From the NCBI GenBank assembly GCA_026874595.1, contig CM049320.1, positions 32,272,214 to 32,336,213 on the forward strand: a stretch of DNA of 64,000 nt, written 5' to 3'. This document shows positions 1-64,000 of this stretch, piece by piece. The position numbers and the translations under genes were made by a program. A model generated the notes under the pieces. The model had not been told where the DNA came from, ran no database searches, and worked only from the letters and a program-made list of their open reading frames with translations. Origin of the DNA: Sipunculus nudus. Its lineage: Eukaryota; Annelida; Sipuncula; Golfingiida; Sipunculidae. Numbering within the stretch: position 1 is the stretch's first letter; every line of letters starts with the position of its first letter.

Positions 1-1790
1 ACTAATCATGATCCGTCTGGAATTTTATTTAATACCGAAAGAACATTTTTGTTTTCAAAAGAAGAGCTGGATTGATATATCTTATTATTGGTCGATGCAA
101 GATATCCGATAAAATTACTAAAGGCTCGGACGTAAAACAACACGATCATCGATGACTTTGATCAGACTGGATACTTTTTTATGACTGTTACGAGATATTT
201 ATAAAGATAGGTACCAGTTTTACAGAACTACGCCTGACTAAACCACAAAATTTGTTATAAATTTCATATATTTAGTACAAAATATTCTGTCCGAGGGAAT
301 TCCCATATAAAGAAAATGTACGAATCCTCTGAAGGTATTTAATAATTGCTTAATGTTAACTTAATCACAAGATATGATATACCCATACATTTACTGAGGG
401 GTTTCGTATAACGCCACAAGGCCTCGTATGATATGCTATGATTCCTTAGATTTATATGAAAAAAGATAATCCCTACATCAGTTTACTTAGTGTGATGGCT
501 TTTGCCATATTAGCCAAGTTATGTAATAACCAATAACTTTCCAAAGACCTTTCTGTGATCAGTTAAAATTGTACTTGTAGTTGATGAAGGAAGCCAGTTC
601 CTCTTTATTTGTATTGAATTATGCCAAACTTAAAATATATTCGGGATTATAATAGGTACTGGATAAAGTTACTTATTACATGAAAAGGAAGCTCACTGTA
701 GGTGATGGTTGTTGTCATGTCCAGTTTGCCCATATTGCTGGGTATCATGACGTAAAACCAGCCACACGCCTGCACATTAGACAGGAAACATGTCTTTAAT
801 GACAAGGCAGGTTTATAATCTTTACAGTTTGATATTCTAATTCGATCCTCCTCTGTTAAAATAACGATTCCCGATACTTGTGTCGATCATCGCGTGCGCT
901 GACGAGATTAAAACGCTCGACTAAATGTAAATGTGTTTACCTACACAACCAAATGTTATATCGGTGCACCTTCTATATGCAAAGATGTGAAAGTATCGAA
1001 TATGACATCGCCGTTATGAATATGCTCTATTTATTAACTGCCATTGTAAAAAAGGGGGGAAAAATAAACGATCACCACATGTTGACGCTAAATTTGCGTT
1101 AAACCTTTTGTAAATTGACTGTCAAGCGTTCATTTAATCGTTCGTTTTCACTCCTGCCAGCGGCCGAGGGCTGCTTCAGGTGACGGAACAAATATAAGTA
1201 CATAAGTACCCAAAGTAGTAACCACGATCACAGTGACGACACTCCGTGTCATTGGTTCATTTCAACTCATTTGCATAGCCAGGACGGTACTTTTCCAAAC
1301 ATTGCCGACTAGTTACCTCGTATACAGGCGGGCAATTAATGAGGTCCTACACAAAACGCAAATTGTCGGTGTGTAAGACAATTTCGTACGATCTTCAAAC
1401 AATTCTTTGAAGATTTGCGCTGGAGGCCACGTTCATAGCCAGAAAGGAGCTGCTTTTTCCTCTGGTGGAACATTTTTTTAAATTCATGTGCTTATTATAG
1501 AGTATAAATCCCGCGTAATAAAATGTTGCACACAACTGCGTTTTCAGCGTTCTTGTGTTAGCTGGAATGAAACGAAACTAACCGATATATATATATGCAT
1601 TCCTTTTTTTGGTAAATTGCATTTCGAGAGGAATCACTGTTGTATATTATGGTTTGCCTATTTTATAATTAACTATATTTGAACATCAACATTCGCATGC
1701 GGCTTTACTGGACCTAAAAATAGCAGAACTCTTTTAAAACAACAAATACATAAGGAATAAGTGATAGGACTTAATTCAGATTCCCTGTTT
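1..1790. other. Anonymous duplicated DNA, no gene recognised
   Basis: AT-rich sequence shared with 57144-58967. Only short open frames occur. The one at 878-1102 is kept in copy B (58021-58239) with a 6-bp deletion near its end, but it has no recognisable domain and the conservation is explained by the recent duplication. I see no RNA gene or splice-bounded exon here. Confidence 0.6.
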
Positions 1791-4118
1791 ATTATTATTT
1801 CCTATGTGTTTCACTGAGTGCATGATGTGTGGAACTAAGCCAGTGTTAACTCGGACAATCCACCCTATATCAAGATAAACTGTACCCTAACTTAAATATA
1901 TGCAACTCAGGATACCTTCACTAGCCTATTGTTGCTGTCAGTCAATAAATGGCCGACCAATCACTGACTGGTGATAGTGTTCATTCCTATAGGAACAGTT
2001 GTGGTGTATATATACCTTAAATGAAGCGGCAAATTAATTAAAATCCTTTCCTTTTGTAGGGTGACTGACTGGTGATAGCGTTGATTACTATAGGGATAGC
2101 TGTCGTGTGTATATACCTTAAATGAAACGGCAAATAAATTAAAAATCCTTTCCTTTGAAGGGTGACTGACTGGTGATAGCGTTGATTACTATAGGGATAA
2201 CTGTCGTGTGTATATACCTTAAATAAATTGGCAAATTAATTAAAAATCCTTTCCTTGTGAAGGGTGATTTTTAATGTGGACAACATGTTTAAAACGTCCA
2301 GATCACCTATATAGCTTGTTTAAATTGCACCAAAAATAGCTTTTTCCATTTAAAATATTTCTGTACGACATAATATTGCCTTATAACCGTTTGCACACTC
2401 CTGTAGAAGAATGTTAAAAAAGTGGATCGGGCGCGATCACAGATGCCAACATAAACACACCCCGTGGGGCCGTGTGTCGCCGAGACATAAAACGTGTCAA
2501 TCAGGATATGCCTTGACTGACTTGGCCAAAAAATGTAATACCTGTTCCCTATTGCTGAAAGATCACGTGTTGCGGCTCATATTCGGACCTCTGGTCACGT
2601 TGCCTTTTTATGGTAAACAGCACGCAGAGTCATAAAAATGTGTTAAACAGCCGTGTGCGAGGTTCTGAGACTTTGTGATGGGATGGTTGTGCTGGGAAAC
2701 ATTTGTATAAAGCAAAACTGAACTGATAGTGTGAAAGAAACAGGCATAGTATTGCTCCTGATTATGTCCCTTTAATGACAAGGAGGATTAAACCATGAGC
2801 TCGTTGATCGATGTTTCATAAATAATGTACATATTATTTGAAGGCTCTTATCAAACAGTAAATAAATCTTTGATTATTATATTTACTGAAAAAAATAGAT
2901 TGCTGCGATAGTGTGGAGTTAAGCCAGTGTTAACCCGTTCAATCGAAGACCTTAGGGCCAAGATTGTATTTATGGCATTTAGAAAGAAATGTGAATCCAA
3001 ATGTTTTATATGGTATGTCCAGGTATAGGATGAATCATTCTAAGATTGGTATGATTTTTTTTACCTAAACCGGATGCTCCTTTCACTATCTCAAATAACA
3101 CAGACTCACCATGGGGCGAAATGTGGTTTTAACCATAGAGCTATTGATAATAAATTTTCTTTATAACTTTTCAATGAAAGACCTGCACCAGTTGATAAAC
3201 AATAATATCAATAAAAAAGTATCATATAAGTGTATAAACCTGAAATTTTAATAAAATCTTTGAAGAGACTTTTGAGACCATATAAGCTCTGGATGAACAC
3301 GATTCCTTTAACATTTCTTTTAAAAATGTGAGCATAAAGGAATGATATTTTTGTTTAATTAACTATATGTTCTTTGTTCCGTCCATGTAAAAAATATAAA
3401 GGATGTCATAGAAATCCTTTCTGATGAAACTATGTCACACTACAACGCAAAACCTGTCCGTCCATGCAATATTTACCATTTGTACCAACAGAAAATTTTT
3501 TAAAAATCTTATTTCTCTTGAAACAGACACACGTATGTTTATTCATAAAACGTGTATTGTTCTGTATTAGCCGTTCAATGAAACATGTCTGTCGGAGTCC
3601 ACTTCAGACTGGAAGAGATTGTCAAAAACAACTTGAATCATGTGAATACAATAGAGTAATTTTAAGTTTTGGTTAGCCCATATTAACCAACTTTATAGTA
3701 GAAATCGAAATGGTATGAGATTAGGATTATTATTTACTTCGAGTGATACCACAAGTATTCTCGACTGTGGCATTATTCAGTGTAATTAACCAGTAAGCGG
3801 CCAACGATCTACATTTTCCACATTAAAGTGAATTTTATTGACATTCATAGTCATTTTATACCATAAGCACCTCATTGACATCCACATTGTAGATAAAGCC
3901 TTTTGATATCGTTTCATTCAGTATACATATTACAGCCAATTTATTTGATTGTGTGTCTTTGTTCTTCTGTTAACATTGATATCCAATCCCCCACGATGCC
4001 TTTTCTTATAAATTTAGACCCATTGACCATCAAAGGATGCCCGTTTGGACACAACCTCGGAGTCCTAGGTTATCAATATAACCCCATCATGTCGACAATT
4101 AGCTCCAATCAGCTTGTA
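1791..4118. other. Copy-A-specific 2.3-kb block
   Basis: The two duplicate copies agree up to 1790/58967 and again from 4119/59511, where both read tcgaatggttt. Between these points they are unrelated: 2328 bp here and 543 bp in copy B. No terminal inverted repeats or target duplication are visible at the edges, so this is better read as complementary deletions or a replacement than as a simple transposon insertion. It holds a 101-bp tandem repeat (1963-2265) and short unrecognised frames at 2411-2635, 3464-3676 and 3903-4136. Confidence 0.75.
1963..2265. repeat. Three-copy 101-bp tandem repeat
   Basis: The phrase actgactggtgatag starts at 1963, 2064 and 2165, giving an exact 101-bp spacing. 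Units share a palindromic centre around cctatagg / ctataggg, then gtgtatataccttaaat and a tail of aatcctttcctt. The second and third units are more alike than the first. The array lies wholly in the block that copy B lacks. Confidence 0.9.
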
Positions 4119-5449
4119 TCGAATGGTTTCAGATAAGTAAGACATTCGTTTCATAAAATGTATTTGTAGTCAGGTCAATTGGAGGCTATTGACTTGAACA
4201 ATGAAAATTTATACTCTGTGTTACAAATGTCTCTTTTATTGTGTGAAGCAGTCTTACATGTGTCTGTGTGGTGCTAGCATTGTCCACTGCCATGGGAGAC
4301 GCGCGAGCTGGCCCGGCCCACGCAGAGGGTCTGACGTGTAAACACAGCGCTCATACCAATCTGGAACTTTTTTAGGCGGGTCGCGCTGGATGAGTTTTTT
4401 TTACACACTGATAATGGCAATAGAGCAAGAGTGTGTACTTACATACGCAGTAATGGAATATGTGTCAAAGACATTTCAAATTAATATTAAACTAATATTG
4501 TAGGTTATTTCTATGCAATTAGATTCGGAACTTTCGGCCCGAGGTTTTTTACTAAATAAACTTATGTTCTGTTCTGTTCTATTTACCTTTTATTAGAAAA
4601 CAAACGTTCCCCTTATTTTCATAATATACTTTTTAACATTGTTTCTTAAGAACACATTAAAATTAAAGTGCTCTTTGATTCATTTCTTTAAGTCGACACG
4701 CATATGCATTTATTCTTATCAGTGTAAAAATTAGACTAATTTTATATATATATTTATACTTTTGTTAAAATCCCCTTGTAGGAAAATTACAGTTTCATGA
4801 TATAATTGAATCCTGCTTTATTCTTTATGACTAGACGTTTTACAAATAATAAGAAAAATATGCCAAGTGCTATTAACAAGTTAAATTTTCACTCGCTGGG
4901 TCATTACAATGAGTTTCCTTGCCATTGTATGTTATTTAAGATCACTTTTTTATTTTTCGCAGTCTCTGAGCTCGTGTGTTGGTTTATATCATTAGGATTT
5001 CATGTAGCTTATAAAATGTTTTTCTTTTCTTGTTATATTTTAAAAGTCCCTCTCACTAAATAACTAGCAGTGACAATCACCGATTTCTTTTAACACGTCT
5101 TAATAAATTTCTTCAAGTTACGTTTTTGCTGTATTTGCTTGTGTGTGGGTTTTTATATATCATTAGAACTTTAGGTAGCTAATAAGCTCATTTTTTTTGT
5201 TGTCATTTACAGTTCCCCATCACTAAATAAATGCCAGTGACACTCACCGAGTTCTTCAAACCCGTCTCAATAAATTTGTAAGTTTTTATTTTCTTTCTTA
5301 AAAGTATTAGGCAAAATACTCTTGACCCTATTTGAACGAAACATTGTACATGCGTGTCTTATGACCCATTAAATTTAATGCGGATACAAAAAAAGGGAGC
5401 AGGTCTAGTAGGATTCCTTGTCATTACCTGATGTGTAAGCTCTTCAGAG
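4119..5449. other. Anonymous duplicated DNA before the hAT-like element
   Basis: Shared with 59511-60842 in copy B. It is AT-rich. A phrase with ttcttt and cccgtctcaataaattt recurs near 5090 and 5260, a short degenerate internal duplication of about 170 bp. The open frame at 4806-5063 is broken in copy B by a stop and a T-run, which argues against it being a gene. Confidence 0.5.
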
Positions 5450-7351
5450 CAGAGTTGGTTCTAAAAGTACTCGTACTAATAGTACTCGTACTTATGAGTT
5501 CTTTTTTGAATACTCAGTACTCGTACTCGAGTACTTTTAAAAAAACGCCAAAGTACTCGTACTTTTACTCAAGTACTTTGAAAGTACTCGGTACTCATAT
5601 GAGTAAATCACAAGTACTTTGGGTATTTCATATATCATTAAAATTTCTAAATACCTTTAATCTCAATTTATAATATTAATAATAGTATTATAGTATATTA
5701 TAGTAATCCACATCTGTTCTATAACTGAAACTATTATAGCATTTTCGCATCGATAACTACTTCTATTACTATAACATGGCTTCTATGTCTTATACTATTA
5801 TATCTATTTAATAAAAAAAATATAAATAAATTGAACTATTTTATTATTAACAATTCATACAATTCATGTGTACATGTGTACAGTATTATATATTTCCAGC
5901 AAGGTAAGAACAACCTGTTCATCATAACATAAACTCACCAGTGCTCCGGGGCCTCGACTAACCATGCATGAATTGATTTATATATGAGACTAAATGTGAT
6001 TGTAGGTTTAGCAGACTTTCAGTGGGAATTGCAGTCTTTGATGAGCTCAATACATAGTCTGTGGCACAACTAAGACTCAACTGTGGACTGTCAACTAATT
6101 AACCCAGAGAAAGCTGTGATTATCAGACCAAACACCCCTTAGCTACTACAAGATAGGCTGCGGCATCACATTCTACTATCAGCTGACAATAACTTGTCCA
6201 ACATATGTGTAAGCACACAAAGGACTTCTCCAATGTTCAATGACCAAGCCTACTTAGTGAATGAACAAAGAGAACCAGGAGTTAACCTTAAGCCAAAGTC
6301 TTCTGTCCAGTGCACAATGAACCTTGAAAGCACCCAGCATTATCTAATTCCACTACACTGGGCCTATTACTGTGATCTATCAACCTAATCAAAATAACAC
6401 TCTATTCATCAGATGTGTAAGCCAAGGATAGTAATAGAAAAGTAATAGCTATTATTCTATTACTTATGGTAAAATTACCATTACTAGTTCAAATTTCTTT
6501 TCTATCAGTAGTAATAATACTTTTACTAACTTTGAAAACCTGTAATACTCTATTAATATTATGTATTACTATCGCCTCATTCCTTGTTGCTGTGCCACTG
6601 AGGTAACATGTTAATACTCATAAATTATTACACATGATAAATGACATAGTCGGTCTGTCAGATATGTTGTTTTAATCTATTTGCACATATACCGGTTGCC
6701 ATTAAATATCTTTATTAGGCTACAGCCACATATTATTCATAAGTCGTTATTATATAAATAACAACATATGTTTATTATTATTACTGTTATCATTATTGTT
6801 ATCATTGTTATTGTTATATGATCACATTTGGTTAATACATGGATATATGCTTTTTACAATGTCAGTGAGATGTCATTTAACAATATAACTTTTATATGTT
6901 AACTTTATATTTTTAATTTGCATAATACAACATTAAGTAAATTGCATATCCTGTCCGGTCTTAGAAATATATTTTTGAGAAACCAGGAGACCAGATGTTT
7001 CTTCAATGCAAACCGACTGTTATAATTAGTTTGATATATTTAAAATGTATATGACCTGTTTACATGCCCTAGAGTTTGCATTTCATCTCAGTATTATGAT
7101 TAAGCATAACACAACATTGTATATATTTTTATTTTGTCCTGGGTTTTCATTAATAAAAATATATTTAACTTTGTGAGTATATATTAAATTTGATAACCTG
7201 ATTAAACAAGTTTTGTTACAAAAAGTACTCATTTAGTACATTTCGAGTACTCGGAACTCGTACTCGAGTATTTTTGTAAAAAGTGCAAAAGTACTTTTAA
7301 AGTACTCACTACTCTGCTCGAGGACATAAAAAGTATGCGGACCCACCTCTG
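5450..7351. mobile_element. Nonautonomous hAT-like element, copy A
   Basis: The ends are inverted: the left reads cagagttggttc and the right end, reversed, reads cagaggtgggtcc. Both run into blocks dense in AGTACT/CTCGAGTAC motifs (5455-5620 and 7218-7330). Flanking 8-mers are cttcagag (5442-5449) and cttcaggg (7352-7359), a target duplication with one mismatch. CAGNGNTGG-type termini with 8-bp target duplications are the hallmark of the hAT superfamily. The 1.9-kb interior has no transposase-like frame; the longest, 6194-6388, is unrecognised and is broken in copy B. The element must have been mobilised by another element. Confidence 0.8.
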
Positions 7352-8037
7352 CTTCAGGGTGTTACCATAGTACTGTCAATACATTAATTAAGAAGACCCG
7401 ATAAACTTTCATCTATATCATATTTAAAGATAACCTAAACAAGAAACACGCGTTTTGAACACGATCGTGAGGAAATAACTCACAAAATGGCTGAATTGAA
7501 TTGTCACAACGATTTATTATTCATGAGGTTGTCTGTTTTGCTAAAGGTTGTTACTGATACATTCATATGAGGTTGAAGGGTTGTTTACATAGGTAAACCA
7601 TGACAAAACAAATTACAAAGAGAGGAAGGTGTTTTCTGTGGCTAACGTGCACCGTTTCAGGTAAATTTAAATTTACATGATAAAAAGTACCAACTTGAGA
7701 GGTACTTTCAAAATGGTAGTGTACGGTAAATTACACTCATTCTCTTCAGAGGTCAATATTGGGCATTACTAACAATCATTTCAAGGAATAATTTTGTTCG
7801 TGGCGCATTTGAATCTTTATCCGATTTCTCCGTTAAAACATAAGATTTGGTTCTGAACAGCAAAATGGTTCAAGTAAGTCTGCCACATAGTTTGCATAAA
7901 CATTTAAAATGATTAAACTTATTGATGGAACAAACTTTAATTCTCAAGGCGTGCCAAAATACTTAAGCTTCTACGGCCTAGGTAATTTGCATGGTGGACC
8001 AAACATTCTTACATTTCGTGTATAAAAATTTTGTTAT
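7352..8037. other. Anonymous duplicated DNA right of the hAT-like element
   Basis: Shared with 63232-63829 in copy B up to about 7948, where copy B jumps to the point equivalent to 8385. A frame at 63253-63450 in copy B corresponds to about 7390-7570 here, but it is interrupted in copy A and has no recognised domain. Confidence 0.5.
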
Positions 8038-8190
8038 GATGACAAATTGTTCAGGGGTAAACACTGGGCCGATCCCGGATTCGAACCAAAGTCCGGCGAA
8101 CCCACCGCTTTACTAGCAGAGCAACTTTTATTAGCGAGACAGTTCGGTCCGCTTTAATGTCTCCCCATAACACACCCCCTCTTGAGAGCG
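8038..8190 (-). mobile_element. tRNA-derived SINE fragment 1
   Basis: Read on the minus strand, 8087-8077 is GGTTCGAATCC, a perfect match to the pol III box B consensus. It is preceded by a D-arm-like GCTCTGCTAGTAAAGC and followed by a conserved-looking body, GGGATCGGCCCAGTG. This suggests a tRNA-derived SINE head and body rather than a functional tRNA. A second related copy starts 259 bp further on. Confidence 0.55.
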
Positions 8191-8296
8191 TTCTGCCATT
8201 AGAACAAGACTATTTATCCCAGGTGTCAAACTTTGGTGAGATTATTCCCTAGGCCACAAATGTTACCGTCTAGTTGGACGAGCCCCAATTGAGTAC

Positions 8297-8445
8297 GATG
8301 ACAAATTTTCAGGGGAAAACACTGGGCCGATCCCGGATTCAACCACGTCGGTGGCGCACAAGTCCAGTGTACCAACTGCTTTGCTAGCAAAGCAAGCTTT
8401 ACCAGCGAGACAGTTCGGTCCGCTTTCCTGTCGCCCCATAACAAT
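8297..8445 (-). mobile_element. tRNA-derived SINE fragment 2
   Basis: Diverged repeat of the fragment at 8038-8190: both begin gatgacaaatt on the plus strand, then tcagggg and aacactgggccgatcccgg. Here box B is damaged (ggattcaacc on the plus strand). The distal part, gcgagacagttcggtccgc, also remains in copy B at about 63843-63861, where the rest has been lost or never arrived. The two fragments plus the sequence between them make up the 436-bp difference between the large duplicate copies. Confidence 0.5.
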
Positions 8446-8560
8446 GTAAGAGGTCCTACACCATTACCAATATGGTCAGTGCTTACAAGAACTGGAACCA
8501 CTTAATACATTTATGAAATCACCATTCTACATTTTTTCTTTAACATAGATAATTATTATC

Positions 8561-9528
8561 GTCTCTTACTTCTTCTTCACTCATGCACAAGTCTCAGTCA
8601 TAATATAAAATTCCTAACATCAAGTGTGAAAGAGTCAAACGCAAAATGAGAGAAAGTTTCTTGGTGCTGTAGGAATGTCTACCAGAAATTAAGTCAGCGG
8701 CTGGTCAATCAACATGTGGCAGACCCCTGGCCGATTCCTGATTATGTTAATTAACTTAGTTTATAGATGCGGCTTTGTATATACCTTACATCGGATGAGC
8801 TGGTCGATTAAAATCGTTATATAAGGACTCGTTTCGCAGGAGGTTCTGGGTGAAGCGTGAAAAGATGCCTACGTGCCACTTGAGTTTAATGGCAAAAATT
8901 CCATATTCTTACGATTTCCAATGAACAATAACCCAAAATCATCGAATGTCTTTTCACTTGATGTGTCTGAACTTCTACCCTCCAGCTGCATAGATCTTGC
9001 TTATTTTAACACGAATTCCGAGATACGGTATAAATACCAGCTTGAGATAAAAGCATCTCGCTGTCGGGAAAGAATAATATCCCAGGATCCTATCTGTTAT
9101 TGCAGAGAATGCCGGCGATGCGTTTGGTTTAGCTAGACGTGGCAAAATTCAGATTTGAGTTCAATCTTTTGTGAGTATGTCGTGATTTTGAGATATATAA
9201 GTATACAACCTTTTATTCTCTCCGATGTCGGCCATAACATGGTAAATACAGGTTGTACAGTCTTAACACATCCACATACACGGGTACAAGAGTCTGCCCA
9301 GTCATTGCAGAGAAAACTAGTTTACAGGCGAACATGAGACTGTGGACGAACACCGCACCAAGGACAAAACTGACCGGTGAGCTACAAAAGAAGCATAATA
9401 CAAATAACATCATAATACCTGTATTATCTTATGTATCCACCAGAACCGATATTACTGGTTCATTAACAGATCTCTAATGGAAGTCTCACAGCATATATAA
9501 AGTGTCCTAAATGTATACATAGCCACAT
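8561..9528. other. No gene recognised
   Basis: Single-copy-looking sequence with several overlapping short frames. A plus frame at 8873-9136 has a cysteine-rich end (CYCRECRRC), and a minus frame at 9213-9413 is hydrophobic enough for two membrane helices. Neither has a recognised family, consistent splice sites or a repeat elsewhere in the window. Confidence 0.4.
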
Positions 9529-9529
9529 A

Positions 9530-9588
<59 letters not shown>
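9529..9588. repeat. (TA)n microsatellite
   Basis: About 30 TA units with one tgta interruption, directly abutting the transposon-like terminus that begins at 9589. TA-target elements are often found next to such runs. Confidence 0.95.
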
Positions 9589-9591
<3 letters not shown>

Positions 9592-9670
9592 TGAAACTTG
9601 TCTAAAGCGGACAGTCAAGGGACTTTATAGTGAGGTGTCCTTATTAGGCAGGTTGACCTTGGTTGATAAC
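9588..9670 (+). mobile_element. Tc1/mariner-pogo-like terminus
   Basis: The sequence cagtgaaacttgtctaaagcgg immediately follows TA. It continues with a second gtgtcc...ggcaggt phrase, the arrangement seen at the ends of Tc1/pogo-type elements that duplicate TA. I did not find the matching inverted end downstream, so this may be a truncated element. Family assignment is from memory of the terminus style only. Confidence 0.45.
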
Positions 9671-11139
9671 TCAGGGATTATAATAAAGACAACGAACAGC
9701 TGCAAGAAAGTGTTTATTGTATTATATCTAGTTTCATGTGGATGTACAGCATATTCATGCAATCATCATGCATTCATAGTCATATACAAACTGTGATTAT
9801 TTTTACTTGTATCAAGTAGTAAACAATATGAGGATAGTGGTCTACGAAATCATGCGTAAAAACAACGTTCATAAATTCTTCTGCAAGTGCGCGTACGCTT
9901 TTTTACGTGGATTTTCTCAGCCAAATAAGCTCCACTTTTTCAGACATCGTAAGCTCCCGCCTGAAGTAAGCGTGGTGCCACCTTGCGGTATTGTCTAAAC
10001 TATCCTGTTCAGCTGCCCCAATGCGATAATCTCAAAGATAATGACGACGTTGATAATGTGAAGATAGTAAATGCAACGAAACTGGGAACATTCGTTTTAT
10101 TATAGGTGAATGTAGTTTTAGTCTTAAATAAACTTTCTTTAATGATGGTTGTTTGGTTTGATTTGCTTTGATGTTGATGACGCCCGAGATTAAACGAACC
10201 CCGAGGAGCTTGTGCACGGCGGCACGATACGCGTAACTACGGAGCGAGCACATGGTTGATACTCAGCAGATCAGTGTGAGATGTATTGAGCAACACTAAT
10301 TAATTTATATCAAACAGCCTGCTACAAAAAAGTGGCTTGTTTACAGTAAGATATTGCGTGGTGAAATCAGGGACGCATGAGTAATCGGCAGCCGTTTAAT
10401 CATTTTAATGACCCCGCGGTCGGGCGAATAATATGCAGCTTCGCAACGTGTGAATGATCAACCGTAAAAAAATGACAGAAAGTTTACCGCTTCACCCTTG
10501 CTGTGTTTATCCTATGAGCAGATCACACCGTGACACGAATACCTACACGCATTAAGGTAACAACTGGGGATTGCTCAATCCTTTGTGTTTAAGTCCCGCG
10601 AACAACAGTAACGGTGGCCTGATGTTGTTCCGTTCACACAGAAATAAAAGGTTTACGCAACATAAATGTGCAATGAGGTGTAGCTAGACTTGCACAATCT
10701 AGTTCACTTATGTGGCTTCATGTGTATATGGTTGCAAACATTAATCGATTAAAGCACTAAATTAGGTCCGTTCACATTTACTGGGAGGATGAATCGGTGC
10801 CCCTTAGTACACGTTCAATGTGGTATTGCTGAGACATATTATATATGCATGACTTGTGCCTATAATACAAATGATGTTTTAATGATTCTACTTCAGAAGA
10901 TTTTTAATATATCAAGGTCTCAAACTGCTTCGAAAGAATTGTTAAACGTTTTCCGTTTTTCCGCAATATAACCTAAATTATGCTCTTGTACTACTTTACA
11001 TGTACAATTTATGCAAGCTAATATATACTCAACAACGTGAAGAATAAAAACACATTTCTCAAACCGTGTCAAATTTTAAAGACATATGAATTATTGTATA
11101 TATTTACTTCACATTTTGTCGCGGACAGGGGGTAAGGCA
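9671..11139. other. No gene recognised
   Basis: Mixed-composition DNA, somewhat less AT-rich than its surroundings around 9880-10600. Short frames at 9807-9998, 10032-10253 and 10789-10971 show no domain, repeats or splice context. Part of it may be the interior of the element whose end lies at 9588. Confidence 0.4.
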
Positions 11140-11255
11140 GGTCCGCCCCATGTCACAGGAAGAACCCAAGACAAAGTGGATGGATGAACTTTATTTCTGG
11201 AAGAAGAAAGACCGTCGTCAGCTTGTTGCCAACAAGAGAACCAAGGCTGGACTCC
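11140..11255 (+). pseudogene. Short coding-like repeat, copy 1 (unknown family)
   Basis: An ATG near 11143 opens a 36-codon frame ending in TAA just after a histidine-isoleucine pair. Its core WKKKDRRQLVANKR is also encoded at 13035-13076, with nearly identical DNA across about 55 bases before the two diverge. It is lysine/arginine rich. I do not recognise the family. It could be an exon remnant of a host gene or part of a mobile element. The stop after the shared core suggests truncation relative to copy 2. Confidence 0.4.
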
Positions 11256-13019
11256 ACATTTAAATGATTTTCATAAACTGCTTTTATATATAACAGATAT
11301 TAAAGGTTACAATATATTTTGCTCTTTACACATTACAATTAATTCTTATATTAATCTACAAATATTTTAGTTTTAAGTTTTGTGCCTGAATGTGTAGTGT
11401 AAGCTCCATATAACTCATACATATTAACCTTAAATCGCATAGATAGCTCATACACTCATTATACATAGATTATACATTATACATTAGACACTTATTTTAC
11501 ATAGATACACTTGTATTGGAATATATTCATATGGCATATAATAGCTTTACTCTTATCCATTAATGCAACCATCTCAGTATGACATGAATACACAATTAAT
11601 CCTTCTACATTGCATTAATACAGACCTCACATCATAATAATCTTAACATGGTCCTATCTAAATGATCTGTTTCCCTTATCAGGTATACTATTGATATTTA
11701 TGACGTAATAAACGTTCTAAATTTAAGGAGATGGGGTTTTGGTGCCTTCATAATATTTATAGCGAATATGAATGATTGCGTGGAGGTTAGATGGCGGGCC
11801 CGTCAGGGAGAATGTCTGTTAAATGCAATCGACTACGGCGTATACTATCTTCTCTCTACCACTTAGATCATGACCCTAAAGAAACGTAGGGTCTCATAAT
11901 TCCTTGTGAGATTAGTCTAATGGAAAAACTCCCGGCTTAGCATGATGTAAACATCATGATATATTAATCTGGGTAGCAGGTTTTGAGGCTATGAGACACC
12001 TGTCTTTGGCGCGTAATTCGTGCAGTGAGGGGCTGAACGCGGAGGAATCGTGCTAGAAGTTAAGCTGCCCCAAAAGTAAACACATCAGGATCTGAGCGAT
12101 AGGTATGGAATATGGATAAACAAATTACTAATCGATGTGAAATATCGAGGTGAAATAGAGGCGTGAATCTATACAGCTAAACCGGCATCACTTTGTACAG
12201 TGCCCTTTTAAGCGCACTACTTTGGTTGGCGGAAGGTACACAAAAATGTTTCGTATCAGTAATGTTATTGTTCTTAAATGAACGTAGAAGAATAGCAATG
12301 TAACGCTGCTGTTACTACTTAACTGATAATTCTTATATAAGATATTACTTAATTTTACCACTGATTATTCTGGTTTAAGTAAACTATATCCCGTATAGCG
12401 GATTTGAAAGTTTTAGTGATATTTCACTATGAATTCAGGTTTAACGAAGGGAGCTGGAAGACGGATTAGTACAAACCTCGGCGGTCAGATGGCAGCACCG
12501 GCAGCATCGTTTAACAGGACTGTATAATACTTCAAATGGACTCATTCGCTTGGTAAAATGTTATACTGAGGGATTCACGTGAACCGTAATTATTGATCGT
12601 TAATAATAATAAAAGAATTTGTTTGCACCTTTCGTGTTAATATTTAACATTTAAAATGAGGACTATTTTGGAAAGAATAGACATAATAAGAATGTTTTGG
12701 ATGTATTTCCAATGGAAGGAATTTACATAAACCTTTCCTAATAATAATACATACATCCCGTATGCGAAACGCGGGGATGAAAGAGGCTACTGGGCTAATC
12801 AATGCATTCGGACTAAACTTATTTATATATTTATGAGACCAAAAAAATATAATTATCTATAATAATACGTGGCAGCATGGGAAAAAACTGACATATTCTA
12901 TGTATTCTTAAACATACAAGAAATGCGAAACCAATATATTGGGATTAAACTGACATTCTAGGCCTTGAAACATTCACTAATAATAATTATTCCTTCACTT
13001 CAAGGTATCGGGGCAATAA
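11256..13019. other. No gene recognised
   Basis: AT-rich sequence with no frame above 60 codons and no repeat relationship that I can see. A conserved-looking short phrase with caaacctcggcggtcagatgg near 12470 is isolated. Confidence 0.45.
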
Positions 13020-13256
13020 TATACGGTTCCTACCTGGAAGAAGAAAGACCGTCGTCAGCTTGTTGCCAACAAGAGGAGCAAGGCTGGACTGACGTGCCAG
13101 TTCCGAGACCTCGTGGACGTTCCGGAGATGTCACGCCTCATTGCCCGAACCACCCCAAAACCGGTCCGACAAAACATCGTATTCTTTATCCCAGGCTTTT
13201 CGCCGGCCACGTATGCAGGCCATAATACGCAAGGGAAACCGTTGAATGACCCTTGA
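13020..13256 (+). pseudogene. Short coding-like repeat, copy 2 (unknown family)
   Basis: In the frame starting near 13032 there are 74 open codons to TGA at 13254-13256. The frame begins with the WKKKDRRQLVANKR core seen at 11140-11255, continues through LVDVPEMSRLIART, and ends FFIPGFSPATYAGHN. The frame is open only back to a TAA at 13017-13019, and no good start codon precedes the shared core, so this looks like an internal or terminal exon, or a mobile-element fragment. Its amino-acid pattern is more protein-like than the overlapping frame (12965-13225). Function unknown. Confidence 0.45.
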
Positions 13257-13641
13257 CCTGGAGGGACTTTACTTGAGTGTCACTCCGGAATGACAGACAA
13301 AACGATGAAAAAAAACATGGGGGTTTATTTCCCCGTGTTACACCTATATATTTTATATTTCACAGCCATTTATGGTTCAAAATAGTCCATTTTTGACGTA
13401 TGAAGTTGTGAACCTGTTTTCTTATTTTTTTTTCAAATTTGGCATATTTGTAATGGAAAGCCATTGATCTGTGAAAATTATACAGTAACTTTACGTTTGC
13501 AATTTTCAAACTGGAATATTCAATAAATTCATTAATTTGAAAATAACTCCTGAAATTAAATTAAGTCTTGTAGATATTTTACTATGCCGTTTAACAACTG
13601 GCGATACGTTTACGAAAGGTATAGGCATATCTTCTAAGGAG
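13257..13641. other. No gene recognised
   Basis: AT-rich spacer between the short coding-like repeat and the integrase fossil. Part of it may belong to the retroelement, but no coding match is visible. Confidence 0.35.
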
Positions 13642-14032
13642 ATGTGGTACCGACTGCTCTGCGAGATCACGTGATGACATTAGGCCATAAAGCCATGTAT
13701 TCAGGTCATAAGGGAATTTAAAAAAAGTATGAAAGAATAAGTAGCCAGGTTTTCTTTAAGGTAATGTATCGGGAGTCACACAATTATTGTAAGACGTGTG
13801 ACATGTGTAAGCGTACGATACCAAAAGGTAAAATTCGAACCGTTTCAATAGGTAAACTTAAAAACGTAAATCCAAGAAGCGATCTATCGCATGGCCGCAG
13901 AACTGATCGGACTAATATACTTTGCACCAGATTATGGAATCGTTAAATCCTCACCTTTATGCACTACCCACTCGTTGGCCTGAGGCTGTGCCAAAGCAGA
14001 ACGTAAAGACAGTCACGGTAGCATTGGTACTA
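13642..14032 (+). pseudogene. Gypsy-type integrase fossil, N-terminal part
   Basis: The frame from about 13644 shows an integrase zinc-binding region: GHKAMYSGHKGI supplies the two histidines and CKTCDMCKRTIPKGK the two cysteines, an H2C2 finger. One in-frame TAA lies between them (near 13720). After a frameshift near 13900, a second frame gives the start of the catalytic core, including TRWPEAVPKQNVKTVTVA. This matches the typical order of Ty3/Gypsy integrase. Stops and shifts make it non-functional. It is cut at 14032 by the insertion described next and resumes at 15057. Confidence 0.85.
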
Positions 14033-14040
14033 GTACATAT

Positions 14041-14986
14041 TAGGGTCCTGCGCGGGGCGGGTTTTGACCTGCACCCCGCGGGGGCCCGCAACCCCTGGGC
14101 TACTGCAGGCCCTCGCATAGGATTCTTTGCGGGGCGGGGCGGCTACATCTATTAAAGTGCACGGCGGGCCTGAATAAAGTCTGTGCGGGGCGGGGCAGGC
14201 TTCGGGATGATGATCTGGCAGTTCCGTAGAACATGAATATATAATTATTCATAAGAAAACTTTCATTCTGAGACATTGATATTTTTGTTTAAAATATTTT
14301 CAGGTGCATGCTGTAAAAATAGTAATATGAAAAGATGAATGTTTATAAATTTTAATTTATTCCCGTTAACCCCTTACACTGACTGACAGTTGTAACAACA
14401 CTATGCATATGTGTCTTTCATGTCTTTTAGGTATAACTTCAGTTTGTTATACAGAAATAGATGATGCATCATTAATCTGAAATTTAGATTTTAAACAATT
14501 GTCCTTGCAGTGAAAGCTAGTCATAACTTTGTATAAAGTTACCTTTCCTGATGTTGTATATGGACTGTAAGGTCTCACATATTACATGATATGACTGGAG
14601 AGAAGCAAGGGCTTGATTACCTTTAATCTTGTAATAGACAGTGTGCGGCTACAGCTGGCTCTGTAGGTGACTCGATTGACCAAAAACTCCAAAAAGCCTA
14701 AGGTTGACTCCTTATCTAATTGTAACTCCATATGCTGTCTATTTGTAACTGACATTGACCACTGGCTGGTCAAATTCCTGTTTGGGCACTCCATAAGGTG
14801 GTGATAACTACTATAAGAAACACCGCTCATGTCATTCTCAATGAACATACTGACCCAGAGTCACAAAGTAACTGCGAAGCGGGGCGGGCTTAAATTTTTT
14901 CTTTGAATGCGGGGCGGGCTGCGGGCTGACAGTGCAAGATGCGGGGCGGGTGCGGGTTCAATTTTTTCGGCCCGCGCAGGGCCCTA
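14041..14986. mobile_element. GC-ended hAT-like MITE inside the integrase fossil
   Basis: The left end, tagggtcctgcgcgggg, and the reversed right end, tagggccctgcgcgggcc, are imperfect inverted repeats. The flanks are a perfect 8-bp duplication, gtacatat (14033-14040 and 14987-14994). The integrase match stops and restarts exactly across it. Length is 946 bp. Blocks of gcggggcggg recur near both ends in an otherwise AT-rich interior. The 8-bp target duplication points to hAT. The minus frame at 14582-14848 has no transposase features, so the element is nonautonomous. Confidence 0.85.
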
Positions 14987-14990
14987 GTAC

Positions 14991-14997
<7 letters not shown>

Positions 14998-15051
<54 letters not shown>
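14998..15051. repeat. (TA)n microsatellite
   Basis: About 27 TA units between the right target duplication of the MITE and the resumption of the integrase fossil. It has probably expanded from the ATAT-rich target site. Confidence 0.95.
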
Positions 15052-15052
<1 letters not shown>

Positions 15053-15056
15053 GCAG

Positions 15057-15182
15057 GTAGGTATACCGGCCGACATTCTTACTGACACGGTGAGTCAATT
15101 TACCAATGAACTCATGCATGAGGTAAGCAGACTGCTTTCTATAAAAGCAGTTCACCACAACACCTCACCAGCCTATGTGCAA
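15057..15182 (+). pseudogene. Gypsy-type integrase fossil, C-terminal core part
   Basis: The frame from 15057 reads VGIPADILTDTVSQFTNEL and then a block ending SRLLSIK. This is the segment of the Ty3/Gypsy integrase core around the second catalytic acidic residue (the D of LTD) and the SQF motif. It follows directly in order from the part ending at 14032 once the MITE and TA run are set aside. Similarity fades near 15180, where the methyltransferase-bearing duplication begins. Confidence 0.85.
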
Positions 15183-17432
15183 CATAAACATATGTTTATG
15201 GTCAACGAAATCATTCATCCTTTTTACAAATGTTTTTATCTTGGCATCCTAAAATATTCATTGTCACATAGGACAGTTATTTTGCATGATATAAACTGCA
15301 TGTATAAAATTGTTTCCTTTTCACTTAGGCCGAGAAACTGGCAGATTGTCACCTTACTAATGAAAAAACCTTGGTTATTCTACATGACACAGGCATAACG
15401 ATTGGCGACGTTAAATAGCATTTGTATTAACTGCCATGCTTCAGCCTGTGATTTGTTTTTTCGAACACAAACTAACCTATTACATTAAATTGCATAACAT
15501 GTGCTCCTATAGCTGCGATAACTCCATCGTGAGTAAATGTAAAAGTTCCCAAAATACAAGGAATAATATGTGGGATGACCCCGTTCATGAAAAACGTATA
15601 GAATATAATGGTATACTGGCGACTTGGCCATGGGCGAGTCGGTTGGAGAAGTCGAGTGGTAACACTGTCAATTATCATAGGGTGAAACAGTTCGGGTCAT
15701 GCGTCAAGCAGTATTTTTATATTTTTTATGTTTATTATGATACTAGAGTGCACGTATTCTGAATGATGTCATCAATTTTCATATAAAGGCATTTCTTTTG
15801 TAAGCTTTGTGCCTTAATGTTTCGTTGCAAAATACTGTAAGAAATGCCATGTTTTTTCCTCAGTCAGTTATAAGGGTATTTGCAACAGAGACAACAATAG
15901 TTAGCAGTTGAATATGACAGAAGTAGTATTAATAACAGGAATATGAACTCATGCTAAGCGTGATGTTAAATAAATATAGTCTGAGTAAATGGGCGACGAT
16001 TGTACACTTTTCGGGGTAAATACCAATGCTACGACGAAACTAATCAGATAGACTGCTGACTTACTACTTTATTTGGCAGTGGCTGAATACTTCCGATCAT
16101 TTGAATGTCCACTAGAAATAAAATGAAGTAGCTAACATGAAGCGCTATAACTGGGGTGACAACAGTAAATATTTCGGCAATAGTGTTATAAAGATGTATG
16201 TCCACAGAACAGATAAACGTCACCCGGCCTGCACATAATGAGCAGAGAATGGAAATATATTAGAACAACTATATGTATGCAATCGCCAAAAAGATTTATG
16301 GAAGCCAAACAAAGCCCTACCCCCATACCCTTACCCACGTTCAGAACTGGGCAATTAGCGGGTATCGGCTACGGAGTGTGCGAACTTGGGAATAACATAA
16401 ATGTCAAAAATAAATATAAAGTACCCATTTGTGATTTAGTACTATCGTTGTGCTCATAGTTCCTTTCCTTCAATGTACCATAATGGAGATCTAGCACAGA
16501 AAATGGCTTAGGAAACAAAAAAAGCAAAACATTTGAATTCGTTTGCACCATGGTGACCTCAGAAGGTTCAAGTACCAACAATAACCCCTTCCATATAAAA
16601 AATTAAAAATATCATCAAATCGGGGAGAAGGAAGCTTGTTTTTATTACCCTGTATAATAATAGACCCAACGCTGCTACAATGAAGAATGCTGCCGGATTC
16701 CCAGATTACCGTAATTTTTATACAGGATAACCCTTTCAGTCAAATAAAACTGACCTGCCACACAGCTTGGTTGGACAATGCAGTTTATAGAATCTTGAAA
16801 AGTACAATAACAATATAATAAGAATTGCATATTCACATATACTTATGACATGCAAGGTAGTGCACAGTTCGTTCACGAGAAGTACAGGATTAAAGGGAAG
16901 ATCAAATGTAACATGACATACAAAATAGCATTAATACAATGGGCGGGGTGTTCAGGTGATTATTTGAACATTTTAGAACGACTTTAATGAGGAGAAATTT
17001 CTCTGTGAGTCACACAATGTGTTTCACAATGTAGGGATAATAATTTATAAATTTTTCAAATAGGTTTCGAGGTTCGGGTGATATAATTTTTGACATGGAC
17101 ATTGCCAGATCATTGAAACCCTTTATATTTAAAAACTGGATAATGCCAGCTCTCTCGACCTAGATTATATCGAAATACCCAAACATGATTAACAACTAAA
17201 ATTGATTAAATACTACTTTCCTTTCCATGAATTTGTTTGTTTCTCTGTTAAGCTAAAAATTGAAGTGACTTTGTCCATAAGATATACATGTACTTTTGGA
17301 TTAGATCAATGTAATGTGTGTTTTATAATAATGTGTTTTAATCCTAGTAATATAATCCCCCCTGATGCATTATATAGAGCACAGAATAAAATTTCCACTA
17401 TTTGCATTCAGGTATCTTGTTTCTGGGTCACG
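15183..17432. other. 3' flank of methyltransferase A, no other gene
   Basis: Non-coding part of duplication unit A, lying downstream of the minus-strand gene. The frames at 15436-15762, 16238-16459 and 17202-17552 lie in sequence shared with unit B but do not keep a common reading frame there, so I treat them as chance. Confidence 0.6.
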
Positions 17433-17611
17433 TCAGCTGCTGGTTGTTTTGACTGCGACAAGCATGACATTTGTATAAACATCCTTAGCATGACATGGGT
17501 GACCGTCATTCCTACTTTCTCGTTCCACAGCAGCCAGCATATCATCAAGTAAATCTTCTCTCAAATCCTTAGGCACCAGATCCAGTGCAGGATGTATACC
17601 TTTCAATACAG
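17433..17611 (-). CDS. Methyltransferase A exon 4
   Basis: 179 bp to the stop codon. The only usable AG after an in-frame upstream stop is CTGCAG|CT, which restores the phase left by exon 3. It encodes LKGIHPALDLVPKDLREDLL and a tail ending LVAVKTTSS. The copy in unit B has identical length and a similar tail. Confidence 0.75.
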
Positions 17612-18450
17612 CTGCAGTCCAAACATTTTTCATGAACATTCAATTTATACTTCATCGAATATTATCAATATTAAATCAGATTGTTTCATAAATATTTGAA
17701 GTCTCTTCAGATATTAAGAAAAGAAATATAACTGCATGAGTAGATTTAGCATGTTGTTATTTATACTAAAAGGGAAAATGCGTATTTATTTTAAACAATA
17801 TTGTATTTTATGAAAACCAATCTGTTTAAGTAAATTTAACAAATTTTACATGAAAAAAAAACAGTTTAGTATACCTCTGGTCATTGGCATCTCAAGAAGA
17901 AACACTTCGTAATGCATGACGTCAAATCCATGCTTCAGGACCATTTCCTTGAATACATTGTTTTTTGTAAGCCAGGGCACCCCTTTCGCCTTTGACGGGT
18001 CCATATTCGCTATAATCCATTGCGGTATAACATGTTCTAACTCCTGAAATTTCAAGCATAATCTATACAATCTATGGTTCATTTAGTAACAGTGGATGAG
18101 AGTGATAATCAAACGAATGATATATTCATCTTCAAGTGAGATGTAAGTTAATAATGCTAATAATTGTTGAGTGCTGTCATTGCGTTACCTCAACGCTTAT
18201 CCACTTCTTCCATCGAGGGCATCCTATAATCGTTTTCAAAATAGCAGCCAGGTAACGGTAGGGTTGATAAAACAAAGGGAACGATAACATGACCCTTCCA
18301 CCTGGTTCAAGGAGCCAGTTGATGTTATCAAGAGCACATTCCATGTCACGAACCCAATGAAGCACGAAAAAGGAGGTGGCATAGGAAAAGTAAGATTTGT
18401 ACGTGGAGCTGTCTTTTAGGTTACGATCCTGAAATAATAATAATAATTAC

Positions 18451-18483
<33 letters not shown>

Positions 18484-18496
18484 TATAGTCATTTTA

Positions 18497-18548
<52 letters not shown>

Positions 18549-20112
18549 TACGGGAAGAGAGAGAGAGAGAAAGAGAGAGGGATGGATGTGGTTGGAACGC
18601 ATCCATCGAATCTCAGAGCCTAAGCTTTTCTTACAAGGCTGCACGATAAGTCCTCTATTATTTTCATTATTCCATCTACGGAACATCATATACATTTTCT
18701 AGATACTAACAGCTGCTTGTTCACAGAAATGTCAAATACTCCTGCCACATCATTCATACCTAGAATGTAATAACAATATATATAATTTCTTGGGTTGAGA
18801 GTAGTTATATACTAAAATTTGTCGGAGACGCCACAGTATCCTTGGACATGACATACAACCTTGTTCTGAAGCATATATTGACATTTTAATAGGCCATGAT
18901 TACAAGGGTCAAGTTCAGAGTTTTTAAATTGTCCAATAACCTATTTATAATAAAATGTGTATCTTAATTGATTAAATGTTATGGAACATTTCAAAAGTTA
19001 TAGGGTTCATAAAAATTGTATAATTTTAATAATCAGCCAATTTGATCTTGAAGAAAAATGTCAAGGTCGCTAGTTTTCAAACCTGTTCATATTTTTTATA
19101 TAAAAAATGGTGTGTCTTATTTGATTCGCACTACTTCAACAGTTATTTGGTTCACCAAAACTTGTACATTTTTTCACATTAGACCTTAAATACCAAGGTC
19201 AAGTTCAGAAGTTTTCAAGCATATACAAGATCTTAGTGGAATTAATTTGTGTGTGTATTGTTGAGAAGAATATCCAGTACACGAAATTATGAATTTCAGC
19301 ATTATCCTATATTTCGGTAGATTTGACCTTAAAGATCAAAGTCAGTTGTCAGCTGATTTTGTAAAGAATTAACCTTGACTTTCTATTAGCCATCTTTCAA
19401 TTTTCATTTCAGAAAATTACTTCCCTTGAGAAATATTGTTTGTTTTTCATTAAATATTGAAATATTCTAGGTAAAGGCCACTCTCATAATAAGGTCATGG
19501 CCGAAATCATAGCAGACTTCATTATCTGAAACATATCTGTGCATTTGTAGAATTAAGTTGCGCCACAAATACCAAGCGTAGGACAAACCTATCAAAGGTC
19601 ATCAGCGAAAAGGGTTATCGAACCAATCCATTCAGACTTGGAAAAATACCATTTGTTCGTGTCAAGGTCACTATCGTATTGAAGGCAATTACCCCATTGT
19701 AAACAGTTTTCATCCTCTCATTAACATCTATGCACATGTTAAGTTTCATATAGATCAGTGAGCTTTTTTCTGTTGTCTCGTTCGCAAGAAACCGTGCTAA
19801 AACCATAGTATCTCAGGCTTCCTGTCTGGGAATAGACTAATTACCAACCTGTATATCCATTCGTTCAGCCAAAATACGATCGGCCTTGTACCTCTGTCTG
19901 ACGTATTTTATCATGGGTTCGCTCACATCCACTGCGGTGACATGGCACTTAAACTTCTGCTGCAGGTAAGAGCTTGTCTCTCCTGTCCCACAGCCGATAT
20001 CAATCACGTGGTCATCCGGGCTTATATCTGTGATATACCTGTCTATGGCGAATCTTCCGAATTCCTTCTGATGCGTGTTTCCGGCAAGGTAAGCCGTTGG
20101 TGGACGCTGCAT
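17433..20112 (-). CDS. Class I SAM-dependent methyltransferase, four exons (JHAMT-like)
   Basis: Complement of exons 19849-20112, 18189-18428, 17875-18043 and 17433-17611. All three introns have GT..AG ends and phases 0, 0 and 1. Together they give 283 residues, the usual size for the juvenile-hormone-acid-methyltransferase-like group of small-molecule methyltransferases. Seen: motif I VIDIGCGTG at residues 36-44, the ribose-binding aspartate in AVDVSEPM (residue 62), LHWV at 111-114, and LLEPGG at 127-132 on the strand-4/5 side. The substrate is unknown; the JHAMT label is by family resemblance, since molluscs are not known for juvenile hormone. The start was chosen at the ATG of 20112. An ATG eight codons upstream (20136) is in frame but its codons are not kept in copy B. 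An additional upstream exon cannot be excluded. A paralogue lies at 45200-47702. Confidence 0.8.
17875..18043 (-). CDS. Methyltransferase A exon 3
   Basis: 169 bp; acceptor TTTCAG|GAG, donor AGAG|GTATAC, phase 1 at the 3' end. It encodes the C-terminal region around KAKGVPWLTKNN and KHGFDVMHYEVF. The same length and splice sites occur in the paralogue at 45642-45810. Confidence 0.78.
18189..18428 (-). CDS. Methyltransferase A exon 2
   Basis: Exactly 80 codons, phase 0 at both ends. The acceptor is TTTCAG|GAT, whose pyrimidine tract is formed by the TTA microsatellite. The donor is GAG|GTAACG. It encodes SYATSFFVLHWV and the LLEPGGRVML strand typical of methyltransferase motifs after the SAM site, then a segment ending RWKKWISVE. 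Confidence 0.8.
18431..18580. repeat. TAA and GA microsatellites at the exon 2 acceptor
   Basis: Long (TAA)n runs from about 18431 to 18548, interrupted once by attatagtcattttaaa, followed by a (GA)n run to about 18579. On the gene strand the TTA repeat supplies the polypyrimidine-like tract directly before the exon 2 acceptor, so its length could influence splicing. Confidence 0.9.
19849..20112 (-). CDS. Methyltransferase A exon 1 (SAM-binding motif I)
   Basis: 88 codons, ending MDIQ with donor CAG|GTTGGT. It encodes the N-terminal helix region and the first two strands of the Rossmann-like fold with VIDIGCGTG and the acidic residue of AVDVSEPM. Intron 1 is about 1.4 kb and holds the long TAA and GA runs next to exon 2. 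Confidence 0.8.
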
Positions 20113-20500
20113 GGCTCTGGAACTACATGGACACAACAGAGTTTAGACACGTAACACCATTCTTGGAATTCTTTGTCTTTTATGTATATTATAATCATAA
20201 TCAAGTAGACATCATTCATACATGTGACCTTATATATGATCACGGTTTATTACATAAAATGGGAAATGATTGCCCATAAATCTTAAATCAATGTGATGCC
20301 ACCTTCTAACCTATGAGCAATTTAAAGTTTGGTGAATAAAACGAGTGATTTTCAAGAGCATTTGTTCTTTTGATTTTTTCGAGGGTTTAATGAACATGGA
20401 TGGCCATCAAACAAAATTTCCGACCTGAAAAAAAAAGAACACAAGGATGACAATTGTTTTGCAACAAGAGAGGCCAACTTGGTTAATGTATGTTTTTTTC

Positions 20501-20637
20501 CATCATAGATTAACGTAACCCTTCGGGCACAAATGCGCACATTGCGCATTGCAATTGCAGCTAAATTAGTCCATGGCACTTGCAGTACTGTGTGTTACTT
20601 TGACTATAAGTTGATACCGCGATATTTCTAATACCTG
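20501..20637. other. Spacer after duplication unit A
   Basis: Short stretch after the end of the shared sequence with unit B and before the 172-bp duplication. Nothing recognised. Confidence 0.4.
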
Positions 20638-20985
20638 TCCTGCCTGGTTAACCTCTGGCAACAAATACATACACTACGTCAATAGCAGCTGAAATTGCAA
20701 TCGCAAAATCATAGCCCCATGTGTAGCAGGTGACAGCAACTCGCTACCACAAAGGTCTGTTTGTTACTCTGCGACAGTCAAATGCTACCGCGCATATGGC
20801 TTTGAGTGATCCTGTCCGAGCGACTTCTGGCAGCAAAGACTTAGAATACGTCAATAGTTGCAGAAATTGCAATTTCATAGCCCCCATGGGTAGCAATGAC
20901 AACCACTTGCTACTGCGCAGGTCTGATTTGCTGCCGCGCATCTGCGCATTTCAGGCGGTCGGTGCCTGATGTTAGCAAGACGAGT
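20638..20985. repeat. 172-bp tandem duplication, diverged
   Basis: The phrase tctggca begins at 20654 and again at 20826. Both are followed by cgtcaata, then gcagaaattgcaa or gctgaaattgcaat, tcatagcccc, and a run ending aggtctg. Two units of about 172 bp lie head to tail and are roughly 75 percent alike. The open frames at 20730-20969 and on the opposite strand reflect the lack of stops in this repeat; I see no family match. Confidence 0.75.
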
Positions 20986-21199
20986 GGATGCAGATTGCGC
21001 GTTGTGCAGGGCTATGCTCAATGGTAGCAAAGGATCCAAGGAATGATTTCCAGCCTATTTAGTATGAAACGCGCTTTGAATAAAGATGAGCCTAAGTAGC
21101 AAAGCAATCCCAGGCTTTGAATTAAACTTTTAAATAAATGAAGAGCCTCCAGTATAAAAGTGTATTTAATGGAGGCGATTTAGTATTCGGTGTCCAGAA
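20986..21199. other. No gene recognised
   Basis: Spacer between the 172-bp duplication and the 20-bp minisatellite. It may be the outer part of the Gypsy-derived region. Confidence 0.35.
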
Positions 21200-21425
21200 G
21201 TCAGACATAGGTTTCAGTGCAGGCAGTTGAGTTTCAGTGCTGGTTGTTGGGGTTTAGTCCATCAGTTGAAATCCAGTACTGATGTTGAGTTTCAGTGCTG
21301 CCAGTTGAGTTCTAATGCTACCGGTTGGGTTTCAGGGCTGCCAGTTTGGGTTCAATGCCGCCAGTCGACGATCCATTGCCGCCAGTCGGGTATCCAGTTC
21401 CGCAAGTCAAGGGCCAGTATTGTCT
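21200..21425. repeat. 20-21-bp minisatellite upstream of the gag fossil
   Basis: About eleven diverged copies of a unit close to gtttcagtgctgccagttgg. A related but more degenerate array is found at 42690-42880, also beside Gypsy coding scraps. The repeat is therefore probably part of the retroelement's terminal repeat or leader and not a local expansion. Confidence 0.85.
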
Positions 21426-21679
21426 AACCCGTGCACGAAAGTATAGCTAGCGTTGGAGTGTAGAACACAGCTGACGATAGTAAAACCAGCGTTAGGATGC
21501 ATTTTACGGCATCTTGAGTAATTAAAACTCTATCCTTATTATGTAACATGAGAACTTTGAAGTGCCCCTAGCCCCTCTTTAAGTAGCTTTCGCATACGGC
21601 TTGGGTATTGGTACTCTGAAGTGTCGGGTGAACCCTGGCAACTGAATTCTGCAATGTCAGGAGTAAGAGTTAGAGCGAG
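21426..21679. other. Probable retroelement leader
   Basis: Lies between the minisatellite and the first gag-like codons. No coding match; it could be leader sequence of the Gypsy element. No primer-binding site was identified. Confidence 0.35.
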
Positions 21680-22700
21680 GTTGGGGGTAAGCAAGCAGCA
21701 GATGAGGATGCACGTGTTCAGTTGCAGGCAGTAAAGTTGCCGCCTTTGATTAATCGATCGATAGGATCGTTGCATATCAGGAGAGATTCGAGAGAATGGC
21801 AGTGAGTCAAGAGTATCCGCGAGATAGCTTGGCATTCCACATCAGTACATTCAACCTCAGGGCAGATCTATGAATATTTTTCGCTGCTGTCTACAGCGGA
21901 TGCGTCATGATTCGAAAGTCTAAAGTTAGCCCCATGAAGAGTTCTATGATTATAGAGGATGGATAGCGCGGATCATGTAGGTCGAGTGTGCAGGAGTTTG
22001 TGTAATGCTTAGTCAAATTACATGTAAGCTTTTTGGGATCCCTGGACAATTGGATGGATTGTCAGGAACAGAAAAGGATTCTCTCAGGGACTTATTGCTC
22101 AGAGAGCAATTTGTTAATTGCTGCAGCAAGTAGCTAGTAGTCTTCTTAAAGGAGAAATAGTGTAGCTCTATAAGCCAAATATCCGCTTTAGCAGAACGTT
22201 TCACAGTAAAGAATTTGCGGTTAAAGTAGACTAACTTACAGTGCAAAAACGTGACCAGTCGCTGGGACCAGAGGTAAAAGAGGTGAGGGAGGATTTGGCG
22301 TTCGAAGCCCAATGTTTTTAATGTGGCGGAGTAGGTCACAAAATAGCGGTTTGTACTAAGCTCGATTTTGGTCAGAGTTAAGGCCCTGATGTATGTCAAA
22401 ATTGGAAGGCTACTGCAAAGAACATGATACATACACCCAATGTAGCTCCGCTTGTAACGGGCATAGTATCGGTGAGCACAGTTAGTGATACAAGCCCATG
22501 CGATGCGATTGAGGCAGATGTTAACAAATGTCGTGAGAACTCTATGTGCCATTTGATGGAAGGCTATGCTCGGATAGTTGATGAGCTCATAATGCTCATG
22601 TTTAGTGGGTGTTATACCGATGAGCGAGTTAGCTACGTAATGATAAACGGTTCGCGTGAAGAATACTTGACTGTTGAGAGTGAATATTTGTCATCGTTTT
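21680..22700 (+). pseudogene. Gypsy-type gag fossil with zinc knuckle
   Basis: Several frames, broken by shifts and stops, read like a capsid/nucleocapsid polyprotein. From 21686 there is an N-terminal block with QLQAVKLPPL, then near 21790 QEYPRDSLAFHISTF, then from 22059 a SCAN-like block EKDSLRDLLLREQF, and at 22313-22354 a CCHC knuckle with spacing C-x2-C-x4-H-x4-C. The knuckle carries a TAA in its second spacer position. The open frame then continues to about 22690 as low-similarity linker. The order and spacing fit Ty3/Gypsy gag of the kind common in bivalves. The overlapping 179-codon minus frame (22013-22552) is a shadow. Confidence 0.82.
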
Positions 22701-24890
22701 GGCAATCCAGAAAAAATACTTTTTTTTTTCTTGCAGGCAATTCACGGTCCAGTCGGATCACAAGCAGTTTAGTTGCCCCATGAAGTTCAAATGCGAAAAC
22801 AAACGAATATGCTGCAAAACTGTGGCCTGTTATATGTCACAGGCGAGAACTTGCTAGCACCTACGCTCCCGAAGCAGCGGAAATCTTGCGCTTTAAAAGA
22901 AGCCACTGATTTTTACGCTGCCAACTTTGACCGTTTATGATATATTTAGACACCAGATGGCGATTCGTTGACCGCTGAAGAAAACGTTCGTATGATGTGA
23001 CAAGCAGCCTACCAGATGCCTGTTAAGGAACATTTGACATGGATCCTGGCTACGCCCATAGCTGCGCTTCAAGCGCCGCTTGATGAAAGTTTATGGTCGA
23101 ATTTAAATTGCTCCGTCTTCATTCTCGCATCATCGACCGATTCGATTATGACATTATGCCTTTGTTAGCATAGCCATGTATCTGTTTTCTGCAGTTGTTA
23201 CGTTTCGTATGAATTGCAGCTCACCGGCCAGGCATCCTGTGTGCCCAAGGCCCTAAGCAAATCACGTCTGGGGCAATTCTCTCTGAGCCTGTGGCCTGTT
23301 CAGACGGTTACCTGGGCGATGTGTTGTCACTCAAAACGAAACGAACATGTTTGGCTCCGTGTATTCCTTGCTTGGCTTTGGGTCTCATCTGATTGGACAA
23401 AAATACAGTGCTCCCCTCTATATGAGCTGATATATCAATCATAATTAAGTACAGTCATTTACTTTTTGTAATAATTTAATTTTCATACAATTGTTATATT
23501 TTTTAATTGTCTTGAAGGAGGTCTGGTGGATTAGACAGAACTGTATATCTGGCAAAGCTTGCTTCCTACAGACCTGGTGGTATCTGACAAACAAGATTAT
23601 GATGCCTTAGATATTCTCACAGCTGCGAATACATATATACACATTCCTCATCTCAATTGCAATGACATACAAACACATTTGTTTAATATACACATGTTCA
23701 AATGTTATATCTGATTGTATTAAGACAATTAATTAGTACCCGGCTGTATACCACACCAACTTACCGTGTGTAATTATTACATCTATTGAGTTTTTATACA
23801 ACTTACTTCATTGTTTGTTTTTATATAATTTCAATTCTGACTTATATTGTACTAGCATAATGCTTATTTTACTTGTTTTTGTTTTATTGTGCTGCTTTTA
23901 TGAAAGTCTCGTGATCATCTTGTGATGATATTATTCTTATTATATTATCTTCCCACATATGCAGTAGCTCTTAGCATATTTAATTTGGCTGACTGTGATA
24001 AATATTTTTAAAATGATTAAACTAATCAATTCAATGTGTAATTAAATCTCATATCTTGTTATGTAATTAATCTCATATTTTGTTATTTAAGCATATATGC
24101 AAAGTCATCCAATAATTTTTCTATTCTTGTGGTTTCTGAAAATGAGAATTTTTACAAGTTTTAATAAATGAGGTATTTGATAATTGAATTACTATTTAAA
24201 CAAATGCCTCACTAAGTACCTAGTTTTATAATCATAATACATAACTTTTTAATTGGTCCCTTTATACCCATTTATTCACATCCAGTGTTTATGATCATTT
24301 GTAATATTTATGCACTTGTGATTAAGTAAAAAGTTTAAATATATATCTCGAACCATGTGTTATTGTAATTATTGTGTTTAATAAAGCAACATGCACACTA
24401 ATATACTGTGTTGAGTTTACCAAATTATATACCAATGATACAATATCATGCTGTGCTAGGTTCAAATGTGATTGTGTGGAACAGCCCTTAGCACTACCAC
24501 CATCACAACCACCTCTCATTGGATAAAAATCCATCCAATTAGACACAGGCAGTACCCTAAGCCCCTGGGTTAATTAGCCCTGGCCTGCCCTCCACTTCCT
24601 ATCCAGCCTACAGGTCACAAGAGATGGGGCTGATTTTGTTCACAGTTTTGGATGCTCAGAAAGGAATGTAAAAGCCCATAATTATTTTGTTTAAAATAAT
24701 AATTTCAAAATTCAAACAGTTTCTGAAACCGCAAATCAAAAGCCATCAGATGATGTAATTTAATTTAATTTTTGTTTATTTTGATTTTTTTCTGGTATAC
24801 CTACCTCTGGTGTAGCAATCTAGGATACGAGGTCATAACAAACAGTGCTTTCGATAGAGGTAGTAGGCCTATAGGTAAAGCGCTGTGTAA
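22701..24890. other. No gene recognised
   Basis: The first few hundred bases may still be decayed retroelement pol. The frame at 23214-23444 has no family match. From 23450 the sequence becomes very AT-rich with no long frames. No tRNA or other RNA gene was seen. Confidence 0.4.
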
Positions 24891-24899
24891 AAAGCGTAG

Positions 24900-25214
24900 C
24901 TAGCACCTGGAATTAAGGACACCTGACAAACAGAAAGACAAACTAACAAACAGAAAAACTAAGAAAACATGTAGCAAAATCATGTCATAAAGAACACAAA
25001 AAGGAAAAAGAGGTCCAATCTTAATAAAGTAAGGAGAAATATAACATTTCGAAGTGTTTTAATGACCTTGACCATGAACATTGACCTATTAAAAATACAC
25101 ATAGAACTTCCAGATATCTTTCTTGTATAAGACAAGATAAGATAAGATAAGAAATCATATTTTTCCATTTAAGAATTTGGATGTCAAACAACTGATTTGT
25201 GGCACAACTAAGAA

Positions 25215-25268
<54 letters not shown>

Positions 25269-27180
25269 GTGTAAAAAGCATATGATTATCGACTAGAAAA
25301 CGAATTATTGCTTTATATATACTCATTAAACAAACGCACTGCGCTTAGTTGAATGAGTCCCTGAGACGTTTTGTTTTGCACATGATGGACTGTATACGAC
25401 TTTCAGTTCAACCATCTGATTGCTCCAATCAGGTGATGCCGACTTCACAACAAGGTTTTAAATTTACTCAGTACCTTTAAACATAGTTTTTTAAGTCTAC
25501 ACCAATTATAAGTTCTGCAGTTTTCTCGTCTTTTCCAAATTTTCTTTGTTAGCGATACTCAGATTTTTCCGTCAGCAGAAATACTGAATGTAATCACACT
25601 TTGTACAACAGGTGTCTAACACAAAGTAAGTATTTTCTGATCAATATGAAAACGTTTAAATTTTCTGAGAAAGTACATCCTATTGAACTTACAAAGTGAT
25701 TCCTGCTAAACAGTTGCCCGAAGAATGCTATATGTCAAAGGCAAGAACCAGCAAGCGGGCGAAATGGATGACAGCTGACAAACAGACAGACATACTGAAA
25801 AACTGACACAAGGTTGTAGATTAGACTTAGTTATAAAGAAGACAAGGAGGAAGAAAATGAGCTAAAGTTTATGAAGACAGAACCAACATTGACAGAGTTA
25901 TGATGAAAATTAATTTTTGACTTTTTCAATGACCTTGACCTTTGAACTATATTGAACACTTAAAAGAGGTTTCCAGAACTTTCGATTGTCAGTCAACTTT
26001 GTAAGTTTGAAGGCGACTGCTGCAAAATTTTGGCCAATGGAGTCCGGAAATCACTCCAAATAGACGATTACAGATCGAGCGCTTGCCGTAAAAGATGTTG
26101 AAACAGTCAAACGGCAAGCAACTGAATCATTTCATAGAGAACAGGAAGAGGAAGAAAATGGGCAATAGTTTGTAAAGATAAGCCATATATCCCAAAGTTA
26201 CAATGGAAAAAAGATTTTGTTATTTTGAGGACCTTGAACTTTGACCTGTTATTAAATTACACATACGGCTTCCATAAATTCAAAAAACCGTTCCGACATA
26301 CGATATATATAATTTAAAAAGGGGTTTCCTACCAATTTTTGGCCGGTCGAATGCTATATGTAAGATGCACGAATCAGCAGGTATGCGAAATTAAAAGCAA
26401 AATGAAAACAGACAGACATACTGACAAAGTGACACAAAGTCTAGGTCATGTCATGAATAAGACGAAGAGAAAATGAGCATATGTTTGTAAGGATAGGACC
26501 AATATTGACGAAGATATGACGAAAAAATTATTTTGAAGTGTTTTGTTGAACTTGACCATGAACTTTGAACTATTTAGATAATTCACAAACACCTTCTAGA
26601 AATTGTTCCAATATTTGATATGTATAAATTACATAATGATTTCTGCTATACTGTGGCCTGTAGAGTGTTTTATGTTAGAGGCAAGAACCAGCAAAGTTAG
26701 AACATCTAACAGACAGACATACTGACAAACTGACACATAGTTGTGACCAGTTGACTTAATTTCGTTATAAGGAGAACAATGAGGGGGAAAAATGAGCTAA
26801 CCTTTGTAATATCGGACCAATATTTACAAAGCTATGAGGAAATTAAAATTGTTAAGTGTTTTGAAGACCTCAACCCCAACCTTGAACTATGACTATTTTT
26901 AAAAATACACAAACAGCTTCACGAAAACTTTCCCATAAACGATATGTATAAGTTAAAAAGTGATTCCAGTTAAACTGTGGCCTTTAGGATGCTATGTCAG
27001 AGGCATGAACCAGCAAGCAGACGAAATTGAGGACAACTAACAAGCAGACAGATATACTGACAAAGTGACACGAAGTTGAGACAAGTTGACTAGACTAAGT
27101 TTGGTTGAAGACGACGAGAAAGAAAATGAGCCAAATTTTGTGATGATAAAAGCAAAAACCTTCGTTGTTCATTGAAAACC
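24900..27180. repeat. Decayed tandem array of about 313-bp units
   Basis: The phrase catactgacaaa(g/c)tgacaca, preceded by aacagacaga and followed by a purine-rich aagaggaaaatgagc block and a tgaccttgacc.tgaac block, recurs near 25791, 26417, 26720 and 27054. A degraded copy lies near 26110 and an outlying one near 24925. Spacing is 300-336 bp. Each unit also holds a gatatgtataaattacaaagtg-like phrase and aggcaagaaccagcaag. Units are roughly 70-75 percent alike. Confidence 0.85.
25214..25265. repeat. (ATA)n microsatellite
   Basis: About 17 trinucleotide units inside the first part of the 313-bp array. The tyrosine-run frame over it is an artefact. Confidence 0.95.
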
Positions 27181-27225
27181 TATTGATATATTTCAAGATT
27201 GTCTAACATCATACCCACTGTTGTT

Positions 27226-27492
27226 ATTTTGTTCATATTTGACGTAAGTATTTCCTCATATGTTTCCTATGTACATAATGGAAAGTAGGTCAAAATAGCG
27301 TAATTTGCAGAAGATACTGCCCCAAACAATGTTTTCAGTCAGAACATAGTATCGTTGACAGCTACTGGTGTATTTTGTTCATATTTGGATTACGTATTTC
27401 TCTTAAAGTTTCCTATGTACATAATGGAAAATAGGTCAATATAGCATTTGCAGAAGTTACGGACCCAAACATAATGTTCTTAGTCAGAACAA
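27226..27492. repeat. 146-bp direct duplication
   Basis: The phrase attttgttcatatttg at 27226 recurs at 27372. Both copies continue with gtttcctatgtacataatgg, then taggtcaa, tttgcagaag and tcagtcagaaca / tagtcagaacaa. About 85 percent alike by eye. Confidence 0.85.
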
Positions 27493-29046
27493 CAAGAAAG
27501 ATATTAAAATGCTAATTATAGAAGCTTGTTTTTTTTCAAATACATTACGAAATTCATTTAGGTTGAGTGTATACCAGGAATAAGGTCAAAATGTTGTATA
27601 TGTTTTATGTTACTATCAACAACTACCTAAAAATTTACCCTACTAAGCAATTTTATTTAATGTTCATACCATGCACACATAAGGATTACAACTTCTAAAT
27701 TCTAAAAATTTTAAAAAATTCGCCAAAAACTATAGCTTTTACTAAAATTGTTTTAAGACCACGTCATTCTTACACCAAAGCTTTTCTGAAGCCCCTCTTT
27801 TGTTACCTGTATGTCACCCTTGTTGATCTATACGGTAATTATACACGCTTGAAGTGGAACATACTGACCAGCCAGCCTGTTCTTAGCCAACAACATAACA
27901 ATAAGCAATAACGAAATAAATTTATATTGGTTTATAATAACAGATTTAAGAAAAATTAATTGGAAGGAATTTGATTGTTATGTAGTAACAGGGAATTACC
28001 TTGCAATTACTGATGTTGAAAGAAAACATTTATGGAAGGCCCAAATGTATAACAAATGACACTAAGTAGTCACCTTTGGGTATTTTTTATTTAAATTATG
28101 ATTATGAAAAAAAAAATCAAATAAAATTATTCCTTACTATCTAGGATTATATGTAGCAAATGAATGACAGACAAGGATGCTATTAATTATTTCCAATAAA
28201 TCTTAATCAGACAAGTACTCATTTAAGATATCAGTATGTAGTACTAATGATATTAAGACTCGTGGCTGTATCAGCTGTCACATGATACTATGTATATAAT
28301 CAAAATATTACTGATTCATTTATTTTAATCAGTTCAAGTTATATTAGCTCATGTTTGTTGAACATGATTGAAGTAGCAAGCCTTTTGATATGGGTCTGTT
28401 TGAAGGGGTTTCAACCAATGTAGACGGGCATCTCTAATGCCGGAAGCTTCTAGTTTTTTTTAGGATTATTACATAAGTTCAAGATTAATTTTGAGATGTG
28501 ACAACTGACATTCATGTGAAAGTAATCATTCAAATCAAATTTATTAGCTTAACCTGCCGAAGCAGTTCTTAAAACATTTGACTGACATGTGAAATTCACT
28601 GCAATCCGTCCATTAACTTTAAAAATCTCACCAGAGCTCAGTTTCTCAATAAATACTGTATGTATTGCCTTGAAATCGGCTATGCTAATACATCCTGAAA
28701 AGTATATTCTTTAGTATGACCCTAATAGTGCCATCAACATTATATAAGCAAGTTTAAAAAGTGATTTTCTGACACGAAAGTAACATGGTGACACATTGGG
28801 TTTTCTATTTTTTTTTTCGAGACTGGTAAATAGTAGTAATCATCTACATTACGTTTCTACCATCAAGTAATGTCTTTGAATCTGTTTTTTTATTCCTATT
28901 ATCCTACAAAAGTTTAACAGAATTAGCAAACAGTTTCTAAAAAAATCACTTTTATTGACTGTTAGGCCATAAATGTCAAAGGTCAGGCACATCAGCTGAG
29001 CCTCGTGACCCAAGGGTCTCTTGTAATGGTACACCAACATATAACA
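27493..29046. other. No gene recognised
   Basis: AT-rich, apparently single-copy sequence with no frames of note. Confidence 0.45.
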
Positions 29047-29360
29047 TTGAAGAAATTGAAGTACATATGTATGTAGTCCCCAGTTTCTATTGACAGTCCA
29101 TGATAATGAGTGTTGTGTGATTCCACACTTTCTGGACATGGTGGTTATTCCCCTGATAGTCTGTATAATCTACCTTTTCAGGTTGGAGTGGAATATAAAG
29201 GTATTTCTGGTTCTTTCATTTTGAAAATGACTAGATTTAATGGTAATTATGAATGCAGATAATATTAAAGGAATTGATGTACATGTGTATGTGGCCACAT
29301 GTTATCTGTTGACAGTCTACGACAATGAGTGTTGTGTGATCTCACACATTCTGTGACCCC
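29047..29360. repeat. 218-bp-spaced duplication
   Basis: The segment starting gtacatatgtatgtag near 29061 recurs as gtacatgtgtatgtgg near 29279. Both copies continue through ttgacagtc, gacaatgagtg or gataatgagtg, and ttgtgtgat. Minus-strand frames of 96 and 61 codons cover the two copies and share similar ends, but no family is recognised. Confidence 0.7.
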
Positions 29361-30835
29361 CTTCTTCATGAAGCATATCAGCAGATAATGCTGAGCAGAC
29401 TCAGTTCTTGTCCAGTGTTTGACCGGGACTGCAACATTGCTTGTGACCACTGGTGCTAATCACACAAGAGTACTGGACAGAGCAGTTCACATCCAAATAA
29501 GTTACCTGACACAATCGGATCTTTGATTACTAAACCATGGTTAAACAGAGGCATGTTTGATGTTAAGAGAAAGATAAATAGTGTATTATTATTGTGACAT
29601 GTACATCTAATCTCACATTCATCAATCCAAATGCATATTCTGAAATGTACCTAGATGTGTTTTCACCAGCCAGTTTGTATTTTATTCATACATATTACAA
29701 TAACACAAATTCAAGAAAAATATAATATGGAAACACATACAGTGCAGATCAAGAATGTTCATTATAAGCTTGTGGTGTTTTCCCTACCCATAAAGTATTG
29801 AAGCCTAAAATTCTAAAAACTCATATCAGTACTACAATCACTTGGATTAAGTCATACTACAGGCACATGTATTATCTAGTAAATTTATATACATATTCTT
29901 TTAAAACTTTTCTTTTAATATTTTCTGTTATTTCATAGAACCAATTTTGCTGACCTTCATTGACTATCTAATATAAGTTGATTTATATTTTGAAAATTAA
30001 ATTAACCTTTTTTTCACGATATTAATTAATTTGATAATATAATATGAGAATATAAGAAATTTTTAATATTATATTACTTAATAACTGAAACTTTGATATC
30101 AAATAATTAGATCCTGTTATGTACAAAATTAAAAGTACAAGATTTTTTAATACCAAATTTATTATGAAAGTGATTTTTTGTCTCCAGTTTGGTTCTGTCC
30201 AGAATCTTGACGTAAACAGTATTTTATTGGATATATTTATAAGGATCGGAAAACAGGACACAGCCCACATAATTTCTCTCCTGATACATACATAAAGGAC
30301 TGAATTGTCAGCCTAGATACTATTAAAAAATAATATGCAATAATCATAAATAATTCCACTGGAGACAATTTAAGAAACACTAAAAAAATCTTTATTTATT
30401 AACTAGAAGAAAAAAGATAAAATCTATATGGAAGTTGTACTATATAATAAATTTATGTGAAATATCTATAAGAAAAAATGTACAAGTATGCATATAATTA
30501 TATATCAATATTTTACAAATGACATGGTCTTTACTATGGGTTGCTTTCAAATTACATGTTTTCAAGAGTTCATACAATTATCTTATAAATGCTACTTGAA
30601 ACGTCCCAAAAACGATCATTGAGCTTTCAAAATATAAAATAACAGAATTAAAGAATCTGAGATAATTAAGATCTCCAGTATCATTAGGCTTTTTGTAAAT
30701 GACAGACACAGTATAAGAAAATTGTGTAGGTAAATGGATGATATAGGTGCTTGTTATATTATTTAAACATGTGATTGTAGTGCTAGTTTATTGCACTCTT
30801 GGCTGCGCAAGGTCTAGAATCCTCCCATCAGTTTA
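29361..30835. other. No gene recognised
   Basis: Very AT-rich; no coding-like frame, RNA gene or repeat structure identified. Confidence 0.45.
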
Positions 30836-30990
30836 AGTAATAGTAATAGTAATAGTAATATATACTCCAGTAAAAGTAATAGTAAAAGTAATAGAAGATA
30901 TAATATGGTAATAGTAATTGTAATAGTAATAGTAATATAAGAAATTGAAAGTAATAGTAATAATACTTGTAATAGAACAACTGTAATAGA
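30836..30990. repeat. Imperfect AGTAAT-type array
   Basis: Degenerate hexamer/trinucleotide repeat with variants agtaat, agtaaa and tgtaat. It ends at the higher-GC segment that follows. Confidence 0.85.
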
Positions 30991-31330
30991 CCCCATGTCT
31001 GGTACATGGTGGTTTGTGGAGGAAGCCGGGTTCATCCGGAGAAAACCACTGACTAAGACGAGTTACTACAGCCAACTATCAAGACAACTCCGGGGTTTGC
31101 AACCGCGTCGCCAGTGGAGAGAGCCGAGCGTTTTACCTCTTGACTGCCAAGGCCCCGAAGTTGTTCGCCGTATCGGCCTAACATTTTGCTTGTGCTTAGT
31201 CCTTTGTACCTCAATCGTGTACACAACCCTGGTGACGCCGCTTACAATCGTTTTCACGTCCATCCGAATTTGGTTTTGGTGAAATTGCACATATCTCAGG
31301 AGTGTTTGGACCTGTCAGCCTGACATTTTG
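30991..31330. other. Higher-GC repeat-like island, family unknown
   Basis: A sharp rise in GC beginning at about 30995 with gtctggtacatggtggtttg, then ggaggaagccgggttcatcc and ggagaaaaccact. This GGAGGAAGCCGG..GGAGAAAACC wording resembles a dispersed sequence I associate with many invertebrate genomes, but I cannot name the family. Open frames exist on both strands (31066-31290 minus, 30995-31282 plus); neither has a recognised domain. Confidence 0.4.
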
Positions 31331-34300
31331 CACGTTTATCCACCTCGAAAAACTTTGTCCAGCAAGGTGACGCTATCTACCGTTCTGTTTTCGTAGATTC
31401 CATTGATGCCCTTTAAAAGGATGGTTTGATGGATCCGCCCAAGATGGTTTAAGGAGAAAAAAAGAACACTCGAACATAAAAGATCGTTGGACAAGCGGTC
31501 CCCCGAACTTTTTTTGTCGTATCCTATTGTTTTGACACTGATCGGCTTTTCTACTGCACTCACTCGCTTATCTTGACACCTCATTAATTCCCGCTGGTCT
31601 TCCGTCGATCTGCCATACTGGCTGTGATTTTAAGAATTATTAGAACCAATAGAACTCAATATTCGGATTCTGCGCATTCAATAATTAAAAAGAAATCATG
31701 CACATAACAGCGTGTTCGAATCATAATAGCCTATACCGGTAGCCATACTGTGAAATATAGAAACCTGAATAGTCAATGAAAACGGAGACGGCATGTGTAA
31801 GTAATTTTTTCACTAGTTCAACTATTCTAGTATGGCCAATAAAACAATTATCCGGAAACATTCTTTCAAATTAATATTTTATGTCAATGGGTGTGACTAC
31901 TGTTTGAAAGAAACAAGTAGAAGCAAGAAATGGTTCTTTTAATGACAGGTGAGTGAAAATATAGGGGCGTGTCCATTGCGGCCTGTAATATCGTTCGCCG
32001 ACCAGACATCAGAATCATATTGTTAGTGATAAATAAACGCTGACATTTTCTCAATTTTTATTTTTAAAAATGTCACTATAGTTTATACAGTGCACTTACG
32101 TTTGATCTTAGCACCATTTGACAGTACGTTTGCAAGGGCTAGGACATTTATTGTACATTATATTTAAACAGTATTTATATCCTTCAGTATTTATGAACAC
32201 ATTTGATGCTGGATTTGTTTTTAATTCTAGGGGTGTTAATATAATAATTCAAGGAAACAAATTATAAAATGCATAAAATATAAATAATATTGAATTGTCT
32301 CTAGCAATTTTTTATCCAATTTTATTTTATCCTAAATTGATGACACTGATAATGTTATATTCAAATATCCGAGATCTTTATTTTGTAGTAATATCGAGCG
32401 AAAAGTAACGTTAAGTTAAAAAATGTGAGATATTCATTTATTCGTATAAAATTGTTTTTTTTTTAATTGCCGTAATTTCCCCGTACAAAAGAATAAGTGC
32501 GCTCAATAATGGTTTTGTACAAATAAACCTTGATCCGCCTGACACTTGCATTTCCAAAGATCTTCGCCAGCTTTTTCGACAACAAGATTGGAGACGCTAC
32601 CTACCGTCACATCAGAAAGATTCCAAGCCTCACTTTTCAATGTTTGTGCACGGGGAAGAGTAAATGAAGAACTAAAGAGAGAACATGGATCACCAATAAA
32701 TTTGACAAAAGAAACTCTTCTCCATGGCCAAAATAAAACCAAATATCCCATGGAGCAGAAATTGTCCCCTTATCAAGTTCTATATCCAGTAAATTACTTT
32801 TTTATTCATGCATAATTTTCATTCATACTTCACAGTGATTTTTTTTACAGTAAGAGAGTTATTGCTAATGGGTAATAGATTCCTTATATTTAGAATGTGA
32901 ATGGTAAATTATTTCTGTACTGATATTATAATTATTAAAATATCTATATTAAATATTATTATTTAAAGCCATTGTTAATTTCACAGAGCATGTCTTACAT
33001 ATCCATTTTTTATGTCTTAGGAATATGACACCTTCAAATAATATATTTTGCCAACATATTTTATGTTATTCAACAATCTATATAATTAACACGCAGTTGG
33101 GTGTTTTCTTGATAATGGTTTACCTGCTTCGCTCTTATATGACTCCAGTAATTCTACCAAATATCAACAACGAGAGCCCGGCAATAAAATCCCGTGTCAA
33201 AACATGTTTATTTTGTGTTCATGTGCTAAATGAAAGCTCCACATGGTACATAAAAATGTCAGCAATGGCTGTGTGCCACATCATAGATAAGGAGCAGCGT
33301 CCGTGTACTATGTCACAGGTTGAGCCGCAGTGTTCTCTGACTTCTGACCCAAGGTCCCGAGTGACTTCCGAACTAGATGCATAATTTAGTTTGGTCATGT
33401 CACATGATCGAGCATATATTAACCGCGACAACAAAGTCTAACACTTGTGAAAAATATGTCAACAAGATAAGAGAGGGGGTTTATATTATGTCGATGTACT
33501 CAATAGTTCAGAACGACATAATGATGTCAATTCTATTCATTGTCGGACCTTTCGGTTTTCTTGTAGAACCATGCGACAGGTGCGCGGACTCGCTTAATAT
33601 CTAGGCCGATGAGGCCGCATGAGTGATAATCGACCGGTGGATCAAAAGACGGCCAGCTTTCAATAAAATTGAAACAGGTATTAACATTCCAGTGTTACAA
33701 TAATGAATATACATTTACAATTATTATTACCGATATATAATATATTAAACTCAAATTTTTGGTAGGCCTGCAGGCGACTCTCGGATTCTGATGAAATAAT
33801 CGCACTTCGATTGGACATTATACATTTATTAGTTACCTGATTCTTCAGAAATCGGTTACTTTGATAATCGCAGTGGAAAACATGTGACGATTCCATTTTG
33901 TTATTTAAGTTTTAATAAAACGTCCTTTAATGAGGCAAAAAAAATGAATAACAGGCCTTCCAGTTTGAATAGTCAAGTCTGGTGAGTGACCGGCGTGACC
34001 CGGATCAAGTAATAACTGTCAAATGTGATTGTCGATTCTATGGTAATTTTTGTCACATTTTAAGGTTAAATATTCAGGTTTTACAATTTGGTGGGCTAAC
34101 AATTACGTAACATATTACTTAAGTTTTAAATGTCTTCAATGAGGAGGACACAATTAAAACTGTCTCCGGGGACATTGCCAAATAGATTCAAATACATAGG
34201 AAACTTTGTTTTGTTCAGTATTTATATATAAAATTCCTTTCTAATTGGTTGCAAGTGCTGGTGCAGTTTGAAATAGGTTTCATGGTTAATGAGTGTATGT

Positions 34301-34809
34301 CTTGCGGGATTACACAATCAGTTTAGGCGAAGTCTAGATGCTGTTATAAATTGAGGAACAATTAAAAAAAGGAAGGGATACGACAATTTAAGAATTTGCA
34401 CTGCATACCATTAAAGTCTTGGACGAGAAATGCTTTTTCACCTAGATACACGCTATGGCATGCTGTGACATCACATTCTGTAATTACATGTGCCTTATCT
34501 TGAATTAGTGAACTTTGTGAACATTTTTTTATATTTAGTCTCATATCAGAATCTTCTCTTGATACTTGAATGTATTAGTGTAAAATCCTCTTTATGACAT
34601 TTGCACCTGATTATATTTAATTGCATTTGCATTTGAATGATTTAAAGATTTGCACTTAAATGCACTCAGTTGAATATGAAACCAACCTTGTTCAGGATAT
34701 ATGCTTAAAACTTAACAAAATTGAAGAAGATCAACTTTTCCAGATAAAATTTTGCAATTGTTTTAAACTAGTTATTGGAATAAATTAAATAAAAAAGTAA
34801 TTTTACTTA
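31331..34809. other. No gene recognised
   Basis: Mixed DNA with a somewhat coding-like minus frame at 31336-31584, overlapping opposite-strand frames at 32503-32815, and a plus frame at 33025-33384. None shows a known domain or paired splice sites. The palindromic stretch around 33601-33640 (ggccgatgaggccgc) was examined and not assigned. Confidence 0.4.
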
Positions 34810-35075
34810 TACTGCAGTACATTCTCCGGATATTGTACTCGAACTTAAGTACATTTAAACTTCCTTTATTGGGCTTGTCAAATTCTGAAGTACTTGTATT
34901 TCAGTACAGTACCTCTGTACATGTATTTGGACTTTAGAATACTTAAAATTCCTCAGCTATGACCTCTTATATTTTGTACTTAAATACAGACCTTCTGTAT
35001 TTGGGTTTGGACCTAAGTGCTTTAAAATTCCTGTATTTCGACTTGTACTAAAGTACAGACCTCTGTACTTGACCA
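34810..35075. repeat. Degenerate GTACT-rich tandem repeat
   Basis: Recurring phrases acctctgtact, tatttgga.t.aag.act and ttaaaattcctc at a spacing of about 80 bp, strongly diverged. Its vocabulary is similar to, but not homologous in order with, the AGTACT blocks at the ends of the hAT-like element. Confidence 0.6.
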
Positions 35076-37491
35076 GAGCCTGAATATGTGCGATATAAAT
35101 CTTAAACCACAGGCGTATGGCACCCAGTATACAAAACCGTGTCTCCTTACAACTAGTGTAAAATTGATAGAAATTTTAGGGTATAGAAATTTTCTGTGCT
35201 ATATATCATTAATGAAATACATATAAAATACATCAATAGATCAATCATTCCTTTTTTAAATGTGATTGACGTAACAAACCGCACTGAGTCATAAGACTAG
35301 GATGCGTGGCACAATTGTGACAGTCACATATTAGTTAGCAAATATTTATATAAAAAAGGATATGTTTCTTCCGGTATTTAGAATGCTTCAGTCTTCTCGT
35401 TGACGTTGTATTAGGAGGGTGTGTGAGACAAGTATGGGAATTGCCTGAGGAACAGATATCAATATATTCCTGGTGATATGTCAGTTTATTTTTTTAAACA
35501 AAGTCTAAATGGCCCAGGTTCTCAACTTGTAAAACAAAGGACTCATTTAAAGATAAGGGTACAGGAAAGAACCAGGCAAGCAAAACAGCCAGTGCGAAAA
35601 ATAACCCTCAGCGGAAAAGCGAAGTCAACAACAGAACGGAAAGGAGGATATAAACAAATAATTCACGTAAACTTACTCGTAATACCTTTCAGATAAGTCA
35701 GAAATAATAGCTGTACTTGTAGTTTTTGCTGCCTCGGTTCCTCTTGGAGATCTTCCAGTCCTGTGACTATAATTGTAAAGCGGGTGGCTGAGACCTTCCT
35801 GTGGGACCTGTTGTCAGATGTGAAACTCTTGCCTGAATGTCACCTTCAGGTTGTGCGCGTTATCGCTGACACTGCCAGCAAAGGGAATTTGAGACGAAAT
35901 CACCTGATCTGGTGTACTTTTTTCCGACCATTAATTAACCACAATATTCAGGACTACATCGGCTGGTGGTCCAGTTATCACCCTAATTTACATGGTTGTG
36001 ACACTGCTTTTATTATACGTCGATCTTCACGGTCTTACCAAAAGAGCTGTCCCTTTATTGGCACAGCTGGCTGAAAGTCAACTGAGGTATAGGAATGGTG
36101 TTTTTTCTGTGGTTCGTACGTCTGTCAGGCCGACCTTACGTCTTGCCGTTCATTAGCAGGGCATAAATTACGGCTGGACCTAGAAATTTCTAAGTAATTA
36201 TCCAAGGAGCTCAACTAAAAATCGTTTTGGAAACCTGAAATTATGTGAGTGCGGCCTATATCCTTCGAGCTATGGGTCTTGTAATTACCCCTAAAGGAAT
36301 AAAAAATGTGATACAAACCCTCCAGTATCTTGATCAATTATGCATGGATTGCCATAAATCTTTCCTTAGTTATTGACCATGATTAATTTGGTAAGTTCGA
36401 GAAAACTGGTGGCGCCACCTGTATTATTTTTTTTAATTTTTAAGGATTTTTTATATTTTTGAGACCGTCAAATGACAGCAATCATGTCAGTAAGGCTGAA
36501 TCAATTGTTCTTGAAATCCGGTATTAGCTGCTTAAGACTTGTGGTACCAATTCCATTTTTTTTAATATTATAACGCATTTTTTTCTATATTCAAGTTCCA
36601 GCAATAATATCTTTAACGCAGTTAGCTTATATGAAATTCCTACTTAAGTACAGAGAGGCCCTCTGTCAGTGTCCTGTCTGTATGTTCACCACTTGGAAGC
36701 TGGAACAAGGCTGATTTGTAAAGGTGCATGGTACTGCCACCAGGAGGTGTGTGCACTTTGTTTATGCTTTGTCCACCGATCAGGTCTGATACAAGCTGAC
36801 TGATACAGGAGTAATGGTTTTCAGGATGATATTTATACGGAAAATACCGTAATGTTTTAGGGAGTTAGGACTGTACATCATGCATGTACCAGTATATATT
36901 ATTTACCAGTTATGTGAAATGGTCCCTAAATGGTTACACATCTGAATAACTTTAAGTATTGCATACTGCTACCTATTTCATTGAACACATGATACATATA
37001 CAATGATTGAACATATAATACAAGTAGTATTACACCATCATAAGATACTTATAAAGCAAAAAATGCATTTATGAAAACATGCATAATAGGGTTGACATAT
37101 TAAGTTGATGTATATTAAGAAATAATACAGACAGGGAACATTACAAACATACTGAAAAAAGTGTCTTTTTAGCTGATACTATGTACTTCAGCAATGGTTT
37201 TCAGTTCAATATTTATTTTTAAATTGTTTCCACTTCTGGTCCTGTATTCCTCTTTTCACCTTCACTCTAGCTATGTTTCCTCCTTTTTTTGTTTACATAC
37301 ATAAAGTAGGAATTCATAAATGTATATAAAATGTTTAAAGACTAATATTAGAATATCTAGAAGGTTTTCGTTAGTCGTGTTCATTATAAGTAAGGTTTCT
37401 TGGCATATGTTGCTAATGTTCACATATGGGCCTATGTCTCTCAACAATTTTAACAACAGTTAATTAATATAAAGCTGTATGTTATTTTACA
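35076..37491. other. No gene recognised
   Basis: Two adjacent plus frames (35478-35696 and 35763-36074) are the longest. The second has a plausible amino-acid mixture but no recognised domain, no repeat in the window and no clear splice boundaries. The rest is AT-rich. Confidence 0.4.
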
Positions 37492-37505
37492 GTGACAGTA
37501 TATTT

Positions 37506-37511
37506 GATATA

Positions 37512-37544
<33 letters not shown>

Positions 37545-37551
37545 CATACAT
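37506..37551. repeat. (TA)n microsatellite
   Basis: TA run with one tacata interruption, just upstream of the PLE fragment; it forms the artefactual start of the long frame there. Confidence 0.9.
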
Positions 37552-37677
37552 ATAATTCAGGACTTAAACACACTTACTTGTGTTCGACAGCTCTGTTTCG
37601 TAAGGGCACCCACGGGTCCTCACTCGTCAGGGACTCTTATTTGTAGTTGGTCAGAGGGTAACTTTTTAACAACAAAC

Positions 37678-38124
37678 ATTGTGTTCCAGGCCACCGTAAC
37701 ACGTCTAGACAATCTGAGACAAGAAACCTACATTGGCCTTACAGAAAACACATTCAAAACACGCTTCACGGCCCACAAATCTAGCTTCAAAAACGAAAAG
37801 AGACGAAATTCCACCACATTAAGTGAATATATTTGGAAAATAAAGGACTTAAATGTGCAAAATACCATACAATGGAAGATAATCAGCAAAGCCAGAGCGT
37901 ACTCCACATTATCTAAATCATGTAACCTTTGTTTGGAGGAAAAGTAATTTATTATTCATCGCCCCTTATTATGCACTCTTAACAAAAGAAATAAAATCAC
38001 AGCGACATGCAGGCACAGGTCAAAACACCTGCTGACCAACTACAAATCCCCTGGACCAAGTATAAGGAGCCCCGATAAGACCACTCAGTGTTCCCTTAGA
38101 AAATCAATAGGTTTCCCTTATTAA
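37678..38124 (+). pseudogene. Penelope-like GIY-YIG endonuclease fragment
   Basis: The frame reads TYIGLTENTFKTRFTAHKSS, then STTLSEYIWKIKD, then a terminal CNLCLEEK. These are the marks of the C-terminal GIY-YIG endonuclease with its cysteine motif in Penelope-like or related retroelements. It is normally fused behind a reverse transcriptase, of which I see nothing upstream. A TAA at 37945-37947 interrupts the frame, but reading continues past it for 58 sense codons with sensible residues (FIIHRPLLCTLNKRN) to a second TAA at 38122-38124. It is a 5'-truncated, inactive copy. Confidence 0.8.
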
Positions 38125-38536
38125 TACAAAATACATCATTTTAATTTTCTGACCACTTCCCCCTAATCCGCCCCACAATCATGTCCGTACGATGGCCATG
38201 GTTGTCTCTTCTACAAACATTTCGATAAATCATGGTAACAGCCCGTTGTTAACCATTAAGAATTCTGCAGGTGAAATTTAAACATTACCTTGGCTCTGAC
38301 TCACGGCAGCAAGTTTTAATATGTATTTGTCATCAATATTCGTGTACTTGCACCATATATCATTGTTTATTTTCATGACACGTGATGGGGCATATATATA
38401 TAATGTTACCAAAATCGCCATAAATCTCGTACCTAGCGGAGAGAGTAACCTGGACTTTCATTCACTACGCTTTGGCCTTTTGAAATCAGTTCGGCAAAGT
38501 CAAACAAAAGGCCTAAAACACCTCCAGGGGGGTCTT
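38125..38536. other. No gene recognised
   Basis: Spacer between the PLE fragment and the small inverted-repeat element. The frame at 38321-38551 is unrecognised and runs into that element. Confidence 0.4.
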
Positions 38537-38755
38537 CCGGGGCTTGCCTAGAACACGGAACGCGGAACAGGGGCTAAATTAAAAATTTTACAAATCGCAT
38601 ATGTTGAAATCCAGTTATTACTATATATTATGTCATGAAACATTCAACCATTTAAAAGTTATGACGCTTTTTATATTTTTGTTCCGTTCCGTAAATTAAC
38701 CCGGTTCCGCGTTCCATGTTCTTTTCTTTTCCGTTTTTTTTTCGGTCAGCCCCGG
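38537..38755. mobile_element. Small inverted-repeat element (MITE-like)
   Basis: The left end, ccggggcttgcc, followed by gaacacggaacgcggaac, is mirrored on the opposite strand by ccggggctgacc and gaacatggaacgcggaacc. The arms are about 45-85 bp with a central AT-rich loop, 219 bp overall. No target duplication was identified, so the superfamily is unassigned. Confidence 0.6.
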
Positions 38756-40243
38756 ACTGTAGGACAATTGCCCCAAAGCTGGCACGTGTGGCAGACACTG
38801 ACCATGGACAACTACCTAAACTAACCAGTCAACTTTGTACACATTGTGTTGGCTACGGGCCCTTTTAATTCATTATGATCAAATAACCATATATTGACAA
38901 ATCTGCTCATTATAGTGTTACGATAATAACATAAAATGAAAAGATTTAATTTAGTATAAATCTTCAAAATTTGGCACAGATCCCCGCCCCTTAGTAGGGG
39001 CATATCCAGGGGGGGGGGTGGGGGTACCGCTTTATATTCAATTTCAGTACGTTTAACTCTGTTTTAGCCATACTTTTACGTCTATGGATAAGGAGGTTCG
39101 AATACTTATGTTCTCTTCCTGGTAACGGTGTTAAACTGTTAAAGATATTATATCGTAAAAGATAAAATAAAGTGCATGTATTTATTTAATGTTTAGTTCT
39201 TTCTCCTTGTATAACAACTTGCATATTTAACCGAAATGATACATTGAACCATTATTGCGGGGCTACCTTTGCAATTTGAAATTCAACCAACAATCGCTAA
39301 CACAGGCATAGGTCCTTTGAACGTTTATCGTTAAGCAAATGTACAATAACCAAGTGTCAGATAACGCATGCAGCTTCCTTTTCTGTAGATCTTGGACCTT
39401 TACAATCTGGACCACTTTCGAACTACTTCCTACAATCTCTGACCGTTGTCCCGACGATCTCGAACCGCATACCCTAAGAACTCTGCCCAAAATCTCCGAA
39501 ATCTTTAAACCTAGTCTGGACTCATCAAACCGAGAGTACTAAGCGGCAATTTGAGATTCATTGTTTGAACTAAATGTTTGAGTATCAATTTACCACATAC
39601 ACTAGATATATAGTGTTGAATTGAATATTTATATACATATGAATATATGCATGCACCCACACACGAGGTACGCAGAGGCTTGGTCTACCTACACGGTGAC
39701 ACCTGGTGGCCTCTTCATAACATGTCAACTCCGGACACATACACTTGATCAGCTACATAACCCTGAACGTCATGTTCATCTCCGCAAAGCAACATCAACA
39801 GGACCAACATCACCAGTAAGTGTATATCAAAAGAGATCTGTCGCCAGGACATAATTGCTCAATTGAGCATGAGATAACTAGGCAACTTCATAAGCTAAAG
39901 CTTTTTAATCTCTTCTCATTTTGAATTTTTTTTATATATATGGTTTCCCTTGTTTGAATATTCTCAAGAATTATTAACTTCTATGCTTGTATGGGCATAA
40001 TTTTTAAAATAATGTTCCGGAACTTCAGCCTGTAACACATACATATAAGTTTACATATAGATACATACTTATAGATACACACCAGAAAACCAAAATATAT
40101 ATATATATATATACAGGGATCGTAATATCTTGAAATCTGCACCTTTCCAACGAAAAGAGATTAATACAGGTTTGCCTTTTCCACCGAAAAAGTGCTTAAT
40201 GATTCAATATAAACACTGTTATAACAGAAACACAATTGTACAG

Positions 40244-40247
<4 letters not shown>
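38756..40247. other. No gene recognised
   Basis: Contains a G-run (39009-39023) and a short TA run near 40098. Frames at 39263-39490 (minus), 39339-39542 and 39621-39854 show no domain. Confidence 0.4.

Positions 40248-40320
<73 letters not shown>
40248..40320. repeat. (TA)n microsatellite
   Basis: About 36 uninterrupted TA units, the longest such run outside the duplicated segment. The isoleucine/tyrosine frames on both strands are artefacts. Confidence 0.98.
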
Positions 40321-40324
<4 letters not shown>

Positions 40325-41429
40325 TACTGTCACGACAGCCTGGGGCTCGTGCATTTTGTCCAGGGGAAAATCAATACACAACCAAACCGCTGACATAAAA
40401 CATACCAATCAAAACTCCTTGACCGAAAGTATCGAACACAGAAAATTTTTACTTTTATTCAAAAGTTACATGTGAATATGTTTAAAGTGATACAAATGGA
40501 TACAAAAAAAATATTTACTTAAATGAATAGTGCTGACGTTTCAGAGAGGGTGCTACTTAAACAGGAAACTGCATAAGACATACAAAATACACATGGCACA
40601 GTACTAAAATGAGAGGGACTTAACCCTAGCTACACTTATATTATACATGCTTATATCAAACTGTTAAGGCTGGCTCTTACAAGAATTTTCCTATCTGGAT
40701 CGGAATTGAGCTCTCAATACCGGCTCCTTTTTATCTCAGGGAAACCTTACCTTACCTGTCGCTCTTGTACTACTTCACATGTACAATTTATTTAAACTTA
40801 TATATTCTCTGCAATTTGAAGAATTAATACACTTTGGTATTTCTTAAATCTGTTCGCTCGTTTTTTTTTATAGAAAAAAGAAAAAGGGTTTTCAGTGAGA
40901 TACTGTCTCAATAAGATATGTACAAATGAATTTTCATTTCATTTGTGGCGCTGTGCTCGTGGCAAGAAATTCATACCTCGGTATGTTAACCTTGAAGTCC
41001 TGGTTTGTGATGATGATTACATTTGCGAACCGCAATGGGACGCAGGGGCATTCAGGTTTTCGATGAGCTTTGACTGGTTACTATTGTTGGACGTTCGGTT
41101 GGTGTGAGGAAGACATGAAAGATGAATGAAATGTTCGTTTTAAGGCCGGGAAACTGTCCCTGTAAAAAATCGAAATATGCGTTACTTTTTGGTAGCAGAA
41201 GCGGACAAACGGGAGACCGGGAGGCCCGTACCTCCTTTTTCAGCCGCCGTAACCTTTATTACCGTATCATACGAAGTAAGAGGTCTGAAACCCGCGCCCC
41301 ATCATGGCCCCTTTTCCGAAAAAAGGTATCTTGTATTTGGCTTTGTCATGAATCCTCCTTGGTTGAACCCCTCCCTTTCATAAAGCAAGAGTCACGTGTC
41401 GGAGCCTGGATCAAATGTTAGGCCAAACA
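40321..41429. other. No gene recognised
   Basis: Overlapping frames at 41122-41421 and 41177-41383 lie in a higher-GC stretch that leads into a transposon-like terminus and are probably part of it. Confidence 0.4.
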
Positions 41430-41446
41430 TGCATAGATCCGCCACT
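41430..41446 (-). mobile_element. hAT-like terminus, partner not found
   Basis: The sequence catagatccgccactg reads cagtggcggatctatg on the minus strand, a form typical of hAT-type ends. The upstream higher-GC sequence to about 41180 may be its interior. No matching opposite end was found within the preceding kilobases. Confidence 0.4.
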
Positions 41447-41774
41447 GAAGGCAAGGGATATTCATATGCACAATAGTCTTAATTCTGCGCTGCAGGCGAC
41501 CTCACAGGCAATACGGTCTTTGCCATAGGCAGTTCGGCCGTTTTCGGTGGGTTTTATCACGCAATTTATTAAACACGCAAAAATCACTCAAAATTTTGTG
41601 TACATTAAACCTTATTTATTCTCATTTCGACGTGAACACTGCGGGAACGATAATCTTAATAATGAGGTGTGGCACAGTGTCATACGCAACGCACTTTCAG
41701 AGACCATTAAGAACAAAGGTCCAGAATAGAGAGCTGGAATCCCCCGAGTATTAGCTCGGGTTAGCGAAGTTTGG

Positions 41775-41930
41775 GGTCGCGTCACGTAAGCAAGCAGCGG
41801 AGGAGGCTGCACGGGTTTAGTTTTCAGCAGTAATGTTGCCTTCTTTTGAATAAAAGATCAATTGGATCGATGCATATCTCTCGATTTTCGACTGGCTGTT
41901 AGCTAAGTGTATCTGCGAGATAGTTTTTTT
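41775..41930 (+). pseudogene. Gypsy gag N-terminal scrap
   Basis: DNA similarity to 21686-21830: both share cgtaagcaagcagc / gggtaagcaagcagc, then a gca(c/cg)g..ttcag..agtaa.gttgcc phrase, gatc..ttggatcg or gatcgataggatcg, and ttgcatatc or tgcatatct. It is therefore the same gag region as the longer fossil, truncated at both ends and followed within 60 bp by an integrase scrap, which implies a large internal deletion. Confidence 0.65.
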
Positions 41931-41987
41931 TTTTTCTTATACCAAAAGAACCGTTCTATCATGTGGCAGCAGACATCATCTGACTGA

Positions 41988-42075
41988 TATACCCGGAATC
42001 GGATTCGGGAATCGTTATATCCTCACCTTATAGACGAGGCCACTCGTTGGCCTCAGGCCTTGCCACTGCAGACCA
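41988..42075 (+). pseudogene. Gypsy integrase core scrap
   Basis: Aligned DNA with 13930-14000: gaatcgttatatcctcacc here against gaatcgttaaatcctcacc there, followed by ccactcgttggcctcaggc against ccactcgttggcctgaggc. In mixed frames it reads NRYILTL and then EATRWPQALPLQ, the start of the Gypsy integrase catalytic core. Frameshifted and only about 30 codons long. Confidence 0.7.
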
Positions 42076-42084
42076 TACTGCAGT

Positions 42085-42565
42085 AATATGTTTATTTAAT
42101 GGGGAAGTGTGTAAAAAAGCGGATCCTGTTTATTTAATGGGGAAGTGTGTAATAAAGCGGATCCTGTCGTGAAGGCATGTCTCCCCTATTTTGTTTAATT
42201 ATAGGTCTTGTAACTAGCAGTTGCACTCTAAGCTAGAGCCGAAACACATTATCGCTACGGTGAATGAATTAACACGGAAAGAGGATAATTCTTCTATTGA
42301 GCCATCGAGGAAAGAAGATCACTGGGTTAAAGCAAGGTGAGGCTATTGTCCCCAAGCTCAGTTCAGATAACGCAAGAGCTTCTGTCTCGTACAGATTTAG
42401 AACAGGCGACTCTAAGGAAAATGAGGTATAAGTCAGACCAACATTGTGTGTAGAAAACACATTTATTTGTAATATGTTTATTTAATGGGGAAGTGTGAAA
42501 TAAAGCGGATCCTGTCGTGAAGGCATGTCTCCCCTATTTTGTTTAATTATAGGTCTTGTTATTTG
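42085..42565. repeat. Repeated 110-bp module, 3 partial copies
   Basis: The phrase gtttatttaatggggaagtgtg starts near 42090, 42128 and 42476. The last two copies both run through aaagcggatcctgtcgtgaa, ggcatgtctcccctatttt and aattataggtcttgt before diverging. The two long copies flank 270 bp of unrelated sequence. They could be remnants of a short terminal repeat or a simple local duplication. Confidence 0.85.
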
Positions 42566-42689
42566 GGTTCGGCGTGTTGATGAATATGACCAAAACTGGT
42601 CCCAGGCATTGTATGAGACTTATGAATATAGATAAACCTTCAGGGTAGTAGGGTAATTAGGAGGGTTGCATACACACTGGGGATTCAGT

Positions 42690-42880
42690 GCCCAGACGCC
42701 AGACAGCCGCCAGTGGGGACCAGCGCCACCAGTCGGAGCCCTGTGCTTCTAATTTTGATCAAGTGCTGTAAGTCGAGCGGGGGGGGGGGGGTGGAGTGCC
42801 ACAATTCTCAGTTATATCCGGTGCTTCGAGTCAGGGTTCAGTGCCTCCAGTCAGGAACCAGTATTGCCAGTTCAGGACGT
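42690..42880. repeat. Degenerate minisatellite related to 21200-21425
   Basis: Copies of a unit near ggttcagtgcctccagtcagg, interrupted by a G-run at 42779-42791. The unit shares the cagtgc..ccagt core with the array upstream of the gag fossil. Here it lies downstream of the integrase scrap, consistent with being in the opposite terminal repeat of the same element type. Confidence 0.65.
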
Positions 42881-43399
42881 CTAGAGACTGTTTAATTGGA
42901 CTCTGTATATAACTGGAGTTGTTATTCTATGTTTGTTCATCCAGTTTATTAAATGTGCACTGAGCAGTAACAGGCTGTGATCCCTGTCTGGTAGTTGGTT
43001 TTGAATTCCGTAATAATCCGTCAATATATTCTTTATTGCCTTGTGTTTTGTTGTATACCTGAGTGCTTATACGATGAGTGCGCCTTAAAAGACTACACCA
43101 TCTCTACCTTACCACGTTAAGGCAAAGGCTACCGGAACAGTCACTTATTAAGGGCAGAGTTTTTCCTAGGGCACCGCTGTGGGGCAACGATTACCGGGTG
43201 AAAAGTAATGTTTTGTTATTCACTAGCTTAATTTGCATAGAGCGTGACCAGCCCCAGTAGATAGGTACTTTTAAATAGGAAATGAACGGCACGTAACACT
43301 CATTCTGTTTGGCGGGCAGTCACTAACAATCCATTCAATATAGGATATTCAGTGTTCTGCATGTGCATTTTCTAAGAATCTTCATCCCCTCCACCTTTT
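42881..43399. other. Possible Gypsy terminal repeat, otherwise unrecognised
   Basis: Follows the second minisatellite and precedes duplication unit B. No coding match. It could hold the end of the retroelement's long terminal repeat, but I could not pair it with another copy in the window. Confidence 0.3.
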
Positions 43400-45199
43400 C
43401 ATATAAAACATATGTTTATGGTCAACGAAATCATTTCTGTGACCTGCAACACATTTTTGAAACTGTATTTATCTTGGCTTCCTAAAATATTCAGTGTAAC
43501 ATAAGACATTTTTTTAACATGGTATAAAATTATTTCTAAAATTGATTCCTTGCCACTTACCCCGAGGACCTGCCAGAGTGCCCACTAACAAATAAAAAAA
43601 TCTTGGTTATTCTACATCACACAGGCAAAACGATCAGTGACGTTATTATGCATTTGTACTGTCTGCGATGCTTTGGCAAGTGATTTACTTTTTCTTACAC
43701 AAACCCACCTATCACAATAAATAGCATTACCTGTGCTTCTATACCTGCAATAACCAGTAATGAAAAAGTTCCAAGGGTATAACCCCTTCAAGAAACACTT
43801 CCAGCAAATAATGGTATATCAGATTAGACTTGTAGACTGGACATAGACGAGTTGCTTGGAAATGTCGAGTGGCTACACTGTCAAATATCATAGGGTGAAA
43901 CATTTTGCGTCATGCGTCAAAGCAGTACTTTTATATTTTGTTATTTTTATACCAGACGGTACGTATTCTGAATGAAATCATCAATTATTGAAAGGTATTT
44001 CTTTTAATGCAATTGTAAACGGGGTGGCTGTGTTTGTTAGCTTTGTGCCTGTATGTTTCGTTCCATAATTCTGTAAGAATTACCATGTTTCTTTCCTTGT
44101 CAGTTATAAGGGTATTTGCAACAGATACAACACTAGTAAGCAGTAGATTATTACAAAATTAGTATCCATAACAGGAACATGAACTTATGCTAAGTGTGAT
44201 GTTAAACAAATATAATTCGAGTAAATGGGTCACGACTATACACTTTTGGGGATAATTAAATACCAATGCTATGACGCCCTTGCTCAAATAAACTTTGCAG
44301 TGAGTGGATATCGGCTACGGGAGTGCGACTTTGGGAATAAAGTCAAGGTCAAAGATAAATATCCAGTAGAAATTTGTGATCTTGGACTATTGCTGTGCTC
44401 ATATTCCTTTTTTTCTTTAATTTGCCATAATGGAGATCTTACAGACAGAAAATGGCATAGGAAAGAAAAGGGTAAAATATTTGGAATCATTTGCACCATG
44501 GTGACCTAAGTAGGTCTACCTACCAAAAAATAACCCCTTCCAACTATACAATTGAAAATCTCATCAAATCAAGGAACAGAACCAGTTTTTTATCCTGTAT
44601 ATTACCATCTGTATCGATACAACCCTGCTACAATGAACATTCCGGCGGATTTATATTAATGTTTATACAGGATAACCCTTTCAGTCAAATATATTTGATC
44701 TGCAACACAGCTCAATTGGAGAAAGCAGTTTTTAAAATCTTGTAAAGTACAATACCAATGTCATAAAAATTGCATATTCACTTGTAATTATGGCATACAT
44801 GTTAGTGCACAGTGCGTTCACGATAAGTACATGATTAACGGGAAAATAAAATGTAAAATTAACGGGAAATAAAATGTAACATAAGACATACAAAATAGCA
44901 TTAAGGGGGGAGGGGTCCTGGTGATTATTTGATCATTTTAGAACGACACTTAATGAGTAAAAATTTCTCTTATTGTGTTTCACAATATTGAGTTTGGACA
45001 TACCAAAACATGATTAACAACTAAAATCGGTTACATTATATTTTCCTGCACTTTTGGATAATAGCATTTATAGATCAATGTAATATTTTTCGCAAATACA
45101 ATGTGTTAATCCTTGCAAAATAATCTCTCTTGGTGCATATAAAGAGCACAGAACAAAACTTCCACCATTTGCATTCAGGTATCTCGTCTCTGGATCAGG

Positions 45200-46221
45200 T
45201 CAGTGACTGGTTGTTTTAACGGCGACAAGCATGTCACATCTGAGGACTTCCTTAGCTTTACATGGTAAACCGTCAGTCATACTTTCTTGTTCCACATCGT
45301 ACATCATATCATAAAGTAAATCTTCTCTCATTTCCTCAGGTACCAGATCGAGTGCAGGATGGAAACCTTTCACTACAGCTGCAGTGGAAAAATTTTTCAT
45401 AAACATTCAATTTATACATTATCAAATATTATCAATGTCAGACTGCTTCATAAATATTGGAAAAGCGGTCAGAAGTTGAGACAAGAAATATAGCTGCTTG
45501 GGCACGTTTAACCTGTTGTGATTATACTGAATAGAAAAAAATGCGTATTTATTTAAAACAATATTCTATTTTATGAAAACCAATCTGTTTATGTAAATTT
45601 AACACAATTTTACATGAAAAAAATAAAACAGTCTAGCATACCTCTGGTCATTGGGAACTCATGAAAGACCACTTTGTAATGCATGACGTCAAATCCATGC
45701 CTTAAGACAATTTCCTTGAATACATTATGTTCAGTCAGCCAGGGGACCCCTTTTGCCTTTGACGGCTCAATACTCGCTAAAACCCATGGCGGTAATACAT
45801 GTTCTAATTTCTGAAATTTCAAGCATAATCTATACAGAATATGGTTCATTTATTTACACTGGATGAGAGTGATAATCAAACGAATATCTTATTATTCCGC
45901 CTGTGAGACGTAAGTTTTATTAGATGTCGCTAATAATACTTGAGGACTGTAATAACGTTACCTCGAAGCTTATCCATTTCTTCCAACGAGGGCAACCAAT
46001 AATCGTTTTCATTATAGCTGGATAGTAACGGTAGGGCTGATGATATAAAGGGAACAGTAACATCGCCCTTCCACCTGGTTTAAGGAGCCAGTTGATGTTA
46101 TCAAGAGCACATTCCATGTCACGAACCAATTGAAGCGCGTAAAATGATGTGGCATAGGAAAAGTAAGATTTGTACGTGGACCTGTCTTGAAGGTTACGAT
46201 CCTGAAAAAATATAGAAATAT

Positions 46222-46261
<40 letters not shown>

Positions 46262-47702
46262 AAAGAGAGAGAGAAAGAGAAATGTCTTTGTACGTACCAA
46301 TAATAATAACAATAATAATAATATACAGGAAGGGAAAGAGAGAGAGCGCATGAGAGAGGGATGTGGTAGGAACGCACCCATCGAATCTCAGAGCCAATGC
46401 TTTTCTTGCGATGCTGCAAGATAAGTCCTCTTTCCTTTTCATTATTCCACCTACGGAACATCATATACATTTTCTAGACACTAACATCTGCTTGTTTCAC
46501 AGTATTGTCAAATACTCAAACCAGAGCATGGATTTGATTGACAACATAAATTAACTCTTGGGTTAAGAGTATTTTTAAAAATAGAATTTGTGGCATCGGA
46601 GACGCCACAGTGTCCTCGCCCAAGACATATCTCCTTGTTCTGAAGCATATATTGACATTTTACCAGGTCAGGATCACAAGAGTCAAGTTCAACAGCTTTT
46701 TTTAACTTGTCCTAACTTATTTTTAAATTGTATTATTAGGCTTATATGACCTTGAGACCCTCTTCATAATGATGGTAGAAAAATTGGTGGGTTTAATTTG
46801 ATTCGCACTACTTCAACAGAAATTTTGGTTACCCAAAAATTGTACATTTTCTCAAATTAGGCCTTGAATACCAAGTTCAAGTTCAGAAGTTTTCAAGCAT
46901 ATTCGAGATCTAAGTGGAAATAATTTGCGTGTGTATTTTTTTAGAAGAACATGCAGTACATCGAAATAATGAGCTTCACCATTATCCTTGATATCATCAG
47001 ATTTTACCTTGAAGATCAAAGTCATTTGTCAGATTCATTTTTTACTAAATAGGGGATATTCAAGGTCAAGACCACTCTCATAACGTCATGTCCCAAATCT
47101 AAACAGACTTTCCTTTTTCTGGCACATATCTGTAAATTTGTAGAATAAAGTTGCACAAGCCAACTCATGCGCAAGATAAACCTATCAAAAGTCATCATTC
47201 AACCGGGTTCTCGAACCTATTCATTCAGAGTTGCTCGTGAAAATTACGATTTGTGGGTGTCAAGGTCACTATCATATTGAAGGCCATGACCCCATTTCAA
47301 ATAATCCTCTCATCCACATCTAAGCGCATGTCAAGTTTGTTATAGATCCGTGATATCTTTTTTGTTATCTCGTTCGCAAAAAAAACTGTGCTTAAACCAT
47401 AGTACCTCAGGCTTCCTGTCTGGAATAGAACTAATCACCAACCTGGGTATCCATTCGTTCAGCCAAAATACGATCGATCTCGTCCTTCTGCTTGACGTAT
47501 TTGATCATTGGTTCGCTCACACCCACTGCCGTGAGATGGCAGTTAAACTTCTGCTGCAGGTAAAAGCTTGTTTCTCCTGTCCCACAGCCGATATCAATCA
47601 CGTGATCATCCGGGCTTATATTTGTGACATACCTGTCAATGGTGGATCTTCCGTGTTCCTTCTGAAACGTGTTCCCGGCAGGTAAGCTGGAGGACGCTGC
47701 AT
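45200..47702 (-). pseudogene. Methyltransferase paralogue B, probably decaying
   Basis: Complement of regions 47443-47702, 45962-46201, 45642-45810 and 45200-45378. Exons 2-4 match copy A base for base in length (240, 169, 179 bp) with the same GT..AG sites and phases. Exon 1 is 260 bp against 264: one codon is missing after CCTCCA, and one further base is missing in the following CTTACCT stretch. The ATG used in copy A is therefore out of frame with motif I, and the motif-I frame has an upstream TAG and no ATG before it. VIDIGCGTG survives, but the acidic residue of AVDVSEPM is glycine and LHWV has become LQLV. An alternative upstream exon could rescue the frame, but the lost aspartate would still weaken SAM binding. 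Confidence 0.75.
46215..46335. repeat. GA and AAT microsatellites in paralogue B intron 1
   Basis: A (GA)n run from about 46223 to 46282, then an ATAATA run and a second GA stretch. It sits directly upstream of the exon 2 acceptor on the gene strand, where it forms a CT-rich tract, at the same place as the TAA/GA runs of copy A. Confidence 0.9.
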
Positions 47703-48275
47703 GGCTCTGGAGCTACATGGACACAACAGGGTTTAGACACAATACACCAATGCTGGAATTTCTTGTCTTTTATGTATATTATAATCATAGTCAGGTAGAC
47801 ATTATTCATATTTATTATATATGGTCACAGTTTTATCGCATAAAATGGTAAATGATTGCCCATAAATCATAAGTCAAGGTAATGCCACCTTGTCACCTAT
47901 GATCAATTTAAACATTGGTTAATAAAACGAGTGATTTTTAAGAGAAGTTTTTTTTTTATTATTATTTCAAGAGTTTATTGAACATGGAGGGCCATTGAAC
48001 AAAATTTCCCACTTTCAAAAAGAACACAAGACTGACAATTGTTTTGCAAAAAGAGACGCAACTTGAAGAATATATGTTTTCTTTCTTTTTAAGAAGTGGC
48101 AAAATTAATGTGATATAATATTTTTTATTTTACTTAAGTGCTATGATATTTGTATAACTTTATGGAATAAATCTTCTTAAAACATGTGTATTCAAACTGT
48201 GCTCATTCAGTAAAAAATACAGAATAAAGAACATTCATTACCATGCATTATTGAGATAACTCCTCTATCCTTAAC
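47703..48275. other. 5' flank of paralogue B
   Basis: Shared with copy A to about 48085, then AT-rich sequence up to the LINE target site. No promoter element or upstream coding exon could be identified in either copy. Confidence 0.4.
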
Positions 48276-48364
48276 CTAAAAGTGACTTCCGGTTGAGCAT
48301 GGCTGACTTGTGCCTCGCACATTGGTAAGCCCGCACAAAAAAATCCGTGAACATCCTTCAAAGT

Positions 48365-49093
48365 ATGGATGAGGGGCCACACGTTAAAACTTCATCAATG
48401 AGCAAAACCGATACTCCTGGAGGTGTCATAACCAGCTTGGAGAAATACTTATAGAAAGCTAAAACTAGCAAAAATATGCCAAGTTTACCTGACAGGGGCT
48501 TACAGAGTGAATCAACACAGAGTGAATCATTACATACACAGGCAAGTGACACCTTGACTTCTATGGTTGATGCAAAAGCTGTGTTTAAAGCTGGAAGGTA
48601 TTTTTAAGGCAGCCTTGCAAGATTTCAAGGACACACTACTAAATTTAGAGAATATTTAAAAAGATGTGGAAAGGATAGATAACAAGAACACAGACCTAGA
48701 AAAAAAGTGAACGGTGTGTTACAGATTTGGAATTCACAAATCAAACATTGAGACACTGAATATAAGAACAAACACTGTTGAGACTGAAAACAAACTCCTT
48801 AAGGAAGAAATAACTCAACTTAAAGCAGAAGAACATGTAACAGAGCAAGAACTTTCAAAGTCTAAAACAAAACTCATGGATATGGAGCGTTACAGCCGAG
48901 AATATAATCTCAGATTACTTTGTGTTGCAGAACAAAGGGGAGAGAGTTGTAAACAAGTGGAAGCGAAGGCTATATGTGACCACACACTGGCCGGTGACGC
49001 AGACATGAACAATGTACTTTACTCAATAGAAAATGCCCACCGAACAGGTAACAAAAGAAAGACTGCAGTCAACAGGTCTTTGACAAACAAGTA
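48365..49093 (+). pseudogene. LINE ORF1 (RNA-binding coiled-coil protein), broken
   Basis: An ATG at 48365 opens a frame that stops after about 30 codons. The long frame 48714-49093 contains a heptad-like coiled coil (NTVETENKLLKEEITQLKAE), then MERYSREYNLRLLCV and IENAHRTGNK, the arrangement of the L1 ORF1 RRM-like RNA-chaperone region. The C-terminal part is cut by a TAA at 49092-49094. Confidence 0.75.
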
Positions 49094-49094
49094 A

Positions 49095-50128
49095 CTGAGA
49101 TCATGAATCTTAAACTGAGATTCATTTCTGCCAGCATTTAATTTTAGAACTAAAATGATAAGCGGGACTTTGTTATATGTGGTTGAAGGTGACCATGCAT
49201 GTCAGCTCACATACATGCAAAGCGCATGCTTGTCAGTCGAGCTTCACGACTCATTGTACACTTGTGTATATATTTTGTGATGTGGGGCTGTATTTATGTA
49301 TTTTATCCAGATCATCTTTTCAACAATTAATTTATTGTTACATTGTTTTTGTTACACAGATTTGATGAAACTAACCCTGACCACTTTTACTGTTTTTTTG
49401 TTACTGGTTAGGGGATAATAGGTGAGCTGTATCCATCTTTCAAACCGAGTCTTCAATGTTTTATTTAATTATTAATTTATTAATTTTTGGTCCTTTTGTT
49501 CAGTTGAACATATTTAATATCTAATTTCAAATCACACAGCCTTTTTGATATTAGTCAGAGAATTTACCATCTCTTAATTTAACAGGTCCCATACTTTTGT
49601 TTTTGATATTCACACAAAATGTTAAGTCACCCTTACTTCCATTAATTGGTGATTAGGACATTTGTTCAGATTGAGATATTTAGATTGTTTATTCCAGCTG
49701 CTTAAGTTACATTAATTGTAGGTGCAGGATTTTACAAGAACTAAATTGATGAATTTTTCAGAGTTGAGACAAGTGCATGAGCTTTACCTTTTGTAATATA
49801 TCAGCCACACCATACGCTGACTTTGAGAGGTAGAACCTACTGTGCACTGAAAGCAGGAAGCGTTTCCAGATATGTTTTTTTTTTTCATCTCTTAAGTGTA
49901 GTGTCCTTTTACGTACCCTTATTGTTTTGTATTCATGTAATACTTTGCTGGTATGTTCCATATTACATATGAATGTTTTTTATGTCATGTTGACATGTTG
50001 TTTCTGTGACATAATGAGAAGATTGTGTTCAATTGTTCTTTCAGTTTAATGTAGGGGTCATGAATAATGTTTCAGGTTTCAAATTAGATGGCCATTTGAA
50101 GTTAATAAATTCCAAGTAAGCAGTATTT
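49095..50128 (+). other. LINE inter-ORF region
   Basis: AT-rich, no coding-like frame except short chance ones; bounded by the ORF1 remnant and the ORF2 start. It may contain the lost C-terminus of ORF1. Confidence 0.5.
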
Positions 50129-51865
50129 ATGGGAGACACCTGTAAGATTGCTTCTGTAAATGTGAGAGGTTTGGGTAGCCATAGAAAGAGAAGGGAATTA
50201 TTTTATTGGCTAAACGGGAAACCGTTTGATTTAGATTTTCTGCAGGAAACTCACAGCAACCCAGAATGTGAAAGCAGATGGAAGGCTGGACGGGGTCATC
50301 ATATTTTTTTAGTCATGGTAGCAATAAAGCTAGAGGAGTCTGTATATTAGTGAAAAACAAAACTGGAATTCAAATCAAAGACAGTGTAAAAGATGAATAT
50401 GGGAGATTTTTATTTCTTATATTCTAATTTCTTAATGTATAAGCAATAGAAGATGACAAACTTATTATTGCCGGAGATTTTAATGTAGTTATAGACTGAC
50501 AACTTGATAAAGATGGAGGAAATGAACGTACACATGATAAAGTGAAACAGATTCTGAGACAGTGGATGGAATTAGCCCAGTTAATAGAAATTTGGAGAGA
50601 ACAACATCCATACACTTTTAAATACACCTGGAAAAGATAAAACCCCAAACCTGTGTATTGTCGCCTGGATTATTTTTAATTAGCTATTGCTTTAACAGTT
50701 ACATCTCTCGCTCAGATGTCAAGCATGGTTACAAGACTGATCATTTGTTGATATCCATTAGTTTAAGTGACCAAAAAAGGGGACCTGGATATTGGAAGCT
50801 TAACTGTTCTTTATAAGAAGATAAAAATTATATTAAAATTATAAATGAATGTATTAAATCAACAGTTCAGATTAATAAAGAAGCAGATCCAGGTCTTTTG
50901 TGGAATACACTCAAATGTAAGATAAGAGGTGAAAGTATAGGATGCATCTAGGAAAAAGGATCGTATAGTAATAAATTATTAAATCTAGAAAGAGAATTGC
51001 AGGAAACACATTATCATTATAATGTAAAAAAGTCATGAAGATAAATCAAATGGGAAACTGCACAAAACAATCATAGGATATTTACTGAGGAAAAAACTAA
51101 GGGTGCTGTTGTAAGATGTCGAACAAAATGGTATGCAAAAGGTAATAAACAAAAAAAATACTTTCTACAATTAGAAAAAAGGAACTATGATCAGAAATAT
51201 ATCCTTAAATTGAAAGACCAGAGTGGTAAAATACTTTGAAATACAAGAGACATTTAATATGAACAATTTAGATTTAATGAAGTATTATATTCATCAGCAG
51301 GCCCTGATGAAAATTATAGATAAGAATTTAATACCCAGCCTCATTTAAACTCACTTACAGAAGACGAAAAGCACTTATCTGATAAAGATTTTACCTCAAC
51401 TGAATTTGTTACTACACTTAAATCTTTAAAGAATAACCAAACACCTGGGCCAGATGAATTCCCTGCTGAATTTTATGAAATGTTTTGGGAAGATCTAAAA
51501 GAATATTACATAAATGCTTTTGCTTACTCTTTTAATACTGGTTCTTTACCTTTGACTATGCGGCAGGTCATTCTTTGTTTGATACCTAAGAAAGGAAAGC
51601 TTGAACACTTCTAAAAAATTGACGCCCTCTTCATTGTTGAATACAGACTATACCATAATTGCAAAAACCATGGCTAGTACACTTAAATCTATCCTACCCC
51701 GTACCATAAATTCGGACCAAACAAGTTTCATTAAAAATAGATATATTTGGGAAAATATAATAAAAATCACATATATATATTTGTACGGTGGCTGATTTAG
51801 GACACAGAAAAAAAAATATTTATCTCGTGATCTCGAGATAACATCTCGAGATCTCGACATAGAAT

Positions 51866-52147
51866 TTCGCAAAAAAAAAAAATTTTAGGAAGCAAAAAAA
51901 AAATTTTAGGAAGCAAAAAAAAAAAATTTTAGGAAGCAAAAAAAAAATTTTAGGAAGCAAAAAAAAAAATTTTAGGAAGCAAAAAAAATTTTTTAGGAAG
52001 CAAAAAAAAAAATTTAGAAAGCAAAAAAAAAAATTTTAGGAAGCAAAAAAAAAAATTTTAGGAAGCAAAAAAAATTTTTTAGCAAGCAAAAAAAAAAAAA
52101 TTTAGAAAGCAAAAAAAAAAAATTTTTAGGAAGCAAAAAAAAATTAT
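51866..52147. repeat. Left-arm tandem array of the fold-back element
   Basis: About 13 units of 20-22 bp of the form aaaaaaaaattttaggaagc, with A-run length varying between units and occasional ttagaaagc or ttagcaagc variants. Confidence 0.95.
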
Positions 52148-52159
52148 CTTTCGAGATCT

Positions 52160-53340
52160 CCAGAAAAAATGTCACACTTGTACGAACCATTCAAAGCTGA
52201 ATTGACATAAAGGGGACATTATACGTTAAGAGTGCTTACTATTGCAATTATAAAACAAAGACCATGTATACTGTGTTTAACTGAACCGTAATACAATATA
52301 ATTAATTTAAAATCAATCAAGTTTGTATATCCCCTGAGATAAGGCGAGTTGAAGAAAAGTTCAATATAAATTCAATATTTAATATTCATATCCGTAAGGA
52401 AGATGTCAAAGCCTAAAGAATCTGAAACATTCTACCTGAACGGCGGATTCGGAGCCATGTCTGTTAAATCACTCAAATAGAAATGTTTAGGTCTGCATGC
52501 ATGCATTGTGGGTACCTTATTATTTTAAGAATCCAAACAAATATGAGCTTCTTATAGAAACACGCTTTTTGTACAATTTCTTTCAGCTTTTGTTTTATTG
52601 AAATGGTGTGTCGTTTTATGGAACATGTATTAGACCATCATAAATTAAAATATGCTAAAACTGATTACTGTGTTTTCGGGTAGGTATGCTAGGGGGGGGG
52701 GGGTCGGGGAGGAGCGTTGCTTCAGCCCCTAAAGCCCAAGTCTTGATCCACTATAGCTCTTACTATAGCTCAGATTAATTTAATCAACCTATCTTCATAA
52801 ATGTTTTATATTCATAAATAAACGGTTTAAAATTTCAATCATCTCTCATCATGATTTTTCTTCAGCAAAATGCTCTGCTTTGGTCTTAAAGTCGCTATTC
52901 ACCTGCCTTATTTATAGAATCTTTGTCAAGACTCTGCATATATATATTAAAGAAGTGAAAGTGATCATAAACATAATCTAGGTAAACATAATCTATTAAT
53001 CTTTCATGAAAATGAGCCAATGCCATGGGTAAAGGCGGTGTCTTTGTCTATATCCACGTTTATTTATAACATGGGTCGGGGGGGTGCAAAAATTGCCACC
53101 GATCGTAATAGAAAGACGTCCTGCAGAAACATCTGGCTTCATTTCAGAGATTACAGATTTCTGTAAATGACAAATACTGCATTGCTTCACATGCTCTTAC
53201 GAATATAAACTAGTGATCTTTCAATAACTCGGTTACATGTTTTTATCTGTAACACTTGCTCAAGTGGCTTGTATACAAGTAGCCTTTAGATAATATGTTT
53301 ATACGTCAAAGTGACGTTATAAGACCCATTCCAAGCTGGG
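52160..53340. other. Centre of the fold-back element
   Basis: AT-rich loop with a G-run near 52691-52702. The minus frame at 52996-53190 is the only one of note; it has two cysteines and a histidine in CSICHL but is too short to assign. Confidence 0.5.
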
Positions 53341-53344
53341 GTTT

Positions 53345-53630
53345 CTTCCTAAATTTTTTTTTTGCTTCCTAATTTTTTTTTTTGCTTCCTAAAATTTTTT
53401 TTTTTGCTTCCTAAAAATTTTTATTTTGCTTCATAAAATTTTTTTTTATGCTTCCTAAATTTTTTTTTTTGCTTCCTAAAATTTTTTTTTTGCTTCCTAA
53501 AAATTTTTTTTTTTGCTTCATAAAATTTTATTTTATGCCTTCTAAATTTTTTTTTTTTGCTCCCAAAAATTTTTTTTTTTGCTTCCTAAAAATTTTTTTT
53601 TGGCTTCCTAAAATTTTTTTTTTGCGAAAT
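53345..53630. repeat. Right-arm tandem array of the fold-back element
   Basis: About 13 units of the reverse complement, gcttcctaaaattttttttt, with variants (gcttcataaa, gccttctaaa, gctcccaaaa) not all mirrored in the left arm, so the two arms have drifted or expanded separately. Confidence 0.95.
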
Positions 53631-55718
53631 TCTATGTCGAGATCTCGAGATGTTATCTCGAGATCACGAGATAAATATTTTTTTTTTCTGTGTCCTAAAT
53701 CAGCCACCGTATATTTGCTTATGCCAGAAAACATTAAAATAAACAGCTACTTCATATAAATTGATTTTGAAAAAGCTTTCGACATTTTAGAATGGTCTCG
53801 AATTCAGAATACTTTAAATCTTTTTCAATTTGGATTATTCTTTTAAATAATGGGTTAATATTATTAATACTAATATAAGCAGTTATGTTATAAAAAGAGG
53901 ATGGGCAACTAAGTATTTCACAATTTCTCGTGGTGTAAGACAAGGTTGCCCCTTATCCACATCTGAAATATTAGCATGTAAATCAGGAATAATCCAGCTA
54001 TTAAGGGAGCATATATTGGAGATAAAAAATATAAATTAATACAATATGCAGATGATACTGCTTTAACGCTGACAGGGGGTTACCAATCTGTTAAAGAAGC
54101 TATTAAAACATTTGCACATTTCGAGAAAATATCAGGACCTAAGGTATATTAAGATAAAACCGTAGTAATGCCAATACATGATATAATATATGAAGAGGAA
54201 AATATAGCAAAAAAAACAGGACTCTAGTGGTGCTTAGAACCGGTCAAAGTACTTGGCATATACATCCGTCCAGACTGGAGAATAATAAAGGACATAAATT
54301 ACAAAGAGATCCTAAGATCTATCATAAAAGCTCATATTTTGTCATTATTAACTTATGCCCTTCAAGTTTTATCTCATCCATCAGCAGTATATATTAAAGA
54401 AATTGAATCATTACTTTACAGATTTATTTGAGGTAAACAAGACAGAATTAAGAGAACAACGCTAGTTTCAAACAGAAAGAGGAGGGCTTGGTATGATACA
54501 TATAAAATCAAAAATGGAAGCTATAAAAATTTATTGGGTTAAACGATTTTTATCAGGACACATAGGAGAAGGATAGAGAAATTTGGTAAATCAGCAGTTC
54601 AAGGGAATAGGTCAGTTAATATTTAAATGTAATTTAGAAAGCACAGAAACAAAATACTCTGACAAAATATGTCAGCCATTTTGGAAAGAAGTGTAAATAT
54701 ATGGTGTAAATATAACTTTGATAAAGTAAATATGTGTCATGATATTTTATCACGAATATTATTCTTCAACTCTTTTGTTAAAATATATAGAGATACAGTA
54801 TATGATAAACTTTTAAATAATGCTTGTATAAAAAAGATCAGTGATATTATTAAAACAATTAATCATAAATAAGTATTTATATCTTACGATGAGTTTATAA
54901 ATATAACAAATGCTAAAATTAAGAAAATGCAGTATATCAGTTTAGTAGATGCAATTCCCACTATTTAGAAAAAAAAATAAAAATATGTGAACCTAGTACT
55001 ATATTATGTAAAACGAAATTAGATAAAGTAATGGACATGAAGAAAATTACAATCATTATATATAATGAACTTCTACTCAATATTGATACAAAACCTACAA
55101 AGATGATTGAAAAATGGAACAACGACATGGAATGTGAATGGGAAGAAACAATATTTGAGGCTTTTAATGATATTTAGAAAACAACCATATCAGAAACACT
55201 AAGAATCTTTCATTTCCACCTTATGCATAGATGTACAGCCCTTAACCTATTCTTATTTAAAATCGGAAAGAAAGATAGTATTCTTTTTAAAGAATCTCTT
55301 AAAAAGATTCTTTTTAAGAATCTCTCTCTTTCTAAAAATGAGAAGGAATCCTTATTGCATCTCTTCTTTCATTGCAGGGTAACCCAGAAAATAATGTCAG
55401 AGATTAAAAGCTGGCTTTAAGTTTAAATTTTGTGATAGATGATGCTAATCTTTTTAAAAACTGTGTCATATTCAATAAAATTGTAAATATTCCACGAAAC
55501 ATTGATTTTATATTCTTGACCCTCTGGATTAACTGTACAAAGTTCATAATGGTTTTGTATTTCTATGTTTGTATGCGAGTATTTTTTTGTTGATGTGATG
55601 TATTTTTTAATGTCAAGTGAATGTACTCTTTAGTAGCCGTAGTTTGCTTTTCATGTTTGCTATACATTGTATGTGTATTTTGTTTGTTTATAATAATAAA
55701 AGAAAACTAAAAGTGACT

Positions 55719-57143
55719 ACTTTTAACACGGCGTCAAGACGTCTCTTCATCTTTAGTATATATAACGATGGATATTGGTATTGATATAAAACCTTTTTAT
55801 ATTTAAAGTAATTATTTAAAACCATAAGAACCCCCCAGTACTTTTGCTTTAAGTGATCCGAATGTGCTTCCATAAAAAAGCCACTTTCATTATGACCTCT
55901 GTATCACCATTAAAACACACGATTCAGTTTTGCCGCAGTGTAATTTGCTTTACATTTTCCAAAATCGGTTTTTCAACACAACATGAGTTTACTCTGTGGC
56001 AACGTGTTATTTTGCCAGAAAGGATTGGATCTAAGAGTAGCAAATTTGGCCTATCGAAAATATGTCTAAAAGCATCTGGAATCAGTTTACTTTAAACCGG
56101 GCTTAAACAAATCGGAATATCAGGTTTCAAGTTGGCTACAGTACACGGAAGCTTCTTTGCAAATATATCATGGAAATATGGAGTCTTCAAAAGTGTTCAA
56201 TGAACAACAGATAACCTGTCCTATATTGCCCTTCCAACAAAATACACTATTGGACGTAGAATCTCAAATGTTGGGCCTTCATTGTTTTACTCAAATTCTC
56301 CACGCAAATGGTTAATTAATTGATCTCGAGTTTGCGTGTATGGCTTATTTTATCTGAATTAGGAATGCATATATGACGATATAAGAGTATTACCGAAATA
56401 TAACGGATTTTTTTAATTCATACTAGAACAAACTATATTGTGTATGGCCTAGTTATTCATGAAATATAATCGTCTACCTTTCGGGATATAAAATCGGATT
56501 TCATTTTGTAACGGGAAAAAAACTTTAAGAATTTAAAATGCACGACTTCTGAATTCCATTTGCACATTTGCCCTTAAGACGCACAAATAGTGGTCAGCTG
56601 TAGGTTGAAATATGATCTCAAATACTAATACTCAAATATGATATCTCGTACCTGATCCTGATGCCTGTACTGGTTAAATTAAATTCTCCGGGTGGTTCAG
56701 CTTCTTAAAAATGACAACCTATATTTCGTTCAAAGCTAAAGATTTGTCTGTTTGAATTGTATACGTTGTCATGATGTATGAAATGGCACGCTCCTCAAGC
56801 GGGTTTTCCAGGACAAAATTTATGAAAATTTTAGCCTGGTTTCATGCTCTATGATAATAAAGATATTGGTATCCATACTCATTCGCTAATTAAATTATAC
56901 CTGGCAAGCTGAATTACAAAAACGGTCTAAATAGGAGTTCACGCATTATATTCATTAAACAACCTATTTAAGAAATAAAATTAGGTGAGACTTTTCCTCT
57001 TCCTCTAATTAATTCCGGATAGCATTATCCCCTTTCGTGTTTACAACAGAAACATTTACTGACTGATATATGTAAACCTGTATTGGGTTACTTTAATTGT
57101 GGCCAAAAATTAGAAAACCAGAGGTATCGCAATATGTGTAATA
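55719..57143. other. No gene recognised
   Basis: Spacer between the LINE and duplication copy B. The frame at 55853-56095 has no domain. No repeats or RNA genes were seen. Confidence 0.4.
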
Positions 57144-58692
57144 ACTAATCATGATCCGTCTGGAATTTTATTTAATGCCGAAAGAACATTTTTGTTTTCA
57201 AAAGAAGAGCTGGATTGATATATCTTATTATTGGTCGATGCAAGATATCCGATAAAATTACTAAAGGCTCGGACGTAAAACAACACGATCATCGATGACT
57301 TTGATCAGACTGGATACTTTTTTATGACTCTTACGAGATCTTTATAAAGATAGGTACCAGTTTTACAGAACTACGCCTGACTAAACCACAAAATTTGTTA
57401 TAAATTTCATATATTTAGTACAAAATATTCTGTCCGAGGGAATTCCCATATAAAGAAAATGTACGAATCCTCTGAAGGTATTTAATAATTGCTTAATATT
57501 AACTTAATCACAAGATATGTTATACCCATACATTTACTGAGGGGTTTCGTATAACGCCACAAGGCCTCGTATGATATGCTATGATTCCTTAGATTTATAT
57601 GAAAAAAGATAATCCCTACATCAGTTTACTTAGTGTGATGGCTTTTGCCATATTAGCCAAGTTATGTAATAACCAATAACTTTCCAAAGACCTTTCTGTG
57701 ATCAGTTAAAATTGTACTTGTAGTTGATGAAGGAAGCCAGTTCCTCTTTATTTGTATTGAATTATGCCAAACTTAAAATATATTCGGGATTATAATAGGT
57801 ACTGGATAAAGTTACTTATAACATGAAAAGGAAGCTCACTGTAGGTAATGGTTGTTGTCATGTCCAGTTTGCCCATATTGCTTGGTATCATGACGTAAAA
57901 CCAGCCACACGCCTCCACATTAGACAGGAAACATGTCTTTAATGACAAGGCAGGTTTTTAATCTTTAAAGTTTGATATTATAATTCGATCCTCCTCTGTT
58001 TAAATAACGATTCCCGATACTTGTGTCGATCATCGCGTGCGCTGACGAGATTAAAACGCTCGACTAAATGTAAATGTGTTTACCTACACAACCAAATGTT
58101 ATATCTGTGCACCTTCTATATGCAAAGATGTGAAAGTATCGAATATGACATCGCCGTTATGAATATGCTCTATTTATTAACTGCCATTGTAAAAAAGGGG
58201 GGAAAAATAAACGATCACCACATGTTGAATTTGCGTTAAACCTTTTGTAAATTGACTGTCAAGCGTTCATTTAATCGTTCGTTTTCACTCCTGCCAGCGG
58301 CCGAGGGCTGCTTCAGGTGACGGAACAAATATAGGTACATAAGTACCCAAAGTAGTAACCACGATTACAGTGACGACACTCCGTGTCATTGGTTCATTTC
58401 AACTCATTTGCATATCCAGGACGGTACTTTTCCAAACATTGCCGACTAGTTACCTCGTATACAGGCGGGCAATTAATGAGGTCCTACACAAAATGCAAAT
58501 TGTCGGTGTGTAAGACAATTTCGAACGATCTTCAAATAATTCTTAGAAGATTTGCGCTGGAGGCCACGTTCATAGCCAGAAAGGAGCTGCTTTTTCCTCT
58601 GGTGGAACATTTTTTTAAATTCATGTGCTTATTATAGAGTATAAATCCCGCGTTTTCAGCGTTCTTGTGTTAGCTGGAATGAAACGAAACTA

Positions 58693-58763
<71 letters not shown>

Positions 58764-58967
58764 CATATATATATGCATTCCTTTTTTGGTAAATTGCATT
58801 TCGAGAGGAATCACTGTTGTATATTATGGTTTGCCTATTTTATAATTAAATATATTTGAACATCAACATTTGCATGCGGCTTTACTGGACCTAAAAATAG
58901 CAGAACTCTTTTAAAACAACAAATACATAAGGAATAAGTGATAGGACTTAATTCAGATTTCCTGTTT
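57144..58967. other. Copy B counterpart of 1-1790
   Basis: Matches 1-1790 with a 6-bp deletion near 58226, a 25-bp deletion near 58651 (microhomology gcg at the edges) and the expanded TA run. No gene recognised. Confidence 0.6.
58698..58776. repeat. (TA)n microsatellite, expanded in copy B
   Basis: About 38 TA units with tgta/taca interruptions where copy A (about 1585-1597) has only some five or six. Confidence 0.95.
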
Positions 58968-59510
58968 AAGAGAATAGTTTTTTACTGATTCTGTGGCCTA
59001 TTAGATACATTATTTAAAGGGAGACCAATTTGTAAGGTATTAGCGCTAAACAAAAGGCCATATGAAAGCAAAGCTAAATTCAAGGCGTTTAGCATTCTAC
59101 ATAATATGCTGTCTTTACTACGTAGAACAGCGGAAGCGCAGAACAAATCACCTGAGACTAAACAGCTCTTTATTATTTACTCCTCTACTGTAAGGGCTGG
59201 TGCCAACAACATATGTGTTCCATATTTATTGCCATCTGCAATAGAAAGTTATCAAATCGACCTAAAGAGCCTGGGAAGGCAGCGTTCACTCTGTGGTCTG
59301 TGTGCGCTAGGATCTCTGCTTCACAAATGTTCGTATGACCACAAAGCGAACAGAATGTTATTTGTGGCAAATCAACAGGGGCTATGAACTTCATTTTGTA
59401 TATATCTTGGGGAAAATGTATTCCCATGTTTAAAGCAAGGTTCCTCAATAAAAAAAATAGTGAGAGAACGTTAAATATCTCTACCCTCGATCCAAATGCA
59501 AATGAACTTT
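58968..59510. other. Copy-B-specific 543-bp block
   Basis: Replaces the 2.3-kb block of copy A. It carries frames on both strands (59106-59387 plus; 59185-59448 minus, the latter with CSLCGHTNIC). No family recognised and no transposon ends found. Confidence 0.6.
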
Positions 59511-60842
59511 TCGAATGGTTTCACATAAGTAAGACATTCGTTTCATAAAATGTATTTGTAGTCAGGTCAATTGGAGGCTATTGACTTGAACAATGAAAAT
59601 TTATATTCTGTGTTACAAATGTCTCTTTTATTGTGTGAAGCAGTCTTACATGTGTCTGTGTGGTGCTAGCATTGTCCACTGCCGTGGGAGACGGGCGAGC
59701 TGGCCCGGCCCACGCAGGGGGTCTGACGTGTAAACACAGCGCTCATACCAATCTGGAACTTTTTAAGGTGGGTCGCGCTGGATGAGTTTTTTTTACACAC
59801 TGATAATGGCAATAGAGCAAGAGTGTGTACTTACATACGCAGTAATGGAATATGTGTCAAAGACATTTCAAATTAATATTAAACTAATATTGTAGGTTAT
59901 TTCTATGCAATTAGATTCGGAACTTTCGGCCCGAGGTTTTTTACTAAATAAACTTATGTTCTGTTCTGTTCTATTTACCTTTTATTAGAAAACAAACGTT
60001 CCCCTTATTTTCAGAATATACTTTTTAACATTGTTTCTTAAGAACACATTAAAATTAAAGTGCTCTTTGATTCATTTCTTTAAGTCGACACGCATATGCA
60101 TTTATTCTTATCAGTGTAAAATTAGACTAATTTTATATATATATTTATACTTTTGTTAAAATCACCTTGTAGGAAAATTACAGTTTCATGATATAATTGA
60201 ATCCTGCTTTATTCTTTATGACTAGACGTTTTACAAATAATAAGAAAAATATGCCAAGTGCTATTAACAAGTTAAATTTTTACTCGCTGGGTCATTACAA
60301 TGAGTTTCCTTGCCATTGTATGTTATTTAAGAAAACTTTTTTATTTTTCGCAGTCTCTGAGCTCGTGTGTTAGTTTATATCATTAGGATTTCATGTAGCT
60401 TATAAAATGTTTTTCTTTTCTTGTTATATTTTTTTTTATAAGTCTCTCTCACTAATTAACTAGCAGTGACAATCACCGATTTCTTTTAACACGTCTTAAT
60501 AAATTTCTTCAAATTACGTTTTTGCTGTATTTGCTCGTGTGTGGGTTTTTATATATCATTAGAACTTTAGGTAGCTGATAAGCTAATTTTTTTGTTGTCA
60601 TTTACAGTTCCCCATCACTAAATAAATGCCAGTGACACTCACCGAGTTCTTCAAACCCGTCTCAATAAATTTGTAAGTTTTTATTTTCTTTCTTAAAAGT
60701 ATTAGGCAAAATACTCTTGACCCTATTTGAACGAAACATTGTACATGCGTGTCTTATGACCCATTAAATTTAATGCGGATACAAAAAAAGGGAGCAGGTC
60801 TAGTAGGATTCCTTGTCTTTACCTGGTGTAAGCTCTTCAGAG
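59511..60842. other. Copy B counterpart of 4119-5449
   Basis: Near-identical to copy A; no gene recognised. Confidence 0.5.
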
Positions 60843-62252
60843 CAGAGTTGGTTCTTAAAGTACTCGTACTAATAGTACTCGTACTTATGAGTTCTTTTTT
60901 GAGTACTAAGTACTCGTACTCGAGTAATTTTAAAAAAACGCCAAAGTACTCGTACTTTTACTCAAGTACATTGAAAGTACTCGGTACTCATATGAGTAAA
61001 TCACAAGTACTTTGGGTATTTCATATATCATTAAAATTGCTAAATACCTTTAATCTCAATTTATAATATTAATAATAGTATTATAGTATATTATAGTAAA
61101 CCATATCTGTTACTATAACTGAAACTATTATAGCATTTTCGCATCGATAACTACTTCTATTACTATAACATGGCTTCTATTTCTTATACTATTATATCTA
61201 TTTAATAAAAAAATATAAATAAATTGAACTATTTTATTATAAATACATTCATACAATTCATGTCTACATGTGTACAGTATTATATATGTCCAGCAAGGTA
61301 AGAACAACCTGTTCATCATAACATAAACTCACCAGTGCTCCGGGGCCTCGACTAACCATGCATGAATTGATTTATATATGAGACTAAATGTGATTGTAGG
61401 TTTAGCAGACTTTCAGTGGGAATTGCAGTCTTTGATGAGCTCAATACACAGTCTGTGGCACAACTAAGACTCAACTGTTGACTGTCAACTAATTAACCCA
61501 GAGAAAGCTGTGATTATCAGACCAAACACCCCTTAGCTACTACAAGATAGGCTGCGGCATCACATTCTACTATAGGCTGACAATAACTTGTCCAACATAC
61601 TGTGTAAGCACACAAAGGACTTCTCCAATGTTCAATGACCAAGCCTACTTAGTGAATTAACAAAGAGAACCAGGAGTTAACCTTAAGCCAAAGTCTTCTG
61701 TCCAGTGCCCAATGAACCATGAAAGCACCCAGCATTATCTAATTCCACTACACTGGGCCCATTTCTGTGATCTATCAACCTAATCAAAATAACACTCTAT
61801 TCATCAGATGTGTAAGCCAAGGATAGTAATAGAAAAGTAATAGCTATTATTCTATTACTTATGGTACAATTACCATTACTAGTTCAAATTTCTTTTCTAT
61901 CAGTAGTAATAATACTTTTACTAACTTTGAAAACCTGTAATACTCTATTTATATTATGTATTACTATCGCCTCATTCCTGGTTGCTGTGCCACTGAGGTA
62001 ACATGTTAATACTCATAAATTATAACACATGATGAATGACATAGTCGGTCTGTCAGATATGTTGTTTTAATCTATTTTCACATATACCGGTTGCCATTAA
62101 ATATCTTTATTAGGCTACAGCCACATATTATTCATAAGTCGTTATTATATAAATAACAACATATGTTTATTATTATTACTGTTATCATTATTGTTATCTT
62201 ATAGAAAGCTGATTCCAATGAAAGTGTGCTGATACACAGAGGAAGTTGGGGA

Positions 62253-62324
62253 TCCCTGTTAGCTCAGTGGTAGAGCAGACGACCGGCAATCGGAGGGTCA
62301 TGGGTTCGATTCCCATACGGGGTG
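62253..62324 (+). tRNA. tRNA-like SINE head 1 (GGC, Ala-like)
   Basis: 72 nt that fold as a cloverleaf. The acceptor tccctgt pairs with acggggt (first pair T-T), the D-arm is gctc..gagc, and the anticodon loop ccggcaa puts GGC at the anticodon. The T-arm is a perfect atggg..cccat. Box A tagctcagtgg and box B ggttcgattcc match consensus exactly. Loop position 33 is C instead of the universal T, and the anticodon stem has only three good pairs, so decoding function is unlikely. It is best read as the SINE promoter. Confidence 0.55.
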
Positions 62325-62557
62325 ATCCGATTTTTTCTGTGTATTCCTGTTCTATATCTCCATGAGATGGACCAGAATGGCCATTCAACATCTTTCTATA
62401 TAATATTTGATGCACACCATAAAAGGCCATCAGTTTATTACTGCTACATGCAAAGTCGCCGTGTCGACACATGTAGTATGTATAATACCAGTCACAGTAG
62501 TGACGTCACTTCGCTGGTTCCAATGAAAGTGTGCTGATACACAGAGGAAGTTGGGGA

Positions 62558-62629
62558 TCCCTGTTAGCTCAGTGGTAGAGCAGACGACCGGCAATCGGAG
62601 AGTCATGGGTTTGATTCCCATAAGGGGTG
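62558..62629 (+). tRNA. tRNA-like SINE head 2, box B damaged
   Basis: Second copy, 305 bp downstream. The fold is as in head 1 but with one more acceptor mismatch (aaggggt), and box B is changed to ggtttgattcc (C to T at the invariant position). Probably a passive part of the dimeric SINE. Confidence 0.5.
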
Positions 62630-63231
62630 ATCCGATTTTTTCTGTGTATTCCTGTTCCATATCATTATTGTTATCGTTGTTATTATTATATGATCACAAT
62701 TGGTTACGCATGGATAAATGCTTTTTACAATGTCAGTGCGATGTCATTTAACAATATAACTTTTATATGTTAACTTTAAAATTTTAATATGCATAATACA
62801 ACATTAAGTAAATTGCATATCCTGTCCGTGCTTAGAAATATATTTTTGAGAAACCAGGAGACCAGATGTTTCTTCAATGCAAACCGACTGTTATAATAAG
62901 TTTCATATATTTAAAATGTATATGACCTGTTTACATGCCCTAGAGTTTGCATTTCATCTCAGTATTTTGATTAAGCGTAACACATCATTGTATTTATTTT
63001 TATTTTGTCCTGGGTTTTCATTAATAAAAATATATTTAACTTTATGAGTATATATTAAATTTGATAACCTGATTAAACAAGTTTTTTTACAAAAAGTACT
63101 CATTAAGTACTCATGAGTACATTTCGAGTACGCGGAACTCGTACTCGAGTATTTTTGTAAAAGTGCAAAAGTACTTTTAAAGTACTCAGTACTCTGTTCG
63201 AGTACTTAAAAAGTACGCGGACCCACCTCTG

Positions 63232-64000
63232 CTTCAGGGTGTTACCATAGTATTGTCAATACGATATTTAAGAAGACCCGATAAACTTTCATCTATATCA
63301 TATTTAAAGATAACCTTAACAAGAAACACGCGTTTTGAACACGATGGTGAGGAAATAATTCACAAAATGGCTGAATTGAACTGTCAGAACGATTTATTAT
63401 TCATGAAGTTGTCTGTTTTGCTAAAGGTTGTTACTGATACATTCATATGAAGTGGAAGGTTTGTTTACATAGGTAAACCATGACAAAACAAATTACAAAG
63501 AGAGGACGGTGTTTTCTGTGGCTAACGTGCACCGTTTCAGGTTAATTTAAATTTACATGATAAAAAGTACCAATTTGAGAGGTACTTTCAAAATGGTAGT
63601 GTACGGTAGATTACACTCATTCTCTTAGGCGGTCAATATTGAGCATTACTAACAATAATTTCAAGGAAGAATTTTGTTCGTCGCGCATTTGAATCTTTAT
63701 CCGATTTCTCCGTTAAAACACAAGATTTGATTCTGATCGGCAAAATGGTTCAAGTAAGTCTGCCACATAGTTTGGATAAACATTTAAGATGATTAAACTT
63801 ATTTATGGAAAAAACTATAATTCTCAAGGCGCAAGCTTTAATAGCGAGACAGTTTAGTCCGCTTTTCTGTCGCCCCATAACAATGTAAGAGGTCCTACAC
63901 CATTTCCAATATCGTCAGTGCTTACAAGAACTGGAACCGCTTTATACATTTATGAAATCCCCATTCTACATTTATTCTTCACCATAGTTTATTATTATCG
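63232..64000. other. Copy B counterpart of 7352-8560
   Basis: Matches copy A apart from the loss of the SINE-bearing 436 bp: gaaggcg-type sequence at about 63829 joins directly to caagctttaatagcgagac. No gene recognised; the homology runs off the window edge. Confidence 0.6.

Follow-up and report, generated by a model that had tools for sequence, protein, structure and literature searches.

Young, apparently non-coding fold-back transposons in Sipunculus nudus with the tips and target duplications of IS3EU, and a probable autonomous partner

Autonomous members of the IS3EU superfamily of DNA transposons encode an integrase-like DDE transposase related to IS3/IS481, and Galileo, a fold-back element of the P superfamily in Drosophila, makes target duplications of 7 bp. 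In the excerpts of the literature drawn on here, IS3EU families have TA..TA ends and usually 6-bp duplications, with 45 families in Repbase as of May 2022 (PMC10045372), and those of rust fungi have terminal inverted repeats (TIRs) longer than 30 bp and TAYGG..CCRTA ends, again with 6-bp duplications (PMC12730594). Fold-back elements, according to excerpts of the same kind, mostly seem to belong to Mutator, although exceptions exist, and Tetris, with duplications of 8-10 bp, serves as an example of a fold-back left unclassified for want of a known transposase (PMC4079207). The duplications of Tm1 are most often 9 bp (PMC3169594), and the tandem repeats of Galileo carry extra transposase-binding sites (PMC3688188).

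The window (the whole 64-kb stretch of S. nudus DNA that was analyzed) contains an element of 1,928 bp, at 51784-53711, with TATTTG on both flanks. It has the build of a fold-back, with long terminal inverted repeats, tandem subrepeats inside them, and a non-coding middle between. Its features and those of its host are listed here by window position.

49700..55400, plus strand: host, a degraded L1-like LINE, Exo_endo_phos then RVT_1, split by the element; outer limits approximate
51778..51783, no strand: left target-site duplication TATTTG, its 6-bp length set by other copies
51784..51870, plus strand: left tip block (87 bp), TACGGTGGCTGATTTAGGACACAG, an A-run, then an ATCTCG/CTCGAG-rich palindromic block
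51829..51853, plus strand: perfect 11-bp hairpin with AAC loop, 25 nt (GATCTCGAGAT-AAC-mirror), with two 10-bp palindromes ATCTCGAGAT
51871..52134, plus strand: left array, 12 units of 21-24 bp, each A-run + T-run + AGGAAGC
52135..53363, no strand: middle, longest stop-to-stop frame 71 aa (tested at 52140-53340 and 52146-53345)
53364..53623, minus strand: right array, 12 units of 20-23 bp, variants unlike those on the left
53624..53711, minus strand: right tip block (88 bp), matching the left block except for one additional A
53641..53665, minus strand: the 25-nt palindromic hairpin again, as a mirror image
53712..53717, no strand: right target-site duplication TATTTG

Taken alone, the direct repeat around the window copy extends to 8 bp (TATATTTG), a consequence of the TA at the end of the element. 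We set the duplication at 6 bp, as a preliminary description of this DNA had done, because among 37 family copies with both ends 30 have exact duplications of 6 bp, one (L043) has 7 bp, and none has 8 bp. A 6-bp match between flanks would arise at random with a frequency of ~0.001 at the local composition. A six-frame translation of the middle, stops read as X, gave no Pfam match at an E value of 1 or below.

Each arm, ~350 bp in all, is made up of a tip block and 12 units of ~22 bp (20-24), an A-run followed by TTTTAGGAAGC; these measurements replace the ~13 units of 20 bp first described. The terminus, described as perfect over 24 bp, is perfect but longer, with the first 33 bases of the two arms in agreement and a single A distinguishing the 87-bp block from the 88-bp block, and the reported ctcgagat-rich block was found as the palindromic part of this tip block. 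All four occurrences of ATCTCGAGAT in the window lie within the element. The 40-nt stretch of the hairpin has a z of -5.1, with equal stability in 0 of 200 shuffles, and we regard the hairpin as a candidate transposase-binding site.

The arrays of the two arms do carry different unit variants, as had been claimed, and their left and right orders are not collinear (permutation P = 0.63). A four-unit higher-order repeat is found in each arm of the window copy (lag 4; P 0.011 left and 0.0042 right, among 12 tests). Mismatches between the arms number 0/87 in the tip block versus 18/255 in the units (P 0.009), as though the tip block were under greater constraint, but with the register of the units uncertain. 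A comparison of tip and unit (TTTAGGACACAG-A-run versus TTTAGGAAGC-A-run) gave a score of 18, which one of the window's 32 other A-run sites also attains; this is at most suggestive of a derivation of the tandem unit from tip sequence. Intrinsic curvature through phased A-runs was considered and rejected, as a wedge model predicts both arrays to be straighter than 300 of 300 shuffles.

To the left of the element the host LINE matches Exo_endo_phos (E 7.9e-6), and the part to the right, taken alone, reaches 22.5 bits against RVT_1, under the cut-off for that profile. The element plus one duplication amounts to 1934 bp, no multiple of 3; when this is set aside, a 96-residue junction peptide results that matches RVT_1 at E 1.6e-8 and five PDB entries (LINE-1 ORF2 or RNA-directed DNA polymerase) at E 3e-6 to 1.6e-5 over residues 4-91, with no gap at the junction in the two alignments printed out of five. 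The LINE frame thus resumes without the element, as the preliminary description had proposed; the LINE keeps further frameshifts and stops apart from it. About 55 kb upstream, on C15, the same LINE is present without the element, with 2937 of 2993 aligned bases identical (98.1%) and a 2-base difference in an AT run beside the insertion site. Because of this copy, we can say that a paralogue or allele with 98% identity lacks the insertion, and the upstream duplicate is a natural empty site for the element.

The same boundaries recur throughout the genome. Allowing for at most 2 mismatches, the 24-base tip was found 971 times in 1.43 Gb (506 + 465), against 0 for a reversed-pattern control, and positions were listed for 100 of the 971. 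Searching with the whole element gave 996 candidates across the genome, 40 of them scored. The 40 copies fetched are those most similar to the query, so that the sample is biased to young, similar copies. Both termini (up to 4 substitutions) were present in 37 of them, one end being missing in L051, L052, and L055. Besides the copies with 6- and 7-bp duplications noted above, six of the 37 (L016, L022, L027, L037, L041, and L049) have no exact repeat of 3-10 bp. Random re-pairing of flanks produced on average 0.8 exact 6-bp duplications, with a maximum of 4 in 1000 shuffles. The duplicated sites have G/C at the outer positions in 42/60 (both strands counted) and A/T inside, in flanks of 33% GC.

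The middles of 36 elements, including the window copy and leaving out two without anchors, lie 0-2.7% from the majority consensus (window copy, 0.9%), and because this divergence is low we infer recent movement of the family. All 38 elements measured have an array in each arm. Unit counts, from a fuzzy counter and for elements picked by similarity to the query, range from 6 to 14 on the left and from 8 to 17 on the right and are not significantly correlated between arms (Spearman 0.25, P 0.14); the arms seem to gain and lose whole units independently of each other. We looked for gene conversion between the arms of one copy and rejected it, as tip blocks differ by 0.0255 within copies versus 0.0257 between copies (permutation P 0.31). 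Convergent pairs among the 100 listed tips are separated by ~0.33 to 6.7 kb, and the family therefore probably includes size variants. Together, these data describe a young family of apparently non-coding transposons, and the target duplications and empty site, by comparison between copies, show it to have been mobile. The middle, the other copies, and the empty site bear out the earlier view of the window copy as a non-autonomous fold-back, a member of a family, and an insertion in a LINE; the same holds for the predicted recurrence of the 24-bp terminus with 6-bp duplications and similar central regions.

The preliminary description could not assign a superfamily. That position is superseded, since IS3EU can be named on the ground that the tips and the 6-bp duplications match the published signature. 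The tips read TACGG..CCGTA, with TIRs of over 30 bp, in the window and printed fetched copies apart from three single-base variants seen once each (TACGATGG, TCACCGTA, and CCACCATA), which agrees with the TA..TA form (TAYGG..CCRTA) of IS3EU and GingerRoot, and a probable partner has a frame with an integrase-core (rva_4) match. Unlike these elements as described in the excerpts cited, where no such arms appear, the family has ~350-bp arms of tandem 22-bp units. Our preferred reading, with a probability of about 0.82, is a non-autonomous IS3EU fold-back DNA transposon that would be moved in trans by the integrase-type (rva_4, DDE-like) transposase of a longer relative.

The search for such a relative used the profile PF24764 (rva_4), which we take to be an integrase core and the core of the IS3EU transposase. 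It gave at least 40 matches in the genome (150 of 158 candidates scored) and none in 14 control genomes. One match, at C16:36634807-36635265 (E 4e-20), lies in a 330-aa open frame with no stop and begins 996 bp inside a family tip at C16:36633811 (locus L057). The tip block there is identical to that of the window element in 82 of 89 alignment columns and is followed by an array of 17 like units, many with ACGAAGC; an ATG lies 633 bp from the tip, and the frame that it opens continues in phase into the rva_4 match. The first 129 residues of this frame gave no Pfam match over the cut-off, and the element sits in the middle of another copy of the family. A second match, at C1:74069110 (E 5.6e-20, one TAA), starts ~0.5 kb past a like array, a distance equal to that in the C16 element.

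These two are the matches seen beside such arms among the 40 listed. Within range of the listed exact tips on C1-C4 there are 12 matches, and for one of them (C1:74069110) a listed tip is no more than 10 kb away; the genome therefore also has rva_4 genes that belong to other families. Of the autonomous relative with the same termini that had been sought, a like tip block, array, and in-frame rva_4 match were found, and C16:36633811, read from its left tip into the match, is a probable autonomous partner.

Other candidates were less informative. L066 is a lone arm next to a TRIM-like frame, with no mate tip within 20 kb, and was set aside. L098, a 3.3-kb relative with both tips, lacks a target duplication, and no Pfam profile matches it above the cut-off (DUF3021 is just under). 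Two convergent pairs among the listed tips span 6.7 kb; a 1-kb stretch in the middle of one pair had no similarity to the element and no rva_4 match was listed there, evidence on which they are not taken as the partner. In the collections viral_contigs and genome_contigs, neither the 19-mer of the tip nor the palindromic block was found, and the unit string was absent from viral_contigs; a 17-mer had seven matches in viral_contigs, none with a mate terminus.

Under the preferred IS3EU reading, movement would be by cut-and-paste in trans by the transposase of the partner. The enzyme would bind the tips and the subterminal palindromic block and excise the element, whose 3' ends would be joined to target strands 6 bp apart, preferably at sites of the form S-W-W-W-W-S, and gap repair would generate the 6-bp duplication. 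The tandem units may provide extra binding or spacing sequence, changing by whole units in each arm separately.

It is quite possible, at somewhat under even odds, that the arms are instead satellite-like passenger arrays with no role in transposition, and that the outer tip block alone is needed. A passenger role is plausible because of the existence of an array-less relative, L093 (C6:17397848), in which the tip block is present and the inner 15-mer TTGTACGAACCATTC is 121 bp from the second tip; the same 15-mer is at 394 bp in the window element, 273 bp farther in, or about the length of one array (264 bp). This evidence comes from one relative, compared by position. The variable unit numbers, which show no significant correlation between arms, and the higher-order repeats in both arms also fit passenger arrays. 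Against this, arrays were found in both arms of every element measured, in a sample picked by similarity, and also in the probable autonomous element. Alternatively, the arrays may be multivalent docking sites for the transposase, which is plausible because the tandem repeats of Galileo hold extra transposase-binding sites. A broader scenario, of a further origin of the fold-back form within IS3EU, in autonomous and non-autonomous versions, with arrays for docking and the array-less relative as the earlier state, is one that we offer tentatively and regard as rather doubtful.

The usual fold-back superfamilies would provide a very improbable home for the element. A Mutator-like (MULE) or P-type, Galileo-like origin is suggested by shared architecture, since Tetris, Tm1, and Galileo, in the excerpts cited, all have long TIRs with tandem subrepeats; Tetris and Tm1, both of Mutator type, add a non-coding middle and variable unit number, and Galileo has internally repetitive TIRs and both autonomous and non-autonomous forms. 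However, the prevailing duplications here are of 6 bp, and none of the 37 copies is exact at 8, 9, or 10 bp, within the 8-11 bp expected of MULEs, as opposed to 8-10 bp in Tetris and mostly 9 bp in Tm1. The tips fit IS3EU, and the partner frame between like tips matches an integrase core, whereas Galileo has a THAP-domain P-type transposase, other tips, and another duplication length. Finally, a local inverted duplication or assembly artifact, to which the large direct duplications or unmerged haplotypes of the surroundings (window 1-8561 resembles 57144-64000) might lend some color, is refuted by the 971 tips genome-wide, the target duplications at unrelated sites, and the empty site.

In the literature we found no IS3EU fold-back, and IS3EU and foldback were mentioned together only through a reference title. 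The strings of the tip, block, and unit were likewise not found in the printed literature, Repbase and Dfam being outside the scope of the search. As judged from this literature, the family may be undescribed, as the preliminary description suggested, and fold-back arms appear to be a new feature for IS3EU. Fold-backs often go unclassified for want of a known transposase. Here, a single genome supplies tips, duplication length, an empty site, and a probable partner with like arms and a putative transposase, which makes the role of the tandem-repeat arms directly testable. If the IS3EU assignment is true, fold-back arms would have evolved convergently in an integrase-type superfamily.

A second tip directly follows TACGGTGGCTGATTTA in five of the eight pattern matches. 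Such tip-in-tip arrangements concern C13:51547938 (locus L030) and places on C4, C6, and C7. The element at L030 is flanked by a GATTTA duplication, and beyond it the outer tip continues. At least one of the tip-in-tip sites, L030, is therefore a nested insertion at this position.

Related structures were also found elsewhere in the genome, as follows:
C17:31692817-31696128 (loci L098 and L099), a 3.3-kb relative, both tips IS3EU-like
C2:83395070-83401774 and C3:28595611-28602343, two convergent pairs of the family's tips, each pair separated by 6.7 kb

In the 3.3-kb relative, many ATCTCGAGAT-like words make up the subterminal block, replacing the A/T units. It has no target duplication, and a Pfam search of it returned nothing above the cutoff. 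The 1 kb read from between one pair of convergent tips (L100) is dissimilar to the fold-back element. At C13:25779534 (L066 and L086), a solitary left arm adjoins RING/B-box reading frames, judged by eye to be TRIM-like.

Rfam places two tRNA genes in the window, within a 151-bp near-identical repeat:
62253-62324, tRNA gene, the only one detected by ARAGORN, as tRNA-Ala (ggc)
62558-62629, tRNA gene

Window positions 15186-20500 and 43406-48085 form a duplicated pair with 75-84% identity, the latter copy holding a weak, below-cutoff match to Methyltransf_23 (methyltransferase). This duplication is the older one. A direct duplication pairs 1-8561 with 57144-64000 at about 92-98% identity and a period near 57 kb, and it extends past the window on either side (compared over C15:32252214-32346213). 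It may reflect either a tandem duplication or unmerged haplotypes.
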